A DNA stretch of 64,000 nt from Streptomyces sp. NBC_01231 (GTDB taxonomy: Bacteria > Actinomycetota > Actinomycetes > Streptomycetales > Streptomycetaceae): assembly GCA_035999765.1 (NCBI GenBank), contig CP108521.1, forward strand, positions 1,116,001 to 1,180,000, read 5' to 3'. The position numbers and the translations under genes are program-made. Under the pieces are notes generated by a model that saw nothing but the letters and a program-made list of their open reading frames with translations, ran no database searches and was not told the origin of the DNA. Numbering within the stretch: position 1 is the stretch's first letter; each line of letters starts with the position of its first letter. Below, piece by piece: positions 1 through 64,000 of the stretch.

Positions 1-166
1 GCACCTGGTCCGTTCCGGCCGGACCGCTCCCGGTGCCCACGGCCAGCGGGACGTACGGCTCCCGGCCCCGCCCGGCACCGGAGGCCGGGCCGGCCACCCC
101 GGACGTCAGGGCCAGGCCACCGGCCATCCCGCCCAGCACCGATCTGCGCGACAGCCCTCTCGTCAT
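1..166 (-). CDS. Tat-exported protein, N-terminal part (cut by window edge)
   Basis: Only about 55 residues are inside the window. They begin MTRGLSRRSVLGGMAGG, a twin-arginine signal (RRSVLGG) followed by a hydrophobic stretch and a small-residue cleavage region, so the product is probably folded in the cytoplasm and exported by Tat. The start ATG overlaps the stop of the upstream gene (ATGA at 166-163), so the two are probably translationally coupled. The catalytic or binding part lies outside the window, so I cannot assign a function; secreted hydrolases often carry such signals. Confidence 0.7.
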   Translation of the reverse strand, partial: MTRGLSRRSVLGGMAGGLALTSGVAGPASGAGRGREPYVPLAVGTGSGPAGTDQV

Positions 167-942
167 GAGGCACACCCGCCCACACGCCGGGTGCTCAGCG
201 CCACGTCGTCCATGCGGACGTCGTACGAGGAGGGAGTGGGATCGGCCTGGTAGAGCTGCCATCCCAGCTTGAGCTTGTCGAAGCGCGGGAAGACGAAGTC
301 GTCCGCCGTGCCGCCGTGGTTCTTCGTGGAGACCGTCAGGTCGGACTGCTCCTCGCCGTCCAGGTAGACGGTGACCCGGTTGTCGGTCGCGTCGAGATGG
401 AACTCGACGCAGCTCCAGGTCCCAGCGGTCGCGGGAGCGGAGGTCTTCCAGGCGGTCCAGTCCCCGGTGGGGCCCAGGTCCGAGCCGACGCCCCTGAAGT
501 TCGCCTGCTCGGTGGGTACGTACTGGCCGCCCAACGGGCGCACCAGTGTGGGGGCGTCGGAGCCGGAGGCCTCCGCGATGGTCCAGTGCGCCCAGTCGGG
601 GGCGGTGGGGAACTGGTCCACACGCACCCGGAGACGGGCCCAGAAGCTGTTGCCGGCGGGGGCGAGGTCGGACAGGACGAGGAAGGCGCGTCCGTTGCCT
701 TCCGTGCGCAGCCGCAGTTCACGGCCGTGGCCGGTGGTGGCGGGTTCGACGGTCAGCGAACCGTCGGAGGTGTCGGTGGTCCAGCCGCGACCCTCGGTGA
801 CCGGGCCGAGGGGAAGGCGGTCGAAGTTCTCCCGTACGAGTGTTCCGTGCGGGACGGGGGTGGCAGAGGCGGTGGGGGGTATGGCGAGCAGCACGGCTGC
901 CGTGGCCGCCAGCATCGCGGCGGCCCTCCTCATGCGAGTCAT
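163..942 (-). CDS. Secreted beta-sandwich protein, possibly Cip1/polysaccharide-lyase-like
   Basis: A 259-residue protein with a Sec signal (MTRMRRAAAML...TASA, cleavage near residue 28). The body has a jelly-roll look: it opens with ENFDRLPLGPV, then aromatic- and Gly-rich strands, VTVYLDGEEQ and MDDVALS near the end. This resembles the small secreted proteins compared with fungal Cip1 and PL20-like lyases, but no catalytic residue can be named from sequence alone. An in-frame GTG 42 bases upstream adds residues without signal-peptide character, so the ATG at 942 is preferred. Its stop overlaps the start of the Tat-exported neighbour, suggesting a two-gene unit acting on a polymer outside the cell. 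Confidence 0.6.
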   Translation of the reverse strand: MTRMRRAAAMLAATAAVLLAIPPTASATPVPHGTLVRENFDRLPLGPVTEGRGWTTDTSDGSLTVEPATTGHGRELRLRTEGNGRAFLVLSDLAPAGNSFWARLRVRVDQFPTAPDWAHWTIAEASGSDAPTLVRPLGGQYVPTEQANFRGVGSDLGPTGDWTAWKTSAPATAGTWSCVEFHLDATDNRVTVYLDGEEQSDLTVSTKNHGGTADDFVFPRFDKLKLGWQLYQADPTPSSYDVRMDDVALSTRRVGGCAS

Positions 943-990
943 GGGGCAAGTCTGCAACACGCACCCCCTGGGCACCACGGCCAACAGGCG

Positions 991-2163
991 TCATACAGAC
1001 GTCGGTTGGGGTGCCGCCGGTACGGGAACGGCCGGCTTGCGGATCAGCAGCAGTGCCGCGTCGTCGTGCAGTCGACCGCCCACATGGGCCAGCAGTTCGT
1101 CATGGAGTGCGCCGAGGGTGCGCTCCGGCTCGTCGGACACGTGGCGCGCCAGCCCTTCGAGGAGCGGGTAGAACGCACGGCCCCGGTCGCGGGCCTCGGT
1201 GACCCCGTCGGTGTACAGCAGCAGTTGGTCCCCGTCGGCGAACGGCAGCACCTGAAGGGCGGGGACCTGGCCCGCGAGGGCGCGCAGCCCCAGGGGCGGG
1301 GCCGGACGCGGCGGCTCCACGGCCACGACGTCTCCGGACTCGCGCACCAGCAGCGGAGGCGCGTGGCCGCAGTTCACCACCTCCAGCTGCCCTGCCCTCG
1401 GGTATCCGGCGACCACGGCGGTCACGAAGTCGTCGCTGCCGAGGTTGCGTGCCAGGCTCCGTTCGATCCTGTCGACGACGGCGAGGAGGTCGGGCTCCTC
1501 ATGAGCGGCCTCCCGGAAGACACCGAGCACCAGCGCGGCGGTCCCCACGGCCGGCAGCCCCTTGCCGCGCACATCGCCCACGATCAGCCGGACCCCGTAC
1601 GGGGTGGGTATCAGGGCGTAGAGATCCCCGCCGATGCGGGCCTCGGCCGCCGCGGCGCTGTAGCGGACGGCCGCCTGGAACGGGCCGACGGACGCCGGTA
1701 CGGGCTTGAGCAGCGCGTGCTGGGCGGTCTCCGCGACCGAGCGGACGGCGGCGAGCACCTGTTCCCGGCGCCCACGCAGCGCACTGGCCAGGGCGCTCGC
1801 CAGAGTGACGGCAACCAGGGCGGACAGGACGGCCGCCAGTTCACGTACGGGAACACTGTCCCAGCGTCCCAGTGTCGCGCCGAGCACCGCGGCGAGGGCA
1901 CCGACGCAGAGGACACCCCGGGGCCCGTTGGTGGTCGCGGCCAGCGCGGGCCCGGCCGCGAGCAGCGGCAGCCAGATCATCCCCGCTCCGCCGAGCAGGT
2001 CGACGAGCACGACGACGGAAACGATCAGCACGGGCAGTACGGGTGTCCCGGCGGCCAGCTGAGCGGCCGCCCGCCTGCGGGCCGGGGCCCCGGGTCTGGC
2101 CGCCCGGTCTTTGAACGGCCGTGTCGGCCGGTGGGCGCCACCGTGGTCTCGGGCCTGACTCAT
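991..2163 (-). CDS. Membrane-anchored SpoIIE/PP2C-type serine phosphatase
   Basis: A 390-residue protein. Residues about 40-130 hold several hydrophobic helices (VLIVSVVVLVDLLGG; AVLSALVAVTLASALA), and the C-terminal half is a PP2C-like phosphatase of the SpoIIE/RsbU group. Metal-site motifs are visible in order: EARIGGDLY, VGDVRGKG, GHAPPL, LLYTDGVTEARD and HDDAALLLI. Such enzymes usually dephosphorylate anti-sigma-factor antagonists to release alternative sigma factors. No anti-sigma kinase or antagonist lies beside it, so the partner is unknown. The start has no obvious ribosome site, so the N-terminus is uncertain. Confidence 0.88.
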   Translation of the reverse strand: MSQARDHGGAHRPTRPFKDRAARPGAPARRRAAAQLAAGTPVLPVLIVSVVVLVDLLGGAGMIWLPLLAAGPALAATTNGPRGVLCVGALAAVLGATLGRWDSVPVRELAAVLSALVAVTLASALASALRGRREQVLAAVRSVAETAQHALLKPVPASVGPFQAAVRYSAAAAEARIGGDLYALIPTPYGVRLIVGDVRGKGLPAVGTAALVLGVFREAAHEEPDLLAVVDRIERSLARNLGSDDFVTAVVAGYPRAGQLEVVNCGHAPPLLVRESGDVVAVEPPRPAPPLGLRALAGQVPALQVLPFADGDQLLLYTDGVTEARDRGRAFYPLLEGLARHVSDEPERTLGALHDELLAHVGGRLHDDAALLLIRKPAVPVPAAPQPTSV

Positions 2164-2261
2164 GTGTTGTCCGCTGTCCTCACCTGTGACGGGGCACGTT
2201 GCTGAAATGTCTGCTTCCTCCAGGAAACGGATGTAGCCCGATTGTCACAAGAAGCGGGTTT

Positions 2262-3020
2262 TCAGATAGTGAGCGAGAGGCTCCTGGTCACACGCGTCGC
2301 GGTCGGGAGCAGACGCTCCTGGACCTCCCGCAGCCGGGAGAGGCGGCCGGCCGGCAGCGAGACGCCGAGCGAGCCGAGAACGTCCCCGCTGTACACGGGC
2401 ACGGCGACGCAGACCGTACCGAGGGCGTACTCCTCCAGGTCCGTGACGGCCGGGGCCACCGGCGAGGAGTCGAGGCGGCGCAGCAGCTCCGGCAGGCTGG
2501 TGACGGTCTGCGGGGTGAGGTCGGCGAGGTGGTGCCGGGAGAGGTAGTCCTTGCGGGCCTCCTCGTCGAGTTCTCGCAGCACGGCCTTGCCCAGCGCGGT
2601 GGCGTGCCCCGCGTCCTCGAAACCCACCCAGAGGTCGACGCGGGGTGTGCGGGGGCCGTCGACGATCTCCGCGACCCGGATCTCACCGTCCTCGTAGAAG
2701 GTGAGATAGGCGGCGGCCGCGATCTCGTCCCGCAGCGCGGCGAGCGTGGGACGCACCCGGCTGAGCAGCGCCTGGCCCCGGCTCGTGGTGTGCAGGGTCT
2801 GCACCTTGTCCCCGAGGACGAACCCGCCGTCGGCGAGCTTGCGCACATAGCCGTCGTGGACCAGCGTCCGCAGCAGGTGATAGGCGGTGGCCAGGGGCAG
2901 GCCGGTCTCCCGCGCCAGCTGTTTGGCCGGCGCGCCGTTCTCGTGCGCGCTCACGGCCTCCAGCAACCGGAAGGCCCGCTGGACGGACGTGATCAGCGTT
3001 GGGCCGTCGTACGCACCCAT
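2262..3020 (-). CDS. IclR-family transcriptional regulator
   Basis: 252 residues. An N-terminal winged helix-turn-helix (LITSVQRAFRLLEAVSAH, then KQLARETGLPLATAYHLLRTL) is followed by the IclR effector domain (LWVGFEDAGHATALGKAVL, then CVAVPVYSGDVLGSLGVS). It is divergent from a GH53 endo-galactanase, and two TGTG-N6-CACA palindromes lie in the shared spacer, so it probably represses that enzyme and itself until a galactan-derived sugar binds. The ATG at 3020 is preferred over a GTG eight codons upstream because the longer form adds no domain sequence. The ligand is inferred from the neighbour only. Confidence 0.9.
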   Translation of the reverse strand: MGAYDGPTLITSVQRAFRLLEAVSAHENGAPAKQLARETGLPLATAYHLLRTLVHDGYVRKLADGGFVLGDKVQTLHTTSRGQALLSRVRPTLAALRDEIAAAAYLTFYEDGEIRVAEIVDGPRTPRVDLWVGFEDAGHATALGKAVLRELDEEARKDYLSRHHLADLTPQTVTSLPELLRRLDSSPVAPAVTDLEEYALGTVCVAVPVYSGDVLGSLGVSLPAGRLSRLREVQERLLPTATRVTRSLSLTI

Positions 3021-3089
3021 GGACTCAGCGTGCGCCAGCCACACCGAGCAAGCAAGGCGCTCCCTTCAGGTAGCCGGGAACGGGTTCAG

Positions 3090-3111
3090 ATTCTGTGCAC
3101 GTACACAAAAT
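3090..3111. promoter_or_regulatory. Palindromic operator candidate for the IclR regulator
   Basis: A near-perfect palindrome with arms ATTCTGTG and CACAAAAT around a 6-base spacer (one mismatch). It lies 70 bases upstream of the IclR start. A half-site CACAAAAT lies at 3141-3148. The core TGTG-N6-CACA matches the second palindrome at 3190-3205. Confidence 0.55.
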
Positions 3112-3189
3112 GGCGGAGCGAGTACACCACTTCTCAACTGCACAAAATATCGGTGACACGCATATTTACAGAGGTGGCGACCTCTCCTA

Positions 3190-3205
3190 CTGTGAACGAT
3201 CACAG
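3190..3205. promoter_or_regulatory. Second IclR operator candidate, proximal to the GH53 gene
   Basis: CTGTGAACGATCACAG has perfect 6-base arms around a 4-base centre and shares the TGTG-N6-CACA core with the upstream palindrome. It sits about 70 bases before the GH53 start, a position suited to blocking transcription. Confidence 0.55.
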
Positions 3206-3273
3206 AATTGCCACCATGCGCATGTCAGGGCCTGCGGCCTCGACGTCGCCACGTCTCGATCAAAGGAGTCGGG

Positions 3274-4395
3274 ATGACCGTGAACGGCTCAGGCCGCACG
3301 ACGAAGGCCGCGCTGCTCATAGCGGCCCTCGCCCTGCCCGCGACCCTGCTCACCACGCCCACGAGCGCCTCCGCCGCGAACTCGCTCAGCATGCTCGGCG
3401 CCGACGTCTCGACCGCGCAACGAGCCCTGGACCTCGGCGCCAAGTACTACGACGCGAGCGGCACCGCCAAGGACCCACTCGACATCCTCAAGGGCCTCGG
3501 CGTGAACTACGTCCGCCTGCGGGTGTGGAACAACCCCGCCAGCGGCTACAACAACAAGGCCAAGGTGCTGGCGTACGCGAAGCAGGTCAAGGCCAAGGGT
3601 CTCAAGCTGCTGGTCGACTTCCACTACTCGGACACCTGGGCGGACCCGGGCAAGCAGTACAAGCCGGCGGCCTGGGCGAGCCACGGCATCAACCAGCTCC
3701 AGACGGACGTCTACAACTACACGTACGACGTCTGCAACAGCCTCAAGTCCCAGGGCACCACCCCGGACAGCGTGCAGATCGGCAACGAGATCAACGTCGG
3801 CATGCTGTGGAACGACGGCAAGGTGGTCGACAACGACTTCACCAACCTCAGCCTGCTGCTGAAGTCGGGGTACAACGCCACCAAGGCGTGCAACAGCGGC
3901 ACCAAGGTGATCATTCACACCGCCAACTCGGACAGCGACGCGCACGCGCGCTGGTTCTACGACGGCATCAAGGCGAAGGGCGTCAGCTGGGACATCACCG
4001 GGCTGTCCTACTACTGCCCGTGGCACGGCACACTGGCCAACATGGGCAGTGTCGTGTCCGACATGAAGTCCAGGTACGGCAAGGACGTGGTGATCGCCGA
4101 GACGGCCTACCCGTTCACCTCGGCGAACGCGGACGGCACCGCCAACTCGATCACCTCCGGCTGCTCGGGCTACCCGCTCAGCTGGCAGGGCCAGGCCGAC
4201 AACTTCACCGCCGTGCAGAACACGGCTCGCAGCGCCGGCGCGATCGGCGTCTTCTACTGGGAGCCGACCTGGTACGCGGTCACCGGTAACGGATGGGATC
4301 CGGCCGACATCTCCAACAGCGGCAACGGCTGGGACAACATGGCCATCTTCAACTGGACCGGTCAGGTGAACCCGAACATCAAGTGGGCTCCGTAG
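3274..4395 (+). CDS. GH53 arabinogalactan endo-beta-1,4-galactanase, secreted
   Basis: 373 residues with a Sec signal (AALLIAALALPATLL, ending near SASA). It cleaves beta-1,4-galactan of plant type I arabinogalactan outside the cell. Family landmarks in order: LGADVS, LGVNYVRLRVWNNP, VDFHYSDTWADPGKQ, IGNEINVGMLW with the presumed acid/base Glu172, IAETAYPFT with the presumed nucleophile Glu276, and FYWEPTWY near the C-terminus. Length fits a stand-alone catalytic domain with no binding module. AAGGAG precedes the ATG by a good distance, so the upstream in-frame ATG at 3208 is rejected. It is probably controlled by the divergent IclR regulator. Confidence 0.94.
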   Translation: MTVNGSGRTTKAALLIAALALPATLLTTPTSASAANSLSMLGADVSTAQRALDLGAKYYDASGTAKDPLDILKGLGVNYVRLRVWNNPASGYNNKAKVLAYAKQVKAKGLKLLVDFHYSDTWADPGKQYKPAAWASHGINQLQTDVYNYTYDVCNSLKSQGTTPDSVQIGNEINVGMLWNDGKVVDNDFTNLSLLLKSGYNATKACNSGTKVIIHTANSDSDAHARWFYDGIKAKGVSWDITGLSYYCPWHGTLANMGSVVSDMKSRYGKDVVIAETAYPFTSANADGTANSITSGCSGYPLSWQGQADNFTAVQNTARSAGAIGVFYWEPTWYAVTGNGWDPADISNSGNGWDNMAIFNWTGQVNPNIKWAP

Positions 4396-4412
4396 CAACG
4401 TAGTTCGGCGAT

Positions 4413-4442
4413 GAGCGGCGCCGCCTTCGGGGGGTGCCGCTC
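4413..4442 (+). terminator. Hairpin after the GH53 gene
   Basis: GAGCGGCGCC and GGTGCCGCTC form a 10-bp stem with one G-T pair, 18 bases after the stop codon. There is no U-tract, as is usual in high-GC actinomycetes. Confidence 0.5.
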
Positions 4443-4662
4443 CGGCCGTGGTCCGGCCACCGGTCGACGGACACCGCCTGTCGCGGCGTTCACGCCCTCG
4501 CCGGGACCTCGACACCAGGTCGTATCGCGCGTGTGACAGCACCACTGTCACGAGATCCGCCCCCGCTGTGGGCGCGCCGTGGTCGATCATCTTTACTCTG
4601 TCAGATCGTCATCTTCACAGCGTTCCGTGACAGGAGCAGCGCTTGACAGAGGGAAGGAAGCC

Positions 4663-6069
4663 ATGGGGTCCCAACTGAGCAAAGGGTCGGCAGCCCGTCA
4701 CGAGCCGCTGGAGTCGATGAGCCTGGAGCCGCTCATGACCCGGGACTACGAAAGCCGCCCGGAGCTCGTCTACGAGCGGCTGCGCCGGACGCACGGCCCG
4801 GTCGCACCGGTGGACCTGCTGGGGGTGCCCGTCTGGTTGGTGCTGGGCTACAAGGAGGCGCTGGAGGTCCTGCAGAACGACAGTGCCTGGCCGAAGGGCC
4901 TGGAGAACTGGCGGGCGCGGGAGGAGGGCCGGCTGCCCGAGGACTGGCCACTGGCCCCGTCCCTCGACGTCAACCACATCCTCATCCAGGGCGGTGCGGA
5001 CTACCCGAGCCTGCGCGGCGCCTGGGACGCCGCGCTCAGGCCGTTCCAGGACCCCCGGCAGCCCCAGGCCCGGCAGCTCAGGGCGAAGATCGCCCGCGAC
5101 GCGGACGAGCTCATCACCTTGCTCTCCCAGGGAGGCCGCAGCGGCTGGGCGGATCTCTCCGCCCAGTTCTCACGACCCTTGCCTCTCATGGTCGCCAGTC
5201 ATCTGCTCGGCTTCCCCGGCTCGCAGCACGACGACGCGCTGATGGACATGTGGCGGGTACTGGACGCCGGGCCGGATGCCGGGCCCGCGCTGGAGCGGCT
5301 GCTGGCCGCCCTGGCCGAGCTGGGGGCCCACAAGATGAAGGAGCCGGGCGACGACTTCCCGTCCTATCTGCTCGCCGCTCACCCCGGCCTCGGGGTCGAG
5401 GAGTTGTCCCGCGAACTGATGATGCTGCTCGGCATGACCTCGGACCACGTCGGCATCCTGATCTCCAACGCGGTCGTCGAGGTGATCGGCGGGAACAGCC
5501 CGGCACGCGCCAGTCTGTCCGCGGGAATGATCAGGGAGACCATGAACCGGGTGGTGATGCAGAAGCCCCCGCTGGTCAACTTCGTGCCGCGGTTCCCGCT
5601 GACCGACACACAGCTGGGCGGCTACACCATCGCCGCGGGCGATCCGGTGTGGGTGTCCGTCGGCGCCGCGCACGCCGACCCGGCGTTCTCGGACAACGTC
5701 TGCCCAGCCCAGACGATCAGCACCCGGGCCCACCTGGCCTGGGGCGCCGGGCCCCGCCAGTGTCCGGCCAGGGAACTGGCGACCACCACGGCGTCGATCG
5801 GCGTGAGCCGACTGCTCGAGCGGCTGTCCGGGCTGGAGTTGTCCCTGCCGGTCGACCAACTGCCCTGGCGGTCCTCCCCCTTCATGCGCGGCCTGCGCTC
5901 ACTCCCGGTCCGCTACACGCTCGCCGACACTCCCGTCCCTCCGGCCGCGGAGGCTTCCGGACTGGCCGCCGTTCCTCCCCGGCCCGGTCATCCGCCGACC
6001 GTCGACGGCGCCGAACGGCCGCGTTCGTCGCTGTGGCGCTATCTGGCGGGGCTGGTCCGAGGACGGTGA
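4663..6069 (+). CDS. Cytochrome P450 with degenerate K-helix (CYP157-like)
   Basis: 468 residues. The heme-binding loop is clear: WGAGPRQCPARE with the ligand Cys367, followed by an L-helix and a 90-residue tail. Two normally conserved sites are altered. The I-helix reads MLLGMTSDHVGILI rather than AGxDT, and the K-helix before KPPLVNFVPRF reads RETMNRVVMQ, with no ExxR at the usual spacing. Loss of ExxR is the hallmark of the Streptomyces CYP157 family, so this is probably a CYP157-type protein, though the subfamily is inferred. GGAAGG precedes the chosen ATG; an upstream in-frame ATG at 4579 lacks P450 sequence. No ferredoxin or reductase gene is adjacent. Confidence 0.88.
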   Translation: MGSQLSKGSAARHEPLESMSLEPLMTRDYESRPELVYERLRRTHGPVAPVDLLGVPVWLVLGYKEALEVLQNDSAWPKGLENWRAREEGRLPEDWPLAPSLDVNHILIQGGADYPSLRGAWDAALRPFQDPRQPQARQLRAKIARDADELITLLSQGGRSGWADLSAQFSRPLPLMVASHLLGFPGSQHDDALMDMWRVLDAGPDAGPALERLLAALAELGAHKMKEPGDDFPSYLLAAHPGLGVEELSRELMMLLGMTSDHVGILISNAVVEVIGGNSPARASLSAGMIRETMNRVVMQKPPLVNFVPRFPLTDTQLGGYTIAAGDPVWVSVGAAHADPAFSDNVCPAQTISTRAHLAWGAGPRQCPARELATTTASIGVSRLLERLSGLELSLPVDQLPWRSSPFMRGLRSLPVRYTLADTPVPPAAEASGLAAVPPRPGHPPTVDGAERPRSSLWRYLAGLVRGR

Positions 6070-6259
6070 CCCTGTCGCGGCACCGGCGTCGAGTGGACGT
6101 TCCGCGCGGACGGCCAGGGCTGTGCGTCCGGGCCGGCCGGGAGCGTCGCGGACTTCGGCGTCGACGTCGGACGCTACGGGCCCTGCGGGTCCGCTCCTGT
6201 CAGCCGGGCAGGCCCGCCGCGTCCACCACCGTCGGCACCCCCACCCATGAGGAGACCAT

Positions 6260-6952
6260 GTGAGCGAGCCGTCCGGCCTCCGCCCCGAGCACCGCGCGGA
6301 CTTCGAGGCGGTGCTGCACCTGGCACTTAACACCCCCGACATCCGCAGCGCGCTGCGCGCCGATCCGGCCGGCCTGGCCGCCCGTCGCCTGCGGGTCCGC
6401 GCGCTCGCGGACGCCGAGGAGATAGCCGCCCCGGCACAGGCCGAGTACCGCGCGTATCTCGCGTGCCTCGACCTGGACCCGCCGGCGACGGAGGCCGAGA
6501 GCGCCGGGGCAGGTCGGCACGCTGCGGAAACCGAGCCCCATCGACGCGCCGAAGACAGCGGGCCACGTCGGGATACCGAAGCCGGGCCACTGCCGGCGCC
6601 GGCCGTTCTCACGCCCCTCATGGCCGCCCCGTCGGCCGTGGCCCTGCTCGTGCTCGGCCACCTGCTTCAACTGGCCGACGTACGTGGCACTTTGCCGGGT
6701 TCCCTCACCACCGCCGGCTGGATTCTCGCTCTCGTGGCGGCCTTGAGCACGCTCGTCACGCTCGCGGCACTGATGGGCACGGCGGTGCGCGGACGTACCG
6801 GTTCCGCGCACGGGGCCCGGCGGGAGCGGACGTGGCTGGACTGGCGGCAGGCGCTGCTGGAGCACGGCATGCTGCCCCATCTCCGGCGGTGCCTCGATGA
6901 GGATCCGTCGCTGCGCGCCTCGCGCCCCGGCCTGCCGCGGACCCGCGACTGA
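6260..6952 (+). CDS. Hypothetical membrane protein with two helices
   Basis: 230 residues beginning at GTG with AGGAG upstream. An N-terminal cytoplasmic region of about 75 residues is rich in Ala and Arg (SALRADPAGLAARRLRVRAL). A low-complexity acidic/Arg linker follows, then two hydrophobic helices (AAPSAVALLVLGHLLQLA and GWILALVAALSTLVTLAAL), then a basic tail with WLDWRQALLEHGMLPHLRR. I do not recognise the family. It follows the P450 on the same strand after 190 bases of non-coding sequence, so it may be co-transcribed with it. The two-helix hairpin could be a small sensor or anchor, but nothing shows this directly. Confidence 0.7.
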   Translation: MSEPSGLRPEHRADFEAVLHLALNTPDIRSALRADPAGLAARRLRVRALADAEEIAAPAQAEYRAYLACLDLDPPATEAESAGAGRHAAETEPHRRAEDSGPRRDTEAGPLPAPAVLTPLMAAPSAVALLVLGHLLQLADVRGTLPGSLTTAGWILALVAALSTLVTLAALMGTAVRGRTGSAHGARRERTWLDWRQALLEHGMLPHLRRCLDEDPSLRASRPGLPRTRD

Positions 6953-7089
6953 GGCCCGTCGCATGCCGTCCGGCGTTCGACCGTCCCGCCGTCGCACGCC
7001 TGTTCCGCCGGAACCGTCACCGCCGCCCGGACGTTCCCCGCATGGAGATGCGGCCACGGGGGCCGGACCGCGAACGAACGGGGTGTGAT

Positions 7090-8259
7090 GTGGCGCGCGT
7101 ACTCGTCATCGGCGGCGGAATCGCGGGGGCGGCGACGGCCGTGGCCCTGCGCAAGGCCGGTATCGACGTCGTCGTGTACGAGGCGCACCCCGACTCGGCC
7201 GAGGACATCGGCGCTTTCCTCACCCTCGCGAGCAACGGCATGCGAGCCCTGGCACAGCTCGACGCCTCCGACGCCGTCACCGCGGTCGGCTTTCCGCTGA
7301 CCTCGATGCGCGTTCTCGACGGCGCGGGCGCGGAGGTGGCGCACGTTCCGCTCGGCGAGGCCGCCGACCCCTTGCTGCGCTACCGGTGCCTGCGGCGCGG
7401 CGAGCTCAACACGGCCCTGCAGACTGAAGCCGGCCGCCGCGGCGTCGACATCCGCCACGGCGCCCGGTTCACCTCCGTCGAGGACGGCCCGGACGGCGTC
7501 ACCGCCCACTTCGCCGACGGCAGCACCGCGACCGGCGACGTGCTGGTCGGCGCCGACGGTCTCCACTCCACCGTGCGCCGGTCGATCTCGCCCGCCACCC
7601 GGCCGTGTCACGCGGGCCAACGCGTCTTCTACGGCTACACCGGTGCCGCTCCGCTGCCCGGCCCGGACGCCTGCATCACCATGGTGCGAGGCGGCCCGGG
7701 CGGCTTCGGCTGCGCGGTGTCACCCGAAGGGGAGAGCTACTGGTTCGCGCGCGTCCCCGGCGATCCCCTGCGCCTGGACGAGATCACCCGGGGCACCGCC
7801 GCCGGTTGGCGCGACCTGCTTGTGCCGTTGCTTCGCCAGGCCGCCCCCGTCGCCGCGGACGTCGTGGCGGCCACCCCCGACGACATCATGGTCACCAACG
7901 CCACGGAGCTGCCCCCGGGCGCCCCCTGGCGCACCGCCCGCACGCTGCTGATCGGCGACGCGGCCCACGCGGCCTCCCCCGCGACCGGGCAAGGCGCGTC
8001 GATGGCGCTGGAGGACGCCGTCGTCCTCGCGAAGTCCCTGCGCGACGCCCCCGACACCGAGACCGCCCTCTCCTGCTACGAGTCACTGCGCCGCCCGCGC
8101 ACCGAGCACAACACCACCGTCAGCGGAAACATCTCCCGCGGCACGCACACCCGCCCCGTCGGTGGAGCGTCCCCGTCCCGGCCCGGGGACGACGACCTGG
8201 CCCGGCTCCTGGATTGGGACTCCGACATCATGACCGTGCGGCCGGTGTACGAGGGGTAG
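7090..8259 (+). CDS. FAD-dependent aromatic hydroxylase-type monooxygenase
   Basis: About 389 residues of the PHBH/UbiH-like flavin monooxygenase family, which use NAD(P)H and O2 to hydroxylate small aromatic or polyketide substrates. Seen in order: ADP-binding VLVIGGGIAGAATAVALRKAG, the mid-domain DVLVGADGLHSTVRR (DG motif), and LLIGDAAHAASPATGQGASMALEDAV (GD motif for FAD ribose). The GTG at 7090 puts the Rossmann fold at the N-terminus; an ATG at 7042 would add 16 residues and is also possible. The substrate cannot be told. It converges on the mannosyltransferase gene with a 21-base gap. Confidence 0.9.
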   Translation: MARVLVIGGGIAGAATAVALRKAGIDVVVYEAHPDSAEDIGAFLTLASNGMRALAQLDASDAVTAVGFPLTSMRVLDGAGAEVAHVPLGEAADPLLRYRCLRRGELNTALQTEAGRRGVDIRHGARFTSVEDGPDGVTAHFADGSTATGDVLVGADGLHSTVRRSISPATRPCHAGQRVFYGYTGAAPLPGPDACITMVRGGPGGFGCAVSPEGESYWFARVPGDPLRLDEITRGTAAGWRDLLVPLLRQAAPVAADVVAATPDDIMVTNATELPPGAPWRTARTLLIGDAAHAASPATGQGASMALEDAVVLAKSLRDAPDTETALSCYESLRRPRTEHNTTVSGNISRGTHTRPVGGASPSRPGDDDLARLLDWDSDIMTVRPVYEG

Positions 8260-8280
8260 CGGGCGGGGCGGCAACGCGGT

Positions 8281-9612
8281 CTACGGAACCCCCTGTTCGA
8301 AGAGCACGTAGCCCGCGTACGAGCCCGACGCGACCGCCGTGACACTGAGCAGGGTCAGCAGCGTGGGCAGACCGAGGCCGCGCAGCTTGACGGCCAGGGG
8401 GATGAAGAGGGGGAAAAGCGGAAGCAGATACCGGGAGACGTTGCCGAATATCTGCTGGCTGCCCAGGACCAGGGCGATGGTGAGGAGCGTGTAGACGACC
8501 AGCACGGCCGGTGGGCGCAGGCGGATCAACAGCGGGATCAGCAGCACAGCCAAGAGGACGACGGCCGCTCCGATGGTGTCCTCCAAGGGGTACGCGAAGA
8601 GGTAGTCGAAGCGGCCCACGGCGATGGACGTGAGTACGTCGCGGGTGTGTTCGCCGTAGTCGAAGGTGTGGGCCCAGGCGCCGGTCTGAAGCTTGAAGTA
8701 GCCGCTCAGGTCGCCCATCCGATTGCCGACCCAGAGCAGGTAGCCGAAGAGTCCGAGCGGCGCGATCAGTATCGCGGTCCATGGGCGGGCGATGTCTTCG
8801 TGACGACGATGGAGCGCCAGCAGCGCGGCGACGGTGAGCGCGGCGATGAGTGCGACGGCGGTGGGACGGTTGAGGCCGGCGGCGAAGGTGAGGATGCCGG
8901 CGGTGAGCCAGCGGTCGCTCATGACGGCGTGACAGGCCCAGACGGCGAGGGCGACGTAGAGGGACTCCGAGTAGGCGGACCACTCCGTGCCCGAGCCGGG
9001 CCAGACGGCCCACAGTCCGGCCGCGGCCAGCCCGGCGCGCCTGCCGCCGAACCGGGCGGTGACGGCGTAGATGCCGAGGACGGCGACGAACGAGGCGACG
9101 ACCGAGACGAGCATGCCGGAGCCGTACAGACCGAGCCCCGTGCCTTCGGAGACGATCCGCATCGTCGCCGGGTAGAGCGGGAAGAACGCGGCCGAGTTGC
9201 CTTCGAGGGTGATCAGTCCCTTGGCACCGGAGACCGGGACGAGGGCGGGGTCGTACCCGTGGGCGGCGATCTGCTGGTACCACCAGCCGTCCCAACTCGC
9301 CAGCACGTCCCAGGCATGGGCGCCGCCCCCGAAACGCGGGTGCTTCTTCCGGTACTCCCCCGAGGAGTTGAGCAGGTACATGAAGACGGAGAAGCCGATG
9401 AGCTTCAGTACGCCGTACAGGGCCAGGACGGGACCGCGGTGTCTGGCCCAACGGCTCAGGCGCGAACGCCAGTTGTGCGGCCAGTGCCTCCAGTGCGTCC
9501 AGTCGGGGCCCGGGTCGTCGCTCGGGTGGTGGGCGGTCCCCGGGTCGGCGACCAAGGACTCGGAGGGGTCGGTCCCGGGGTGGATCGCCGGTGTCGTCAT
9601 CGTGTGGTTCAT
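8281..9612 (-). CDS. PIG-V-like polytopic mannosyltransferase
   Basis: 443 residues with about nine hydrophobic helices. After an N-terminal Trp/His-rich cytoplasmic segment and the first helix comes SWDGWWYQQIAAHGY, the WDxxWY motif that in PIG-V/GT-C enzymes lies in the first outer loop and carries a catalytic Asp. Later loops include NSAAFFPLYPATMR and SAYSESLYVALAVWA. It probably transfers a sugar from a polyprenyl-phosphate donor to an acceptor on the outer face of the membrane. The ATG at 9612 overlaps the stop of the upstream GT2-GtrA gene (ATGA), so donor synthesis and transfer are probably coupled. The acceptor is unknown. Confidence 0.82.
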   Translation of the reverse strand: MNHTMTTPAIHPGTDPSESLVADPGTAHHPSDDPGPDWTHWRHWPHNWRSRLSRWARHRGPVLALYGVLKLIGFSVFMYLLNSSGEYRKKHPRFGGGAHAWDVLASWDGWWYQQIAAHGYDPALVPVSGAKGLITLEGNSAAFFPLYPATMRIVSEGTGLGLYGSGMLVSVVASFVAVLGIYAVTARFGGRRAGLAAAGLWAVWPGSGTEWSAYSESLYVALAVWACHAVMSDRWLTAGILTFAAGLNRPTAVALIAALTVAALLALHRRHEDIARPWTAILIAPLGLFGYLLWVGNRMGDLSGYFKLQTGAWAHTFDYGEHTRDVLTSIAVGRFDYLFAYPLEDTIGAAVVLLAVLLIPLLIRLRPPAVLVVYTLLTIALVLGSQQIFGNVSRYLLPLFPLFIPLAVKLRGLGLPTLLTLLSVTAVASGSYAGYVLFEQGVP

Positions 9613-10874
9613 GCGGCCGTGGATCCCGTCCCGCGGCGACGGGCGGGGAACACCCAGGCCCGGAAGAGGAGGAAGCGCAGGAGGGTCGCGGCCAGGTTGG
9701 CGGCGACGAGCACCCCGATCTCCGTGGGGCGCGCGGGTCTGGACACCAGGTGGTGCAGGACGGCCAGCGATCCGCTGGTGAGCGTCAGACCGACCGCGAA
9801 GACCATGAGGCCCTTGGCCTGGTGGCGCAGCGCGCCGCCCCGGCCGCGCAGCCCGAAGGTGAGCCGACGGTTCGCGGCCGTGTTGGCGACCGCGCAGATC
9901 AGCAGGGCCAGCGCGTTGGCGGCCTGCGGTCCGGTCGGCGGGCGCAACAGCGCGTACAGCAGCACGTATCCGACGGTGCTCACGGCGCCCACCGCTCCGA
10001 AACGCAGCAGTTGGCCGGCCAGACCGCTGGGCGCGTGGTCGGCGCCGCCGCGCCGCAGCCCGGCCGTCGGAAGTGTGCCGCGGGCCAGGGAGCGGCCGAT
10101 CCTGGCGATGCCGCGCAGGTCGGCCAGCGCCGTGGAGAGGATGTCGACCCGGCTGTCGGGATCGTCCACCCAGTCGACCGGCACCTCGTGGATGCGTAAC
10201 CCGGACCGCTCGGCTATCACCAGCAGTTCGGTGTCGAAGAACCACCCCGAGTCCTGCACGAGGGGCAGCAGCCGCTCGGCGACATCACGTCGTACCGCCT
10301 TGAATCCGCACTGCGCGTCGGAGAAGCCCACGGCGAGGGTGGAGCGCAACAGGACGTTGTAGCAACGGGAGATGACCTCTCGCTTGGGGCCCCGTACGAC
10401 TCGGGCACCGCGGGCCAGCCGGGTGCCGATCGCGATGTCGGAGTGGCCGGAGATCAACGGGGCGACCAGCGGCAGCAGCGCCGTCAGATCGGTCGACAGG
10501 TCCACGTCCACGTAGGCGAGCACGGGCGCCCGCGACTGCGACCACGCCGCGTGCAGCGCCCCGCCGCGTCCCTTCTCGGTCAGCCGCAGCCACTGCGCCT
10601 CCGGTAACTCGGCGGCCAGCCGGGCGGCGATCCGCGGGGTGTCGTCGCTGCTGGCGTTGTCCGCGACAGTGATCCGGAACGGGTACGGGAAGGTCTCGCG
10701 CAGATGCGCGTGGAGCCGCCGCACGCTCGGCTCCAGTTCCGCCTCCTCGTTGAACACCGGGACCACTACGTCCAGAACGGGCTCCCGCTGGTGCGCCGAC
10801 ACCGCTGTGCGGAGCGGCAGTTGGTCCAGCGGGCAGTCGGTCGAGGAGTCCCCGGGGCGTTCCGGATGATCCAT
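9609..10874 (-). CDS. Fusion of GT2 dolichol-phosphate-type glycosyltransferase and GtrA flippase domain
   Basis: 421 residues. The first about 250 are a GT2 domain like DPM1: LDVVVPVFNEEAELEPSVRR, ADNASSDDT, YVDVDLSTDL (DxD) and FSDAQCGFKAVRRDV. The rest is a GtrA-type four-helix membrane domain beginning LLRFGAVGAVSTVGYVLLYALL. The fusion suggests an enzyme that makes a polyprenyl-phosphate sugar and helps move it across the membrane, feeding the overlapping downstream PIG-V-like transferase. Start: the ATG at 10874 has GAAGGG about 10 bases upstream; an in-frame ATG at 10913 would add 13 residues. Confidence 0.86.
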   Translation of the reverse strand: MDHPERPGDSSTDCPLDQLPLRTAVSAHQREPVLDVVVPVFNEEAELEPSVRRLHAHLRETFPYPFRITVADNASSDDTPRIAARLAAELPEAQWLRLTEKGRGGALHAAWSQSRAPVLAYVDVDLSTDLTALLPLVAPLISGHSDIAIGTRLARGARVVRGPKREVISRCYNVLLRSTLAVGFSDAQCGFKAVRRDVAERLLPLVQDSGWFFDTELLVIAERSGLRIHEVPVDWVDDPDSRVDILSTALADLRGIARIGRSLARGTLPTAGLRRGGADHAPSGLAGQLLRFGAVGAVSTVGYVLLYALLRPPTGPQAANALALLICAVANTAANRRLTFGLRGRGGALRHQAKGLMVFAVGLTLTSGSLAVLHHLVSRPARPTEIGVLVAANLAATLLRFLLFRAWVFPARRRGTGSTAA

Positions 10875-11079
10875 GGAGTGGCCCTTCAGCGCGGCCGTCC
10901 CGATATGTTTCACGATGTGTCCGTGTCTGTAGTTCTGTCGCAGGGCATGCCGAAGTCGCTCGCGGCGATGGTGCGACCAACGGGCAGGGGTCAGGAGTTA
11001 CGAGGTGCCGGTCACGGCTTGTCGTCGTGCTGTCGTCGTCGGTCAGGGAAAGCGTTCGGGAACAGCGCTCAGGGCACCT

Positions 11080-11619
11080 CTATCCGGTGTCGGCCGAGCC
11101 CTCGGTCGACGACGCGTCGACGTTCGAAGGCATGGTCGCCGGTGCGGACGGAGTGTGTGTCACCCCCGAGTTCGTGGTCGGCGGCAGGCTGGTGGTCGAG
11201 GGGACACCCGGGAGCGAGGGCGCCGTGTCCGAACGCGAGGTCGCGGTCGGCGTCCCGGACAGTCCGCCGGTCCCGTCGATGGTCGCGTCGGCGGTTTCGG
11301 TGGGGAGCCCGGCGGTCGAGGACCCGGGCGAGGACGTGTCCGGTACCTCCGTCGGAGTCGTGGTCGGTGCGGCCGGGCTCACCGCGGGCCGGGGAAGGGG
11401 AGCCTGCGGCCTGTTCTCGGCGGGGTCGTGGGGCAGCAGCCAGAAGCCGATGCCGAGTCCGGCGACGACCAGCGCGGAACCCACGGCCCGCTGTGCCACG
11501 CGGGCCCGGTGCCGGGACCGTACGCCGGACCGGAGGCGTTGTCGGTGCCGCGGCTCGAAGGGGGCGTGTTCCTGGGTGTCGCGCATCATCCGCGACAACT
11601 CGCGCTCGAAGTGATCCAT
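11080..11619 (-). CDS. Single-pass membrane protein, probable partner of the upstream sigma factor
   Basis: 179 residues. A basic cytoplasmic segment of about 45 residues (MDHFERELSRMMRDTQEHAP, then RHRQRLRSGVRSRHRARV) precedes one membrane helix (VGSALVVAGLGIGFWLLP), then an external tail very rich in Thr, Ser and Pro. It starts 10 bases after the sigma-factor stop, with GGGGAGG as ribosome site, so the pair is an operon. Position and topology suggest an anti-sigma-like or envelope-sensing partner of the SigE-family factor. The usual zinc anti-sigma motif (HxxxCxxC) is absent, so this role is inferred from context. Confidence 0.75.
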   Translation of the reverse strand: MDHFERELSRMMRDTQEHAPFEPRHRQRLRSGVRSRHRARVAQRAVGSALVVAGLGIGFWLLPHDPAENRPQAPLPRPAVSPAAPTTTPTEVPDTSSPGSSTAGLPTETADATIDGTGGLSGTPTATSRSDTAPSLPGVPSTTSLPPTTNSGVTHTPSAPATMPSNVDASSTEGSADTG

Positions 11620-11629
11620 GGCCTCCCCT

Positions 11630-12136
11630 TCACCCCACCGGCTCGATGACATCGGCCAGGATCCGACGCAGCCGAGCCACGCCACGTGACGCATGGGATC
11701 GGGCCGTGCCCACGGGGCACCCCAACACCTCTGCGACCTGTTTCTCCGACAGGTCCTGGTAGTAACGCAGCACCACCGCGGCCCGTTGCCGCGGCGGCAA
11801 CTGGGCCAGCGCGGCTTCCAGCCGGGAGCGCTCCGCCACGGCGGCGGAGACGTCCCCCGTCTCCGCCAGGTCGGGCAGCTGCTCCACCGGGCGCTCGCCC
11901 CACCAGCGCCGCCGCGCCGAGCGCGCCGCCGCTCGTGCCAGCACCTTGCGCAGGTACGCCTCCGGCGCCTCCTCGGCGATCTTGGGCCAGACGAACCAGA
12001 GCTTGACCAGTGCCTCCTGGAGCAGGTCCTCGGCGCGGTGCCGATCGCCTCCCACGAGGAGACGGGCGAGGTGCAGCAGCGCCGACCAGCGGGCCGCCAC
12101 GAACCCGTCGAACCCCTCGGCTCGACTCTGCTCCAT
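11630..12136 (-). CDS. SigE-family ECF RNA polymerase sigma factor
   Basis: 168 residues. Region 2 reads FVAARWSALLHLARLLVGG then HRAEDLLQEALVKLW; region 4 reads LPPRQRAAVVLRYYQDLSEKQVAEVLGC then PVGTARSHASRGVARLR. The GFDGFVAARW start and the wording of both regions fit the streptomycete SigE-like ECF group, which usually recruits polymerase to stress or envelope genes. The ATG at 12136 begins with MEQSRAEGF, typical for the group; an ATG 31 codons upstream lacks matching sequence. The downstream membrane protein is probably its regulator. Confidence 0.92.
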   Translation of the reverse strand: MEQSRAEGFDGFVAARWSALLHLARLLVGGDRHRAEDLLQEALVKLWFVWPKIAEEAPEAYLRKVLARAAARSARRRWWGERPVEQLPDLAETGDVSAAVAERSRLEAALAQLPPRQRAAVVLRYYQDLSEKQVAEVLGCPVGTARSHASRGVARLRRILADVIEPVG

Positions 12137-12243
12137 CCGCACCGTCCCCGTTCCGGTCAACCCTCTACACCTAGGGAAAGACGGTGGCCCCCGCGGCACG
12201 ATGCACTGCGGCCCTATGATCCGGATCACACTGCACCGCGGCT

Positions 12244-12412
12244 GGGATCAGGGACCGGTTTCAGGGGCTGGGATCAGGGGCCGGGCTCAGCGACCGGGAT
12301 CAGCGGCCGGGATCAGCGGCCGGGCTCAGCGACCGGGATCAGGGGCCGGGATCAGCGGCCGGGCTCAGCGACCGGGATCAGGGGCCGGGATCAGCGGCCG
12401 GGCTCAGAGCGG
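12244..12412. repeat. Tandem array of a 13-bp unit, 13 copies
   Basis: Thirteen consecutive 13-base units with consensus GGGATCAGCGGCC; variants are GGGATCAGGGGCC and GGGCTCAGCGACC. From unit 4 the units mostly follow a 39-base three-unit order. It lies between the sigma-factor start and the pgm terminator, outside any gene I accept. No spacer-repeat alternation is present, so it is not CRISPR. Slipped-strand expansion is the simplest origin; multiple protein-binding sites are an alternative. Confidence 0.9.
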
Positions 12413-12456
12413 CGGGACAGGCGGGCGAGCACGGTCCTCGCCTACGGTCCGGTGGT

Positions 12457-12487
12457 GCCCGGCCGCCCGAAACCCGGGCGGCCGGGC
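12457..12487 (-). terminator. Strong hairpin downstream of pgm
   Basis: A perfect 13-bp stem (arm GCCCGGCCGCCCG) with a 5-base loop, 11 bases beyond the pgm stop. No U-tract. Confidence 0.75.
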
Positions 12488-12498
12488 AGGCCGTCGTC

Positions 12499-14139
12499 TC
12501 AGCCGCCCAGTGTCGTACCGACCACCGCCTTGGCCTCCTCCTGCACCTGCGCGAGGTGGTCGGGGCCGAGGAACGACTCGGCGTAGATCTTGTACACGTC
12601 CTCGGTGCCCGAAGGGCGGGCCGCGAACCAGGCGTTGGCCGTGGTGACCTTGATGCCGCCGATGGGCGCCCGGTTGCCGGGGGCCTCGGTGAGTACGGCG
12701 GTCACCGCCTCGCCGGCCAGGGTCTCCGCGCTGACCTGGGCGGGCGAGAGCTTGCCGAGCAGGGCCTTCTCCTCGCGGGTGGCGGGCGCGTCGATGCGGG
12801 CGTACGCGGGCTCCCCGAAGCGGGCGGTCAGCGCGGTGTAGTGCTCCGACGGCGTCTTCCCGGTGACCGCCGTGATCTCGGCGGCCAGCAGCGCGAGGAT
12901 GATGCCGTCCTTGTCGGTGGTCCACACCGAGCCGTCCCGGCGCAGGAAGGACGCGCCGGCCGACTCCTCGCCGCCGAACCCGAGACTTCCGTCGACGAGG
13001 CCGTCCACGAACCACTTGAACCCGACCGGCACCTCCACCAGCGGGCGCCCCAGGTCGGCGGCGACCCGGTCGATCATCCCGGACGACACCAGCGTCTTGC
13101 CGATGCCCGCTTCGACGGGCCACCCCTTGCGGTGGGAGTAGAGGTAGGAGATGGCCGCGGCCAGGTAGTGGTTGGGGTTCATCAGCCCCGCGTCCGGCGT
13201 GACGATGCCGTGCCGGTCGGCGTCGGCGTCGTTGCCGGTGGCGATCTGGAAGCGGTCGCGCTGCTCGATGAGGGAGGCCATGGCGTACGGCGACGAGCAG
13301 TCCATGCGGATCTTGCCGTCCCAGTCCAGCGTCATGAACCGCCAGGTCGGGTCGGCGAGCGGGTTGACCACGGTGAGGTCGAGCCCGTGCTGCTCGGCGA
13401 TCCGGCCCCAGTAGCCGACCGAGGCCCCGCCCAGCGGGTCGGCGCCGATACGGACGCCCGCCGCGCGGATCGCGTCCAGGTCCAGGACGCCGGGCAGGTC
13501 GGCGACGTACGCGCCGAGGAAGTCGTAGCGCCCCGTGCCCTCGGCGCTGAGCGCCCGTGTGTAGGGGATGCGCCGGACGTCCTTGAGGCCGGCCGCGATG
13601 ATCTCGTTGGCCCGGTCCTGGATCCAGCTCGTCGCCCCGGAGGCGGCCGGACCACCGTTCGGCGGGTTGTACTTGAACCCTCCGTCGGCGGGCGGGTTGT
13701 GGGACGGGGTGACGACGACCCCGTCCGCGAGGCCCGTGGTCCGTCCGCGGTTGTGGGTGAGGATGGCGAGCGAGACCGCCGGGGTGGGCGTGTAGCCGTC
13801 CGCGCTGTCGATGAGCACGGTGACCTCGTTGGCCGCGAAGACCTCGAGGGCGGTGACCTTCGCCGGCTCGGACAGGGCGTGGGTGTCGGCGCCCAGGAAC
13901 AGGGGGCCGTCGGTGCCCTGGCCGGCGCGGTACTCGCAGATGGCCTGACTGGTCGCGGCGATGTGCGCCTCGTTGAACGAGGTCACCAGGGACGAGCCGC
14001 GGTGCCCGGACGTCCCGAACGCGACGCGTTGCCCCGGTTCGGCCGGGTCGGGGTGCAACGCGTAGTACGCGGTGACCAGTTGGGCGACGTCGACGAGGTC
14101 CTCCGGACCGGCCTGCTTGCCCGCTCGCTCGTGCTGCAT
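12499..14139 (-). CDS. pgm: Phosphoglucomutase (alpha-D-glucose phosphate-specific)
   Basis: 546 residues, the usual length for the bacterial Pgm family. It interconverts glucose-1-phosphate and glucose-6-phosphate, linking glycolysis to glycogen, trehalose and cell-wall sugar nucleotides. Four domains show their marks: the active-site phosphoserine loop [20 protein letters not shown], the magnesium loop [12 protein letters not shown], the sugar-specificity loop EESAGASF, and the C-terminal phosphate site [21 protein letters not shown] lies 7 bases before the ATG at 14139, so that start is preferred to a GTG four codons upstream. The gene is monocistronic. Confidence 0.96.
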
Positions 14140-14289
14140 GCCCGCTCCCACAGATCGTTCGGCCTACGGTGAAGCCCCCATCCTTCCTCGTCACGGCGGT
14201 CTTTTGCGAGTCCGCCGCAGGTTCCTCGCGGGAGCGGGCGAAAGTGGTTCTGCGGGTTTGATTCCCGCTGAGACGTGTACGCGAAGTAC

Positions 14290-15828
14290 ATGGCCCAGTC
14301 GATACGAGAGACGGAACGAAAGTACGAGGCTCCGGCCGCCGACGACACCTCCTGGCTGCCCGACCTCACCGACGTGGTCGGCATCGCGTCCGTGGCGGAC
14401 CGGGGCACCGACGACCTCGACGCCGTGTACTACGACACCGTGGATCTGCGGCTGGTCGGCGCCTCGGCCACCCTGCGCCGCAGGACGGGCGGCTCCGACG
14501 CCGGCTGGCACCTCAAGCTGCCGCTGCCCGGCGACAGCCGCGAGGAAGTGCGCGCCCCGTTGTCCGACACGGTCCCGGGCGACCTGCGTGACCTGGTGGT
14601 CTCCCGTACCCGGGGTGCGGAAGTGAGGCCGGTGGTCCGCCTGCGCACCGAACGTCACAGGCGGGAGCTCGCCGATGCCGACGGCGCCGTGCTGGGTGAG
14701 CTGAGCGTCGACGCGGTCGAGGCGGAGTCGCTGCTCGGCGGGGCCACGCGGGCCTCGTGGACGGAGCTGGAGGTCGAGCTCGCCGAGGGCGCCGACCCGG
14801 AGCTGCTGGGGGCCGTGGACACGATGCTGCGCGAGAGGGGCGTCGAGCGGCTGCCCGGTCCGTCCAAGCTCGCCCGCGCGCTGGAGGAGACAGGGGTGGG
14901 CGCGCCCCGGCTGCCGGACGTGCGGGCCGAGGACGTGGTGGCGGGCTCGGCCGGGGATCTCGTCCTCGGGTATGTGGAGAAGCAGGTGCGGGCCCTGGTC
15001 GAACTCGATCCCGCGGTCCGCCGGAACCTGCCGGACTCGGTGCACAGGATGCGGGTCGCCTGTCGTCGGCTGCGGAGTGTGCTGCGCTCGTACCGTTCGG
15101 TCCTGGACCGCGGGGCCACCGATCCCGTGCGCAGGGAACTGAAATGGCTGGCCGGTGCACTGGGCGCGGAACGCGACCACGAGGTCCTTCAGGAACGGCT
15201 CGACGCCGGGGTCGGTGCCCTGCCGCGGGAACTGGTCCTGGGACCCGTCACGGCCCGGCTCCAGGCGTGGCACGTCACCAAGACCTCCGAGGCCCGGACG
15301 CGTACGCAGGACGCCTTGGCGTCGCCCCGCTATCTGGCCCTGCTGGACTCGCTGGCCGGCCTGGTCGCACGGCCTCCGCTGCGCCGCAAGGCCGCCCGGA
15401 AGCCGAAGGACGTGATGGCCAAGGCGGTCCTCAAGGAGTACGACCGGTTCGCCGGCCGGGTCGGGGTGGCCCTGGAGACGTCGCCCGGCGCGGACCGGGA
15501 CGCGGCCCTGCACCAGGCTCGCAAGGCGGCCAAGAAGACCCGGTACGCCACGGAGCCTGCCCGCGCCTCACTCGGCAAGCCCGCCAAGCGCCTCGGCAAG
15601 CGGGTCAAGACAGTCCAGAAGGTGCTCGGCGACCACCAGGACAGCGTGGTGGCCCGAGCCGAACTGCGCCGGATGGCGGTCGCGGCGGGAACGTCCGGTG
15701 AGGCGAGCTTCACCTGGGGCCTTCTCTACGGACGGGAGCAGACGGCGGCCGGCGAGCGACAGCGGGAACTCCCGGAGGTCTGGGCCCGCGCCTCGAAGCC
15801 CGCGCTGCGCAAGGCACTCGGGCGCTGA
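14290..15828 (+). CDS. CYTH and CHAD domain protein, polyphosphate-associated
   Basis: 512 residues. The N-terminal CYTH domain opens with ETERKYE and contains alternating charged strands (YYDTVDLRL, LRRRTGG, WHLKLPLPG) typical of triphosphate tunnel enzymes. The C-terminal half is CHAD, with conserved basic helices VHRMRVACRRLRSVLRSYR and HQARKAAKKTRYA and the closing LGDHQDSVVARA. CHAD binds inorganic polyphosphate; CYTH may hydrolyse triphosphate or polyphosphate. The start is not firm: the ATG at 14290 begins five codons after an alternative GTG and neither has a strong ribosome site. Confidence 0.92.
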   Translation: MAQSIRETERKYEAPAADDTSWLPDLTDVVGIASVADRGTDDLDAVYYDTVDLRLVGASATLRRRTGGSDAGWHLKLPLPGDSREEVRAPLSDTVPGDLRDLVVSRTRGAEVRPVVRLRTERHRRELADADGAVLGELSVDAVEAESLLGGATRASWTELEVELAEGADPELLGAVDTMLRERGVERLPGPSKLARALEETGVGAPRLPDVRAEDVVAGSAGDLVLGYVEKQVRALVELDPAVRRNLPDSVHRMRVACRRLRSVLRSYRSVLDRGATDPVRRELKWLAGALGAERDHEVLQERLDAGVGALPRELVLGPVTARLQAWHVTKTSEARTRTQDALASPRYLALLDSLAGLVARPPLRRKAARKPKDVMAKAVLKEYDRFAGRVGVALETSPGADRDAALHQARKAAKKTRYATEPARASLGKPAKRLGKRVKTVQKVLGDHQDSVVARAELRRMAVAAGTSGEASFTWGLLYGREQTAAGERQRELPEVWARASKPALRKALGR

Positions 15829-15881
15829 CGTCCGACGGCGGACTCCGGCTGTTCGGCCGTTCATTCAGCCACGCCGGTGCG

Positions 15882-16970
15882 TCATTCCCGGCCGGGCCGG
15901 CCGTCGCCGTCCGTGTCTCCGGGCGGCAGGCCGGGCAGATCGTCGGCGTCCGTGTCTCCGGGCGGCAGGCCGGGCAGGTCGTCGGCGTCCGTGTCTCCGG
16001 GCGTCTGGGCGCGTGGTGTGTCGCCGGCGGTGAGGTGCTCCAGGACCTCCGCCAGCTCCTGGCAGGCTCGCTCCACCGAGCGTCTGGTGTTGCGCTGCTC
16101 GGTGATGACGGCCGACAGGAGCAGGGCGATCGTGGCCATGGTGCCGTTGAACGCCTGCAGTTTGATCATCACCTCGACCCGGGTCAGCCCGGCGAAGGGC
16201 CCCACCCCGTCCGTCGCGGCGACGGTGGCCATGACGCATGTGAAGAGTGCGCAGAGCATGCTGCCGGCCAGCCGGAAGCGCAGAGCCACCCAGATCAGCA
16301 ACGGATAGACGAGGAACAGCAGGCTGGCCTCGTTGCGCGTGGCCAGCGGTACGACGACGCAGGCGATGACGGTCAGCCCCACGGCCTCCTTCCACCGGGC
16401 CATGGGCAGCGGTCGACGCGCCCCGTACAGCAGCAGCAGGAGCGGGGTGACGATCAGGACGCCCATCGCGTCGCCCACCCACCACGCGAGCCACACCGGC
16501 CAGAAGCTGCCGGTGTCGAGCCGGTCGGTGACCACGAGGATGCCGACGCCCACCGTGGAGCTGATCAGCATGCTGGTCAGGGCCCCCAGGAACACCAGGG
16601 CGAGGCCGTCCCGCAGTCGGCTGAGATCGGTGCGGAAGCCCACCCGGCGCAGCAGGAGGTACGCGCAGACGGGGGCGACGGTGTTGCCCGCCAGGTTGCC
16701 GAGCACGTCGGGCCGGAACGCGGTGATGTGCACGATGACGAGCAGGACACCCAGCGCGATGCCGGGCCAGGCACGCAGCCCGAGGATCAGCAGACAGGCC
16801 ACCGCCACACCCGTGGGCGGCCAGATGGGTGTGAACACCGCGCCCTCGACAACCAGGTCGCGCAGAAGTCCGAGCAGCCCTGCCGCGTAGTAGCCGCCGG
16901 CGACTGCCAGCGTCTGGAGGGCGAAGACGCCGGTGCGGCGCAGATCCTCGGTGCCCACCACACCAGCCAT
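15882..16970 (-). CDS. MASE1-type integral membrane sensor protein
   Basis: 362 residues. About eight hydrophobic helices occupy residues 10-300 and match a MASE1 sensory domain (FTPIWPPTGVAVACLLILG, GNLAGNTVAP, LAWWVGDAMGVLIVTPLLLL). No output domain (GGDEF, kinase) follows; the tail is a hydrophilic repeat built of PGDTDADDLPGLP. The start overlaps the stop of the upstream phosphatase by one base (TGATG), so sensor and SpoIIE-type phosphatase are made together and may form a split two-protein signalling unit. The ligand is unknown. Confidence 0.85.
   Translation of the reverse strand: MAGVVGTEDLRRTGVFALQTLAVAGGYYAAGLLGLLRDLVVEGAVFTPIWPPTGVAVACLLILGLRAWPGIALGVLLVIVHITAFRPDVLGNLAGNTVAPVCAYLLLRRVGFRTDLSRLRDGLALVFLGALTSMLISSTVGVGILVVTDRLDTGSFWPVWLAWWVGDAMGVLIVTPLLLLLYGARRPLPMARWKEAVGLTVIACVVVPLATRNEASLLFLVYPLLIWVALRFRLAGSMLCALFTCVMATVAATDGVGPFAGLTRVEVMIKLQAFNGTMATIALLLSAVITEQRNTRRSVERACQELAEVLEHLTAGDTPRAQTPGDTDADDLPGLPPGDTDADDLPGLPPGDTDGDGRPGRE
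15908..16002. repeat. 39-bp direct repeat in the 3' end of the MASE1 gene
   Basis: Two full copies (15908-15946 and 15947-15985, two base differences at most) and a partial third. They encode 13-residue units PGDTDADDLPGLP. The length is a multiple of three, so copy-number change would keep the frame. Confidence 0.85.
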
Positions 16971-17851
16971 CAGACACCGGTACGGCCGTCCCGGCGAGAC
17001 AGGGGCCTCGCGCTGCCGCCCTCTGGCTGAACCTCGGGCCCGTCGTAGCCGAGGACCAGCACCGCGGCGTCGTCCTCGTGGCCCACGCGGTCGGCGCCCT
17101 TGATCACGGCGGCGGCGAGCGCGTCCACCGCCATGCCCGCCACGGCGGCGGCGCCCGCCAGCCGGACCACCTGGTCCAGCCCCTGGTCGACCTCCATCAG
17201 GGGCCCTTCCACCACGCCGTCCGTGAGCAGGACGAACACTCCGCCCGTGGTGAGCTGGTGCCGGGTCACCGGGTACGTCGTCCCCGCCTGGACGCCGAGC
17301 GGCGGTCCCCCGTCCCCGTCGACGATGCCGGACCCTCCGTCCGCGGTGGCCCAGACACAGGGGATGTGTCCGGCCCGGGCGCTCTCCAGCACCCCGGTGG
17401 ACGGGTCGAGACGTATGAAGGTGCAGGTCGCGAAAAGCTCGGTGCCGAGGGACAGGAGCAGGTCGTTCGTCCGGGCGAGAAGCTCGCCGGGCTCGCTCGT
17501 GACGGAGGCGAGCGCCCGCAGCCCCACCCTCACCTGACCCATGAACGCGGCGGCCTCGATGTTGTGGCCCTGGACGTCGCCGATCGACAGCCCGATGCGG
17601 CCGTCGGGCATCGTGAAGGCGTCGTACCAGTCCCCGCCCACATTGAGGCCGTGGTAGGCCGGTGCGTAGCGGACGGCGAGGTGGTAGCGCGGCGCCGCCG
17701 GCATGTCCGCGGGCAGCATCCCGCGCTGCAGGGCGATCGCCAGCTCGACTCGGGAACGCTGCACCTCCGCGCGTTCGCGCGCCTGCGCGGTCAGCGAGCC
17801 GAGCCTGGTCAGCAGCTCGTCGCCGTCGTCCGTGGGGCGCTTGCGGGACAT
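16970..17851 (-). CDS. Soluble SpoIIE/PP2C-type serine phosphatase
   Basis: 293 residues. A short helical lead (LLTRLGSLTAQARERAEVQRS) and LAIALQRGMLPADMP introduce a PP2C-like domain of the RsbU/SpoIIE group: NVGGDWYDAF, LSIGDVQGHNIEAA, ARAGHIPCVW, VFVLLTDGVVE and HEDDAAVLVLG supply the metal-binding acids. It lacks membrane segments and a PAS/GAF sensor. Sensing is therefore probably supplied by the MASE1 protein whose gene overlaps its stop codon. Ribosome site GGAG lies 6 bases before the ATG. The likely role is dephosphorylation of an anti-anti-sigma factor; none is encoded nearby. Confidence 0.92.
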   Translation of the reverse strand: MSRKRPTDDGDELLTRLGSLTAQARERAEVQRSRVELAIALQRGMLPADMPAAPRYHLAVRYAPAYHGLNVGGDWYDAFTMPDGRIGLSIGDVQGHNIEAAAFMGQVRVGLRALASVTSEPGELLARTNDLLLSLGTELFATCTFIRLDPSTGVLESARAGHIPCVWATADGGSGIVDGDGGPPLGVQAGTTYPVTRHQLTTGGVFVLLTDGVVEGPLMEVDQGLDQVVRLAGAAAVAGMAVDALAAAVIKGADRVGHEDDAAVLVLGYDGPEVQPEGGSARPLSRRDGRTGV

Positions 17852-18188
17852 TGATCGCTCCGTGAGGATGTCGACCCGTTCGGGGCAATATCCCCAAATG
17901 GTGCCTTATCGGATGATAGCGATGCCAGAGCGCGGCCCGGTAGCCAAGCCCCCGCCTCCGTTCTCCTCGGGCAGACGAGATCGCCCCTCCTCCGCCGCCA
18001 CCCCCGCCACCGCCACCGCCGCCGTCGCCGCGTGGCCGGACGGGGGACCTCCCGCCCCCTCCGTTCGCCCGGGTGAGCGCCTTGAGTGGTGGGATCTACG
18101 GGTGTGACTGACGGTGGATCATGTCGAGGCCGGGTCAGTCCAGCTGACGCGACGCCAGCTGCCCAGGCCGAGACGGAAGGAATTCCGG
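17852..18188. other. Intergenic region between divergent genes
   Basis: About 340 bases without a gene I can support. Positions about 17885-17935 are locally AT-richer and probably hold promoters for the phosphatase unit on the minus strand. A CCGCCA-like triplet run occupies about 17990-18030. No clear palindrome. Confidence 0.4.
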
Positions 18189-18662
18189 ATGCGTTCCACA
18201 CGGATGCTCCTGGCCACAGCGGCCGCCTCCGCCGTTCTCGCGATCACCGCACCCGGCGCCTACGCGGGCGACCACGACCCGGGCCACGAGTCCTCGTCGT
18301 ACAGCAAGGAGAAGGAACACGGCAAAGACAGTGGCCACAAGTCGCCGCACGGCGGGATGCACACCGGTGGCGGTGCGCTGACCGCGGTGAACGAGGACGA
18401 GTGGGGCACCGCCAAGGACCCCAAGTACGACCCGGAGACGTACAAGGAGAAGGACAAGGACAGCGAATACAAGAAGGAATCGTCCGGCGGGTACCAGAAG
18501 GACTCGTCCGGTGAGCACCACGGCAAGCCGCACGGCGGGGTGCACACCGGTGGGGGCGCGCTCGCCTCGCCGGGCATGACCGCCGCCGGTATGGCCGTAC
18601 TGGGCGTCGCCGCCACCGGTCTTTACGCGGCGCGGCGCAGGTCGGCCGGAACCGCGGCCTGA
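18189..18662 (+). CDS. Secreted, probably wall-anchored protein with two HTGGGAL motifs
   Basis: 157 residues. A Sec signal (residues 1-26, ending GAYA) is followed by a Lys/Glu/Ser/Asp-rich stretch with no predicted fold. The motif PHGGMHTGGGAL (53-64) recurs as PHGGVHTGGGAL (114-125). The second copy is followed by a hydrophobic segment (MTAAGMAVLGVAATGLYA) and ARRRSAGTAA, the layout of a sortase sorting signal. A class F sortase is the next gene on the same strand, 122 bases on, so this is probably its substrate, with xHTGG replacing LPxTG. That pairing is an inference. GGAAGG sits 8-9 bases before the ATG. Confidence 0.8.
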   Translation: MRSTRMLLATAAASAVLAITAPGAYAGDHDPGHESSSYSKEKEHGKDSGHKSPHGGMHTGGGALTAVNEDEWGTAKDPKYDPETYKEKDKDSEYKKESSGGYQKDSSGEHHGKPHGGVHTGGGALASPGMTAAGMAVLGVAATGLYAARRRSAGTAA

Positions 18663-18682
18663 GTCGTGCCTGACGCGATAGC

Positions 18683-18722
18683 AGCCGGGCCGCCGCTCGC
18701 AGCTCCGGTCGGCGGCCCGGCT
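18683..18722 (+). terminator. Hairpin between the HTGGG protein and sortase genes
   Basis: A perfect 13-bp stem (arm AGCCGGGCCGCCG) with a 14-base loop, 20 bases after the stop codon. It may terminate or only attenuate reading into the sortase gene. Confidence 0.65.
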
Positions 18723-18784
18723 CGCGTTCCGCGTCTCCCTCCCGCCTGTGCTGCCGTGCCCGAGTGAGAGTGAGGTGCTGCCCG

Positions 18785-19486
18785 ATGGCAGCCGGTCCTT
18801 CTTCCCCCACCGACAGCGAACCGGTCCCACTCGATCAGGGGTCCCGATTCGGCCTGACGATGATCTGCGCCGTGGCCGCCCTGTTCCTGGCGCTGAACCT
18901 GTTCGGCGAACAAGCCCCGTCGTCGGTGGCCGCCCGCCCACCGCAGGGGGCGCAGGCCGCCGCGCCCGCAGGGATGTCGGCCGCTCCCGTCGGCCCGTCG
19001 ACCCCGTCCACCGCGTCGCAGACGGGCAGGCAACTGCCTCGGTCGAAGCCGCTGCGCCTGATCATCCCGAAGATCTCGGTCGACGCCCCCTTCACCGATC
19101 TCGCCATCGGCCGGACCGGACAGCTCGAAGCCCCGCCCGCCGACGACACCAACCTGGTGGGCTGGCACGCCCAGGGGACCTCCCCCGGAGAAGCCGGCAC
19201 GGCCATCATCGCCGGGCACGTCGACACGGCCACCTCCCCGGCGGTCTTCGCCGGCCTCGGTGAACTGGAGAAGGGCGACACGTTCCGTGTCCTGCGGGCC
19301 GACCGGCGCACGGCGACCTTCGTGGTCGACAGCGCGGAGACGTTCGCCAAGGACGACTTTCCCGACCAGCGTGTGTACGCCGACAGCCCGCAGGCCCAGG
19401 TGCGGCTCATCACGTGCGCGGGTGACTACGACCGTTCGGTCCGGGACTACACGGACAACCTGGTGGTCTTCGCCCACCTCGTCTGA
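18785..19486 (+). CDS. Class F sortase
   Basis: 233 residues. An N-terminal membrane anchor (FGLTMICAVAALFLALNLF) and a Pro/Ala/Ser spacer lead to the sortase barrel starting LRLIIPKISVDAPFTDL. The catalytic set is visible: His in IIAGHVDT, Cys in VRLITCAGDYD and Arg in SVRDYTDNLVVFA. This is the actinobacterial class F pattern. The enzyme cleaves a C-terminal sorting signal and joins the protein to peptidoglycan outside the membrane. Its likely local substrate is the upstream HTGGG protein. The ATG at 18785 has GAGGTG upstream; a GTG seven codons earlier is less likely. Confidence 0.92.
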   Translation: MAAGPSSPTDSEPVPLDQGSRFGLTMICAVAALFLALNLFGEQAPSSVAARPPQGAQAAAPAGMSAAPVGPSTPSTASQTGRQLPRSKPLRLIIPKISVDAPFTDLAIGRTGQLEAPPADDTNLVGWHAQGTSPGEAGTAIIAGHVDTATSPAVFAGLGELEKGDTFRVLRADRRTATFVVDSAETFAKDDFPDQRVYADSPQAQVRLITCAGDYDRSVRDYTDNLVVFAHLV

Positions 19487-19633
19487 CCGGGCCGGACGCC
19501 CCCACCCTGACAAGTGTCAGGCACCGGTCACCGGCCGGGTCTTCTAGGGTCGCCGGACAGGCGGTGGTCGGCCGGCGCGCAGCCGGCCGTACGCCGCTCG
19601 ATCAGTACTCCGCCGACACAGGAAAGAGGGCTC

Positions 19634-20083
19634 ATGAGCCGCCGATCACTCTCGACTCTGCTGGCCGCGGGGGGCGCCGCCGCGGTGATGGCGCTCACTC
19701 AGGTCTCCGCCCAGGCCGCTTCGTTCCAGGGGGGCAACTACGGGGCGTACGGAATGGAGGGCCAGTACCCCACCATCTCCAGTTGCGCGGGCACGTTCCA
19801 GCAGGTCGGTGCCACGCGCTACTCCGAGGGCATGGCCCTGAAGTACTTCTACTCCTCCAAGTGCGGGTCCTTCGCGCGGATCGAGAACTCCCGCGCCAAC
19901 TGTGCCGCCGTTCTTCAGCGGTCGAACTCCGGCACCGGGCGGGTCGACGGCTGGGTCTCGGAGACGGTCGACTCCGGCATCAACTACGCGTACACGAAGA
20001 TCGGCAACAACCTCAACGGACGTGTCTCGCGGGCCCTGCTCTCGTGCGACGGCCACGACGCGGTCTTCACGAACTGGTACTGA
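19634..20083 (+). CDS. Small secreted protein, DUF2690/YjfA-like
   Basis: 149 residues with a Sec signal (MSRRSLSTLLAAGGAAAVMA, cleavage near residue 29). The mature part has four Cys, probably two disulfides. The segment MALKYFYSSKCGSFARIEN resembles the ELRYSxxCxxxWARI pattern of DUF2690 proteins, which are small exported beta-rich proteins of unknown role. Ribosome site AAAGAGGG precedes the ATG at 19634. It is a single gene facing a protease gene, with a shared terminator between them. Confidence 0.7.
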   Translation: MSRRSLSTLLAAGGAAAVMALTQVSAQAASFQGGNYGAYGMEGQYPTISSCAGTFQQVGATRYSEGMALKYFYSSKCGSFARIENSRANCAAVLQRSNSGTGRVDGWVSETVDSGINYAYTKIGNNLNGRVSRALLSCDGHDAVFTNWY

Positions 20084-20110
20084 GGACTCAGCAGTCGGCA
20101 CCGACATGCA

Positions 20111-20150
20111 CTGAGCGGTGAACCGTCCCCACGGACGGCTCACCGCTCAG
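20111..20150. terminator. Bidirectional hairpin between convergent genes
   Basis: An 18-base stem with one A-C mismatch (arm CTGAGCGGTGA...CCGTCC) and a 4-base loop, followed on the plus strand by TTGCTTC. It lies between two convergent stop codons. Confidence 0.75.
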
Positions 20151-20195
20151 TTGCTTCATCCATCCCGTCCTACGGCCTGCCGGCCGCGGCAGCGG

Positions 20196-21707
20196 TCAGA
20201 CCCGCTGCCACAGCGCCGGCGTGGCGGCCGGTTGCAGCACTCCCTGCGCCTGGTGAGGCAGCAGACACACATAGGAGACACCGTCGTACGTCACCTGTGC
20301 TCCGGTGTCGTAGACCCGGCCGCTGGCCCACGAACCGGTCGGGTCGGCGGGGGCTCCGGGGGTCTCGGCCTGTGCCGCGTTCGTCTTCAGGACGACTCCG
20401 TAGGTGCTCAGCACCGGGTTGATCGGCTGGTAGAAGGTGGTGCCGCCGGTCGTGCAGTCGCCGGAACCGCCCGACAGGACGCCCTGTGCCTGTGCGCCGG
20501 AGATGTAGGGGCCGCCCGAGTCGCCCGGCTCGCCGCAGACCGTCGTACGCGTGACTCCTTCGACGGTGCCCTCCGAGTAGCTGACGCTGGTGTCGTGCTG
20601 CTGGATCGTGCCGCAGTGCCACCCGCTGGTCGATCCGGAGCGGCAGACCGAGGCGCCGACCAGAGCCTGCGCCGAGCCGGCGACCTGGACGTTCTCGCCG
20701 CCCGCGCCCTTGACGTAGGGCGTCGCGGTCCAGTCCTTGTTGGCGGCGATCCACGACATGTCGTGGCCGGGGAAGACGGAGTCCTGGAAGACGCCCTGTG
20801 CCACCTGGTTGAAGCCGGTGGTCGTGTCCCCCTCCTCGCCGCAGTGCCCCGCGCTGACGAAGCCCTGCTGCTGCGCCTTGGTGACGGCGAAGCCGACGGA
20901 GCAGCGGGCGGTGTCCTCGATGTAGTAGGCGTCGCCGCCCCGGATGTCGTGCAGGGCCCGCGGGCGGTCCGCCGACACCTTCACGTCCACCAGCGTGCCG
21001 TCGATTCCGGCGGCGGTGACGAGGGCGTCCCCGGCGGCCTGGCTGGTGGCCTGGACCGTCACGCGGTTGGTGCGCACGTCGACGTAGCGGACCGGTGCCT
21101 TGAGGGCGGTGGCGGCGGTGACCGCGCCGTCCAGCTTCGACTTGGCGGCCCTGAGGTCCTCCAGACCGTTCTTGACGACCGCGGCCTTCGCTCCCTGGGC
21201 CTTGATGGCGGAGGCGTCGGCGGCGTCGGTGGTCGCGACGGTGAGGTCGGCGGAGGTCGCGCCCTGCACCCAGGCGCCCGCGAAGCGCTTGCCCAGGGCG
21301 ATCTGCAGCCGTCCGGCCCGGGCACCCGCCTCGGCCTCGTTCTCCAGGCGCGTCCTGGCCTGAGCTTCCGTCAGTTGCAGATCGTGCCGCAGCGCGGTCA
21401 GCATCGCGGGCGCCGGCGCGTCGGCGCCGAGCGTCCGCGCGGCCGAGGGCGCGTCCACCGGTACGGAGGGCACCGCAGCCGAAGGCGCGTCCACCGGTAC
21501 GGAGGGCACCGCAGCCGAAGGCGCGTCCACCGGTACGGAGGGCACCGCAGCCGAAGGCGCGTCCACCGGTACGGAGGGCACCGCAGCCGAAGGCGCGTCC
21601 ACCGGTACGGGGGCCACCGCGGCCGACGCCTCGGGCAGTCCCGACAGCACCAGCGTGCCGAGCGCGGTCACGGCGGCGCAGGCCGCCGCGATGTGTCTGG
21701 GGGGCAT
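20196..21707 (-). CDS. Streptogrisin-like secreted serine protease (S1E) with C-terminal chitin-binding module
   Basis: 503 residues. Order of parts: Sec signal (about 1-29), five VPVDAPSAA-type repeats (about 30-85), alpha-lytic-type pro-domain, then a mature chymotrypsin-fold protease. The triad is visible: His in FVSAGHCG, Asp in GHDMSWIA and Ser in CGEPGDSGGPYISG. Paired Cys are as in streptogrisins. A short linker leads to a CBM5/12-like module (WASGRVYDTGAQVTYDGVSY ... WQRV). The pro-domain folds and inhibits the enzyme until cleaved. AGGAGA lies 6 bases before the ATG at 21707. The binding module suggests action on chitin- or wall-associated protein. Confidence 0.94.
   Translation of the reverse strand: MPPRHIAAACAAVTALGTLVLSGLPEASAAVAPVPVDAPSAAVPSVPVDAPSAAVPSVPVDAPSAAVPSVPVDAPSAAVPSVPVDAPSAARTLGADAPAPAMLTALRHDLQLTEAQARTRLENEAEAGARAGRLQIALGKRFAGAWVQGATSADLTVATTDAADASAIKAQGAKAAVVKNGLEDLRAAKSKLDGAVTAATALKAPVRYVDVRTNRVTVQATSQAAGDALVTAAGIDGTLVDVKVSADRPRALHDIRGGDAYYIEDTARCSVGFAVTKAQQQGFVSAGHCGEEGDTTTGFNQVAQGVFQDSVFPGHDMSWIAANKDWTATPYVKGAGGENVQVAGSAQALVGASVCRSGSTSGWHCGTIQQHDTSVSYSEGTVEGVTRTTVCGEPGDSGGPYISGAQAQGVLSGGSGDCTTGGTTFYQPINPVLSTYGVVLKTNAAQAETPGAPADPTGSWASGRVYDTGAQVTYDGVSYVCLLPHQAQGVLQPAATPALWQRV
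21448..21627. repeat. 36-bp tandem repeat in the protease pro-region, 5 copies
   Basis: Five head-to-tail 36-base units starting at 21448, 21484, 21520, 21556 and 21592; the first four are essentially identical and the last diverges. Each encodes 12 residues (VPVDAPSAAVPS). Near identity at DNA level points to recent expansion. Confidence 0.92.
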
Positions 21708-22039
21708 ACACGTCTCCTGGGTCTCAGTGCGAAAACGCATCGAACCAGAGCCTTTGCCGCAAGTCGCGCGGATGATGTCCCGCATCCGCCGGTTCCGCGT
21801 ATCGGACGACAGGAGGGGCCCGCCCGGCGCAACGGGGCGCTCCGCACACGGGCTCGAGCCCCGGGTCGCCGCCCTCGGTCACGGGCGGTCGCGGTCACCC
21901 GCCCGGCGCAGCGCGGAGGCCGCGGAAACGTCACTGGTCCGTGGCCGAACGTGTGGAGTACGTGTGGCCCCGCTTCTCGGGACGATCGTTATGATGGCGC
22001 TCATCGCTCAAACGAACATCCATACGCTCGGGAGGCCTC
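21708..22039. other. Intergenic region with divergent promoters
   Basis: About 330 bases between the protease and the sugar-operon regulator. A TATGAT hexamer at 21990-21995 could be a -10 box for the regulator; an ACGATCGT palindrome at 21982-21989 and ATGATGGCGCTCAT at 21991-22004 overlap it and could be operators. No gene is supported. Confidence 0.4.
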
Positions 22040-23170
22040 GTGCGGGAGCCGGTCGATCTCAGGCATCAGCGGATCGTGGCCGCGGTGGAGGGGCGGGGTA
22101 CCGCCCGGGTCAGCGATCTCGCCGCCGAGCTGCGGGTGTCGGTGGTGACGATACGCCGGGACGTGGAGGAGCTGGCCCGTGCGGGCAGGCTGCACCGCGG
22201 ACACGGCGTGGTCCACTCGACCCTGCCCGCACAGCACCTTCCCCCCGACCGCAGGGACAGCGGCGGCGGCAGCGCCACCGCGGACCCGGACGGCGACACG
22301 GTGGCCGTGGTCGTACCGGAGCGGCACTCGTACCTGTACGAGACCTTGCACGGCGCGCGTACGGTGCTCGCGGAGGCCGGCCTGCGCATCGCGCTGCACA
22401 TCGCGCCCCAGACCGCCGGAGCGGAGCGCCCGTTGGCGGAGCGGGCGCTCGCGGCCGGCGCGCGGGGTCTGCTGCTGGCGCCCCGGTGGCGCACCCCCGC
22501 CGTCGAGGAGGCCGACTACGGATGGCTCGCCGCGCTGGAGGTGCCGGCGGTGCTGATGGAGCGGCGGCCACGGGCGGGCAGCGCCCTGCACGCCCTGGAC
22601 TCGGTGTGTTCGGACCACTGGTACGGCGCGCATCTCGCGGTGGAGCACCTGGTGGCGCTCGGTCACCGGCGGATCGTGTTCGCGACCCGGGACGACAGTC
22701 CCACCGCGCGGAGCCTGCGGGCCGCGTTCACCGAGATCGCCGAGGAGCATCCCCTGGTCGAGGAGTGGGCGTGGGCGCTGAGTTCGCCGGGGGTCGGCAA
22801 GGACGGGCCGTACACGGCGCACGAGACGGCGGACGTTCCCACCCTGCTGCGCGAGCTCGGTGCGACGGCGGCGGTGCTGCACAGCGACGTGGACGCGTTG
22901 ATGGCCGTCCAGCAGTTGGCGGAGAACGGCGTGCGCGTGCCGGAGGACTGCTCGGTGGTGGCGTACGACGACGTGCTCGCCGGGCTCGGCACCATCCCGC
23001 TCACCGCTGTCGCCCCGCCCAAGGCCGAAGTCGGGCGGGCGGCCGCGGAGTTGTTGGCGCAACGCCTGAGGAGCGGGCACGGCACCGAAGCGCCGGTGCG
23101 CCGTGTCCACTTGCTGCCGTCGCTCACGGTGCGGGGTTCGACGAGGCAGCCGATAGCCCCGCAGGAATGA
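22040..23170 (+). CDS. Hybrid regulator: DeoR-type DNA-binding domain fused to LacI-type sugar sensor
   Basis: 376 residues. The N-terminus is a DeoR winged helix (RHQRIVAAVEGRGTARVSDL, then VSVVTIRRDVEELARAGRLH and HGVV). From about residue 85 it has a LacI/GalR periplasmic-binding fold (VAVVVPERHSYLYETLHGA, LAVEHLVALGHRRIVFATR, VPEDCSVVAYDDVLAGLG, PKAEVGRAAAELL). Such hybrids sense a sugar with the LacI-like part. It starts at GTG with GGGAGG upstream and precedes an ABC sugar importer on the same strand, so it probably controls that operon. Confidence 0.88.
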   Translation: MREPVDLRHQRIVAAVEGRGTARVSDLAAELRVSVVTIRRDVEELARAGRLHRGHGVVHSTLPAQHLPPDRRDSGGGSATADPDGDTVAVVVPERHSYLYETLHGARTVLAEAGLRIALHIAPQTAGAERPLAERALAAGARGLLLAPRWRTPAVEEADYGWLAALEVPAVLMERRPRAGSALHALDSVCSDHWYGAHLAVEHLVALGHRRIVFATRDDSPTARSLRAAFTEIAEEHPLVEEWAWALSSPGVGKDGPYTAHETADVPTLLRELGATAAVLHSDVDALMAVQQLAENGVRVPEDCSVVAYDDVLAGLGTIPLTAVAPPKAEVGRAAAELLAQRLRSGHGTEAPVRRVHLLPSLTVRGSTRQPIAPQE

Positions 23171-23240
23171 GCGTTTGACCGCTTCCATTTTCATCTGATC
23201 GTTCTATTGACCGTTTGCGGTCGGCGCGATGAGGATTCCC

Positions 23241-23277
23241 GTGTCCCGAACCGCCGTGTCCCGAACCGCCGTGTCCC
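23241..23277. repeat. 15-bp direct repeat in the leader of the binding-protein gene
   Basis: GTGTCCCGAACCGCC occurs twice in tandem, followed by the first 7 bases of a third copy. It lies between the regulator and the binding-protein start; TTGACCG occurs twice just upstream (23175-23181, 23207-23213). Confidence 0.7.
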
Positions 23278-23305
23278 ACCGACACGCAGAGCCGCGGGAG
23301 GCACC

Positions 23306-24637
23306 ATGCTCGGTCGGCCCAGTCGCCGATCCGTGCTCGCCGTGACGGCCGCCGTACCACTGTCAGGAGCCGTGAGCGCCTGCAGCGGGACGTCGGACTC
23401 CTCGTTGCGCAGCACCGGCAAGACCACGCGCGTCACGTTCTGGTCCGCCCTGCGCGGCAGCCAGGAGGTGGTCGACGCCTTCAACAAGACCCACGACAGC
23501 GTCCAGGTCGACTTCCAGCAGATTCCCTCCGGAACCCAGGGCGGCTACGCGAAGCTCAGCAACGCGGCCCGGGCCGGCAACGCGCCCGACGTCGCCACCA
23601 TTGAGTACCCGCAGATCCCCGGATTCGCCATAGACGGCGTCGCCCGCGACATCACCGACCTGGTCAGCGACAGCCTGCGCCGCAAGCTGCTGCCGCAGGC
23701 GCTCGGGCTGACCACCTTCCAGGGACGGGTTTTCAGCGTCCCGCTGGACGTCGAGCCCATGGTGCTGCACTACCGCGCCGACCTGTTCGACCGCTTCGGT
23801 CTCCAGGTGCCGCGTACCTGGGAGGAGTTCGACGAGCTGGCCCGCACGGTGCGCCGCAAGGCGTCCGAGAGGCGGCTGGTGCTCTTCCCCACGGACGGGG
23901 GAACCCAGTTCGCCTGCTATTCCTGGCAGGCGGGCGCGCGGTGGTTCGACACCGGCAAAGGCGCCTGGAACGTCTCCCTCGCCGACGCGCCCACCCGGCG
24001 CGTGGCCGCGTACTGGCAGCAACTCATCGACCGCGACGACGTGTTCATGAACGCCGTCGACAGCAGACAGTACGACGCACAGCTCGCCAACGGGCTGGTG
24101 CTCACCCGCCTCAGCGGCGCCTGGGACGCGGGCGCGCAGATGAACGCGCGTCCCGGACAGAAGGGCCAGTGGCGGATCGCGCCGCTGCCGCAGTGGGACA
24201 CCGGGCGCCCGTCCGTCGGCACGCACGGCGGCTCCACGTTCGCCGTCACCAAGGACTGCAAGGTGCCCGAGGCCTCGATGCAGTTCATCGAGTGGCAGGT
24301 GTCCCACCCGGACGCGCTGCGCGCCCGCCTCTCCAGCGGCACCAGCAGCCAGTACCCGGCCGCCACCGCGCTCGTCGCCGTGGGACGCGAGGCGTTCGAC
24401 CGCTCCTACTACGGCGGCCAGGACATCTACACGCTCTTCCAGCAGGAGGCCGACAAGATCCGGGACCGCTGGGTGTGGGGACCGCGGATGACCGCCACGC
24501 TGAAAGTCATGCAGGACAACTTCGCCCGCGTCAGCGGCGGCCAGGGGTCCCTCATCGACTCCGTGCGCGCGGCCCAGGACGGCACCATGCCCGACCTCAA
24601 GGCCCTCGGCCTGTCCACCACCCAGCACAGCACCTGA
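23306..24637 (+). CDS. ABC transporter sugar-binding lipoprotein
   Basis: 443 residues of the family 1 extracellular solute-binding proteins. A lipoprotein signal (RRSVLAVTAAVPLSGAVSAC) puts the lipidated Cys near residue 28; its twin arginine may allow Tat export. The mature part starts VTFWSALRGSQEVVDAFN and contains FSVPLDVEPMVLHYRADLFDR and a Trp-rich C-terminal lobe, typical of oligosaccharide binders. GGGAGG precedes the ATG at 23306; an earlier in-frame ATG at 23207 would run through the 15-bp repeats. It heads an operon with two permeases. The ATPase is missing and is probably supplied by a shared MsiK-type protein. Confidence 0.92.
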   Translation: MLGRPSRRSVLAVTAAVPLSGAVSACSGTSDSSLRSTGKTTRVTFWSALRGSQEVVDAFNKTHDSVQVDFQQIPSGTQGGYAKLSNAARAGNAPDVATIEYPQIPGFAIDGVARDITDLVSDSLRRKLLPQALGLTTFQGRVFSVPLDVEPMVLHYRADLFDRFGLQVPRTWEEFDELARTVRRKASERRLVLFPTDGGTQFACYSWQAGARWFDTGKGAWNVSLADAPTRRVAAYWQQLIDRDDVFMNAVDSRQYDAQLANGLVLTRLSGAWDAGAQMNARPGQKGQWRIAPLPQWDTGRPSVGTHGGSTFAVTKDCKVPEASMQFIEWQVSHPDALRARLSSGTSSQYPAATALVAVGREAFDRSYYGGQDIYTLFQQEADKIRDRWVWGPRMTATLKVMQDNFARVSGGQGSLIDSVRAAQDGTMPDLKALGLSTTQHST

Positions 24638-24665
24638 GCCGCCCGAAAGGCAGGTGAACTCCCCC

Positions 24666-25643
24666 ATGACCGCGACCACCCAGCACCCGTTGCCCGTCAC
24701 CGCACCACCGAGCGCCGCACCGGCCGCCGACCGGCGCGCCCGCAAGGCTGCCCGCCGTCGCCAACTCACCGCCTGCGGCGTGCTGATGACGCCCTTCTTC
24801 GCCCTGCTGGTCACCGTCTTCCTGATCCCCGTCGGTACCGCCGTCTACCTGAGCTTCTACAGCGACGACCAGCCCGGCCTCGGCTTCGGCCCCGAACGCA
24901 CCGTCTTCGTGGGCCTGCGCAGCTACGCGGCGGTCCTGACCGACCCGACGTTCCTCGGCGGCCTCGGCACCGTCGCCCTGTACTGCCTGATCTACATCCC
25001 GCTCATGGTCGTCGGCGCCCTCGCCCTGGCCCTGCTGCTGGACTCCGGTGTCGTGAAGCTGCGCGCCTGGGCGCAGTTGGGGCTGTTCCTGCCGCACGCG
25101 GTGCCCGGCATCATCGCCGCCCTGATCTGGCTGTACCTGTACACGCCCGGCCTCAGCCCGGTCGTCGACCTGTTCGCCCGCGCGGACATCACGATCGACT
25201 TCCTGGGCGTGCACACCGTGATCCCGTCCATCGTGAACATCGCCCTGTGGAGCAACCTCGGCTACAACATGGTGGTCTTCTACGCCGCGCTCCAGGCCGT
25301 GCCCCGTGAGGTGATCGAGGCGTCCGTGGTCGACGGCGCCGGGCCGGTTCGCACGGCGTTGCAGGTCAAGACGCCGCTGGTGCGGGCCTCGATCGTGATG
25401 GTCGCGATGTTCACCCTGATCTGGGCGTTGCAGCTGTTCACCGAGCCGATGCTGCTCAGCCAGTCCTCCCAGATGATCAACTCCCGGTTCTCACCAAGCA
25501 TGTACATCTACGACGCGGCGTTCACCCGCAACAACTACAGCCTGGCGGCGGCCGCCTCGGTCGTCCTGCTGCTGTGCACGATCGCCCTGTCCTACGGCGT
25601 CACCCGCTGGACCAGCCGTGCCGACGCCCAGGAGGTCCGATGA
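24666..25643 (+). CDS. ABC sugar transporter permease (MalF/UgpA type)
   Basis: 325 residues with six membrane helices; the first follows an Arg-rich cytoplasmic lead (DRRARKAARRRQL). The ATPase-coupling EAA loop reads EVIEASVVDGAGPVRTALQVKTP. AGGTGA sits before the ATG at 24666; a GTG four codons earlier is less likely because its own spacing is poor. Its stop overlaps the next permease start by four bases (ATGA), so both subunits are made together. Confidence 0.92.
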   Translation: MTATTQHPLPVTAPPSAAPAADRRARKAARRRQLTACGVLMTPFFALLVTVFLIPVGTAVYLSFYSDDQPGLGFGPERTVFVGLRSYAAVLTDPTFLGGLGTVALYCLIYIPLMVVGALALALLLDSGVVKLRAWAQLGLFLPHAVPGIIAALIWLYLYTPGLSPVVDLFARADITIDFLGVHTVIPSIVNIALWSNLGYNMVVFYAALQAVPREVIEASVVDGAGPVRTALQVKTPLVRASIVMVAMFTLIWALQLFTEPMLLSQSSQMINSRFSPSMYIYDAAFTRNNYSLAAAASVVLLLCTIALSYGVTRWTSRADAQEVR

Positions 25644-26503
25644 GTGCCACCGGCAGCACCCTGCTGCGCCCACGACTGCTGGGCCGTACGACGGTCAACG
25701 CCGTCGTCCTCGTCTCCGTCCTCTACACCCTGCTGCCCGCGCTGTGGCTGGTGCTCGCCGCGTCGAAGGGCCGGGACGCGCTGTTCGGCAGTGATCTGCT
25801 GTCGATGAGCGACTTCTCCTTCGCGCAGAACCTGCGTGACGTGTTCGCCATGGACGGCGGCCTGTACGGGCGCTGGTACCTCAACAGCCTGCTGTACGCG
25901 GTGCTCGGCGCCGGCATCGGCGCGCTGGTGAGCGTCGCCTGCGGCTACGCCTTCGACAAGTACCGCTTCCGCCACAAGGAGAAGCTGTTCGGCCTGGTGC
26001 TCGCGGCGGTCATGGTCCCGCAGACGGTTCTCGCGCTGCCGCTGTATCTGATGGCGTCCGGGACGGGCCTGGTCAACACCTTCTGGGCGGTCTTCATCCC
26101 CGTGCTGTTCAACCCGTTCGGCGTCTACCTCGGCCGGATCTTCAGCCAGGGCTACGTCCCCGACGAGGTGCTGGAGGCGGCACGCATGGACGGGGCGGGA
26201 GAGCTGGCCGCCTATGTGCGGGTGGCGCTGCGGATGCTCGGGCCGGGGCTGGTCACGGTGTTCCTGTTCCAGCTCACCGCGATCTGGAACAACTTCTTCC
26301 TGCCCATGGTGATGCTGTCCGACCAGGACCTGTATCCCGTCAGCCTGGGCCTGTACCAGTGGAACAGCTCGGCGACCGTCTCGCCCGAGTACTACCCCGT
26401 GGTGATCATGGGCTCGCTGCTCGCCGTCCTCCCGCTCGTCCTCGCGTTCATCCTGCTCCAGCGCTTCTGGCGCGGCGGACTGACCGCCGGAGCCGTCAAG
26501 TGA
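25640..26503 (+). CDS. ABC sugar transporter permease (MalG/UgpE type)
   Basis: 287 residues with six membrane helices. The coupling loop EVLEAARMDGAGELAAYVRVALRM is the EAA motif of the second subunit of CUT1 importers; YALPLYLMASGTGLVNT-like loops and NNFFLPMVMLSD before the last helix are typical. Start overlaps the upstream stop (ATGA) and its own stop overlaps the next start (GTGA), placing it firmly inside a coupled operon. Confidence 0.92.
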   Translation: MSATGSTLLRPRLLGRTTVNAVVLVSVLYTLLPALWLVLAASKGRDALFGSDLLSMSDFSFAQNLRDVFAMDGGLYGRWYLNSLLYAVLGAGIGALVSVACGYAFDKYRFRHKEKLFGLVLAAVMVPQTVLALPLYLMASGTGLVNTFWAVFIPVLFNPFGVYLGRIFSQGYVPDEVLEAARMDGAGELAAYVRVALRMLGPGLVTVFLFQLTAIWNNFFLPMVMLSDQDLYPVSLGLYQWNSSATVSPEYYPVVIMGSLLAVLPLVLAFILLQRFWRGGLTAGAVK

Positions 26504-27525
26504 GCGCCTCGGGACCGGGGTTCCGCCCGCGGGCCGCCCTGGCGATGTCCCAGGATGCCGCCCGTGCCGTCTGGGACCCCGCGTCGCTCGACGCCCTCGC
26601 CCGGATCTGCGATCTCGCCCCGCTTCCGGTCCTCGACGACCTGAGTACGCCGCGCGCACATGAGGTGCTCGCCGACGTGGATCTGCTGGTCACCGGCTGG
26701 GGCTGTCCTCCGCTGGACGCGTCGGTGCTGCGGGCCGCGCCCCGGTTGCGGGCCGTGGCGCACACCGCGGGCAGCGTGCGCGGCCATGTCACCGACGCGT
26801 GCTGGGAGCGCGGCATCGAGGTGTCCTCCGCCGCCGCGGCCAACGCCGTGCCGGTGGCCGAGTACACCCTCGCGATGATCCTGCTCACCGGAAAGCACGT
26901 CCTGGAGCGGGCCCGCGACTACGGCGCCTCGAAGCGACGCGCGAACTGGCTGCGCACACCCCGCGAAGTCGGCAACTACCGCCGCACGGTGGGCATTCTG
27001 TCGGCCTCGCTGGTGGGCCGCCGGGTCATCGAGCTGCTGCGCCCGCTCGACATCGAGGTCCTGCTGTACGACCCGTACGTCTCCGACGCGGACGCCGTCG
27101 AACTCGGAGTCCGGCGCGTGGAGTTGGCGGAGCTGTTCACCCACTGCGACACCGTCAGCGTGCACACCCCCTTGCTGCCCGCGACCCGCGGACTGGTGAG
27201 CCGTGCGCTGATCGACTCCATGCCGGACGACGCGGTACTGATCAACACCTCGCGCGGTGCCGTCGTCGACCAGGAGGCGCTCACGGACGCCCTCCTGGGC
27301 GGTCGGGTCCGAGCCGTCCTGGACGTCACCGATCCCGAAGCGCTTCCGCCCGACCACCCGTTGTGGGCCTGCGAGAACGCGCTCATCACCCCGCACCTGG
27401 CCGGCTCCGAGGGCAACGAGTGGCGCCGACTGTCCGACCACGCGCTCGCCGAGATCGAACGGTGGGCCTCCGGCGCCGGGTTCCGGCATCCGGTACAACG
27501 CGAAAGGCTGGCCTTCCTGGCATGA
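26500..27525 (+). CDS. D-2-hydroxyacid dehydrogenase family protein
   Basis: 341 residues, GTG start overlapping the permease stop. Catalytic-domain halves flank a Rossmann domain. Seen: the hinge AEYTLAMILLTGKH, then a nucleotide loop reading GILSASLVGRRVIELLRP, where the classical GxGxxG is degenerate (S-A-S replaces G-x-G), then INTSRGAVVDQEALTDAL with the substrate Arg, and ITPHLAGSEG with the active-site His. A Glu before it is expected but reads DVTDPEALP. It probably reduces or oxidises an acid derived from the imported sugar; the exact substrate is unknown. Confidence 0.85.
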   Translation: MSASGPGFRPRAALAMSQDAARAVWDPASLDALARICDLAPLPVLDDLSTPRAHEVLADVDLLVTGWGCPPLDASVLRAAPRLRAVAHTAGSVRGHVTDACWERGIEVSSAAAANAVPVAEYTLAMILLTGKHVLERARDYGASKRRANWLRTPREVGNYRRTVGILSASLVGRRVIELLRPLDIEVLLYDPYVSDADAVELGVRRVELAELFTHCDTVSVHTPLLPATRGLVSRALIDSMPDDAVLINTSRGAVVDQEALTDALLGGRVRAVLDVTDPEALPPDHPLWACENALITPHLAGSEGNEWRRLSDHALAEIERWASGAGFRHPVQRERLAFLA

Positions 27526-29423
27526 GCATCCCGTTCGAACTGCCCGCGGAGGACCGCGAGTCGAGCCCGTACACCGGCTACACCCGGGCCCACTGGGAAG
27601 CGGTGGCCGACGGTCTGCTGACGGCGGCGTGGCGTTGGAGCACACCCGGCGGCGCGCTGTTGGACCTGCCCGGCCGGCCCTCACGTTCGGGGGTGCGCTC
27701 CGACGGGCTGGAGGGCTACGCCCGGACGTTCCTCGCCGCCGCCTTCCGGGTGGCGGGCGCCCGGGGCGACGATCCGCACGGCTGGCTGGACCGCTACGCG
27801 CGCGGCCTCGCCGCCGGCACCCGCGACCCCGGCCGCGAGGACACCGAGTCCTGGCCGCTGATCCTCGATCACCATGTGCAGGGCCAGCCCATGGTCGAGT
27901 CGGCGTCGGTGGCGCTCGGCCTGCGGCTGACGGCCCCGTGGCTGTGGAAACACCTCGACGGCGACGTGCAGGACCGGACCGAGGAGTGGCTGCGCGGCGC
28001 GCTGCGGCACACTCCGGCGCCGAACAACTGGTACCTGTTCCCCTTCACGGTGGCCGGTTTCCTGGAGTCGGTCGGCCGGGGGGACGCCGAGACGGCGGCC
28101 GTGCGGGAACGCGCGCTGGAGCTGATGGAGACCTGGTACCGGGGCGAGGGCTGGTACGCCGACGGCGACGGGCGCGCCTTCGACCACTACAACGGCTGGG
28201 CGCTGCACCTGTATCCGGTGCTCGACGCGTACCTGGGCGGCGATCCGGAACTGTCCGCGCGCTACGGCCCAAGGCTGCGCGCCCACCTGGACGGGTTCGC
28301 GCTGATGTTCGGCGCGGACGGGGCGCCGCTGCACTTCGGCCGTTCCCTGACCTACCGGTTCGCCGCTTCGGCGGCCGTCGGTCTGGGCGCCCTGACCGGG
28401 GACACACCGCTCTCCCCCGGCACCTCGCGGCGGCTGGCGAGCGGCAGTCTGCGGTACTTCCTCGATCGCGGCGCGCTGACCGACGACGGTCTGCTGAGCC
28501 TGGGCTGGTTCGGCCCGCACGAGGCGACGCTGCAGTCGTACTCGGGTCCCGCCTCCCCCTACTGGGCGTCGAAGGGGTTCGTGTCGCTGCTGGCGCCCGC
28601 GGACCATCCGCTGTGGACGGCCCGCGAGGAGGCCGCGCCCGTCGAGGAGGCCGACCGGGTGCTCGCCCTGCCGGCGGCGGGTCTGCTCGTTCAGGCGACG
28701 CGCGGCGACGGGATCGTACGACTGCACAACCACGGCAGCGACCATGTGCGCCCGCACGAGGGGGAGGACGCCCGAGCCGACGATCCGCACTACGGACGCC
28801 AGGCCTACTCGACCCGTACCGGCCCGACTGCGACCGGGAACATCGCGGACAACCATCTGTCGCTGGAGGTGGCCGGCCGGCGCAGCGTGCGGCGGCGGAT
28901 CCATCCGCTCGGCGCCGGGCAGGGCGACGGGTGGGGCTGGGCGGCGTCGTGGCACCTGCCCGTGTTCGCCGGCGGGCCGCCCACCGTGCCGGGGCTGCGG
29001 GTGGAGAGCGTGACGGTGGCGCACGGGCCGTACGAACTGCGGGTGCACCGGGTGGTCGGGGCTCCGGCCGGAACCCTCGTGACGCAGACCGGGTGGGCCA
29101 CCGGCCCCGAGGAGGAGCTGGTGTCGACGCTGCACGGCCCGCACGGGTGGAGCGGGCCCGCCGAGCCGGCCCGGGCCCCGCAGGGCACCGCCTACACGCC
29201 CTGGGCCCGGGTGCCGCGGCTGGTGGGCCGGGCCGGGGGCACCACGGTGCACGTCTGTGTCGCGCTGCTGACCGGCGGTGCGGCACCGGATGACCCGGCG
29301 GAGGCCGTCACATCCGTGACGGTCGACGGTGCCGAGGTCGAGGTGGGATGGGGCGGGGCGGTGGGCGGGGCGCTGACGCGGATCTCGTTCGAGCCGCTGA
29401 GGGTGTCGCACGATCCGGTGTGA
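27522..29423 (+). CDS. DUF2264 domain protein, probable glycan-processing enzyme
   Basis: 633 residues beginning MSIPFELPAEDRESSPYTGYTRAHWEAVAD, which matches the DUF2264 start. The first about 370 residues look like an all-alpha toroid seen in unsaturated glucuronyl hydrolases and heparinase-like enzymes (TESWPLILDHHVQGQPMVES, NNWYLFPFTVAGFLE, WYADGDGRAFDHYNGWALHLY). The rest is a beta-rich domain. It carries no signal peptide, so it acts in the cytoplasm on imported oligosaccharide. Start overlaps the dehydrogenase stop (ATGA), making it the last gene of the coupled uptake operon. The reaction is not established. Confidence 0.85.
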   Translation: MSIPFELPAEDRESSPYTGYTRAHWEAVADGLLTAAWRWSTPGGALLDLPGRPSRSGVRSDGLEGYARTFLAAAFRVAGARGDDPHGWLDRYARGLAAGTRDPGREDTESWPLILDHHVQGQPMVESASVALGLRLTAPWLWKHLDGDVQDRTEEWLRGALRHTPAPNNWYLFPFTVAGFLESVGRGDAETAAVRERALELMETWYRGEGWYADGDGRAFDHYNGWALHLYPVLDAYLGGDPELSARYGPRLRAHLDGFALMFGADGAPLHFGRSLTYRFAASAAVGLGALTGDTPLSPGTSRRLASGSLRYFLDRGALTDDGLLSLGWFGPHEATLQSYSGPASPYWASKGFVSLLAPADHPLWTAREEAAPVEEADRVLALPAAGLLVQATRGDGIVRLHNHGSDHVRPHEGEDARADDPHYGRQAYSTRTGPTATGNIADNHLSLEVAGRRSVRRRIHPLGAGQGDGWGWAASWHLPVFAGGPPTVPGLRVESVTVAHGPYELRVHRVVGAPAGTLVTQTGWATGPEEELVSTLHGPHGWSGPAEPARAPQGTAYTPWARVPRLVGRAGGTTVHVCVALLTGGAAPDDPAEAVTSVTVDGAEVEVGWGGAVGGALTRISFEPLRVSHDPV

Positions 29424-29497
29424 CGGACGGTGCGGGTGACGGCCGGGCACGGCGGGGGGTTCGGCGCAGCCCGTGCGGACCTGGCCGCCTCACTCGT

Positions 29498-29830
29498 TCA
29501 CTCAGCGGGCGCCTTGATGATGTCGCCCTTCTCGTCGATGGTGTGGGTGCTCCAGTACACGTCCCACTTGTCGCCGACGTGCTCGGGGACCTTGCCCTCC
29601 GGGAAGCGGACGTACCCCTCGGGCGGCTCCTCGCCGTTGGACACGCACGCGCTGCCGGTACTGCCCACCGTCATGACCGGGTACTCGCCACCGCCGCACT
29701 GGGCGTCCTCCATGGAGCAGCCGACCAGCAACGCGGCAGTCACGCCGGCCAGCGCGAGGCCCCACACGGCCCGCGTCCGGCGCCCGCTGATCGCGAGTGA
29801 CGTCGGGTGAACTCGGTTGTCGGTACGCAC
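29498..29830 (-). CDS. SCO0607-family lipoprotein
   Basis: 110 residues. GTG start with GGGAG 8 bases upstream, then RRTRAVWGLALAGVTAALLVGC, a lipoprotein signal with the lipobox LVGC. The mature part is short and hydrophilic, with two further Cys (QCGGG, SACVSN) and a conserved-looking WDVYWSTHTIDEKGDI end. The wording matches, from memory, the SCO0607 lipoproteins of Streptomyces, whose function is unknown. It would sit on the outer face of the membrane. No operon partner. Confidence 0.75.
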   Translation of the reverse strand: MRTDNRVHPTSLAISGRRTRAVWGLALAGVTAALLVGCSMEDAQCGGGEYPVMTVGSTGSACVSNGEEPPEGYVRFPEGKVPEHVGDKWDVYWSTHTIDEKGDIIKAPAE

Positions 29831-30199
29831 AGTCGGCTCCCTCTGGGTGGCTTGTGGGACCAGCCTGCGGGAAGTGTGACGACCGCTCATGAGTACGTGT
29901 ACTCAGATGCGGCGGGTCGTCCTACCCGAGTCGGCGTCGGCCGGGGCGGGGTACTTCGCGGACCAGCGGACCACGAGACTTCACGGTGATGAAGAACGGC
30001 AGCACGGCGACTCCGGCACCTCAAAAGTTTCGAGCGGCACGGGCATGGCCTGTCCGGCGCGTGTGCGGTGTCCGTACGTCGCTTGTCACGCCCGGACGAA
30101 GCCTCGCCCTTCGGCACTCACCTCAGGCAAAGGCCGCCCCGTTCCCCCCGGTCCGCGCCCGAGGCGCTGCCATATTCGAAGGCCACTTCGGAGGTGGCT
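29831..30199. other. Intergenic region upstream of the Pks13-like cluster
   Basis: About 370 bases between the divergent lipoprotein gene and the carboxylase gene. Apart from the palindrome at 29890-29905 I see no gene and no further symmetric element; the cluster promoter should be here. Confidence 0.4.
29890..29905. promoter_or_regulatory. Palindrome TGAGTAC-GT-GTACTCA
   Basis: Perfect 7-base arms around a 2-base centre, 60 bases upstream of the lipoprotein start and about 300 bases upstream of the carboxylase gene. It looks like a dimeric repressor site, more likely for the lipoprotein gene. Confidence 0.5.
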
Positions 30200-31777
30200 G
30201 TGACGACTGAGGCGACAACGTCCGAGGCAAGGCAGACCGCGCGGCCCGTGCCCGACGGCACCGCCGACCGCATCGCCGACCTGGAAAGGCGTCGGGCGCG
30301 GGCGGTGTCCCCGGGCGGGGCCAGAAGGCGGGGGGAGTTCGACGCCCGGGAGCGGATCGACCGGCTGGTGGACGCCGGATCCTTCACCGAGACAGGGCTG
30401 TTCGTCCGGGCCCGGTCCGCCGGGGACGGGGCCCGCCGGCCCCACGGCGACGGGGTGGTCACCGGGACCGGCACCGTCGACGGCCGTCCGGTCTGTGTGT
30501 TCGCGCAGGACTCCGGCGTCTTCGGCGGCAGCATGGGCGAGGCGTTCGGCGAGAAGACCATCGCCCTGATGGACCTCGCCCTCAAGACCGGCTGCCCGGT
30601 CGTCGGACTCAACGACGGCGGCGGCGCCCGGATCCAGGAGGGCGTCGCCTCGCTCGCCCGCTACGCCGAACTGGTCCACCGCAATGTGCGGGCGTCCGGG
30701 GTGATCCCACAGATCTCGGTCGTGCTCGGGCCGTGCGCCGGCGGGGCCGCCTACTCGCCCGCGATCACCGACTTCACGGTGATGGTGGACGGCGCCTCAC
30801 ACATGTTCGTCACCGGACCCGACGTCATCGAGACGGTCACCGGCGAACGCGCCACCGCCGAGGAACTGGGCGGCGCGCACACCAGCAACTCCGTCAACGG
30901 CAACGCCCACTTCCTCGCCGCCGACGAGGAGGACGCCCTCGACACCGTGCGCGACCTGCTGTCGTACCTGCCCCCCAACAACCTGGAGCGGCCCCCGGAG
31001 TACGCCCCGGCCCCGCCGAGCGCCGACGGTGTGCCGCTCGACGAGGTCGTCCCCGACCGGCTCGGGCAGGCGTACGACATGCGCGACGTGCTGCGGGCGG
31101 TCGTCGACGACGGTGAACTCCTGGACGTCCAGGAGCTGTTCGCCCCGAACATCATCTGCGCCCTGGCCCGCGTGGAGGGGCGTTCGGTCGGAGTCGTCGC
31201 CAACCAGCCGCTGCACGCGGCCGGTGTCCTCGACATCGACGCCTCCGAGAAGGCCGCGCGGTTCGTGCGGTTCTGCGACGCCTTCGGGATCCCGCTGCTG
31301 ACCTTCGCCGATGTCCCCGGCTATCTCTCGGGCGTCCGGCAGGAGCGGGGCGGCATCATCCGGCGCGGCGCCAAGCTGCTGTACGCCTACGCCGAGGCGA
31401 CCGTTCCCAAGGTCACCGTGGTGGTGCGCAAGGCGTACGGCGGCGGGTACGCCGTGATGGGCTCCAAACACCTGGGCGCCGACGTCAACCTCGCCTGGCC
31501 CACCGCCCGGATCGCCGTGATGGGAGCCGAGGGCGCGGTGGGCCTCCTGCACCGGCGCGAACTCGCCGCCGCCGACGATCCCGAGGCGCTGCGCGCGCGG
31601 CTCGTGGCCTCGTACGAGAGCACTCACGGCACGCCCTATCTCGCCGCCGAACGCGGCTACGTAGACGCCGTCATCGCGCCGCGCGAGACCCGCGACCAGG
31701 TCTGCCGGGCCCTGCGCACCCTGCACGGCAAACGCGCGCCGATGCCACAGCGCCGGCACGGCAACATCCCTCTCTGA
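30200..31777 (+). CDS. Acyl-CoA carboxylase beta (carboxyltransferase) subunit, AccD4-like by context
   Basis: 525 residues, GTG start with GGAGGTG 4 bases upstream. Carboxyltransferase moves CO2 from biotin to an acyl-CoA. Landmarks: the N-half VFAQDSGVFGGSMGEAFGEK, LNDGGGARIQEGVASL, VVLGPCAGGAAYSPAITDF (oxyanion and acyl-CoA pocket), and the C-half PLLTFADVPGYLSG, RQERGGIIRRGAKLLYAYAEA and KAYGGGYAVMGSK. No biotin-carboxylase subunit is nearby. It precedes the FAAL and PKS genes, so it probably carboxylates the alpha-chain acyl-CoA used by that PKS. Propionyl- or acetyl-CoA as substrate is an alternative. Confidence 0.92.
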   Translation: MTTEATTSEARQTARPVPDGTADRIADLERRRARAVSPGGARRRGEFDARERIDRLVDAGSFTETGLFVRARSAGDGARRPHGDGVVTGTGTVDGRPVCVFAQDSGVFGGSMGEAFGEKTIALMDLALKTGCPVVGLNDGGGARIQEGVASLARYAELVHRNVRASGVIPQISVVLGPCAGGAAYSPAITDFTVMVDGASHMFVTGPDVIETVTGERATAEELGGAHTSNSVNGNAHFLAADEEDALDTVRDLLSYLPPNNLERPPEYAPAPPSADGVPLDEVVPDRLGQAYDMRDVLRAVVDDGELLDVQELFAPNIICALARVEGRSVGVVANQPLHAAGVLDIDASEKAARFVRFCDAFGIPLLTFADVPGYLSGVRQERGGIIRRGAKLLYAYAEATVPKVTVVVRKAYGGGYAVMGSKHLGADVNLAWPTARIAVMGAEGAVGLLHRRELAAADDPEALRARLVASYESTHGTPYLAAERGYVDAVIAPRETRDQVCRALRTLHGKRAPMPQRRHGNIPL

Positions 31778-31936
31778 CCGACCCCCCATTCCTTCGCATG
31801 GGCCCAACTGGTCCGCCGGCCCGACCCGTTCGCCCCGCCCCGCCCCAACGCCCGTGTGCCACCGCTCGATCCGCCCCGCCCGACCGACCCGCGCCACCCG
31901 CGAGCCGCCCCCGCGACGTGAGGAGCCACGCCACCC

Positions 31937-33759
<1,823 letters not shown>

Positions 33760-33763
<4 letters not shown>

Positions 33764-36700
33764 AGGCCGTCGGCGAGGCCGCGCTGCGCCGCCTGATCGC
33801 CGAGCGGGTGGCCGCCTGGAACGACATGCCGGTCGGGTCCGTCCCGATGGACCGGCCGCTCGCGGACCTCGGCATGTCCTCCCGGGACGCGGTCGCCCTG
33901 GCCGGGGAGCTCAGTTACCTCCTGGGCCGCGAACTGCCCTCGACGCTGCTGTGGGAGACCCCGACCGGTGACGCCCTGGTGGCGCGACTGTGCGGCGAGG
34001 CGGAGGAAGTCGCTCCGGTTGCCGTCGACGACCGGTCGGCGCCCGGCAGGCCCGGCGGGCCCGGAGAAAACTACGAACCCGTCGCGGTCGTCGGGGTCGG
34101 CTGCCGTCTGCCCGGCGCGGTGCACGGGCCCGCCGACTACTGGCGGCTGCTGGACGAGGGCACCGACGCGATCCGCCGGGTGCCCGAGGACCGGTGGCGC
34201 GACTTCACCCCCTTCCCGCCCGCCGACGTGCCTCCGTACGGCGGCTATCTCGACGACATCGCCGGGTTCGACGCGGACTTCTTCCACATCACCCCGCGTG
34301 AGGCCGCCGTGATGGACCCCCAGCAGCGGATCCTCCTGGAGGTGGTCCATGAGGCGCTCGCCCACGCGGCCGTCCCGGCCGCCTCCCTCGCCGGCAGCGC
34401 CACCGGTGTCTTCGTCGGGATCTCCGCCCCGGAATACGGGCAGCTCACCGGCGCCGACCCGTCCGCCGTAGATCCGTGGGCGCCGGCCGGCGCGGCCCTC
34501 AGCGTGGCGGCGGGGCGGCTGTCCTACGTCCTGGACACGCGGGGCCCGAGCATGGCCGTGGACACCGCCTGTTCCTCCTCGCTGGTCGCCGTGCACCACG
34601 CGTGCGTCAGCCTGCGCACGGGCGAGAGCGACACGGCGATCGCGGCCGGCGTCAACCTGCTGCTCTCCCCCACCGTCACCATGGCGTTCCAGCGGGCGGG
34701 GGCGTTGGCGCCGGACGGCCGGTGCAAGCCGTTCTCGGCCGCGGCCGACGGCATCGGGCGCGGCGAGGGCTGTGCGGCCGTCCTGCTGAAGCGACTGTCG
34801 GACGCCGAGCGGGACGGCGACCGCGTCCTGGCGGTCATCCGCGCCACCGCCGTCAACTCCGACGGCCGTTCCGGCGGCCTGATGGCGCCCAACCCGGCCG
34901 CCCAGCGGGCCGTGTTGAGCACCGCGTACGCGCGGGCCGGCCTCGCCGCGTCGTCCGTCGACTACGTCGAGGCGCACGGCACCGGCACCCCGCTCGGCGA
35001 CCCGATCGAGGCCGGCGCGCTCGACTCCGTGCTCGGCCGGGACCGCGACCCGGACCAGCCGTTGCTGGTCGGCTCCGTGAAGGGCAACCTCGGCCATCTG
35101 GAGTCGGCGGCGGGCGTCGCGGGCCTGGTGAAGACGGTGCTCGCCCTCCATCACGACCGCCTCCCGCCCTCCCTGCACTGCGCGGACGGCAGCGCCCTGG
35201 GCGACGCACGGCTGCGAGTGGTGACGGAGGCCGAGCCGTGGCCCCGCTACGGCGGCACGGCCACCGCCGGCGTCTCCGGCTTCGGGTTCGGCGGCACCAA
35301 CGCCCATGCCGTACTGGAGGAATGGCGACCCGGCGCCCTGGTGCCGGACGCGGGCGGGGAACCCGTCGCCCACCTGTTCCCGCTGTCCGACGTGGACGCC
35401 GAACGGGTCCGCGACACCGCGGCCCGGCTCGCCGACTGGCTGCACACGCCGAACGGCGGCACCGCCCGCCTCGCCGACCTGGCCCGCACGCTCGCCGGAC
35501 GCACAGGACGCGGACGGGCACGCGCCGCCGTGACGGCCCGCGACCGGGCCGAACTCGCCGACGCCCTGGGCGCGTTGGCCCGTCAGCGGCCGCACACTCG
35601 GGTCGTCACGGACGAGCGCGACCTCGTCGGGCGCGGACCGGTGTGGGTGTTCTCCGGATACGGCAGCCAGTGGGCCGGCATGGGTCGGCGGCTGCTGGCG
35701 GAGGAGCCCGCGTTCGCCGCCGCCGTGGAGAAACTGGATCCGCAGCTCGCCGCGGAGTGCGGGCTGTCGCTGTACGACCACCTGGCGACCGGCGGTGACC
35801 TCGACCGGCTGGAGGTGGCCCAGCCCGTCCTGTTCGGGCTTCAGGTCGCGCTCGCCGAGCTGTGGCGGTCCCGGGGTGTGGAGCCCGTGGCCGTGATCGG
35901 CCACTCCCTGGGCGAGGTGGCCGCCGCCGTGTGCGCGGGCGCCCTGGACGTGCCGGACGCGGCCCGGATCGTCGCCGTACGAGCCCGGTTGCTCAGCGGG
36001 TTGAGCGGGGGCGCGATGGCCGTGGTCGACGTACCGGACGACGAACTGGACGGCCTGCGACGGGACTTCCCGGGCGTGCATGTCGCCGTGCACTCCTCGC
36101 CCCGGCAGAAGGTCGTGACCGGGCAGGAGCCGGACGTGGCCGCGTTCGTGCGGCGGCTGGAGGAGCGGGGCCGGGCCGCCCGGGTCATGCGGGTGGTCGG
36201 CGCGGGGCACTCACCGCAGGTCGACGCGCTGCTGCCGGAGCTGACCGAGGCCCTGGCCGGGCTGCGGGGACGGCCACCGCGTGTTCCCGTCTACTCCACC
36301 GTCCTGGACGACCCGCGCGGCGAGTCCCGCTTCGACGCCGCCCACTGGGCCGCCAACCTGCGACGGCCCGTACGTCTGGACCGGGCGGTGGCGGCGGCCG
36401 CCGAGGACGGTCACACCGCGTTCGTCGAGATCTCCCCCCACCCGGTCCTCGGGCAGACCGTCGCGGACACCGTCGCGGACGCGTTCGTCGTCGGCACCCT
36501 GCGCCGGGGCGCCGACGACTCGGCCGCGTTCACCGCGCAGCTCGGCACCCTGTACACCGCGGGGCTGCGGCTGCCCGTGCCGTCCGGCCGGGTGGTCGAC
36601 GTGCCCGCTCCGCGCTGGCGGCATGTGCGGCACTGGTGGACGGACGGCGTCCGTGACCGTCGTACCGAGCCGACCGGCGCGGCGCCTGCGGCGACTGCGG

Positions 36701-37881
36701 CGCGGGTCGCGACGGAGGCCGGCTCTGGCTCTGGCTTCGGTTCCGGCTCCGGCTCTGATTCCGTCGTGGATCGTCTGCGCCATCACGTCGCCGGCGTCAC
36801 GGGCCACCCGTCGGCGCGCATCACGCCCGGCACGGCGTGGGCGGATCTCGGCCTGGACTCGCTCATGGCGGTCCGGATCCGTGCGGCCCTGCAGTGCGAG
36901 TTCGGGGTCGAACTGTCGCTGCGCGATCTGCTCACCTCTGCGACCGTCGCGGAGGCGGCCGACCGGATCCGGCGCGTCCTCCCGTCCCCGGTGCCATCCC
37001 CGGCGCTGTCCGGGGCGACTTCTTCGGCTCCTTCGACGATTCCTTCGGCGGCCTCTTCGGCGGAAGACGACTCCCCGCTGCGGGTGCTGCGCGGCACCGG
37101 TTCTCGGCCTCCCTTCTTCCTCTTCCACGCGGCCGGCGGCTCGACCGACGTCTACCGGCGGCTCGCCGAACGGCTCGGGGACGACCGGCCGGTGTACGGG
37201 CTGGAGCGACAGGAGGAGACGGGCACGGTGGCGGACAAGGCACGCCGGTGTGCCGAGGCCATCGCCGCCGCGCATCCCGACGGCCCCTGTCTGCTGGGCG
37301 GTTGGTCCTTCGGCGGCTTCGTCGCCCAGGAGACCGCACGGCAGCTGACCGCCGCCGGGCGCACCGTGGACCTGGTGGTACTCATCGACTCCGTACGGCC
37401 CCTCCCCCGACCCGGCCACACCCCCGCCGACCGGATCCGCGCCCACCTCACCGGGTTCGCCCGGCACGTCGGCGACACCTACGGCGTCCCGCTGGAGCTT
37501 CCGTACGACGATCTCGTGGCCCTGGACGACGACGGCGAGCGCATCGACGCCGTGCTGCGTGCCGTGCGCGAGGTCGCCGACGTGCCGCCCGCCGCGCTGG
37601 AGCACCAGCGGTCCTCCTATCTGGACCTGCGGATCGGCGAGGCCCACCGGCCGGGCCGGTACGACGGACGGGTGCTGCTGTACCGCGCCCTCGAAGCGGC
37701 ACCGCACACCGTGCGCGACCCGGCGTACGAGCGCGAGGACGAGGCGCTGGGCTGGGACGAGGTGTGCCCGCGTCTGGAGGTGGTCCCGGTGCCCGGACAC
37801 CATCTCTCGCTCCTCGATCCGCCGCACGTCGACGAGATCGCCGTACACCTGCGGCGGGTGCTCGCCGAGCCGACCCACTGA
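33760..37881 (+). CDS. Pks13-like condensing polyketide synthase (ACP-KS-AT-ACP-TE)
   Basis: 1373 residues. N-terminal carrier domain with LGMSSRDAVALAGE and phosphopantetheine Ser41. Ketosynthase: DTACSSSL with Cys271, EAHGTGTPLGDP and GNLGHLESAAG. Acyltransferase: VIGHSLGEVAAA with Ser716 and an AVRARLL Arg suited to a carboxyacyl group. Second carrier: LGLDSLMAV with Ser1034, flanked by Gly/Ser and Pro/Ser linkers. Thioesterase: FLFHAAGGSTDVYRRL, GGWSFGGF with Ser1183, LIDSVRP with Asp1210, EHQRSSYLD, and GHHLSLLD with His1348. No KR, DH or ER. Domain order and wording, especially SSRDAVA and the thioesterase, match mycobacterial Pks13 from memory (about 1730 residues), which condenses two fatty chains to an alpha-alkyl beta-keto ester. 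Confidence 0.95.
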
Positions 37882-37941
37882 ACCGGACCCCGAGCGGCCC
37901 GGCCGCGACGGGAACCCCGAGCCGGAAACCTAGGAGCCGCC

Positions 37942-38874
37942 ATGTCCCCCCACTCCACCCCCGTGCCCCGACGCACCGTCACCAGAGCGGCGGCCGCCGC
38001 CGGGCTGGCCGTCCTGTTCGGAGCCGGGCACGCCCGGGCGGCGACCCGGGTCGGGCCGCGCACCCTTGACGTGTCCGTGCCCTCCGCGGCCCTGGGCCGC
38101 ACAGCGCCCGTGCGGCTGATCCTGCCGTCGTCCTTCGCCACCCAGCCGAACCGTACGTATCCGGTCCTGTACCTGCTGCACGGCGCCCACGACGACTACA
38201 CCTCCTGGACCCGGGAGACCGACATCGAGGCGTTCACCCAGGGCCGCGAGCTGATCGTGGCGATGCCGGACGCCGGACCCACCGGGATCCCGACCGCCTG
38301 GCGCAACGGGCCCGACTACGAGACCTTCCAGCTGGAGGAGGTGCCCGCACTGCTGCGCCGCGACTACCGGGCCTCGGGGGTGCGGGCGGTGGCCGGGGTC
38401 TCGACCGGCGGGTACGGGGCGATGGCGCACGCGGCCCGGCACCCCGGCATGTTCGGCGCCGCGGCCTCCTACAGCGGCATCCTCGACACCACCGCGCCCG
38501 GCGTGCCGCCCATCATGGACGCCATCGTGGCCCGCGAGAACCTGACGCCCGCCTCGCTCTGGGGCCATCCGATCCTGAACCTCCTCACCTGGCGGGACTT
38601 CAACCCGCGCGCCCGCGCCCAGGGCCTGCGCGGCACCGCCCTGTACGTCTCCAACGGCAGCGGCGTCGGGGGCGGCGGCGGTGATCCACTGCCCGGGGTG
38701 CTGGAGAGCGCGCTGTGGCCCTCCGCGCACCTGTTCACCAACGCGCTCGCCGTCCTCGGCATCTCGGTGACGACGCACTTCTCCTCCGGAGGCGGGCACG
38801 ACTGGGAGTACTGGAAGCCGGAGTTCGCCGCGTCGTGGCCGATGCTCGCCCGTGCGCTGGGGCTGCCCGAGTGA
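37942..38874 (+). CDS. Secreted antigen-85/esterase-D-like acyltransferase
   Basis: 310 residues. A signal with an early twin Arg (PRRTVTRAAAAAGLAVLF) ends near residue 34. An alpha/beta-hydrolase follows: VRLILPSSF, YPVLYLLHGAHDDYTSWTRETDI, the nucleophile elbow AGVSTGGYGAMAHAARHP with Ser154, and GGGHDWEYWKPEF with His286. These match the antigen 85/mycolyltransferase and esterase D superfamily (GLSMGG and GGHNWPYW-type motifs). It follows the PKS by 60 bases with TAGGAG before the ATG. In mycobacteria this family transfers mycolate from trehalose monomycolate; here it may transfer the PKS lipid outside the membrane. A plain esterase is the alternative. Confidence 0.9.
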   Translation: MSPHSTPVPRRTVTRAAAAAGLAVLFGAGHARAATRVGPRTLDVSVPSAALGRTAPVRLILPSSFATQPNRTYPVLYLLHGAHDDYTSWTRETDIEAFTQGRELIVAMPDAGPTGIPTAWRNGPDYETFQLEEVPALLRRDYRASGVRAVAGVSTGGYGAMAHAARHPGMFGAAASYSGILDTTAPGVPPIMDAIVARENLTPASLWGHPILNLLTWRDFNPRARAQGLRGTALYVSNGSGVGGGGGDPLPGVLESALWPSAHLFTNALAVLGISVTTHFSSGGGHDWEYWKPEFAASWPMLARALGLPE

Positions 38875-38996
38875 TGTCGGAGCCATGGGGGCACGGAACG
38901 GAGCGCAGGGGCCGTCCGTCCAACACAGGACGCCCCACTCACCCCACGGGGAACACCCCACGGGTGAGCCGCTTCCGGGTGAAAGGAGTGTCCGCG

Positions 38997-40217
38997 ATGG
39001 CTGTTCCCGCCCCGCACGGCGACCTGGCCGGACCCGCACCGGTACCGCCCGAACTGGCCAAAGTGCTGCGCGACCAACTGGAGTTGGTCGCCGACGAGGT
39101 GGAGGAGGAAGTCAGACGGCAGGTTCCCGAGTACGCGCGGCCGGCCGACGGGACCTACCGGGAGAACCTCAGAGCCGGGGTGGTGCTGGCGCTGACCCTG
39201 TTCGTCGACCACATCGCCGATCCGCGCGGACGCGGCGACGCGATCGCCGCGACGTACTACGAACTCGGGCGCGGCGAAGCCCTGGAGGGCCGCAGCCTGG
39301 ACGCGCTGCAGTCCGCGCTGCGGGTCGGCGGGCTGCACGCCTGGCGGCTGATGGGGCGTACGGCGGAGGAACTCGGACTGGACTCGGCGGTCGTGGCCGC
39401 GCTCGGTGAACTCGCCTTCCAGACCGTGCACGAGGTCGCCGAGGCGGCGGCCGCCGGCTACGCGGAGGCCCGGCTGCGCAGCACGGACGAGCTGGAACGG
39501 CGTCGAAAACGCCTGCTCGACCTGTTGCTGGGGGACGGGCCGGTGGCCCTGGAGGCGGTGCACGATCTGGCACACGGCGCGCGCTGGTCGGTGCCGCGGC
39601 AGGTCGCCGTCGTCGCGCTCGCGGCCGGCCCGGAGCAGCGCGAGGAGGACCGGCCGCTCGCCGCGGCGGGCGCGCTGGTGGACATGGCGTCCCGGCCGCC
39701 GCGCATGCTGGTGCCCGATCCCGACGGCTCCGGCCGGTTCGGCCGGGCGTTCGCCCTCGCCCTGCGGGGCCGGCCGGCCGCGATCGGGCCGACGGTTCCG
39801 CTCACCGAGGCACCGCGGTCGCTGCGCTGGGCCAGCCGGGCCCTGGGACTGATGGGTCGTGGGATCCTGCCCCGGCAGGGGGTGGTGCGGTGCGAGGACC
39901 ACCTCTCGACGCTGCTGCTGTACGGCGACGAACCGCTACTGGCGCAGGTGCAGGCGCGTGTCCTCACCCCCCTCGACTCCGTGTCGGCGGGGCAGCGTCC
40001 ACGACTCGCCGAGACGCTGCTGGCCTGGCTGCTCAGCGGCAGCAACGTCCCCGACGTCGCCGCACGGCTGCACGTCCACCCGCAGACGGTCCGCTACCGG
40101 CTCCGGCAGCTGGAGAAGCTCTTCGGCGAGGCGCTGCACGAGCCCGAGACCCGGCTGGACCTCGTGCTGGCGCTGCGCGCCGAGGCGTTGCGGGAGCAGG
40201 GGACGGAGGGCCGATGA
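38997..40217 (+). CDS. PucR/CdaR-type transcriptional regulator, FasR-like
   Basis: 406 residues. The C-terminus is a PucR-type helix-turn-helix (VPDVAARLHVHPQTVRYRLR then QLEKLFGEAL). Before it lies a helical N-terminal region and a central GGDEF-like/CdaR fold (WSVPRQVAVVALAAG). The FasR activator of streptomycete fatty-acid synthase genes belongs, from memory, to this family, which suits a site beside lipid genes. AAAGGAG lies 8 bases before the ATG at 38997. Its leader (38938-38968) has CTCACCC and GGGTGAG facing each other plus a repeated CCCCACGGG, a possible autoregulatory site. Control of the PKS cluster is inferred from position. Confidence 0.88.
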   Translation: MAVPAPHGDLAGPAPVPPELAKVLRDQLELVADEVEEEVRRQVPEYARPADGTYRENLRAGVVLALTLFVDHIADPRGRGDAIAATYYELGRGEALEGRSLDALQSALRVGGLHAWRLMGRTAEELGLDSAVVAALGELAFQTVHEVAEAAAAGYAEARLRSTDELERRRKRLLDLLLGDGPVALEAVHDLAHGARWSVPRQVAVVALAAGPEQREEDRPLAAAGALVDMASRPPRMLVPDPDGSGRFGRAFALALRGRPAAIGPTVPLTEAPRSLRWASRALGLMGRGILPRQGVVRCEDHLSTLLLYGDEPLLAQVQARVLTPLDSVSAGQRPRLAETLLAWLLSGSNVPDVAARLHVHPQTVRYRLRQLEKLFGEALHEPETRLDLVLALRAEALREQGTEGR

Positions 40218-40367
40218 TTTTCTCCCCGGGAATGATGCTCATGCGGGCACAAAAAGACGCGGTAATTCCATAATCCGCTGCATAACAGTACGTCAGGAAA
40301 GCGAATACGTTCGGGACCGTTCCTTTTCGCAGGCGCATCACGCGCCCCGCACGCAGAGGATTCCCCC

Positions 40368-41009
40368 ATGCGCATCCGCTTGTGCCTCGCCGCTCTCTCC
40401 CTGGTCGGCGGGGCCGGACTGGCCACCCTCTCCGCCCCCACAGCAACGGCCGCCGCCTGCACCGACATCGACGTCGTCGCTGCCCGCGGCACCTTCGAAC
40501 CGGGCACGCTCGGCTTCATCGTCGGCGACCCGGTGTATTCCGCACTCCAGAAGAAAATCACCGGAAAGACCCTGTCCAGCTACAAGGTGAACTACCCCGC
40601 GGACCTTTCGCTGACCTCGGCGGCGCGGGGCAACACGGACCTCGTGAACCATGTCAGGAGTCAGGCCGCCGCATGCCCGAACCAGCGTTTCATTCTGGTG
40701 GGCTATTCGCAGGGCGCGAACGTCGTCGACAACTCGATCGGTATCAGCAGCGCCGGCGCGGTGGTCGGCAGCCCGATCGTGGCCACCATCCCCGCCGCCC
40801 TCGAGTCGAGGGTCTCCTCCGTCCTGCTGTTCGGCAACCCGATCCGGGCGATAGGCAAGAGCGTCACCGGCACCTACCAGAGCCGCACCATCGACTTCTG
40901 CGCCAAGGGCGACCCCGTCTGTGAGAACGGAGGGGGTGACGTGGGGGCGCACCTCGGCTACACCGCCAACGCGGACGCGGCGGCGACCTTCGCCGCCGGC
41001 AAGGTCTGA
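40368..41009 (+). CDS. Secreted cutinase-family esterase (Culp-like)
   Basis: 213 residues with a Sec signal (LCLAALSLVGGAGLATL, cleavage near TAAA). The mature part begins CTDIDVVAARGTFEPGTLGF, contains the nucleophile motif FILVGYSQGANV with Ser114, the Asp loop DFCAKGDPVCENGG and HLGY with the His. Two Cys pairs fit the cutinase fold. This matches the actinobacterial cutinase-like proteins, one of which (Culp6, Rv3802c) adjoins fadD32-pks13 in M. tuberculosis and acts on envelope lipids. Plant cutin hydrolysis is the other reading. Its leader is AT-richer than the surroundings; AGAGGA precedes the ATG. Confidence 0.92.
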   Translation: MRIRLCLAALSLVGGAGLATLSAPTATAAACTDIDVVAARGTFEPGTLGFIVGDPVYSALQKKITGKTLSSYKVNYPADLSLTSAARGNTDLVNHVRSQAAACPNQRFILVGYSQGANVVDNSIGISSAGAVVGSPIVATIPAALESRVSSVLLFGNPIRAIGKSVTGTYQSRTIDFCAKGDPVCENGGGDVGAHLGYTANADAAATFAAGKV

Positions 41010-41069
41010 GCCGTACCGGCTCCGAGCCGGAGCGGCCCTGAGCCGGACCAGGCGTGACCGCACAGCACA

Positions 41070-41103
41070 GTGGGCCCGGGAGGTGATCGCCTCCCGGGCC
41101 CAC
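41070..41103. terminator. Hairpin between convergent cutinase and lipase genes
   Basis: A perfect 14-bp stem (arm GTGGGCCCGGGAGG) with a 6-base loop, between the two stop codons; usable in both directions. Confidence 0.8.
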
Positions 41104-41119
41104 CCGCGTGTGCCGCCTC

Positions 41120-42838
41120 CTATCGGGGTGAGCGCGCGAACCGCGCGAGGTTGGTGGAGGTGGGCTCGGGCCGTCCGTTGTTCTGTACGGGCGCCGCGGT
41201 CAGCACGTCGAGGTGCTGGTAGCCGTCGGCGACCACCGGGTGCAGGTCGGCCGGGACCCGGCCCGCCAGCAGCCCGTCGCCCGCGAGCACGGTGAGCGTC
41301 GGATTCGCGGTGAGCCCCTCGGGATGCACGACCAGACCCTTCACCTGCGGCGAGGTCGACAGCTGGAGGTCGGTGACGAGCTTGGTCGGGAAGTACTGCT
41401 CGGTGAAGTCCAGCGGCTGCTCCGCGAGACTGCGGGCCAGCTCCTTGATGTCGGTGACCTCCTTGCCCGCGGTGGTGAAGGGGGTGCCGTCCGCCGACCG
41501 GTGTCCGGGGTCGTCGGGGTCGCCGACCCGGTCGTAGTTCCGCCAGGAATACAGCGGTCCGTGCGGGGTGTCGGGGATGGCCTTGTACTCGGTGCCGAAC
41601 AGACCCGGTTGGGCGTCGCCGCCGTTGGCGACGGGGAAGTTCTTGTCCGTGACCGGTCCGCCGTCGAAGAGTCCGACGCTGCTCTGCAGGAACGCCAGGG
41701 GGACGGAGTTGTCGTCCATCAGCGCTCCCAGGACGGCCGCATTGGTGAGGCGGAAGTCCTTCACGGCGGGTGTGCCGCTGAGGAAGGTGGCGGTGTCCTT
41801 GGAGAACAGGAAGCGGTTGGTGGCCTCGATGTTGACGTTGGCGGGCAGATAGCTGGGCAGGTCGGCCTCGCCGTCGGGGGCGTCGACCACGCCGAGCCCC
41901 GCGATCGCGAGCAGGGTCATGGTCTCGGGGTTGAGCAGCACCGGCGCGGACAGGGTGCGGGAGAGCAGCCCGCTGTCCAGGCCTGCCTGCACCACGCCGT
42001 AGCCGAGGCCGATGTCGGGCAGGTTGGTGTCGTCGGGGATGCTGCCGCTGAGGTCGCCGAGAGAGGTGGAGACGGTGGTGTCAAGGGCGAAGTAGCCGGC
42101 GCACTGGTTGTGTCCGGCGTCGGCGGTGGTGGCGGGGTTGCCGTCGAAGTCGGCGGTCGCGAAGTATCCGGTGATCACTCCGCCCAGCGAGTGGCCGCCG
42201 CACAGCACCTTGTTCTTGCGCAGTCGCTGGTCGGGGAGTTCGGCGGCCAGCAGGTCGTACTCGTCGCGGACGGTCTGCCCGATGCCGAGCTTCGCCATCC
42301 AGCCGAGGCGGTCGTTGCCGACGTAGCCGTCGAAGGTACGGCCGGCGACCTGTTTGCCGCGGTAGTAGTAGTCGACGGAGGTGTGCTGGTCGCCGGAGGC
42401 GATGCCGGTGCGGTCCTCCAGGCAGTTGGAGCGCCGGTCCAGGGCCCAGAACTCGATGTGGCTGCCCTGCTCGGCGGCGCGTGCCACGGTGTTGCGGGCG
42501 ACGCTGTCGAACGCCCCGGCCCCCTCCAGGATGCCCGGCTGGGCGAGGAGGACCCGGTCGGCGGCGGCCGAGGAGGCCGGTCCGGCGGAGGAGCGGTAGC
42601 GCAGGTACGACAGCCAGTCGCACGCCGCCGGACGCGCCCCGAAGGACGCCGGCAGCGGCACCTTGACCCGGACCACCGACTCGACCACTCCGTCGGGAGC
42701 CGACGTCGTCACCGGCGTCTCGGTCCGCGCGCCCTGTGCCTGGGCCCCGGGGGCGACGGCTGTCAGCGTCCCCGCGGTCAGCAGTACCGCCAGCGCGGCA
42801 CTTCGCCACGTTCTCATTCTGCTGCGACTCGTGTTCAT
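41120..42838 (-). CDS. Large secreted alpha/beta-hydrolase, lipase-like
   Basis: 572 residues with a Sec signal (AALAVLLTAGTLTAVAPGAQA). The nucleophile elbow is VLCGGHSLGGVITGYFA at about residue 215, preceded by AQPGILEGAGAFD and FWALDRRSNCLEDRTG. A long helical insertion follows, and HPVVADGYQHLDVLTAAP near the C-terminus supplies a plausible catalytic His. The arrangement suggests a secreted lipase or esterase of an actinobacterial family with unknown substrate. It converges on the cutinase gene, so two extracellular esterases lie side by side next to the lipid cluster. No clear ribosome site, so the exact start is uncertain. Confidence 0.82.
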   Translation of the reverse strand: MNTSRSRMRTWRSAALAVLLTAGTLTAVAPGAQAQGARTETPVTTSAPDGVVESVVRVKVPLPASFGARPAACDWLSYLRYRSSAGPASSAAADRVLLAQPGILEGAGAFDSVARNTVARAAEQGSHIEFWALDRRSNCLEDRTGIASGDQHTSVDYYYRGKQVAGRTFDGYVGNDRLGWMAKLGIGQTVRDEYDLLAAELPDQRLRKNKVLCGGHSLGGVITGYFATADFDGNPATTADAGHNQCAGYFALDTTVSTSLGDLSGSIPDDTNLPDIGLGYGVVQAGLDSGLLSRTLSAPVLLNPETMTLLAIAGLGVVDAPDGEADLPSYLPANVNIEATNRFLFSKDTATFLSGTPAVKDFRLTNAAVLGALMDDNSVPLAFLQSSVGLFDGGPVTDKNFPVANGGDAQPGLFGTEYKAIPDTPHGPLYSWRNYDRVGDPDDPGHRSADGTPFTTAGKEVTDIKELARSLAEQPLDFTEQYFPTKLVTDLQLSTSPQVKGLVVHPEGLTANPTLTVLAGDGLLAGRVPADLHPVVADGYQHLDVLTAAPVQNNGRPEPTSTNLARFARSPR

Positions 42839-42934
42839 AGCGGGACGGTAGGGCCGGGGCCGTGGTCCGCTCAGGTGGTGCTCACAGGAATTCAGCTCAT
42901 CCGCGCGCTCTTTGTCACCGGATTACACAGAAGG

Positions 42935-42968
42935 GGCGGGGCCCCGTTCGATGAACGGAGGTCCCGCC
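42935..42968 (-). terminator. Imperfect hairpin downstream of the CsbD gene
   Basis: Arms GGCGGGGCCCCGTTC and GAACGGAGGTCCCGCC pair with one bulge and one mismatch around GAT, about 50 bases beyond the CsbD stop. Confidence 0.5.
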
Positions 42969-43015
42969 GGGGATTTCTTGATGTTCAGTGTTCGGCAGAT
43001 CAGTGCTCGCGGAGT

Positions 43016-43189
43016 TCAGTGCTTGAAGGTGTCCTTCGTCTTCTCCTTGGCCTGACGTGCGTCGCCCTTCGACTGCCCGGCCCGGCCTTCGGCCTCCATG
43101 CGCTCGTTGCCCACCGCGCGGCCGATCGTTTCCTTGGCCTTTCCCTTGGCCTGTTCCATCTTCGCCTTGCCCTTCTGGTTACCGGCCAC
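43016..43189 (-). CDS. CsbD-family small stress protein
   Basis: 57 residues, almost entirely Lys, Glu, Ala, Gly and Gln: AGNQKGKAKMEQAKGKAKET, RAVGNERMEAEGRAGQSKGD. This is the CsbD pattern, a small cytoplasmic, probably helical or disordered protein induced by general stress in many bacteria; its biochemical role is unknown. The GTG at 43189 has GGAG 8 bases upstream and gives the usual family start; a GTG three codons earlier is less likely. Monocistronic. Confidence 0.88.
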   Translation of the reverse strand: MAGNQKGKAKMEQAKGKAKETIGRAVGNERMEAEGRAGQSKGDARQAKEKTKDTFKH

Positions 43190-43321
43190 GTTCCTCACTC
43201 CAAGCCACGCTCGACTTCGGTGTCCGTACTTCGGGTAGCCACGTCGGCAATTCCCAAACCGTGCGGAGAATTGCGCTCTGATTTCCGATGTGCCGCGTTT
43301 TCCGGCCAGGGGAGGCCGGGG

Positions 43322-44203
43322 TCAGGACAGCACCTGGAGCGCTCCGGGCAGCACCCTGGCCGTCACCGGCAGATCGGCCTCGACCTCGCCGTCGGCGCCG
43401 TAGGGCACCGTGCGGTCGGCCTCGACACGGACCTCCCTGCCGCGCAGGACGCGCACCTCGGGGCGGTGGACGTGGGCGCCGGACCTGAGTTCGTTCATCA
43501 GGGCGAAGAACAGCAGGCGCGGTGCCTCGCGGATCATCACGACGTCCAGCAGGCCGTCGTCGAGGCGGGCGTCGGGGGCGATGAGACGGCCCGACCCGTA
43601 GTAGCCGGAGTTGGCGGCCACCACCGTGTAGCCGGTGTGCGGATGTTCCTCGCCGTCGACCGTGACCCGGAAACGCGCCGGTCGCCAGGTGGCGACCGCT
43701 CTCAGCCCGCCCACGTAGTAGGAGGCGGTGCCGCGCAGGACTCGCGCGCGGTTGGCGTGCCGGTTGGCCAGCGCGTCCACTCCCGCGTACACGCTGCCGA
43801 GCACCACCGTGCGGTCGTGGACGGCCGAGCTGACCTCGATGGTGTCGACCGGCCGTGGCGCGTGGTGCAGCAGGATCCGGGCCAGGTCGGCCGGGTCGGC
43901 GGGCAGTCCCAGCGCCCGCGCGAAGTCGTTGCCACGGCCGGCCGGGACGAGCCCGAACAGCGCGCCGGTACCGCTGAGGGCTCCGCCGACGCGGCCGGTG
44001 ATGCCGTCGCCGCCGACGGCGAGGACCACCCGCCCCCGCTCGCCCGCCTCCCGGGCGATGTCCTGGGCGTGGGCGAGGCTGCGGCTGTACTCGGTGTCCA
44101 GTTCGGCCCCCGCCTCCCGCAGCAGCCGTGCCACCGCGAGCAGGGCCGCGGCGCCGCTGGATCCACCCGCGGTGGGGTTGACGACGGCGGTGAACTGTCG
44201 CAT
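43322..44203 (-). CDS. Diacylglycerol/lipid kinase (YegS/DagK family), Rv2252-like by context
   Basis: 293 residues. It phosphorylates diacylglycerol or a related lipid with ATP. Family signs: AVVNPTAGG, VVLAVGGDGITGRV (GGDG nucleotide loop), LVPAGRGNDFARALGLP, VYAGVDALANRHAN, ANSGYYGSGRLIAPDARLDDGLLDVV and YGADGEVEADLPV. GGAGG precedes the ATG at 44203. It follows the AGPS-like flavoprotein on the same strand after 89 bases. In M. tuberculosis the corresponding neighbour Rv2252 is reported as a diacylglycerol kinase linked to phosphatidylinositol mannosides, so a glycerolipid role is likely here. Confidence 0.92.
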   Translation of the reverse strand: MRQFTAVVNPTAGGSSGAAALLAVARLLREAGAELDTEYSRSLAHAQDIAREAGERGRVVLAVGGDGITGRVGGALSGTGALFGLVPAGRGNDFARALGLPADPADLARILLHHAPRPVDTIEVSSAVHDRTVVLGSVYAGVDALANRHANRARVLRGTASYYVGGLRAVATWRPARFRVTVDGEEHPHTGYTVVAANSGYYGSGRLIAPDARLDDGLLDVVMIREAPRLLFFALMNELRSGAHVHRPEVRVLRGREVRVEADRTVPYGADGEVEADLPVTARVLPGALQVLS

Positions 44204-44292
44204 CGGGGTGCCTCCGGGGCTGACGGGAAGACGGGAAGACGGGAGAACAGGATTACGGGACGGCCGGACGGCTGGATCGTCGGGGGCAGGGG

Positions 44293-45888
44293 TCAGTCCG
44301 CGGGCAGCAGGACCCCGGGGTTGAGCAGCCCGGCCGGGTCGAGGCGCCGCTTGACCGCGCGCAGGGCTTCGATGCCGAGCGCGCCGGCCTCCCGGACGTA
44401 CCAGTCCCGGTGGTCGGTGCCCACGCCGTGGTGGTGGGTGATCGTGCCGCCCGCGGCGAGGATCGCGTCGCCCGCCGCGTGCTTGGCCCGGGTCCAGTGC
44501 GCCACGGGATCGTCGCCCTGGGCCGAGACCACGGTGAAGTAGAGCGAGGCGCCGTTCTCGTACACGTGGGAGATGTGACACATGACCAGGGGCGGGGTAC
44601 CGGCGTCTGCGAGGGTGCCGGTGAGCGCCTCGCGGACGGCGGCGTACAGAGCGGGCAGGCGTGACCAGAAGGCCGCCGTCTCCAGTGTCTCCGCGAAGGC
44701 CCCGGCGTCGAGGAGGGCGTCGCGCAGATAGGGGGCCGAGTAGCGGCCCTGGACCCAGTGCCGTCCGGGCTCCTCGCCCAGGGAGGTTCCGCCGTGGCCG
44801 CTCAGCACGGCCGCGGCCCGCTCCCGCTGGTGCGCGGTGTCCTCCTCCGTGCCCTCGAAGCCGACGACGGCCGTGCAGCCGTCGTTCCGCGGCGCCGGTG
44901 AGGAGCCGATGGCCTCGGGCCGGGCGAGGCCGATCAGCGTCTCCGTCTCGTCGGACAGCCGCAGGACCGTCGGGCGCGGCCCGTCCTGGGCGAGTCGGCG
45001 CAGTGCTGCGGCGCCCTCCTCGAAGGAGGCGAACCGCCAGCCCTCGTAGCGACGGATCCGCGGGACGGGGCGGATCCGGACGGTCACGGACGTGATGACG
45101 CCGAACGCCCCCTCGGACCCGAGGATCAGCTGACGCAGGTCGGGGCCGGCGGCCGAGCGGGGGGCGCGGCCCGTCTCCAGGGTGCCTTCGGGGGTGGCGA
45201 GGGTGAGCCCGAGCACCATCTCGTCGAAACGGCCGTAGCCCACGGACGCCTGTCCGCTGGAGCGGGTGGCGGCGTAGCCGCCGATGGTGGCCCATTCGTA
45301 GGACTGGGGGAAGTGGCCGAGGGTGAAGCCGTGGTCGGCCAGGAGCGCCTCGGCCTGCGGGGCCCGCAGGCCCGGTTGCAGGGTCGCGGTGCGGGAGACC
45401 GGGTCGAGGCCGAGCAGCCGGTCCATGCGGCGCAGGTCCAGGGCGACGAAGGCGCCTCGCGGGCCGGGGGCGAGACCGCCGACCACGGAGGTGCCGCCGC
45501 CGAAGGGGACCAGCGCCAGGCCGTGTTCGGCGCAGGTCCGCAGTACGGCGAGGACCTCGTCGTGCCCCGCGGGGAGAACGACGGCCGCCGGAAGGTCCGC
45601 GACGTCGCCGTCCCGCATCCGCAGCAGATCGGGGGTGGACTTGCCGCGGGTGTGCCGGATCCGGGTCTCCGCGTCGGTACGCACGTGCTCCGCGCCGCCG
45701 ACGGCGGTGACCAGGGCCTGGTGGGCGGCGGAGTCCAAGGGTGACGGCGGGACAAGGATGTCCCCCAGCGGCACCGGTTCCGTGTCGCGCGGCTCGACCC
45801 CGAGCAGGTCGCGCAACAGCCCGATCACCGGTTCCGGCAGGGGTTGGGCCTTGGCCGGGTCGCCCCAGCCACTCCACAGCATGTCCAC
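44293..45888 (-). CDS. FAD-linked oxidase, alkyl-DHAP-synthase-like
   Basis: 531 residues of the vanillyl-alcohol-oxidase/PCMH flavoprotein fold. FAD domain: AAVVLPAGHDEVLAVLRT, ALVPFGGGTSVVGGL, QSYEWATIGGYAATRSSGQA, RQLILGSEGAFGVITSVTVR. Cap domain ends GGTITHHHGVGTDHRDWYV, the His-rich loop diagnostic of alkyldihydroxyacetonephosphate synthase, and KRRLDPAGLLNPG. AGPS exchanges the acyl group of acyl-DHAP for a fatty alcohol to make ether lipid; whether this bacterial relative does so is unproven. Start: a GTG at 45888 has GAGGA 8 bases upstream; an ATG two codons later is an alternative. It is divergent from a TetR regulator. Confidence 0.9.
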   Translation of the reverse strand: MDMLWSGWGDPAKAQPLPEPVIGLLRDLLGVEPRDTEPVPLGDILVPPSPLDSAAHQALVTAVGGAEHVRTDAETRIRHTRGKSTPDLLRMRDGDVADLPAAVVLPAGHDEVLAVLRTCAEHGLALVPFGGGTSVVGGLAPGPRGAFVALDLRRMDRLLGLDPVSRTATLQPGLRAPQAEALLADHGFTLGHFPQSYEWATIGGYAATRSSGQASVGYGRFDEMVLGLTLATPEGTLETGRAPRSAAGPDLRQLILGSEGAFGVITSVTVRIRPVPRIRRYEGWRFASFEEGAAALRRLAQDGPRPTVLRLSDETETLIGLARPEAIGSSPAPRNDGCTAVVGFEGTEEDTAHQRERAAAVLSGHGGTSLGEEPGRHWVQGRYSAPYLRDALLDAGAFAETLETAAFWSRLPALYAAVREALTGTLADAGTPPLVMCHISHVYENGASLYFTVVSAQGDDPVAHWTRAKHAAGDAILAAGGTITHHHGVGTDHRDWYVREAGALGIEALRAVKRRLDPAGLLNPGVLLPAD

Positions 45889-45966
45889 GGCTGTCGTCCT
45901 CACCGGTCGATTTGAGATGTGCCGTTCGAAATGCGCCGACCGGGGGGTCGGGGCACCCTCAGAGCC

Positions 45967-45981
45967 GTTACACTGTTACAC
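45967..45981 (+). promoter_or_regulatory. Direct repeat GTTACAC and probable leaderless promoter of the TetR gene
   Basis: GTTACAC occurs at 45967-45973 and 45975-45981, immediately before the ATG at 45982. TACACT at 45969-45974 fits a -10 box ending 7 bases before the ATG, so transcription may begin at the start codon. The repeat could be the TetR operator, letting the protein shut off its own gene. Confidence 0.5.
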
Positions 45982-46578
45982 ATGACGCCTATTCGTCACA
46001 ACAACTCGGACGACACGGTCCTCGATGCGGTGCGCGACTGCGTGCTGGCCGTCGGCGTCCGCCGCACCACGCTGACCGACGTGGCCCGCCGCGCCGGGGT
46101 CTCCCGTATGACGCTGTACCGGCGCTGGCCCGACGTACGCACGCTGGTCGGCGACCTGATGACCCGGGAGTGGGTCGGCGTGGCCACCCGGGCGATGCCC
46201 GAACGCGGTCCCGGCACGCAGACCAGGGCCCTGATCGTCGACGGACTGGTGGCCGGGGTGGACGCCTTCCGCGCCCATCCGCTGTTCGGCAAGATCGTCG
46301 ACGTCGATCCCGAACTGCTCCTTCCCTATGTGCTGGACCGGCGCGGGGCGAGCCAGACGGCCCTGCTGGAGCTGTTGGCCGAGGCGCTGCGGGAGGGACA
46401 CGCCGACGGGTCGGTGCGCCCTGGCCATGTCGAACGGCAGGCGCGGTCCCTGCTGCTGGTCGTGCAGTCCTTCACCCTGTCCCTGCGGACCATGACCGAC
46501 GAGGACGACACCGAGCTGACCGGCGCGGCCTTCCTCGGGGAGCTGCGGACCATCCTGGAGAGGACCCTCACACCATGA
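45982..46578 (+). CDS. TetR/AcrR-family regulator
   Basis: 198 residues. The N-terminal TetR DNA-binding domain reads VLAVGVRRTTLTDVARRAGV then SRMTLYRRWPDVRTLVGDL. The helical ligand domain contains DAFRAHPLFGKIVDVDPELLLPY and a C-terminal dimer helix. It is divergent from the AGPS-like gene and its stop overlaps the glpD start (ATGA). The start has no ribosome site, but a -10-like box lies 7 bases upstream, fitting leaderless translation. In M. tuberculosis Rv2250c is a TetR regulator in the same relative position, so it probably controls both sides of this glycerolipid locus. Confidence 0.92.
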   Translation: MTPIRHNNSDDTVLDAVRDCVLAVGVRRTTLTDVARRAGVSRMTLYRRWPDVRTLVGDLMTREWVGVATRAMPERGPGTQTRALIVDGLVAGVDAFRAHPLFGKIVDVDPELLLPYVLDRRGASQTALLELLAEALREGHADGSVRPGHVERQARSLLLVVQSFTLSLRTMTDEDDTELTGAAFLGELRTILERTLTP

Positions 46579-48263
46579 GCCCGACCCGCAGCCCGGCATC
46601 CGGGCCGGTGGCCCCGTCGTCAGGATCGTCGTCGCTCTCCGCCGCCCGGCGTTCGCGGGAACTGACCGCGACCGTGGACGGGCCCGTGGTGGACGTCCTG
46701 GTCGTCGGTCTCGGCGCGACCGGTGCCGGAGCCGCTCTGGACGCCGCCGCCCGCGGCCTGAGCGTCGTCGCCGTGGACGCGCACGACCTCGCGTTCGGCA
46801 CCTCCCGCTGGAGCTCCAAGCTCATCCACGGCGGGCTGCGGTACCTCGCCTCCGCGCAGGTGGACGTGGCGCACGAGAGCGCCGTCGAACGCGGGGTGCT
46901 GATGGAGCGCACCGCGCCCCACCTGGTCGGCGCCCAGCCGTTCGTGCTGCCGCTGACCGCGCTGGTCTCGCGCGGCCAGGCCGCCCTGGCATGGGCCGGT
47001 CTGCGCGCCGGGGACACCCTGCGGCTGACGGCCGGCACGGCCCGGGCCACCCTGCCCGCGCCGCGTCGGCTGTCCGCGGTGGAGGCCCGCCACCTGGCTC
47101 CGGCGCTGCGCGCCGACGGTCTGCGCGGCGGCCTGCTGTCCTGGGACGGCCGGCTCACCGACGACGCCCGCCTGGTGACCGCGCTGGCCCGCACCGCCGC
47201 CGCCCACGGCGCCCGCGTCCTGACCCGGGTCCGGGCCCTGGAGCTCACCGGCTCCGGCGCCCGGATACGGGACGAACTCACAGGCCAGGAGGGGCACATC
47301 CGGGCGCGGGCAGTGATCAACGCCTCCGGTGTGTGGGCGGGGGACCTGGTCGACGGCGTCCGCATACGACCGTCCCGCGGCACCCATCTGGTCCTGCGCT
47401 CGGAGCATCTCGGCCCCTTGCCGGCGGGGCTGCACATCCCGGTCCCCGGGGAGAGCAACCGCTTCGTCCTGGTCCTGCCCCAGGGCGACGGCCGGGTCTA
47501 CGTCGGGCTCACCGACGAACCCGTCGAGGGCGAGCTCCCGGATGTGCCCGAAGCCCCGGAGTCCGACATCGGGTTCCTCCTCGACGTCCTCGGCTCGGTC
47601 CTGGACGTGCCCGTCCACCGCGAGGACGTCGCAGGGGCGTTCGCCGGTCTGCGCCCGCTGCTGGACACGTCGACGGCGGCCGGGACGGCGGCCGGGACCG
47701 CCGACATCTCCCGCCGGCACGCGGTGCTGACCGCACCGGACGGCGTGGTCACCGTGGTCGGCGGCAAGCTCACCACCTATCGGCGGATGGCCGAGGACGC
47801 CGTCGACGCCGCCGTCACCGCCCGCCGCCTCACGGCCGGCCCGTCCTCCACCGCCTCGCTGCCACTCGTCGGCGCCGCGTCACCGCACGTCCTCGGCAGC
47901 GTGCGGGCGCCACGGCGCCTGGTGCGGCGCTACGGCACCGAGGCCGCGGCCGTCCACGCGCTCGGGGCGAGCGACACCCGCCTGCGCGAGCCCGTGGTGC
48001 CGGGGCACCCCGTCACCCGCGCCGAACTGCTGTGGGCGGTACGCCACGAGGGGGCGCTCGACGCCGCCGACCTGCTCGACCGGCGTACCCGCATCGGGCT
48101 GGTGCCGGACGACCGTGCGGCGGCGCTGGCGGTGGTGCCGGAGGTCCTGGGCGAGGAACTCGGTGCGGAATCGCGTGAGTTGGGGACAAGCACGGGCGCG
48201 GGCACGGGAGCGGGCACGGAACCAGGTGAGGTCTGGGGTGGGTCTCAGGTCGAGCGGGGGTGA
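46575..48263 (+). CDS. glpD: Glycerol-3-phosphate dehydrogenase/oxidase, FAD-dependent
   Basis: 562 residues. Oxidises sn-glycerol-3-phosphate to dihydroxyacetone phosphate at the membrane. Signs: the FAD loop DVLVVGLGATGAGAALDAAARG, TSRWSSKLIHGGLRYLAS, RLTDDARLVTALARTAAAHG, VINASGVWAGDLVDG, RPSRGTHLVL and VTVVGGKLTTYRRMAEDAVD, then the C-terminal domain VPGHPVTRAELLWAVRHEGA. The last about 25 residues are a Gly/Thr/Ala low-complexity tail. Start overlaps the TetR stop (ATGA). DHAP produced here could feed the AGPS-like enzyme across the divergent promoter. Confidence 0.94.
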   Translation: MSPTRSPASGPVAPSSGSSSLSAARRSRELTATVDGPVVDVLVVGLGATGAGAALDAAARGLSVVAVDAHDLAFGTSRWSSKLIHGGLRYLASAQVDVAHESAVERGVLMERTAPHLVGAQPFVLPLTALVSRGQAALAWAGLRAGDTLRLTAGTARATLPAPRRLSAVEARHLAPALRADGLRGGLLSWDGRLTDDARLVTALARTAAAHGARVLTRVRALELTGSGARIRDELTGQEGHIRARAVINASGVWAGDLVDGVRIRPSRGTHLVLRSEHLGPLPAGLHIPVPGESNRFVLVLPQGDGRVYVGLTDEPVEGELPDVPEAPESDIGFLLDVLGSVLDVPVHREDVAGAFAGLRPLLDTSTAAGTAAGTADISRRHAVLTAPDGVVTVVGGKLTTYRRMAEDAVDAAVTARRLTAGPSSTASLPLVGAASPHVLGSVRAPRRLVRRYGTEAAAVHALGASDTRLREPVVPGHPVTRAELLWAVRHEGALDAADLLDRRTRIGLVPDDRAAALAVVPEVLGEELGAESRELGTSTGAGTGAGTEPGEVWGGSQVERG

Positions 48264-48296
48264 GCGAGGGCGCGGGGCGAGCGGAGGCACGGGTCG

Positions 48297-48935
48297 TCAG
48301 TGTCCAGTGCGCCGGATCCGCCACACGTTGTCGTAGCGGAAGCCTTCGATCCCCTCGGGGGAGACGCTCGGCTTGCGCACCGTGTCCACGGTCTCGACGG
48401 ACCACTCCCCCTCCGGCAGCGCGAGCGCCGCGAGCACGCCCGTAGGCGTGGGGAACTCCACGTCGAAGGGCGGCTCCTCCTGCCACGACGGCCAGCCCGC
48501 GTGCATCACGATCAGGAGCGTGCCACCGGGCGCCACCGCTTCGGCGGCCCGCCGCAGGACTCCGTCCTGGTCCATGGGCACCGGGGACTGCAGGAACTGC
48601 GCGCTGACCAGGTCGAAGGCCCCCTCCGGAAACGTCACGCCCAACTCGTGCCGCTCCCACCGGACGCGGTCGCCGACTCCGGCCTCGGCGGCGTGCCCGG
48701 CCGCGCGTTCCAGGGCCGTAGGGGAGATGTCGGCCCCCGTGACCCGCCAGCCGCTCGAGGCCAGCCACACCGCGTCCGCTCCCTCGCCGCATCCCAGGTC
48801 GAGCGCGGTGCCGGGCGCGAGGCCGGCCACCTCCCGCACGAGCAGCGGATTGGGCCGACCGCTCCAGACACGGTCGTTGCCCTGATAGCGGGCCTCCCAG
48901 AACTCGGCGGCCTCCGTCGGGTGGATGTGGGTCAT
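48297..48935 (-). CDS. Class I SAM-dependent methyltransferase
   Basis: 212 residues. Motif I is LDLGCGEGADAVWLASSGW, motif II contains GADISPTALERAA, and a later strand FDLVSAQFL and GGTLLIVMHAGWPSW complete the Rossmann fold. The opening EFWEARYQGNDRVWSGRPNP is common to TehB-like/thiopurine-type methyltransferases in Streptomyces, which act on small molecules or metalloid anions. AGGAGG lies 5 bases before the ATG at 48935. A palindrome TTGCCG-TTT-CGGCAA lies about 80 bases upstream and may control it. Substrate unknown. Confidence 0.9.
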   Translation of the reverse strand: MTHIHPTEAAEFWEARYQGNDRVWSGRPNPLLVREVAGLAPGTALDLGCGEGADAVWLASSGWRVTGADISPTALERAAGHAAEAGVGDRVRWERHELGVTFPEGAFDLVSAQFLQSPVPMDQDGVLRRAAEAVAPGGTLLIVMHAGWPSWQEEPPFDVEFPTPTGVLAALALPEGEWSVETVDTVRKPSVSPEGIEGFRYDNVWRIRRTGH

Positions 48936-49012
48936 GGCGCCTCCTGCGCGGAACACTGCGGTGGTTGTCGCAAGGAAGCCTCCGTCGGCAACAGCACTAC
49001 AGGCAAAGGAAG

Positions 49013-49027
49013 TTGCCGTTTCGGCAA
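49013..49027. promoter_or_regulatory. Palindrome TTGCCG-TTT-CGGCAA upstream of the methyltransferase
   Basis: Perfect 6-base arms with a 3-base centre; further GGCAA half-sites lie at 48987-48991 and 49002-49006. The cluster looks like an operator, probably for the methyltransferase gene; no regulator gene is adjacent. Confidence 0.5.
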
Positions 49028-49089
49028 GGAGGCGGGGCGACAGTCGCCGGCCGGCCCACGTGCTGTCCGGCGACTGTCGCCCCGCCTCC
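49028..49089 (-). terminator. Long hairpin downstream of the muramidase unit
   Basis: A perfect 23-bp stem (arm begins GGAGGCGGGGCGACAG) with a 16-base loop, starting 11 bases beyond the stop at 49101. It is the longest perfect hairpin in the window and probably ends the two-gene muramidase transcript. Confidence 0.8.
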
Positions 49090-49100
49090 GCGCCGCCCGG

Positions 49101-49388
49101 CTACTCGGAGTCCCGGCTGCGCACCGCGGTTGCCACGTCCTCCTGCACCTCCTGCCGCGCCCGGCCCCGTGTCCTGGCGTACTCGGCCAGCGTGGACTGG
49201 GCCTCACGGTCGAGGTCGCGCCAGGCGCGCCAGGCGGTCTCGTAGGTGACGGTCTGTTGCTTGGTCCACTTGTGCTCGGCGGGCGGACCGAGGGAGTGCC
49301 GCAGCTCTTCGACCCGGTTGTGTGCCTGGTCTGCCGCACGCTGTTTCTCCACCACCTCGTCGAAGGTGGGTGCCGCGTCATCAGCCAT
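49101..49388 (-). CDS. Hypothetical small alpha-helical protein
   Basis: 95 residues, highly charged, with long helices likely throughout (FDEVVEKQRAADQAHNRVEE, WRAWRDLDREAQSTLAEYAR, RGRARQEVQEDVATAVRS). No signal peptide or membrane segment. Its ATG lies inside the end of the muramidase gene (8-base overlap ATGGCTGA), so the two are translationally coupled. I do not recognise the family; a coiled-coil or immunity/chaperone-like partner is possible but unsupported. Confidence 0.7.
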   Translation of the reverse strand: MADDAAPTFDEVVEKQRAADQAHNRVEELRHSLGPPAEHKWTKQQTVTYETAWRAWRDLDREAQSTLAEYARTRGRARQEVQEDVATAVRSRDSE

Positions 49389-50217
49389 GGGCGAGCGCCC
49401 GGAGCTTCGCGGCCGTGCCGTTGAACTTGTCGTGGTCGCCGACCGTCGGCCCGGTGGAGGTGTACTGCCACATCGTGTACTTGGTCCAGCCGGCCGGCAG
49501 GGTGCCCGCGGTCGAGGCGTAGCGGGCGATCCACAGCGGGTTGGCGGCGAACCCGCCGTAGTTGCCGGTGCATTCGGCCCACCAGGTGGTGGCCGTGTAG
49601 ATCACGGCGGCCCGGCCCGTTCGCGCCTTGTACCGGTTCAGGAAGTTGCGGATCCAGGTGACCATCGCGCTCGGGGTCTTGCCGTAGCAGGCGTCGCCGT
49701 ACGGGTTCCACTCGATGTCGAGTGCGCCGGGCAGGGTTTTGTCGTCCTGGGACCAGTTGCCGCCGTGGTCGACGAAGTAGTCGGCCTGGGTGGCACCGCC
49801 GGTGGTGTCCGGGGTCGCGAAGTGGTACGCCCCGTGGATCATGCCTTGGTTGTACGAGCCGCCGTACTGCTGGCTGAAGTAGGGGTTCCGGTAGTAGGTC
49901 CCCTCGGATGCCTTGGCGTAGGCCCAGCGCACTCCGCTGGTCCACAGCGTCGGCCAGGACACGTTGCCCTGGTAGCTGGCCACGTCCACACCCTCTGTCT
50001 GGGTGGCGCGGGTTCCGGTGGGTGGACCGCCGTGTCGCCCGTCGTGGGCCACGACCCCCATGCCCATGAAGGCGGAACCGCGGACGGGCGAGGGAGACGG
50101 AGCGGCTGAGACCGCGGACGGGGCGAGCGGGACGCAGGCGGCGGCGAGCAGAGTGGCGGCCACGAGCAGACGGGAGCGGCTCAGGGCCGCGGTGATGGAT
50201 ATTCGCACGCTCTCCAT
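49381..50217 (-). CDS. Secreted GH25 muramidase (N-acetylmuramidase)
   Basis: 278 residues with a Sec signal (LLVAATLLAAACVPLAPSAVSA). The mature GH25 barrel begins GVDVASYQGNVSWPTLWTSG with the first catalytic Asp. It continues AYAKASEGTYYRNPYFSQQY, GAYHFATPDTTGGATQADYF and LDIEWNPYGDACYG with the catalytic Asp/Glu pair, ending MWQYTSTGPTVGDHDKFNG. It cleaves the MurNAc-GlcNAc bond of peptidoglycan, for wall remodelling or attack on other cells. No wall-binding module. It shares an 8-base overlap with the downstream helical protein gene. Confidence 0.95.
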   Translation of the reverse strand: MESVRISITAALSRSRLLVAATLLAAACVPLAPSAVSAAPSPSPVRGSAFMGMGVVAHDGRHGGPPTGTRATQTEGVDVASYQGNVSWPTLWTSGVRWAYAKASEGTYYRNPYFSQQYGGSYNQGMIHGAYHFATPDTTGGATQADYFVDHGGNWSQDDKTLPGALDIEWNPYGDACYGKTPSAMVTWIRNFLNRYKARTGRAAVIYTATTWWAECTGNYGGFAANPLWIARYASTAGTLPAGWTKYTMWQYTSTGPTVGDHDKFNGTAAKLRALAHG

Positions 50218-50750
50218 CTGACCCGCAGAAGGGCTCGGGTGCCTCGGCCGACTGATCCGTGGGAGTGAACGTTCTCGAACGGCCGCACCCGTCAGTGGCC
50301 ATGTCGCCGACTGTCGGGGCGGCCCGTCGGGGACGTCACCCGCCTTTGGTCACCCGGCGTTTCGTCTGGTGCGCAGGAGCAGGCGGAAGCCCCAGATCAG
50401 GAGAACCGCTCCGGCCGCGGCCGGCCACAGCTGCGTCCCGGTCTCGGCGAGGTCGCCGCCGGTTGCCCGCGGCGCGGCCCAGTCGCCCGCGGTGCGGGCC
50501 GGTCGCCCGCGGTGCGGTCGGGGGACCGACGGGCGGCTGTGCGACGGCGCCGGCCGCGCCTTCGTCGCCACCCGAGCCCTGCTCGCCGCCCGGAGCCCTG
50601 ATCATCTGGCCCTCCACGCGGCCTACTTGGTCCGAAATCGCCGGTTCGGCCAGACGCGGATCCGTCGTCTGCGGCACATGAACCGAGCACGCGCCGTCGA
50701 GCGGCCACCCGACCAGTAGTCTCTCCCGATCGGCGAGGACGGGAGGGGCC
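50218..50750. other. Region with only one doubtful coding remnant
   Basis: 530 bases between divergent genes. The minus-strand frame 50350-50571 encodes a sorting-signal end (separate entry). The rest shows no gene I can support. GC-rich direct repeats (GCCCGCGGTGCGG-like) at about 50486-50520 are the only other pattern. Confidence 0.4.
50350..50571 (-). pseudogene. Remnant of an LAETG sortase-anchored surface protein
   Basis: 73 residues from a GTG. The C-terminus is a textbook sorting signal: GGDLAETGTQLWPAAAGAVL, a hydrophobic helix ending LLIWGFRLLL, then RTRRNAG. LAxTG is the motif of streptomycete class E sortases. No signal peptide precedes it; the frame is closed by a stop about 30 bases upstream, and the preceding sequence is Pro/Arg-rich. 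It looks like the 3' end of a surface-protein gene whose front was lost or frameshifted. A frameshift in the sequence is an alternative. Confidence 0.5.
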
Positions 50751-51329
50751 GTGGGTTGGTTCGGGAGCGGGGACGAGAGTGGCGGGGAACGCCTGTGGCG
50801 TGCCTATCTCGAAGCGGATCACCTCCGTTTCGTCGCCGAGGAGAGACTGCGCGGAGTGGAACAGGACCGTGCGGCGGCCAGACAGCGGCTCCTCGGATCC
50901 GACGTCGTTCCCGTGCTCCGGGAGTCCCTGCGCACCGGCCGAGGTTCCTTGGCGGTCCTGGACCTGCTGCGTGACGTGGGCACGGATCGTCCCGACGTCG
51001 TCCAGAGCCTGCTCCCCGAGTTGTACGAGTGCTGCCTGAGCGTCAACAAGCCCGGTATCTGGGGGCGTGAGGTTGTCAGCGCGCTCGCCGGGTCGGTCGC
51101 CGTGCACGACGAACTCGCCCCGTTGGTGGAGCGGACGCTGGTCGACGAGGTGACCGACGTCCTCGCGATGCGTGCCCTGGTGATGCTCCTGGACGACCTC
51201 GGGGACGCAGCGCTCATGACACGGTGGCGGCGCGCCGCCCTCGCCTCCCCGGACGTCGACGTGCGGGAGATCGTGGAGGAGTACACCGCCGGGGAGGACA
51301 CTCAGCCGCAGGTTCCCCCCGAGGCGTAG
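50751..51329 (+). CDS. Hypothetical protein, possibly helical-repeat
   Basis: 192 residues from GTG with GGGAGGGG just upstream. Leu/Val/Glu-rich amphipathic helices run through the whole length (VVPVLRESLRTGRGSLAVLD, VVQSLLPELYECCLSV, VVSALAGSVAVHDELAPLVE, ALVMLLDDLGDAALMTRW), spaced like HEAT-type repeats. This is the kind of small tally protein found beside immunity or armadillo-like genes, but no family is recognised. Its 3' end overlaps the tail of the convergent shortened SRPBCC gene by 28 bases. Confidence 0.75.
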   Translation: MGWFGSGDESGGERLWRAYLEADHLRFVAEERLRGVEQDRAAARQRLLGSDVVPVLRESLRTGRGSLAVLDLLRDVGTDRPDVVQSLLPELYECCLSVNKPGIWGREVVSALAGSVAVHDELAPLVERTLVDEVTDVLAMRALVMLLDDLGDAALMTRWRRAALASPDVDVREIVEEYTAGEDTQPQVPPEA

Positions 51330-51562
51330 CCGCCCTGGTCGCGGGTGCCCCATTCGACCCGGAGCTGCTCGGGCCTGGCCCGCAGCAGGGCACGGGTGTC
51401 CTCGTCGTGGCGGTCCTCGTGCACCGTGACGGCCGGCGGCTCGTCGGCGTGCACGTGCAGGGTCCCCGGCAGCCAGGCCTCCAGCTGGTCCACGTGGGCG
51501 GCCTGGTCGAAGACGTACTCCGGCTGGGCCGGCATCGTGCGGGAACGTTCGTACTCGGTCAT
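51302..51562 (-). pseudogene. Truncated SRPBCC (polyketide cyclase-like) protein
   Basis: 86 residues starting MTEYERSRTMPAQPEYVFDQ, then DQLEAWLPGTLHVHADEP and RVEWGTRDQGGYA. This is the start of an SRPBCC/START-like small-molecule-binding protein, which normally runs about 140-150 residues. After GGYA the frame changes character (SGGTCG) and stops, inside the 3' end of the convergent gene. The C-terminal half of the fold, including its long helix, is absent. It is probably a broken gene, though a short expressed product is possible. Confidence 0.6.
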
Positions 51563-51741
51563 GGGCGCACCGTCCCTCGGTTCGGGTATCTCGACAGGAC
51601 GCGTTCCCGGCCTGCCGGAACCGAACCGGAAGGTGCGCCTGGGCTGTCGGCGGCGGGTGGGACGTCGAATGAGCGCGCCCCGCGTGGGGAACCCGGTCCC
51701 CGCATTCCCTGTCCCTGATTCCGAACCTCCGAGGAGGGCTC

Positions 51742-52275
51742 ATGAGTCTCCTACGCCGGGCCGGCCGCCCCCTGCTCGCTTCCATGTTCGTCGCCGGCGG
51801 CCTGAACTCCGTTCGTGAACCCAAGGAGGTGGCCCCGGTCGCCGAGCCCGTCGTGCGTCCGGTCACCGAACGCGTCTCCGCGCTGCCCGACCGCACGGAC
51901 CGGGTCGTACGGCTCAATGGTGCCGTTCAGGTGGTGGCGGGCGTCCTGCTCGGCATGGGACGTGTCCCGCGGCCGGCGGCCCTGGCCATCGCCGCCACCC
52001 TCGTGCCCACGACGCTTGCGGCCCACCGATTCTGGGAGACGGAGGACCCGGACGAACGCGCCCAGCAGCGCATCCACTTCCTGAAGAACCTCTCGATGCT
52101 CGGCGGCCTGCTCATCGCGGCCGACGACACGGCCGGCCGTCCCTCCCTGTGGTGGCGCGGCCGTCACTCCGCGCACGGCCTGCGCCGTGAGGCCCACCTG
52201 GTGCGCCGCTCGGTCCGCGCCACGACACGGCCCGCCGCCGCGGCCGCCCGTGTACGCGCCAAACTGCCCGCCTGA
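51742..52275 (+). CDS. DoxX-family membrane protein
   Basis: 177 residues with GAGGAGG before the ATG. DoxX pattern: RRAGRPLLASMFVAGGLNSV, then RLNGAVQVVAGVLLGMGRVP and PAALAIAATLVPTTLAAHRFWE, and IHFLKNLSMLGGLLIAADD; about four helices. A basic Arg/Ala tail of some 40 residues extends past the usual end. DoxX proteins sit in the cytoplasmic membrane and in actinobacteria are linked to redox stress and thiol oxidoreductases; no such partner is adjacent. A strong terminator follows. Confidence 0.9.
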   Translation: MSLLRRAGRPLLASMFVAGGLNSVREPKEVAPVAEPVVRPVTERVSALPDRTDRVVRLNGAVQVVAGVLLGMGRVPRPAALAIAATLVPTTLAAHRFWETEDPDERAQQRIHFLKNLSMLGGLLIAADDTAGRPSLWWRGRHSAHGLRREAHLVRRSVRATTRPAAAAARVRAKLPA

Positions 52276-52305
52276 TCCACCGCCACCGGTCGCGGGAGCC
52301 GGACA

Positions 52306-52348
52306 ACGGGTGCGGGGCGCGGCCGGACAGGCCGCGCCCCGCACCCGT
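52306..52348 (+). terminator. Strong hairpin after the DoxX gene
   Basis: A perfect 19-bp stem (arm ACGGGTGCGGGGCGCGGCC) with a 5-base loop, 31 bases after the stop. Confidence 0.85.
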
Positions 52349-52411
52349 GCTGCAGGAACCACCGTCCGAGCACCCGGTCGGGGTCCGGAACCCCGGCCTG
52401 GGACGCGGGCG

Positions 52412-52582
52412 TCAGAGCGGGTGCCCCTGGACCGTGAGCCGGCGGTGGACGGCGTCCTTGTCCGCCGGAGTGATCCGGGCCGGACCGTCGACGTAGGGAC
52501 CCTCGTCCTCGTTGAAGCCCGTGTCGGTGACGCGCGCGGTGACCCAGTGGGCCCGATCGGCCCGGACCGACGCGCTCCACAC
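52412..52582 (-). CDS. Possible small hypothetical protein
   Basis: 56 residues from a GTG with no clear ribosome site. The end reads VTDTGFNEDEGPYVDGPARI then ADKDAVHRRLTVQGHPL, which has a protein-like composition unlike a random frame. It lies in an otherwise empty 390-base gap between the DoxX terminator and the hemerythrin gene. No family recognised. Confidence 0.3.
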   Translation of the reverse strand: MWSASVRADRAHWVTARVTDTGFNEDEGPYVDGPARITPADKDAVHRRLTVQGHPL

Positions 52583-52663
52583 CTGGCGTAGGACGGACGG
52601 GCAGGGGCACTCGGGGGTCTCCGCGGTTCCGCCGGAACCGCCCGCCGGCTGGAGGTGACACGC

Positions 52664-53227
52664 ATGGGTCACGGAGGAAACGTCATCGACGAGCTGATGA
52701 CCGATCACCGAGAGGTCGAGGACATCTTCGGCAAGATCGAGGCGCTGCCGTCGGGCGACAAGAACCGCAAGGTGTACGCGGACCAGGCCACCATGGAGCT
52801 GGTGCGGCACTCGGTGGCCGAGGAGGCCTACCTGTACCCCGCGGTGCGGGAGCACCTGGTGAACGGGAACGCCATGGCGGACCGGGAGATCGAGGACCAC
52901 TCCAAGGCCGAGCAGATCATGAAGGACCTGGAGAGCCGCGAGGCGGGCGACCCCGAGTTCGACCGGCTCATCGGGATGCTGATGAGTGAGATCCGCTCCC
53001 ATCTGGCCGACGAGGAGGAGAACCTGTTCCCCCAGCTGCGGGTGGCGTGCCCGGCGGAGGCGCTGGACGACCTCGGCGAGAAGGTGCACATGGCGAAGAA
53101 GGTGGCCCCGACCCGCCCCCACCCCGCGGCCCCGGACACTCCTCCGGCGAACAAGATGCTGGCACCGGGAGTCGGCCTCGTCGACCGTCTGCGCGACGCC
53201 CTCACGGGACGCGGCAAGTTCGACTGA
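52664..53227 (+). CDS. Hemerythrin-like domain protein
   Basis: 187 residues. A four-helix HHE domain carries the di-iron ligands: DELMTDHREVEDIFGKIEAL, MELVRHSVAEEAYLYPAVRE, IEDHSKAEQIMKDLE and IRSHLADEEENLFPQLR. After a Pro-rich linker the tail reads GVGLVDRLRDALTGRGKFD. Such proteins bind O2, NO or iron and are linked to oxidative stress. GGAGGTG precedes the ATG at 52664; a GTG three codons upstream is less likely. Confidence 0.93.
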   Translation: MGHGGNVIDELMTDHREVEDIFGKIEALPSGDKNRKVYADQATMELVRHSVAEEAYLYPAVREHLVNGNAMADREIEDHSKAEQIMKDLESREAGDPEFDRLIGMLMSEIRSHLADEEENLFPQLRVACPAEALDDLGEKVHMAKKVAPTRPHPAAPDTPPANKMLAPGVGLVDRLRDALTGRGKFD

Positions 53228-53315
53228 GTCCTGCCCCCGCGCGGACATTCGTCACGTCGGCGGAGGCGTCGGATGCGGCGGAGCCGGCCCGGGTGCCTGA
53301 CCGACGCGGCCGGGG

Positions 53316-53843
53316 TCAGGCGATGAGGGCCTGACCGGGTCGCAGGCGTCGCACGAGCGCTCCCTGGTGCAGTTCGGCCATGGGCGCGAGGAGGTCGGGG
53401 TGGCGCAGGAGCGCCGCGGCCCGGCGGTCCGCGGCGTCCGGCGCGGTCAGGCGACGGAACTCGACGGCCGCGACAGCCGTGTGGCCGCCCCGGCCGACCT
53501 CGGTCACCGCGAGGTCGGCCAGCTCCGGGTCGGTGAGCAGACAGGCGGCCCAGCTCGCGACGACCTCGTCGACCCAGGTGCGCCAGGCCTCCTCGGCCGC
53601 GTCCCGGGTGCCTGTCCCGTCCGCGCCCGTGATCCGGTCCAGCCGGGTGGCGCCGCCGGGCCCGGCCAGGTGGACCAGTTCGGCGTCCATCGGCGTCGGA
53701 TAGCGGAGCCACGCGGCGACGGTCACGGCCTGCCGGGCCTGCGCCTCGCACAGGGCGGAGGCCAGCGCGCCACCGCCCGACGGGTAGGCACACGTGAGCC
53801 ACTGGGCGGTCGCCGCGATGAGCGAGGACAGATCTGCGAGCAC
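53316..53843 (-). CDS. Hypothetical protein, Ala-rich helical
   Basis: About 175 residues from a GTG; the frame stays open a further 67 codons upstream, so the start is unsure. Sequence: LADLSSLIAATAQWLTCAYP, EAWRTWVDEVVASWAACLL, VEFRRLTAPDAADRRAAALL. It is acidic/Ala-rich and helical with Trp and Cys spaced through the first two-thirds; no membrane segment. I do not recognise a family. It faces the hemerythrin gene and is transcribed alone. Confidence 0.6.
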   Translation of the reverse strand: MLADLSSLIAATAQWLTCAYPSGGGALASALCEAQARQAVTVAAWLRYPTPMDAELVHLAGPGGATRLDRITGADGTGTRDAAEEAWRTWVDEVVASWAACLLTDPELADLAVTEVGRGGHTAVAAVEFRRLTAPDAADRRAAALLRHPDLLAPMAELHQGALVRRLRPGQALIA

Positions 53844-54136
53844 TTCCGGCCGTTCGCATGGTGTCGATCCGTGGCGATGGGTGTCGCCGGGTATCGACGG
53901 GGACGTCGTCGGTGGGGACAGGGAGACTGCACCGCACGGTATCCCGCGCGCCGGTCGCCCCGACATGACGGGTGCCCCGCCCCCGACGTGGCCTCGGCCA
54001 CACCCTGCCGGCGAAGCCGCCCGGCCCCCGACGAAGCCGATCACGTCAGCCCGACACCCTCGTCACGCTCGACGCCGTTGCCTCCTCGTCACCCACCGCA
54101 CCCAGGTCCTCCGTGGCACCCGACCGCCCCGCGACG

Positions 54137-55288
54137 TCAGCGCGACGTCAGCGCACCCCCTGGGTGCCCCGGCGGCGGTCCCGTGCTCGCCCGCTCCACC
54201 AGCCGGGTCGGTACCAGTGTCGTGCCCCGCTCCGGCCCGTCCTGGCGCATCTTGCGCAGCACCGCCTCCACACAGAGCCGGCCCACCTCGGCGAAGTCCT
54301 GGTGGAGAGTGGTCAGCGGCGGCAGGAAGGAACTCGCCTCGGCGATGTCGTCGAAGCCGATCACGCTGACGTCCTCGGGCACCCGCCGCCCGCGTTCGTG
54401 GAGGGCGCGCAGCAGTCCCAGGGCCATCTGGTCGTTGGCCACGAAGACGGCGGTGCACTCCTCGCGCGCGGCGAGTTCGAGACCGACGTGGTAGCCGGAC
54501 CCCGCCGACCAGTCGCCCCGTACGAGTGGCGGCGCGCTGCGACCGGCCTCGGCGAGGGCCGCCCGCCAGGCGTCGGCGCGACGCTGGGCGGCGAACGAGC
54601 CCTCGGGACCGCCCAGATGCCATACGGTCCGGTGTCCGAGGGCAAGCAGATGGTGTACGGCCGCTCGGCTGCCGCCGGCCTGATCGGTGTCCACCACCGT
54701 GTAGCGGTCACCGGCGTCGGAGTCCACGACGACGACCTGGACGTGCGGCGGCAGCGTGACGGTCGCCGCGTCCAGCAGATGGACCTCCATGATCACGATC
54801 ACCGCGTCGACGGCGAGCTCCTCCAGCCGGCTGAAGGCGCCCCGTACCTCGTCCTGGGTGGGGACGGCGACCGGGAGCAGCGTCACCGCGTACCCCTCGT
54901 GCGCCGCGGAGTTGGCGATCGCCTCCAGGGTGCGCACGTTGCCGGTGGTGGACAGCGAGAAGGTGATGACGCCGATGGTGCGGAACTCGCCGCGTTTGAG
55001 GGCGCGGGCCGCGGAGTTGGGCCGGTAGCCGAGCTCCTTCATCGCGGCGAGCACCTGCCGGCGGGTCTCCTCGTTCACTCCCGCGTAGCCGTTGGACACG
55101 CGGGACACGGTCTGCGACGAGACCCCCGCCAGCTGGGCCACGTCCGCCATGGAAGCGCTGGCCCGTCCACCGCCCCGGGTCCGGCCGGGGGCACGTCTGG
55201 GACCGTCGCCGGTCACGCCCACGGGCCCGCCCGCCGCTTCCGCGGTCGGCCCGGGCCCCTGCGTCGGGGTTCTGTCAGCCGTGTCCAT
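54137..55288 (-). CDS. LacI-family regulator of the galactan locus
   Basis: 383 residues. After a 45-residue Gly/Pro-rich lead comes the LacI headpiece SMADVAQLAGVSSQTVSRVS with hinge RPNSAARALKRGEFRTIGVI. The sugar-binding domain follows: VDAVIVIMEVH, GSRAAVHHLLALGHRTVWHL, AVFVANDQMALGLLRALHER and VPEDVSVIGFDDIAEASSFL. It is divergent from an ABC importer and GH42/GH30 genes, with two perfect palindromes between, so it probably represses both directions until a galacto-oligosaccharide binds. The headpiece could also start at a methionine about 46 codons in (55150). Confidence 0.93.
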   Translation of the reverse strand: MDTADRTPTQGPGPTAEAAGGPVGVTGDGPRRAPGRTRGGGRASASMADVAQLAGVSSQTVSRVSNGYAGVNEETRRQVLAAMKELGYRPNSAARALKRGEFRTIGVITFSLSTTGNVRTLEAIANSAAHEGYAVTLLPVAVPTQDEVRGAFSRLEELAVDAVIVIMEVHLLDAATVTLPPHVQVVVVDSDAGDRYTVVDTDQAGGSRAAVHHLLALGHRTVWHLGGPEGSFAAQRRADAWRAALAEAGRSAPPLVRGDWSAGSGYHVGLELAAREECTAVFVANDQMALGLLRALHERGRRVPEDVSVIGFDDIAEASSFLPPLTTLHQDFAEVGRLCVEAVLRKMRQDGPERGTTLVPTRLVERASTGPPPGHPGGALTSR

Positions 55289-55384
55289 TCGCCGTCCGCC
55301 ACCTCTCCACCGCTGCTCAGGTCACGTTTCAACCAGGGAGCCTTGACCCCCGTCAACGGGGCAGTGTAGACATGCCGCCATCGG

Positions 55385-55400
55385 ATGTTTACGTAAACAT
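55385..55400. promoter_or_regulatory. LacI-type operator 1
   Basis: ATGTTTACGTAAACAT, a perfect 16-bp palindrome with a central CG, as expected for LacI-family headpieces. It shares the TGTTT-N4-AAACA core with operator 2, whose centre is 45 bases away. Confidence 0.8.
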
Positions 55401-55424
55401 AACAGCACACCACTCTCTCGGCGT

Positions 55425-55450
55425 GGCAGATGTTTGCGCAAACATCTGCC
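55425..55450. promoter_or_regulatory. LacI-type operator 2
   Basis: A perfect 26-bp palindrome with arm GGCAGATGTTTGC. The inner ATGTTTGCGCAAACAT matches operator 1 except for two central bases. It lies 75 bases before the first permease start. Confidence 0.85.
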
Positions 55451-55524
55451 CAGTGGGTATGGCACCGGCGCCGGTTGTCCGGACACGCCCACCGGTTCCA
55501 GGACGTGGACGAGCGAGGAACGAC

Positions 55525-56451
55525 ATGACGACGCTGCAACCGCCGGCGGCCGCCGAGCCGCGGCCGGCACCACCTCCGGCGCGACGGGACCGCCGCTCCT
55601 GGACGGGGTGGGGTTTCATCGGTCCCTTCGTGGCCGTGTTCGCCCTGGTGTTCCTGGCTCCGATCGTGTACTCGATCTATCTGAGCCTGTACCGCAACCA
55701 GTTGATCGGCGGCAACACCTTCGTCGGCCTGGACAACTACAAGCAGGCCGTGCAGGACGACCAGTTCTGGGAGTCGCTCGGGCGGGTCTCGCTGTTCCTG
55801 TGCGTGCAGGTGCCGATCATGCTCGGCATCGCCCTGCTGGTGGCCCTGGCGCTGGACAGCGGACGGCTCTACGGCAAGAGCTTCTTCCGCATCACGATCT
55901 TCCTGCCGTACGCGGTGCCCGCCGTCGTCGCCACCCTGATGTGGGGCTTCATGTACGGCACGGAGTACGGACTGGTGGGCGACATCAACCAGGCCTTCGG
56001 CGTCACCCTGCCCGACCCGCTCTCGCCCGACCTGGTGCTGGCGTCGATCGGCAACATCGTCACCTGGGAGTTCGTCGGCTACAACATGCTGATCTTCTAC
56101 TCGGCGCTGCGTGTCATCCCGCACTCCCTGTACGAGGCGGCGGAGATCGACGGTGCCGGACAGTTCCGGGTCATCACCGCGATCAAGCTGCCCGCGATCC
56201 GGGGCGCCCTCGTGATCGCGACGATCTTCTCGATCATCGGCAGCTTCCAGCTCTTCAACGAGCCCAACATCCTGCGGAAGCTGGCCCGCAACGCCATCAC
56301 GACGGACTTCACCCCGAACTTCTACACGTACTCGCTGTCCTTCAACGGCCAGCAGCACAACTACTCCGCCACGGTGGCCATCATCATGGGGCTGATCACG
56401 ATGGTGATCGCCTATGCCGTGCAGCTGCGCGGCATGCGCAAGGGAGCGTGA
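55525..56451 (+). CDS. ABC sugar transporter permease (MalF/UgpA type)
   Basis: 308 residues with six membrane helices after an N-terminal Pro/Ala/Arg cytoplasmic lead. WGFIGPFVAVFALVFLAPIV is helix 1; IYLSLYRNQLIGGNTFVGLD follows; the coupling loop is LYEAAEIDGAGQFRVITAIKL. GAGGAA precedes the ATG at 55525. First gene of the galactan uptake operon, directly behind the two LacI-type operators. The second permease starts 4 bases after its stop. Confidence 0.93.
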   Translation: MTTLQPPAAAEPRPAPPPARRDRRSWTGWGFIGPFVAVFALVFLAPIVYSIYLSLYRNQLIGGNTFVGLDNYKQAVQDDQFWESLGRVSLFLCVQVPIMLGIALLVALALDSGRLYGKSFFRITIFLPYAVPAVVATLMWGFMYGTEYGLVGDINQAFGVTLPDPLSPDLVLASIGNIVTWEFVGYNMLIFYSALRVIPHSLYEAAEIDGAGQFRVITAIKLPAIRGALVIATIFSIIGSFQLFNEPNILRKLARNAITTDFTPNFYTYSLSFNGQQHNYSATVAIIMGLITMVIAYAVQLRGMRKGA

Positions 56452-56455
56452 CCCG

Positions 56456-57403
56456 ATGAGCACCCCTGTCACCACCGCCTCTCCCTCCGCGCCCGCCGAG
56501 ACCGGCGGCCCCGGCAAGAGCGCGCCGCGACTGCGCGGCCCTCGTCGGCACTCCGTCGGCAAGCCCAAGCGCAGCGTGCTGCTGACGGTCATGACCTCCC
56601 TGCTGGTCATCTACACCGTGGTGCCGCTGATCTGGCTGGCCATCAACGCCACCAAGACCCAGACGGGACTGTCCGATTCGTCCGGGCTGTGGTTCGCCCA
56701 CGACTTCGCCCTGTGGGACAACATCCGGGACACGTTCACGTACGACGACGGCGTGTTCACGCGCTGGCTCCTGAACACCCTGTTGTACGTCGTGCTGGGC
56801 GCCGGCGGGGCCACCCTGCTCGCGGTCCTGGGCGGTTACGCGCTGGCGAAGTTCGACTTCCCCGGCAAGCGCGGCATCTTCGCGATGGTCATCGGCGCGG
56901 TGGCCGTCCCCGGTACGGCCCTCGCGGTGCCCACCTTCCTGATGTTCAGCAAGATGGGCCTGACCGACACCCCGTGGGCGGTGATCATCCCCTCGCTGGT
57001 CTCGCCGTTCGGCCTGTACCTGATGTGGGTGTTCGCCACCGAGGCCATTCCCACCGAACTCCTGGAGGCGGCCCGCATCGACGGGGCCGGCGAGGCGCGC
57101 ACCTTCTTCACCGTCTCCCTGCCGCTGCTCGCCCCCGGCATCGTGACCGTGCTGCTGTTCACCACGGTCGCGACCTGGAACAACTACTTCCTGCCGCTGA
57201 TCATGCTCAAGGACTCGGACTGGTATCCGCTGACCCTGGGGCTGAGCGTCTGGAACTCCCAGGCGGAGACGATCGGCGGCGAAGTGATCTACAACCTGGT
57301 GATCACCGGTTCGCTGCTCACCATCGTGCCGCTGATCGCCGCGTTCCTGCTGCTGCAGAAGTACTGGCAGTCGGGTCTTGCGGCCGGAAGCGTCAAGGAG
57401 TGA
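56456..57403 (+). CDS. ABC sugar transporter permease (MalG/UgpE type)
   Basis: 315 residues with six membrane helices. Signs: VVPLIWLAINATKTQTG, the coupling loop ELLEAARIDGAGEARTFFTV, and WNNYFLPLIMLKDSDWYPLT before the last helix. With the preceding gene it forms the membrane channel of a CUT1 importer. No ATPase gene is in the operon, so a shared MsiK-type ATPase is likely. GGGAGCG precedes the ATG at 56456. Confidence 0.93.
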   Translation: MSTPVTTASPSAPAETGGPGKSAPRLRGPRRHSVGKPKRSVLLTVMTSLLVIYTVVPLIWLAINATKTQTGLSDSSGLWFAHDFALWDNIRDTFTYDDGVFTRWLLNTLLYVVLGAGGATLLAVLGGYALAKFDFPGKRGIFAMVIGAVAVPGTALAVPTFLMFSKMGLTDTPWAVIIPSLVSPFGLYLMWVFATEAIPTELLEAARIDGAGEARTFFTVSLPLLAPGIVTVLLFTTVATWNNYFLPLIMLKDSDWYPLTLGLSVWNSQAETIGGEVIYNLVITGSLLTIVPLIAAFLLLQKYWQSGLAAGSVKE

Positions 57404-57492
57404 TACCCGCGGCCCTCCGGCCGCCCCTCAGCCCCACGTTGACCCCCACCACCCTCCACCTGTCCCACCCACGAAGAAGTGGAAGCATCTCG

Positions 57493-58827
57493 ATGCGCAG
57501 AACGACCGGCCGCCTGCTGCGCGGCCTCGCCCTCCTCTCCACCCTCGCCCTGGGGGCCACCGCGTGCGGCGGCTCCGACGACGACTCAGGCCAGAAGGCG
57601 GTCTCCGCCGGGGACATCCAGGCGGCCCTGAAGAAGGGCGGCACGGTCAATGTCTGGGCCTGGGAGCCCACCCTGAAGTCGGTGGCGGCCGACTTCGAGA
57701 AGAAGTACCCCAAGGTCAAGATCAACCTCGTGAGCGAGCGGTCCGGCGACAAGCACTACACCGCCCTGTCGAACGCCATATCGGCCGAGAAGGGCGTGCC
57801 CGACGTCGCCCAGGTCGAGTACTTCGCGCTGGGCCAGTACGCCCTCACCAAGGGCCTCACCGACCTGGCCCCCTTCGGCGCCGACAAGCTCGCGTCCAAG
57901 TACAGCCCCGGTCCGTGGAACGCCGTGAGCGAGGACAAGGCCGTCTACGGCCTGCCGATGGACGCCGGCCCGATGGCGCTCTTCTACAACAAGAAGATCT
58001 TCGACAAGTACAAGGTCGCGGTGCCGACCACCTGGGACGAGTACGTCGAGGCGGCCCGCAAGCTGCACAAGGCCGACCCCAAGGTCTTCATCGCCGCCGA
58101 TGCCGGCGACGCGGGCCTCACCACCAGTCTGCTGTGGCAGGCCGGCTCTCGCCCCTACAAGGTCGACGGCACCAACGTGGAGATCAACTTCGCTGACGCG
58201 AATGCCAAGAAGTACACCGACACCTGGCAGAAGCTGATCGACGAGAAGCTTCTCGCGCCCATCAACGGCTGGACCGACGACTGGTACAAGGGTCTGGGCG
58301 ACGGCACCCTCGCCACCCTGCCCAGCGGCGCCTGGATGCCCGCCAACTTCGTCACCGGCGTGCCGCAGGCCAAGGGTGACTGGCGCGCGGCCCCGATGCC
58401 GGCCTGGACCAAGGGTGACAAGGCGAGCACCGAGAACGGCGGCAGCTCCCTGACCCTGCCCGCGCTGGGCAAGAACAAGGAACTCGCCTACGCCTTCGTC
58501 AAGTACGCCAACGCCGAGGAAGGCGTGCAGACCCGCGTCAAGCAGGGCGCCTTCCCGGCGACCACCGCGGATCTTCAGTCAAGCGAGTTCCAGAACACCA
58601 AGTTCGACTACTTCGGCGGCCAGCAGGCCAACAAGGTCTTCGCCCAGTCCGCCGCCAACGTCGCCGACGACTGGTCGTACCTGCCCTTCCAGCAGTACGC
58701 CAACTCGATCTTCAACGACACCGTCGGCAAGGCCTACATCTCCGGCACCAAGCTGGCCGACGGTCTGAAGGCCTGGCAGGACGCCTCGGTCAAGTACGGC
58801 AAGGAGCAGGGCTTCACCGTCAAGTAG
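57493..58827 (+). CDS. Galacto-oligosaccharide-binding lipoprotein (ABC transporter)
   Basis: 444 residues. The lipoprotein signal GRLLRGLALLSTLALGATAC places the lipid-anchored Cys near residue 24. A family 1 solute-binding fold follows: VNVWAWEPTLKSVAADFEKK, VPDVAQVEYFALGQYAL, YGLPMDAGPMALFYNKKIF, and a Trp-rich C-lobe (WTDDWYKGLGDGTLATLPSG, SYLPFQQYANSIFND). It captures the oligosaccharide for the two upstream permeases. The sugar is inferred from the downstream GH42 and GH30 genes. A hairpin after its stop may raise its level over the enzymes. Confidence 0.93.
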   Translation: MRRTTGRLLRGLALLSTLALGATACGGSDDDSGQKAVSAGDIQAALKKGGTVNVWAWEPTLKSVAADFEKKYPKVKINLVSERSGDKHYTALSNAISAEKGVPDVAQVEYFALGQYALTKGLTDLAPFGADKLASKYSPGPWNAVSEDKAVYGLPMDAGPMALFYNKKIFDKYKVAVPTTWDEYVEAARKLHKADPKVFIAADAGDAGLTTSLLWQAGSRPYKVDGTNVEINFADANAKKYTDTWQKLIDEKLLAPINGWTDDWYKGLGDGTLATLPSGAWMPANFVTGVPQAKGDWRAAPMPAWTKGDKASTENGGSSLTLPALGKNKELAYAFVKYANAEEGVQTRVKQGAFPATTADLQSSEFQNTKFDYFGGQQANKVFAQSAANVADDWSYLPFQQYANSIFNDTVGKAYISGTKLADGLKAWQDASVKYGKEQGFTVK

Positions 58828-58858
58828 TCGAGAAGCAGTCAGGAAAGCAGTAAGCGCC

Positions 58859-58887
58859 GGGCGGCGCGGTGGATCACCGCGCCGCCC
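58859..58887 (+). terminator. Hairpin between the binding-protein and GH42 genes
   Basis: A perfect 13-bp stem (arm GGGCGGCGCGGTG) with a 3-base loop, 31 bases after the stop and 27 bases before GH42. Probably a partial terminator or mRNA stabiliser, giving more binding protein than enzyme. Confidence 0.75.
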
Positions 58888-58914
58888 CCGTGCACCACAT
58901 CCGGAAGGACCGCC

Positions 58915-60957
58915 ATGATCTCCACCCTCCTGTCCCGCCTGCGCGGGGTGGACGGTGACTTCGTCCCCCGTCTCGGCTACGGCGCCGACTACAACCCTGA
59001 GCAGTGGCCCCGGGACGTGTGGGAGGAGGACGTCCGGCTGATGCGGGAGGCCGGAGTCAACGTCGTGTCCGTGGGGATCTTCTCGTGGGCCCGGATCCAG
59101 CCCGGTCCGGACCAGTGGGACTTCGGTTGGCTCGACGAGGTCATGGACCTGCTGCACGCGGGCGGCATCGGGGTCGACCTGGCCACCGCCACCGCCTCCC
59201 CGCCGCCCTGGCTCAGCACCGCTCACCCGGAGATCCTGCCGGTCACGGCGAACGGCGAGACGGTCTGGCCGGGCGCCCGCCAGCACTGGCGGCCCACCTC
59301 TCCGGTCTTCCGCGAGCACGCCCTGCGCCTGGTCCGGGAGATGGCGAACCGGTACCAGGACCACCCCGCCCTGGTCGCCTGGCACGTCTCCAACGAGCTG
59401 GGCTGCCACAACATCTACGACTACTCCGACGACGCGGCCCGCGCCTTCCGCGGCTGGCTGCGCGCCCGCTACGGCACGCTCGACGCGCTCAACCACGCCT
59501 GGGGGACGGCGTTCTGGTCGCAGCGCTACAGCGACTGGGAGCAGATCCTGCCGCCGAGGCTCGCCGCCTCGCACCCCAACCCGACCCAGCAGCTGGACTT
59601 CAAGCGGTTCTCCTCGGACGCGCTGAAGGACTACCTGCGCGCGGAACGGGACCTCCTGCGCGAGATCACGCCGGACGTGCCCGTCACCACGAACTTCATG
59701 GTGATGAGCGGAACCAAGGGCATGAACTACCCGGACTGGGCCGAGGAGATCGACTTCGTCTCCAACGACCACTACGTCCACCCCGGCCCCCAGGACCGCG
59801 ACGAGCTGTCCTTCTCGGCCAACCTCACCAGCGGCATCGCCGGCGGGCGGCCCTGGTTCCTGATGGAGCACTCCACCAGCGCCGTCAACTGGCAGCCCGT
59901 CAACGTGGCCAAGCGGCCCGGCGACCTGGCCCGGGACTCGCTGCTCCATGTCGCGCACGGCGCCGACGCGGTGTGCTTCTTCCAGTGGCGGCAGTCGGCG
60001 GCCGGCGCCGAGAAGTACCACTCGGCGATGGTCCCGCACGCCGGTGAGGACAGCGACCTGTTCCGAGCGGTGGCCGGTCTCGGCGCCACGCTCGCCACTC
60101 TCGCCCCGGTCGCCGGTTCGGAGCGGGAGCCCGCCCGGGTCGGGATCGTCTACGACTGGGAGTCGTGGTGGGCGAGCGAGCAGGACTCCCACCCCACCTC
60201 CCTGCTCGACTACCGGCAGGAGGCGCTCGACTGGTACTCGGCGCTGCTGGCCCTCGGTATCCGCGCCGACCTGATCACCACCCGCGCCGACCTGTCGCGC
60301 CACCAGGTGCTGATCGCCCCGGTGCTGCACCTGGTGTCCTCCGACCTCGCCAAGGAGCTCACCCGGTACGCCGAGCAGGGCGGCCACCTGATCACCACGT
60401 ACTTCTCCGCGGTCGTCGACGAGAACGACCACGTCTGGCTGGGCGGCTACCCGGGAGCCCTGCGCGACCTGCTCGGCCTGCGCATCGAGGAGTTCGGGCC
60501 GCTGCTCGACGGGGAGACCGTCGAGTTGGACGACGCGAGCACCGGCAGCGTGTGGACCGACCGGATCACGGTCACCGGCCCTCAGACCGAGGTCCTGGCC
60601 CGCTACCGCACCGGCCAGCAGGCCGGCGGCCCCGCCGTCACCCGGCGTGCCACGGGCGGCGGTTCGGCCGCCTACGTGTCCACGCGGCTCGGCGTGCGGG
60701 GTCTGACCGCCCTGCTGCCGCGCCTGCTCGGGCCGGCCGGCGTGGTGAGCGAACTGCCCGAGGAGATGCGCGGCCTGGTCGAACTGACCGTGCGCCGCGG
60801 CACCGACAGCCGGTTCCTGTTCCTGGTCAACCGCACCGACAGCGCCGTGCCGGTGGCCGGTCTGCCCGGCGAGGTCCTCGTCGGCGACGCCGACTCCGAC
60901 GGCACGCTCACGCTCGGCCCCAGGGACGTCGCCGTACTGCGACAGCCCGCCGGCTGA
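58915..60957 (+). CDS. GH42 beta-galactosidase, intracellular
   Basis: 680 residues, normal for GH42 (A-B-C domains), with no signal peptide. The barrel starts GYGADYNPEQWPRDVWEEDV. The acid/base is Glu161 in AWHVSNELGCHNIYDY, the nucleophile Glu318 in WFLMEHSTSAVNWQP. Domain B begins VGIVYDWESWWASEQ and the C-terminal beta domain ends DSDGTLTLGPRDVAVLRQ. It removes terminal beta-galactose from galacto-oligosaccharides brought in by the upstream importer. Same strand as that operon, 87 bases behind the binding-protein gene; GGAAGGA precedes the ATG. Confidence 0.95.
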   Translation: MISTLLSRLRGVDGDFVPRLGYGADYNPEQWPRDVWEEDVRLMREAGVNVVSVGIFSWARIQPGPDQWDFGWLDEVMDLLHAGGIGVDLATATASPPPWLSTAHPEILPVTANGETVWPGARQHWRPTSPVFREHALRLVREMANRYQDHPALVAWHVSNELGCHNIYDYSDDAARAFRGWLRARYGTLDALNHAWGTAFWSQRYSDWEQILPPRLAASHPNPTQQLDFKRFSSDALKDYLRAERDLLREITPDVPVTTNFMVMSGTKGMNYPDWAEEIDFVSNDHYVHPGPQDRDELSFSANLTSGIAGGRPWFLMEHSTSAVNWQPVNVAKRPGDLARDSLLHVAHGADAVCFFQWRQSAAGAEKYHSAMVPHAGEDSDLFRAVAGLGATLATLAPVAGSEREPARVGIVYDWESWWASEQDSHPTSLLDYRQEALDWYSALLALGIRADLITTRADLSRHQVLIAPVLHLVSSDLAKELTRYAEQGGHLITTYFSAVVDENDHVWLGGYPGALRDLLGLRIEEFGPLLDGETVELDDASTGSVWTDRITVTGPQTEVLARYRTGQQAGGPAVTRRATGGGSAAYVSTRLGVRGLTALLPRLLGPAGVVSELPEEMRGLVELTVRRGTDSRFLFLVNRTDSAVPVAGLPGEVLVGDADSDGTLTLGPRDVAVLRQPAG

Positions 60958-61109
60958 GACCCCGCAACCGCAACGCACCCGCGGCACCACACCGCACCCG
61001 CCCGCATCCATGACTCCTCGAACGGCACAACACCCGTTCGAGGGCAGTCCTCTCCCGCTTCCTGGCGGGAGGGGTCATCACAGCGACCACACTCCAGTTG
61101 GGAGCACAG

Positions 61110-63158
61110 ATGGCACGCCGTACCCGCAGCAGACGGTTCCTCGGAGCCGCCGCCCTGACGGCCCTGGCCACCGGGGCCGCCCTGCTCAGCGTCCCCGCGC
61201 AGGCACAGACCGAGGCCACCGCCTCCGTCACCGTGCAGCCGGACCCGTCGTACAAGGCGGAGAAGTTCGAGGGCTGGGGCACCAGCCTGGTCTGGTTCGC
61301 CAACGCCACCGGCGACTACCCACCGGCGGTACGCGAGAAGCTCGCGAAGCTTCTCTTCGGCGACGACGGCCTGGCGCTGAACATCGCCCGGTACAACATC
61401 GGCGGCGGCAACGCCCCCGACGTCAAGGACTATCTGCGCGCCGGCGGCGCCGTCGAGGGCTGGTGGAAGGCGCCCGCGGGCACCACCCGCGAGGACACCG
61501 ACTGGTGGAGCGCCGACGATCCGGCCGACTGGAACAACAACGCGGACGCCACCCAGCGCTGGTGGGTGGACCGCATCAAGAAGGACATCACGCACTGGGA
61601 GACGTTCAGCAACTCGCCGCCCTGGTTCATGACCGAGAGCGGTTACGTCTCCGGCGGGTTCGACGCCAACAAGGACCAGTTGAAGACCGACTCGGTCGAC
61701 GACTTCGCCGCCTACATGGCGGGCGCGACCAAGCGGCTGGAGAAGGCGGAGGGCATCAAGGTCGACACCGTCGACCCGTTCAACGAGCCCAACACCGGCT
61801 ACTGGGGCACCAAGTTGGGCGCGGACGGCGAGCCGGTGGGCGGCCGTCAGGAGGGCGCCCACATCGGCCCCGAGCTCCAGCAGAAGGTCCTCGCCGCGCT
61901 GGCGCCCGCTCTGAAGAAGGCGAAGGTCAAGTCGGACATCTCGGCGATGGACGAGACCAACCCGTCGATCTTCTCGCAGAACTGGAACACCTACTCGCCG
62001 GCGTCGCGCGACCTCGTCGACCAGATGAACGTCCACACCTACGGCACCGGGCAGCGCACCACCGTGCGGGACCTGGCCAAGGCGGCCGACAAACCGCTGT
62101 GGATGAGCGAGGTCGAGGGCGACTGGGGCGACGGCCAGAGCTTCACCGACATGCGGCCGGGCCTCGGACTCGCCCAGCAGATGGTCAACGACCTGCGTGA
62201 ACTGGAGCCCACGGCCTGGGTGTTCTGGCAGCCGGTCGAGGACTACGACAACATGAAGCCGGGCGGCGAGTCCGCCAAGGGCGGCAACTGGGGCAGCATC
62301 CAGCTCCCGTTCAGCTGCACCTCGAAGGACACCCTGAAGTCCTGCCCGATCTACACGAACACGAAGTTCGACACGGCTCGTAACTTCACGCACTTCATCA
62401 AGCCCGGCGACAAGCTGATCAAGGTGGACGACACCTCCAGCGCCGCCGCCGTGACCAAGGACGGCAAGGGCGCCTCGCTCGTCCACGTCAACTCCACCAC
62501 GGCGCCCCGTACGGTCACCATCGACCTGTCGAAGTTCCGCACGATCAAGGGCAACGCGACCGTCACGCCGACGGTGACCAGCACCGACGGCAAGCTCCAG
62601 CGGCAGGCCCCGGTCAAGGTCGTCGACGGCGAGGCCACCTACACCGTCCCCGCGCAGTCCGTGACCTCCTTCGCCGTCAAGGGCGTCTCGGGCGTCGCGA
62701 AGAACGCGGGCCTGTTCACCAAGGGCCACTCGTACACCCTGACCGGTGTGCAGAGCGGCAAGGCGGTGACGGTCGCGGCGAACGGGACGAGCCTGGTCAT
62801 CGGTTCGGCGAACGGCACGGTCGCGCAGGAGTGGCAGCTGGACGCCCGCCACGGCAAGACCGGCAGCCGGCAGCGGTATGTCCTCGCCAACCCTGCCGAG
62901 GACAAGGTGCTCGCCGTCCGCGACGGCGTGCCCGTCGTCGAGCCGGACACCGGCGAGCGGGACCCGGCCACCGAGTGGATCATGTCGACCACCGGTGACA
63001 CCACCTGGACCCTGGTCAACGCGGGCAGCGGACGTGTGCTGGAGGTCGGCGGCCAGGCCACGAACGAGGGCGCCGCCGTCACGACCTGGCAGCCCAACTC
63101 CGGCGCCAACCAGCGCTGGACGGTCACGGACGTGACCGACGAGGCGGCGGACCACTAG
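61110..63158 (+). CDS. Secreted GH30 endo-beta-1,6-galactanase with ricin-type binding module
   Basis: 682 residues. An Arg-rich signal (RRTRSRRFLGAAALTALATG) ends near residue 33. The GH30 barrel starts YKAEKFEGWGTSLVWFANAT; acid/base Glu226 lies in TVDPFNEPNTGYWG and nucleophile Glu334 in LWMSEVEGDWGD; a side beta domain follows (TVTIDLSKFRTIKGNATVTP). The last about 140 residues are beta-trefoil, with QxW-type repeats (AQEWQLDAR, NQRWTVTDV), a CBM13/ricin-like fold. The pattern fits streptomycete endo-beta-1,6-galactanases, which trim the side chains of arabinogalactan proteins. GGGAG precedes the ATG at 61110. It is the extracellular end of the locus. Confidence 0.94.
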   Translation: MARRTRSRRFLGAAALTALATGAALLSVPAQAQTEATASVTVQPDPSYKAEKFEGWGTSLVWFANATGDYPPAVREKLAKLLFGDDGLALNIARYNIGGGNAPDVKDYLRAGGAVEGWWKAPAGTTREDTDWWSADDPADWNNNADATQRWWVDRIKKDITHWETFSNSPPWFMTESGYVSGGFDANKDQLKTDSVDDFAAYMAGATKRLEKAEGIKVDTVDPFNEPNTGYWGTKLGADGEPVGGRQEGAHIGPELQQKVLAALAPALKKAKVKSDISAMDETNPSIFSQNWNTYSPASRDLVDQMNVHTYGTGQRTTVRDLAKAADKPLWMSEVEGDWGDGQSFTDMRPGLGLAQQMVNDLRELEPTAWVFWQPVEDYDNMKPGGESAKGGNWGSIQLPFSCTSKDTLKSCPIYTNTKFDTARNFTHFIKPGDKLIKVDDTSSAAAVTKDGKGASLVHVNSTTAPRTVTIDLSKFRTIKGNATVTPTVTSTDGKLQRQAPVKVVDGEATYTVPAQSVTSFAVKGVSGVAKNAGLFTKGHSYTLTGVQSGKAVTVAANGTSLVIGSANGTVAQEWQLDARHGKTGSRQRYVLANPAEDKVLAVRDGVPVVEPDTGERDPATEWIMSTTGDTTWTLVNAGSGRVLEVGGQATNEGAAVTTWQPNSGANQRWTVTDVTDEAADH

Positions 63159-63182
63159 GACCGCCCGACACCTGAGCAACCG

Positions 63183-63223
63183 GAGCTCTGCCGTACCGCC
63201 CCCGCCGCGGTACGGCAGAGCTC
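63183..63223 (+). terminator. Terminator after the GH30 gene
   Basis: A perfect 17-bp stem (arm GAGCTCTGCCGTACCGC) with a 7-base loop, 24 bases after the stop, followed by TTGCCG. Ends the galactan operon. Confidence 0.88.
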
Positions 63224-63429
63224 TTGCCGTGGGAAGGGGCGGCACGTACGTCCGGCCGACGTCCTGCTCGTCCGCGGTGACGGCAACGGCCGTCTCACCT
63301 CGCCGCGCTGGTCGCGCGCTCACCCACCCCGAGGGCGGGCCGGAGCCGCCGGCGCCCGTGGTGACGTATCCGCTGTGGAGCTGACCGGGCCACCGAGCCG
63401 CCTCGGGACTTCCGGCGGCCCGCCGTCCG

Positions 63430-64000
63430 TCACGACTCGTCGTCCGGCCGCGGGGGCATGAGGTCGGCGATGAGCCGGTCGCCCGTCACGGTCCGGTCGT
63501 CCTTGTGGTCCTGCCACCGGTCGAAGGTGTGCGCCGCCGCGTCCGCGAAGGAACCCGGCAGGCCGCTGCCGCGCCAGGCCTCGGCGATCTCCCGCATCTC
63601 CGGCTCCCACCGCCAGGCCCTGGCCCCCGCGCTCGCCAGGTGCTCCGGCCGGGCCAGCGGAGTGTCGGGCAGCAGGTGCGCGGCGAGGTCGCGGAGGTCG
63701 TCGAGGACCCCGTGGTCGGCGGCGAGGGCACTGGCCTCGGCGGCGAGCGCGTACGAGATCTTGTTGTAGGCGGCGAAGGCCAGCTTGAGCGCCGACGCGC
63801 GGCCGACCGGCCCGGCCAGGACGACCGGGGTCAGGGCGGTGCCGTCGAACAGGGCCCGCACCGTCTCCACCGCCGGGTCGTCGCCGGACAGATACAGCCG
63901 GGTGACGCCGGCCTCGCGGGGAGGCGGCCCGGTGATGCCGCCGTCGGCCACGGTCGCCCCGTTCTCCCGCACCACCCGGGTGATCTGTTCCATCCGGCGG
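63430..64000 (-). CDS. NAD(P)-dependent oxidoreductase, C-terminal DUF1932 part (cut by window edge)
   Basis: The gene enters from beyond 64000; about 190 C-terminal residues are visible. They begin in the end of a nucleotide-binding domain (RVVRENGATVADGGITGPPP, TRLYLSGDDPAVETVRALFD) and pass into a helical domain with GPVGRASALKLAFAAYNKISYALAAE. The shape is that of the 6-phosphogluconate/3-hydroxyisobutyrate dehydrogenase group with a DUF1932 C-terminus, where GxxS/K residues bind substrate. The Rossmann GxGxxG lies outside the window. It is convergent with the galactan operon and unlikely to belong to it. Confidence 0.82.
   Translation of the reverse strand, partial: RRMEQITRVVRENGATVADGGITGPPPREAGVTRLYLSGDDPAVETVRALFDGTALTPVVLAGPVGRASALKLAFAAYNKISYALAAEASALAADHGVLDDLRDLAAHLLPDTPLARPEHLASAGARAWRWEPEMREIAEAWRGSGLPGSFADAAAHTFDRWQDHKDDRTVTGDRLIADLMPPRPDDES

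Follow-up and report, generated by a model that had tools for sequence, protein, structure and literature searches.

A seven-gene block in Streptomyces sp. NBC_01231 probably directs the synthesis of a two-chain lipid through a Claisen condensation of the mycolate kind, and its remodelling outside the cell, as judged from its gene content, linkage, PKS phylogeny, intact active-site motifs and extender-specificity signatures. Its central synthase is placed by the sequence comparisons below as a sister lineage of Pks13, the condensing enzyme of the mycolate locus.

A conserved seven-gene block

The window, a stretch of 64,000 nucleotides from contig CP108521.1, carries six consecutive genes at positions 30200-41009, all on the + strand (Table 1). 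A preliminary description had read them as an acyl-CoA carboxylase beta subunit, a fatty acyl-AMP ligase (FAAL), a Pks13-type synthase, an antigen 85 (Ag85)-like acyltransferase, a PucR regulator and a cutinase, and all six families were recovered in place. A convergent gene for a secreted hydrolase belongs to the same block as the seventh gene. The PKS start overlaps the FAAL stop (ATGA), and the carboxylase gene could instead begin at an in-frame GTG (30068). The block itself encodes neither a ketoreductase nor an exporter, nor an alpha subunit for the carboxylase.

Table 1 Features of the block (positions within the window)
Feature	Position	Strand	Length	Evidence and remarks
Acyl-CoA carboxylase beta (carboxyltransferase) subunit	30200..31777	+	525 aa	PF01039, 604 bits
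FAAL (fatty acyl-AMP ligase)	31937..33763	+	608 aa	PF00501, PF23024
Pks13-like PKS, ACP-KS-AT-ACP-TE	33760..37881	+	1373 aa	Pfam, PDB, NCBIfam, tree
Secreted Ag85/mycoloyltransferase-like protein	37942..38874	+	310 aa	PF00756
PucR-type transcriptional regulator	38997..40217	+		PF13556; start (ATG 38997) inferred
Secreted cutinase (CE5), GYSQG nucleophile	40368..41009	+	213 aa	PF01083, 136.7 bits; PDB 4psc, 91 bits
Secreted alpha/beta-hydrolase-like protein, GGHSLGG elbow	41120..42838	-	572 aa	Conserved linkage

The survey of Streptomyces genomes that the preliminary description had proposed found the six-gene order kept in 19 of 19 close loci, and in 17 of 17 further genomes of the genus (L024-L040) the FAAL gene was flanked by those of the carboxylase and the PKS. 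Across 150 genus genomes, FAAL, cutinase, Ag85-like protein and seventh gene occurred together in 16, with FAAL alone in two and FAAL missing in one (Fisher p 1.9e-18, kinship ignored). These three exceptions are assemblies of 630-1020 contigs, and where FAAL was missing, the contig and the stretch examined end at the PKS. Given the retained order, the flanking of FAAL and this co-occurrence, the clustering is far from chance. A FAAL of at least 75% identity was present in at least 18 of the 150 genomes, source genome included; the best eight FAAL candidates and at most 15 Ag85-like candidates were scored per genome, so these counts are lower bounds. The seventh gene adjoins the block in 18 of the 19 close loci (the contig of the 19th ends) and in 23 of 24 of a wider set of relatives, and is present, at 81% identity or more, in the same 17 of the 150 genomes as the cutinase.

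The genes on either side of the block (a sugar ABC transporter, an FAD oxidase, regulators of DeoR/LacI and TetR type) were rejected as members of it, since near neighbours recurred in none of the 24 relatives (>50% identity, half length). For two upstream ABC-transporter genes and a downstream methyltransferase, which lie about at or beyond the reach of most relatives' stretches, the same 0/24 is uninformative; the contig of L009 ends before the downstream flank. One tested upstream frame, 27681-29450 (-), overlaps a competing frame and may be no gene.

Kinship of the synthase and the status of the host

The domain order ACP-KS-AT-ACP-TE, with no KR, DH or ER match in Pfam, is that of Pks13. 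The catalytic residues, placed by the motifs expected for each domain, are Ser40/41 (N-terminal ACP), Cys271 (KS), Ser716 (AT), Ser1034 (C-terminal ACP), and Ser1183 with His1347/1348 (TE). In the PDB, the closest solved relative of the whole PKS was Pks13 (825 bits), against 659 for MAS and 618 for DEBS. In a quick tree of 56 rows, KS-AT formed one clade with Pks13 (SH-aLRT 99) relative to 20 other PKSs, ten from mycolate genomes and ten from the genome itself. The window-type family alone received SH-aLRT 86 and was sister to mycolate Pks13, not nested inside it; SH-aLRT and AU values reported here come from one model. Of the longer window-type loci the trees included 6 of 24, and of the Pks13 genes 11 or 12 of 19. 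Five duplicate Pks13 rows were removed before the 56-row tree and L136 was relabelled as Pks13; outgroup rows L101, L103 and L106, then L102 and L143-L146 (one long PKS type), were dropped from the KS-AT trees.

Searched alone, the window TE matched the Pks13 TE at 147 bits and the next structure at 79, and the two TEs have an EHQR-S-LD motif in common. This single search was relied on because an alignment (A3) that includes mycolate rows is biased to Pks13. The preliminary description had asked whether KS and TE would fall among ordinary PKSs, and no such placement was found. The NCBIfam Pks13 equivalog model (NF040607) gave the window PKS 1183.7 bits, below its cut-off of 2100, and a mycolate-genome control 2836.5; the enzyme is therefore not Pks13 itself.

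Streptomyces has no mycolic-acid coat. A profile search of the genome found no PF04602 arabinosyltransferase (C. glutamicum control positive), and the Pks13 cut-off was reached by neither the window PKS nor the listed match from the rest of the genome (best 2 of 90 candidates scored). The organism is, by the gene content tested, not a mycolate or arabinogalactan maker, and the suggestion that it might be a mycolate-making actinomycete was not borne out. The block was likewise rejected as a mycolate locus proper, with the Pks13, FadD32 and Culp6 models below cut-off in a genome without PF04602.

Extender supply and companion enzymes

The window AT carries GAGH (residues 814-817) instead of YASH or HAFH. 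Rows of its family have (G/A/T)AGH (22/24) or GGAH (2/24), and in all 12 rows of mycolate Pks13 the motif is GASH or GAGH. Ordinary PKSs of the same genome show YASH/YGSH (5/11), HAFH (5/11) or AAAH (1/11), and 15 other PKS rows from mycolate genomes VASH, LASH, VAFH, VAAH, VPYH or HAFH.

The carboxylase matched 9j0c (693 bits), S. coelicolor PccB (690-692), 5inf (656) and AccD5-type chains (610-620) in the PDB, but chain D4a of 9t97, which we take to be AccD4, at only 504 bits; AccD4 as its closest kin was thus rejected. Its acyl-pocket positions are Val159, matched to the MccB-161 position by motif and not by an MccB alignment, and Ala418, at the PccB-422 position. The former is Phe in all eight other carboxyltransferases found in the genome and Gly or Ser in carboxylases beside Pks13 (25/25 rows, 19 distinct genes), which have the Ala in common with the window enzyme. 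Phe at this position is reported for every known enzyme that acts on chains of up to C4 (PMC5187497). With no Phe at MccB-161 and Ala at PccB-422, the window enzyme agrees in its pocket residues, which are not PccB-like, with the AccD4/MccB type, predicted to act on medium or long chains; in overall kinship it is nearer to PccB than to AccD4. 9j0c, the closest solved carboxylase, carries the same Val. Val takes up more room than the Gly that MccB and AccD4 have there, so the alpha branch may be short.

Among 18 related cassettes (types B, C and D), 11 have a crotonyl/octenoyl-CoA carboxylase/reductase (CCR) and two a carboxylase; in the stretches of five, two of which are cut at the contig or stretch end, no extender supplier was found. 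The one CCR tested, from the genome's second Pks13-like cluster, matched octenoyl-CoA reductase/carboxylase 4a0s at 636 bits and crotonyl enzymes at 488-492. Carboxylase and octenoyl-type CCR would be two unrelated suppliers of alkylmalonyl-CoA. The GAGH motif, the Val in place of Phe and the CCRs of the 11 cassettes together point to a large alkylmalonyl extender, as far as sequence signatures can tell.

The FAAL matched 5d6j ("acyl-CoA synthase", 416 bits), FadD32 (405) and FadD23 (376) in the PDB, and scored 519.7 bits with the NCBIfam FadD32 model (cut-off 975). An exclusive sister relation to FadD32 was rejected (p-AU 1.65e-05). Its place directly before the PKS is confirmed; by model and tree it is not a FadD32 orthologue. 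A search of the genome at E<=1e-50 gave two FAALs, one at each of its Pks13-like clusters. Relatives likewise keep the FAAL next to a Pks13-like PKS, and the pairing with unrelated PKSs that had been raised as a counter-indication was not found.

The Ag85-like protein has a twin-arginine type N-terminus (by eye), a GVSTGG nucleophile elbow and an HDWEYW motif. Its PDB matches were "Protein PS1" (133 bits), presumably C. glutamicum PS1 of the mycoloyltransferase family, esterase 4rgy (82), Cmt1 (75) and Ag85-A (53), with classical Ag85 (about 47-53) below several ordinary esterases (70, 65, 58). The GxSxG and H-W-YW motifs are present; the tree of the Ag85 family has no esterase outgroup. The genome's two strongest PF00756 proteins (of five at E<=1e-5) sit at its two Pks13-like clusters. 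Of six genomes that have a type C FAAL, five carry an Ag85-like gene linked to it within about 8-15 kb, and all five stretches picked out with the Pks13 model contain one. Ag85-like proteins with some 40% identity lay away from any PKS in 3 of 3 such places examined, a minority of the low-identity matches.

With the NCBIfam Culp6 model the cutinase scored 22.6 bits (cut-off 570), and it is 22% identical to a Culp6 control scoring 642.8; it is a member of the cutinase family (PF01083), and its reading as Culp6 was dropped. The seventh gene matched no Pfam family at E<=0.001, its best PDB match had E 0.018, and its predicted structure a mean pLDDT of 35. A few of its 937 homologues are named alpha/beta hydrolase or fungal lipase-like. 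The roles proposed below for these two proteins are conjectural. Two related cassettes that belong to another family have PucR relatives of 46-47% identity (one Pfam-checked), and L058 has one of 36%.

Proposed chemistry, alternatives and meaning

Every catalytic step of the following pathway is inferred, and so are the lengths of the chains, the acceptor, the export and the biological function. The FAAL would adenylate a free fatty acid and attach it to the N-terminal ACP of the synthase. The carboxyltransferase, together with an alpha subunit from elsewhere, would convert a medium- or longer-chain acyl-CoA to alkylmalonyl-CoA, from which the AT would charge the C-terminal ACP. The KS would condense the two chains, releasing CO2, into an alpha-alkyl beta-ketoacyl thioester, and the Pks13-type TE would release it as an ester on a hydroxyl acceptor or as an acid. 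Under PucR control, the secreted Ag85-like protein, cutinase and seventh-gene hydrolase would act on the acyl ester outside the cell, by transfer or trimming. The most likely product is an alpha-alkyl beta-keto lipid with the mycolate motif, in keeping with the two-chain lipid predicted in the preliminary description. A full-text search of the openly licensed PMC papers, as far as their text was retrieved, found no described product and no Pks13-like Streptomyces cluster.

It is possible, at somewhat less than even chances, that the same condensation yields a diffusible specialised metabolite (a signal, a siderophore-like or an inhibitory lipid) which the hydrolases mature or inactivate, unrelated to the envelope. 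The patchy spread of the cassette (at least 18/150 genus genomes) and its differing flanks are the usual pattern in specialised metabolism, MFS transporters lie near related cassettes (six Pfam-checked, five more by eye), and the related PKS of L021 has a KR and a full DH; the repeated Ag85-like linkage (5/6, 5/5), however, fits cell-surface ester transfer better than a free signal. A feeding system, in which cutinase and lipase-like enzyme free fatty acids from the cutin or suberin of plants and FAAL and PKS turn them into a storage or surface lipid, seems unlikely. FAALs do use free fatty acids, the block keeps the cutinase gene and the seventh gene in tight linkage, and the plant-associated S. 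scabiei and S. ipomoeae are among its carriers. Yet tblastn matched neither gene in any of the 18 type B, C or D cassettes, so the shared chemistry can do without them. Equally improbable is an ordinary type I PKS making a 2-methyl-3-oxo fatty acid from methylmalonyl-CoA beside a redundant propionyl-CoA carboxylase: PccB is among the best solved relatives of the carboxylase (690-692 bits), but the pocket residues differ from those of the genome's other carboxyltransferases, the AT lacks YASH, and the second cluster carries an octenoyl-type CCR.

The mycolate condensation locus, as given in PMC2625445, runs accD4-pks13-fadD32-culp6-fbpD-fbpA (Rv3799c-Rv3804c). Both loci have a carboxyltransferase, a FAAL directly before an ACP-KS-AT-ACP-TE PKS, an Ag85-like secreted protein and a cutinase-family protein, and agree in the sister relation of KS-AT and TE, the AT motif class and the carboxylase Ala. 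The block differs in its PKS score (1184 against the cut-off of 2100), its PccB-like carboxylase with Val, not Gly, its gene order, its additional PucR and seventh gene, and its host without PF04602 arabinosyltransferases. The equation with the mycobacterial locus thus stands for protein families and the FAAL-PKS order; by the tests applied, it does not extend to orthology of the carboxylase with AccD4, the FAAL with FadD32 or the cutinase with Culp6. Lipstatin-type alpha-alkyl beta-hydroxy lipids, likewise two-chain Streptomyces lipids from Claisen condensation of two fatty chains, depend on an NRPS and free-standing ketosynthase-III-type enzymes, not on a Pks13-like enzyme. A dedicated supplier of extender next to a PKS is also seen with octenoyl-CoA reductase/carboxylase (4a0s) and with MccB of stambomycin, in which the pocket residue of C2-C4 enzymes is changed too, but MccB feeds a modular macrolide line and the block has a single condensing module with an adjoining FAAL (PMC5187497). 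The same paper mentions a cryptic cluster, widely conserved in Amycolatopsis, that resembles the block in its single PKS module and its medium-chain carboxylase, an MccB homologue; the cluster carries a SamR0482 homologue as well, and that passage links no Pks13, FAAL or Ag85 to it (PMC5187497). This cluster is possibly akin to the type D cassettes.

Mycolic acids are treated as a hallmark of one bacterial order. Pks13 is described in PMC13324839 as conserved across that order of mycolic-acid makers. We lean slightly towards a widespread sister system of FAAL, Pks13-like PKS and Ag85-like protein in actinomycetes that lack a mycolate envelope, fed by a carboxylase or an octenoyl-type CCR and making mycolate-motif lipids with shorter alpha branches. 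Such a system may mirror the ancestor that gave rise to the mycolic pathway, and could be acquired as a block of seven genes. That carboxylase and CCR replace each other in otherwise like surroundings offers a natural experiment in the extender choice of a PKS. If the reading is true, sister enzymes outside the mycolate order, in soil bacteria that are easy to work with, would open the origin of the mycolic pathway to testing and give models of Pks13-type and Ag85-type enzymes that do not come from pathogens. They would also hint at Streptomyces lipids of a class that ordinary product screens overlook.

Gene content and conservation of the block

The six consecutive same-strand genes reported in the preliminary description were found at 30200-41009 of the window. 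Their products matched the Pfam families Carboxyl_trans, AMP-binding together with the FAAL-typical DIP2-like AMP domain, PKS, Esterase PF00756, PucR HTH and Cutinase. The FAAL gene directly precedes the PKS gene, as had been described, with the PKS start at 33760 in an ATGA overlap with the FAAL stop. Pfam identified two PP-binding stretches, a ketoacyl synthase (KS), an acyltransferase (AT) and a thioesterase (TE) in the PKS, and no match was obtained for KR, DH or ER. The expected catalytic residues were found in all of these domains (N-terminal ACP Ser40 or 41; KS Cys271, His406 and His446; AT Ser716; C-terminal ACP Ser1034; TE Ser1183). A convergent seventh gene encodes a protein with no Pfam family match, and no exporter was located within the block.

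When named genomes were scanned with the C-terminal portion of the window PKS, 21 loci were obtained, 19 of them from Streptomyces. In this survey, which the preliminary description had suggested, the six genes occurred in the same order at all 19 Streptomyces loci, PucR included (a count from the named loci only). The seventh gene was present at 18 of them, and the contig ended at the remaining one. The Actinokineospora locus was a distant relative, and the Algoriphagus locus contained no block genes at E<=1e-10. Across 150 genomes of the genus, own genome included, the FAAL was found in 18 (75% identity or more), while the cutinase (82% or more), the Ag85-like protein (78% or more) and the seventh gene (81% or more) were each found in 17. 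All four occurred together in 16 genomes (Fisher p 1.9e-18, without phylogenetic correction); the exceptions, FAAL alone in two genomes and all but FAAL in one, were fragmented assemblies. The near window neighbours on both sides were found in none of 24 relatives that retained the carboxylase (24/24) and the seventh gene (23/24), indicating that the block behaves as a single piece in variable surroundings.

Features located in the window and in fetched loci
Feature	Location	Strand	Observation
Seventh gene, convergent	window 41120-42838	-	GGHSLGG motif; signal-like N-terminus (by eye)
Glycoside hydrolase-like genes	window 58915-63158		beta-galactosidase-like gene and another secreted glycoside hydrolase-like gene (by eye)
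AftB-like arabinofuranosyltransferase relative	L001:18071-19864 (G000:C1 about 3830570-3832363)	+	265 bits to NF041481, cut-off 1050
TnpB-type transposon protein-like frame	L001:5350-6624	+	by eye; between GT and Ag85-like gene
Type C PKS	L050:5532-12297	-	two overlapping frames in the gene prediction; possible split, frameshift or misassembly
Distant-family cassette	L113:2-2566 and L113:8363-17311		Pks13-like PKS, CCR, Ag85-like gene, GT-B relative, MFS, PucR relative

Relation to the mycolate proteins

Among solved structures, the window PKS as a whole and its TE alone were both closest to Pks13. In a KS-AT tree, following the KS phylogeny proposed in the preliminary description, mycolate Pks13 grouped with the window PKS and its relatives (SH-aLRT 99), with 10 other PKSs from mycolate genomes and 10 own-genome PKSs as outgroups. 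Within this group, the non-mycolate family was the sister of Pks13 with weaker support (86). An EHQR(S/T)S-LD stretch was common to the window TE and Pks13 and was missing from the one other own-genome TE examined. The window PKS is not Pks13 proper, as it scored 1184 bits against the 2100 bits of the curated model, compared with 2836 for a mycolate control. In a class-wide sample of 246 genomes, with two candidates scored per genome, 19 genomes, all of one family code, passed this cut-off. Matches at E<=1e-280 occurred in 25 genomes, of which the six below the cut-off, including the second cluster of the own genome, scored 942-1008 bits.

PMC2625445 sets out the gene order of the mycobacterial locus. 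The partner proteins gave several results against the mycolate-type reading. A clade restricted to the FAAL family and FadD32 was rejected by the FAAL tree because the sister of FadD32 was another mycolate-genome FAAL. For the Ag85-like protein, PS1 was the closest solved structure, and classical Ag85 scored below several esterases. The cutinase is not Culp6, and the overall sequence of the carboxylase is PccB-like rather than that of AccD4. The main support for the reading comes from the PKS, the extender signatures and the linkage.

Related cassettes and a second cluster

Eighteen related cassettes were compared, comprising types B (L052, L054-L058), C (L001, L048-L051, L053) and D (L021, L113-L117). 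L001, the second cluster of the own genome, lies 2.7 Mb away. Its PKS has a KR and a weak match to DH, and the cluster also encodes a FAAL, a crotonyl-CoA carboxylase/reductase (CCR), a GT-B glycosyltransferase, an Ag85-like protein and an AftB-like protein. The AftB-like gene was seen at no other non-mycolate locus among the related cassettes and Ag85-like loci compared. The TnpB-like frame had no match at the other loci compared together with L001. An AftB-like match was found near Pks13 in five of six mycolate stretches, and one control scored 1177.

The putative extender supplier was a CCR in 11 of the 18 cassettes and a carboxylase in two (L021 and L114); neither was found inside the fetched stretch of the other five (L048, L053, L057, L115 and L116). 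At L021 and L114 the gene order was FAAL-PKS-carboxylase-Ag85; here the carboxylase immediately follows the PKS, an arrangement shared with mycolate loci. An Ag85-like gene was present in 17 of the 18. Since L054-L058 were fetched via this gene, the finding there is the adjacent FAAL and PKS (5/5). Six genomes had a type C FAAL, and in five of these separate searches placed an Ag85-like gene within about 8-15 kb; such a gene also occurred in all five stretches fetched via the Pks13 model (L113-L117), two of which (L113 and L117) contained no FAAL. No PKS was found near three further Ag85-like genes of about 40% identity (L059-L061), taken from the minority of low-identity matches that were fetched. 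MFS transporters were found near six related cassettes by Pfam and near five more by eye, and an MMPL-type transporter fragment was observed at the edge of the L113 stretch.

Predicted extender unit and proposed product

Three sequence signs, namely the AT motif, the carboxylase residues and the CCR type, point to an alkylmalonyl extender larger than methylmalonyl. Ordinary ATs carry YASH for methylmalonyl and HAFH for malonyl (PMC6164871). The motif was GAGH, AAGH or TAGH in 22 of 24 family rows and GGAH in two, and the 12 mycolate Pks13 genes had GASH (8) or GAGH (4). These Pks13 forms were absent from 15 other rows of mycolate genomes, and 11 ordinary own-genome rows showed YASH, YGSH, HAFH or, once, AAAH.

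MccB carboxylates medium-chain acyl-CoA, and its Gly161 takes the place of the Phe seen in short-chain enzymes (PMC5187497). At this position, located by the YAEL-x motif and a conserved Phe rather than by an MccB alignment, Val was found in the window carboxylase and in all 42 window-type rows compared (36 after removing the window's own copy and five double-fetched places). L021 had Ala and L114 had Gly. The residue was Gly or Ser in the carboxylases beside mycolate Pks13 (25 rows representing 19 genes) and Phe in all eight other own-genome carboxyltransferases. In the window enzyme the PccB-422 position was Ala, as in Pks13-linked carboxylases. Because Val is larger than Gly, the alpha branch is possibly shorter than that of true mycolates. 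In PDB 9j0c, the closest solved structure to the window carboxylase, the chain-length position is likewise Val and the PccB-422 position is Gly; its substrate would inform this prediction. The second-cluster CCR, the only one compared with solved structures, was closest to the octenoyl-CoA reductase/carboxylase 4a0s (636 bits vs 488-492 for crotonyl enzymes); the other ten were 61-90% identical to it.

Consistent with the preliminary description, no account of the cassette or its product was found in searches of openly licensed PMC full text. Perhaps a relative is a cryptic Amycolatopsis cluster in which a single PKS module occurs together with an MccB homologue (PMC5187497). Judging from the protein families, the FAAL would put a fatty acid onto the N-terminal ACP, the carboxylase would produce alkylmalonyl-CoA, and the AT would transfer the alkylmalonyl unit to the C-terminal ACP. 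The KS would then carry out the condensation and the TE would free an alpha-alkyl beta-keto ester or acid, with the three secreted proteins predicted to act on the ester outside the cell. The beta-keto group may be kept, lost as CO2 after hydrolysis, or reduced by an enzyme encoded elsewhere. In two relatives, L001 and L021, Pfam placed a KR within the PKS itself, so that the beta-hydroxy motif of mycolic acids could form there in one protein.
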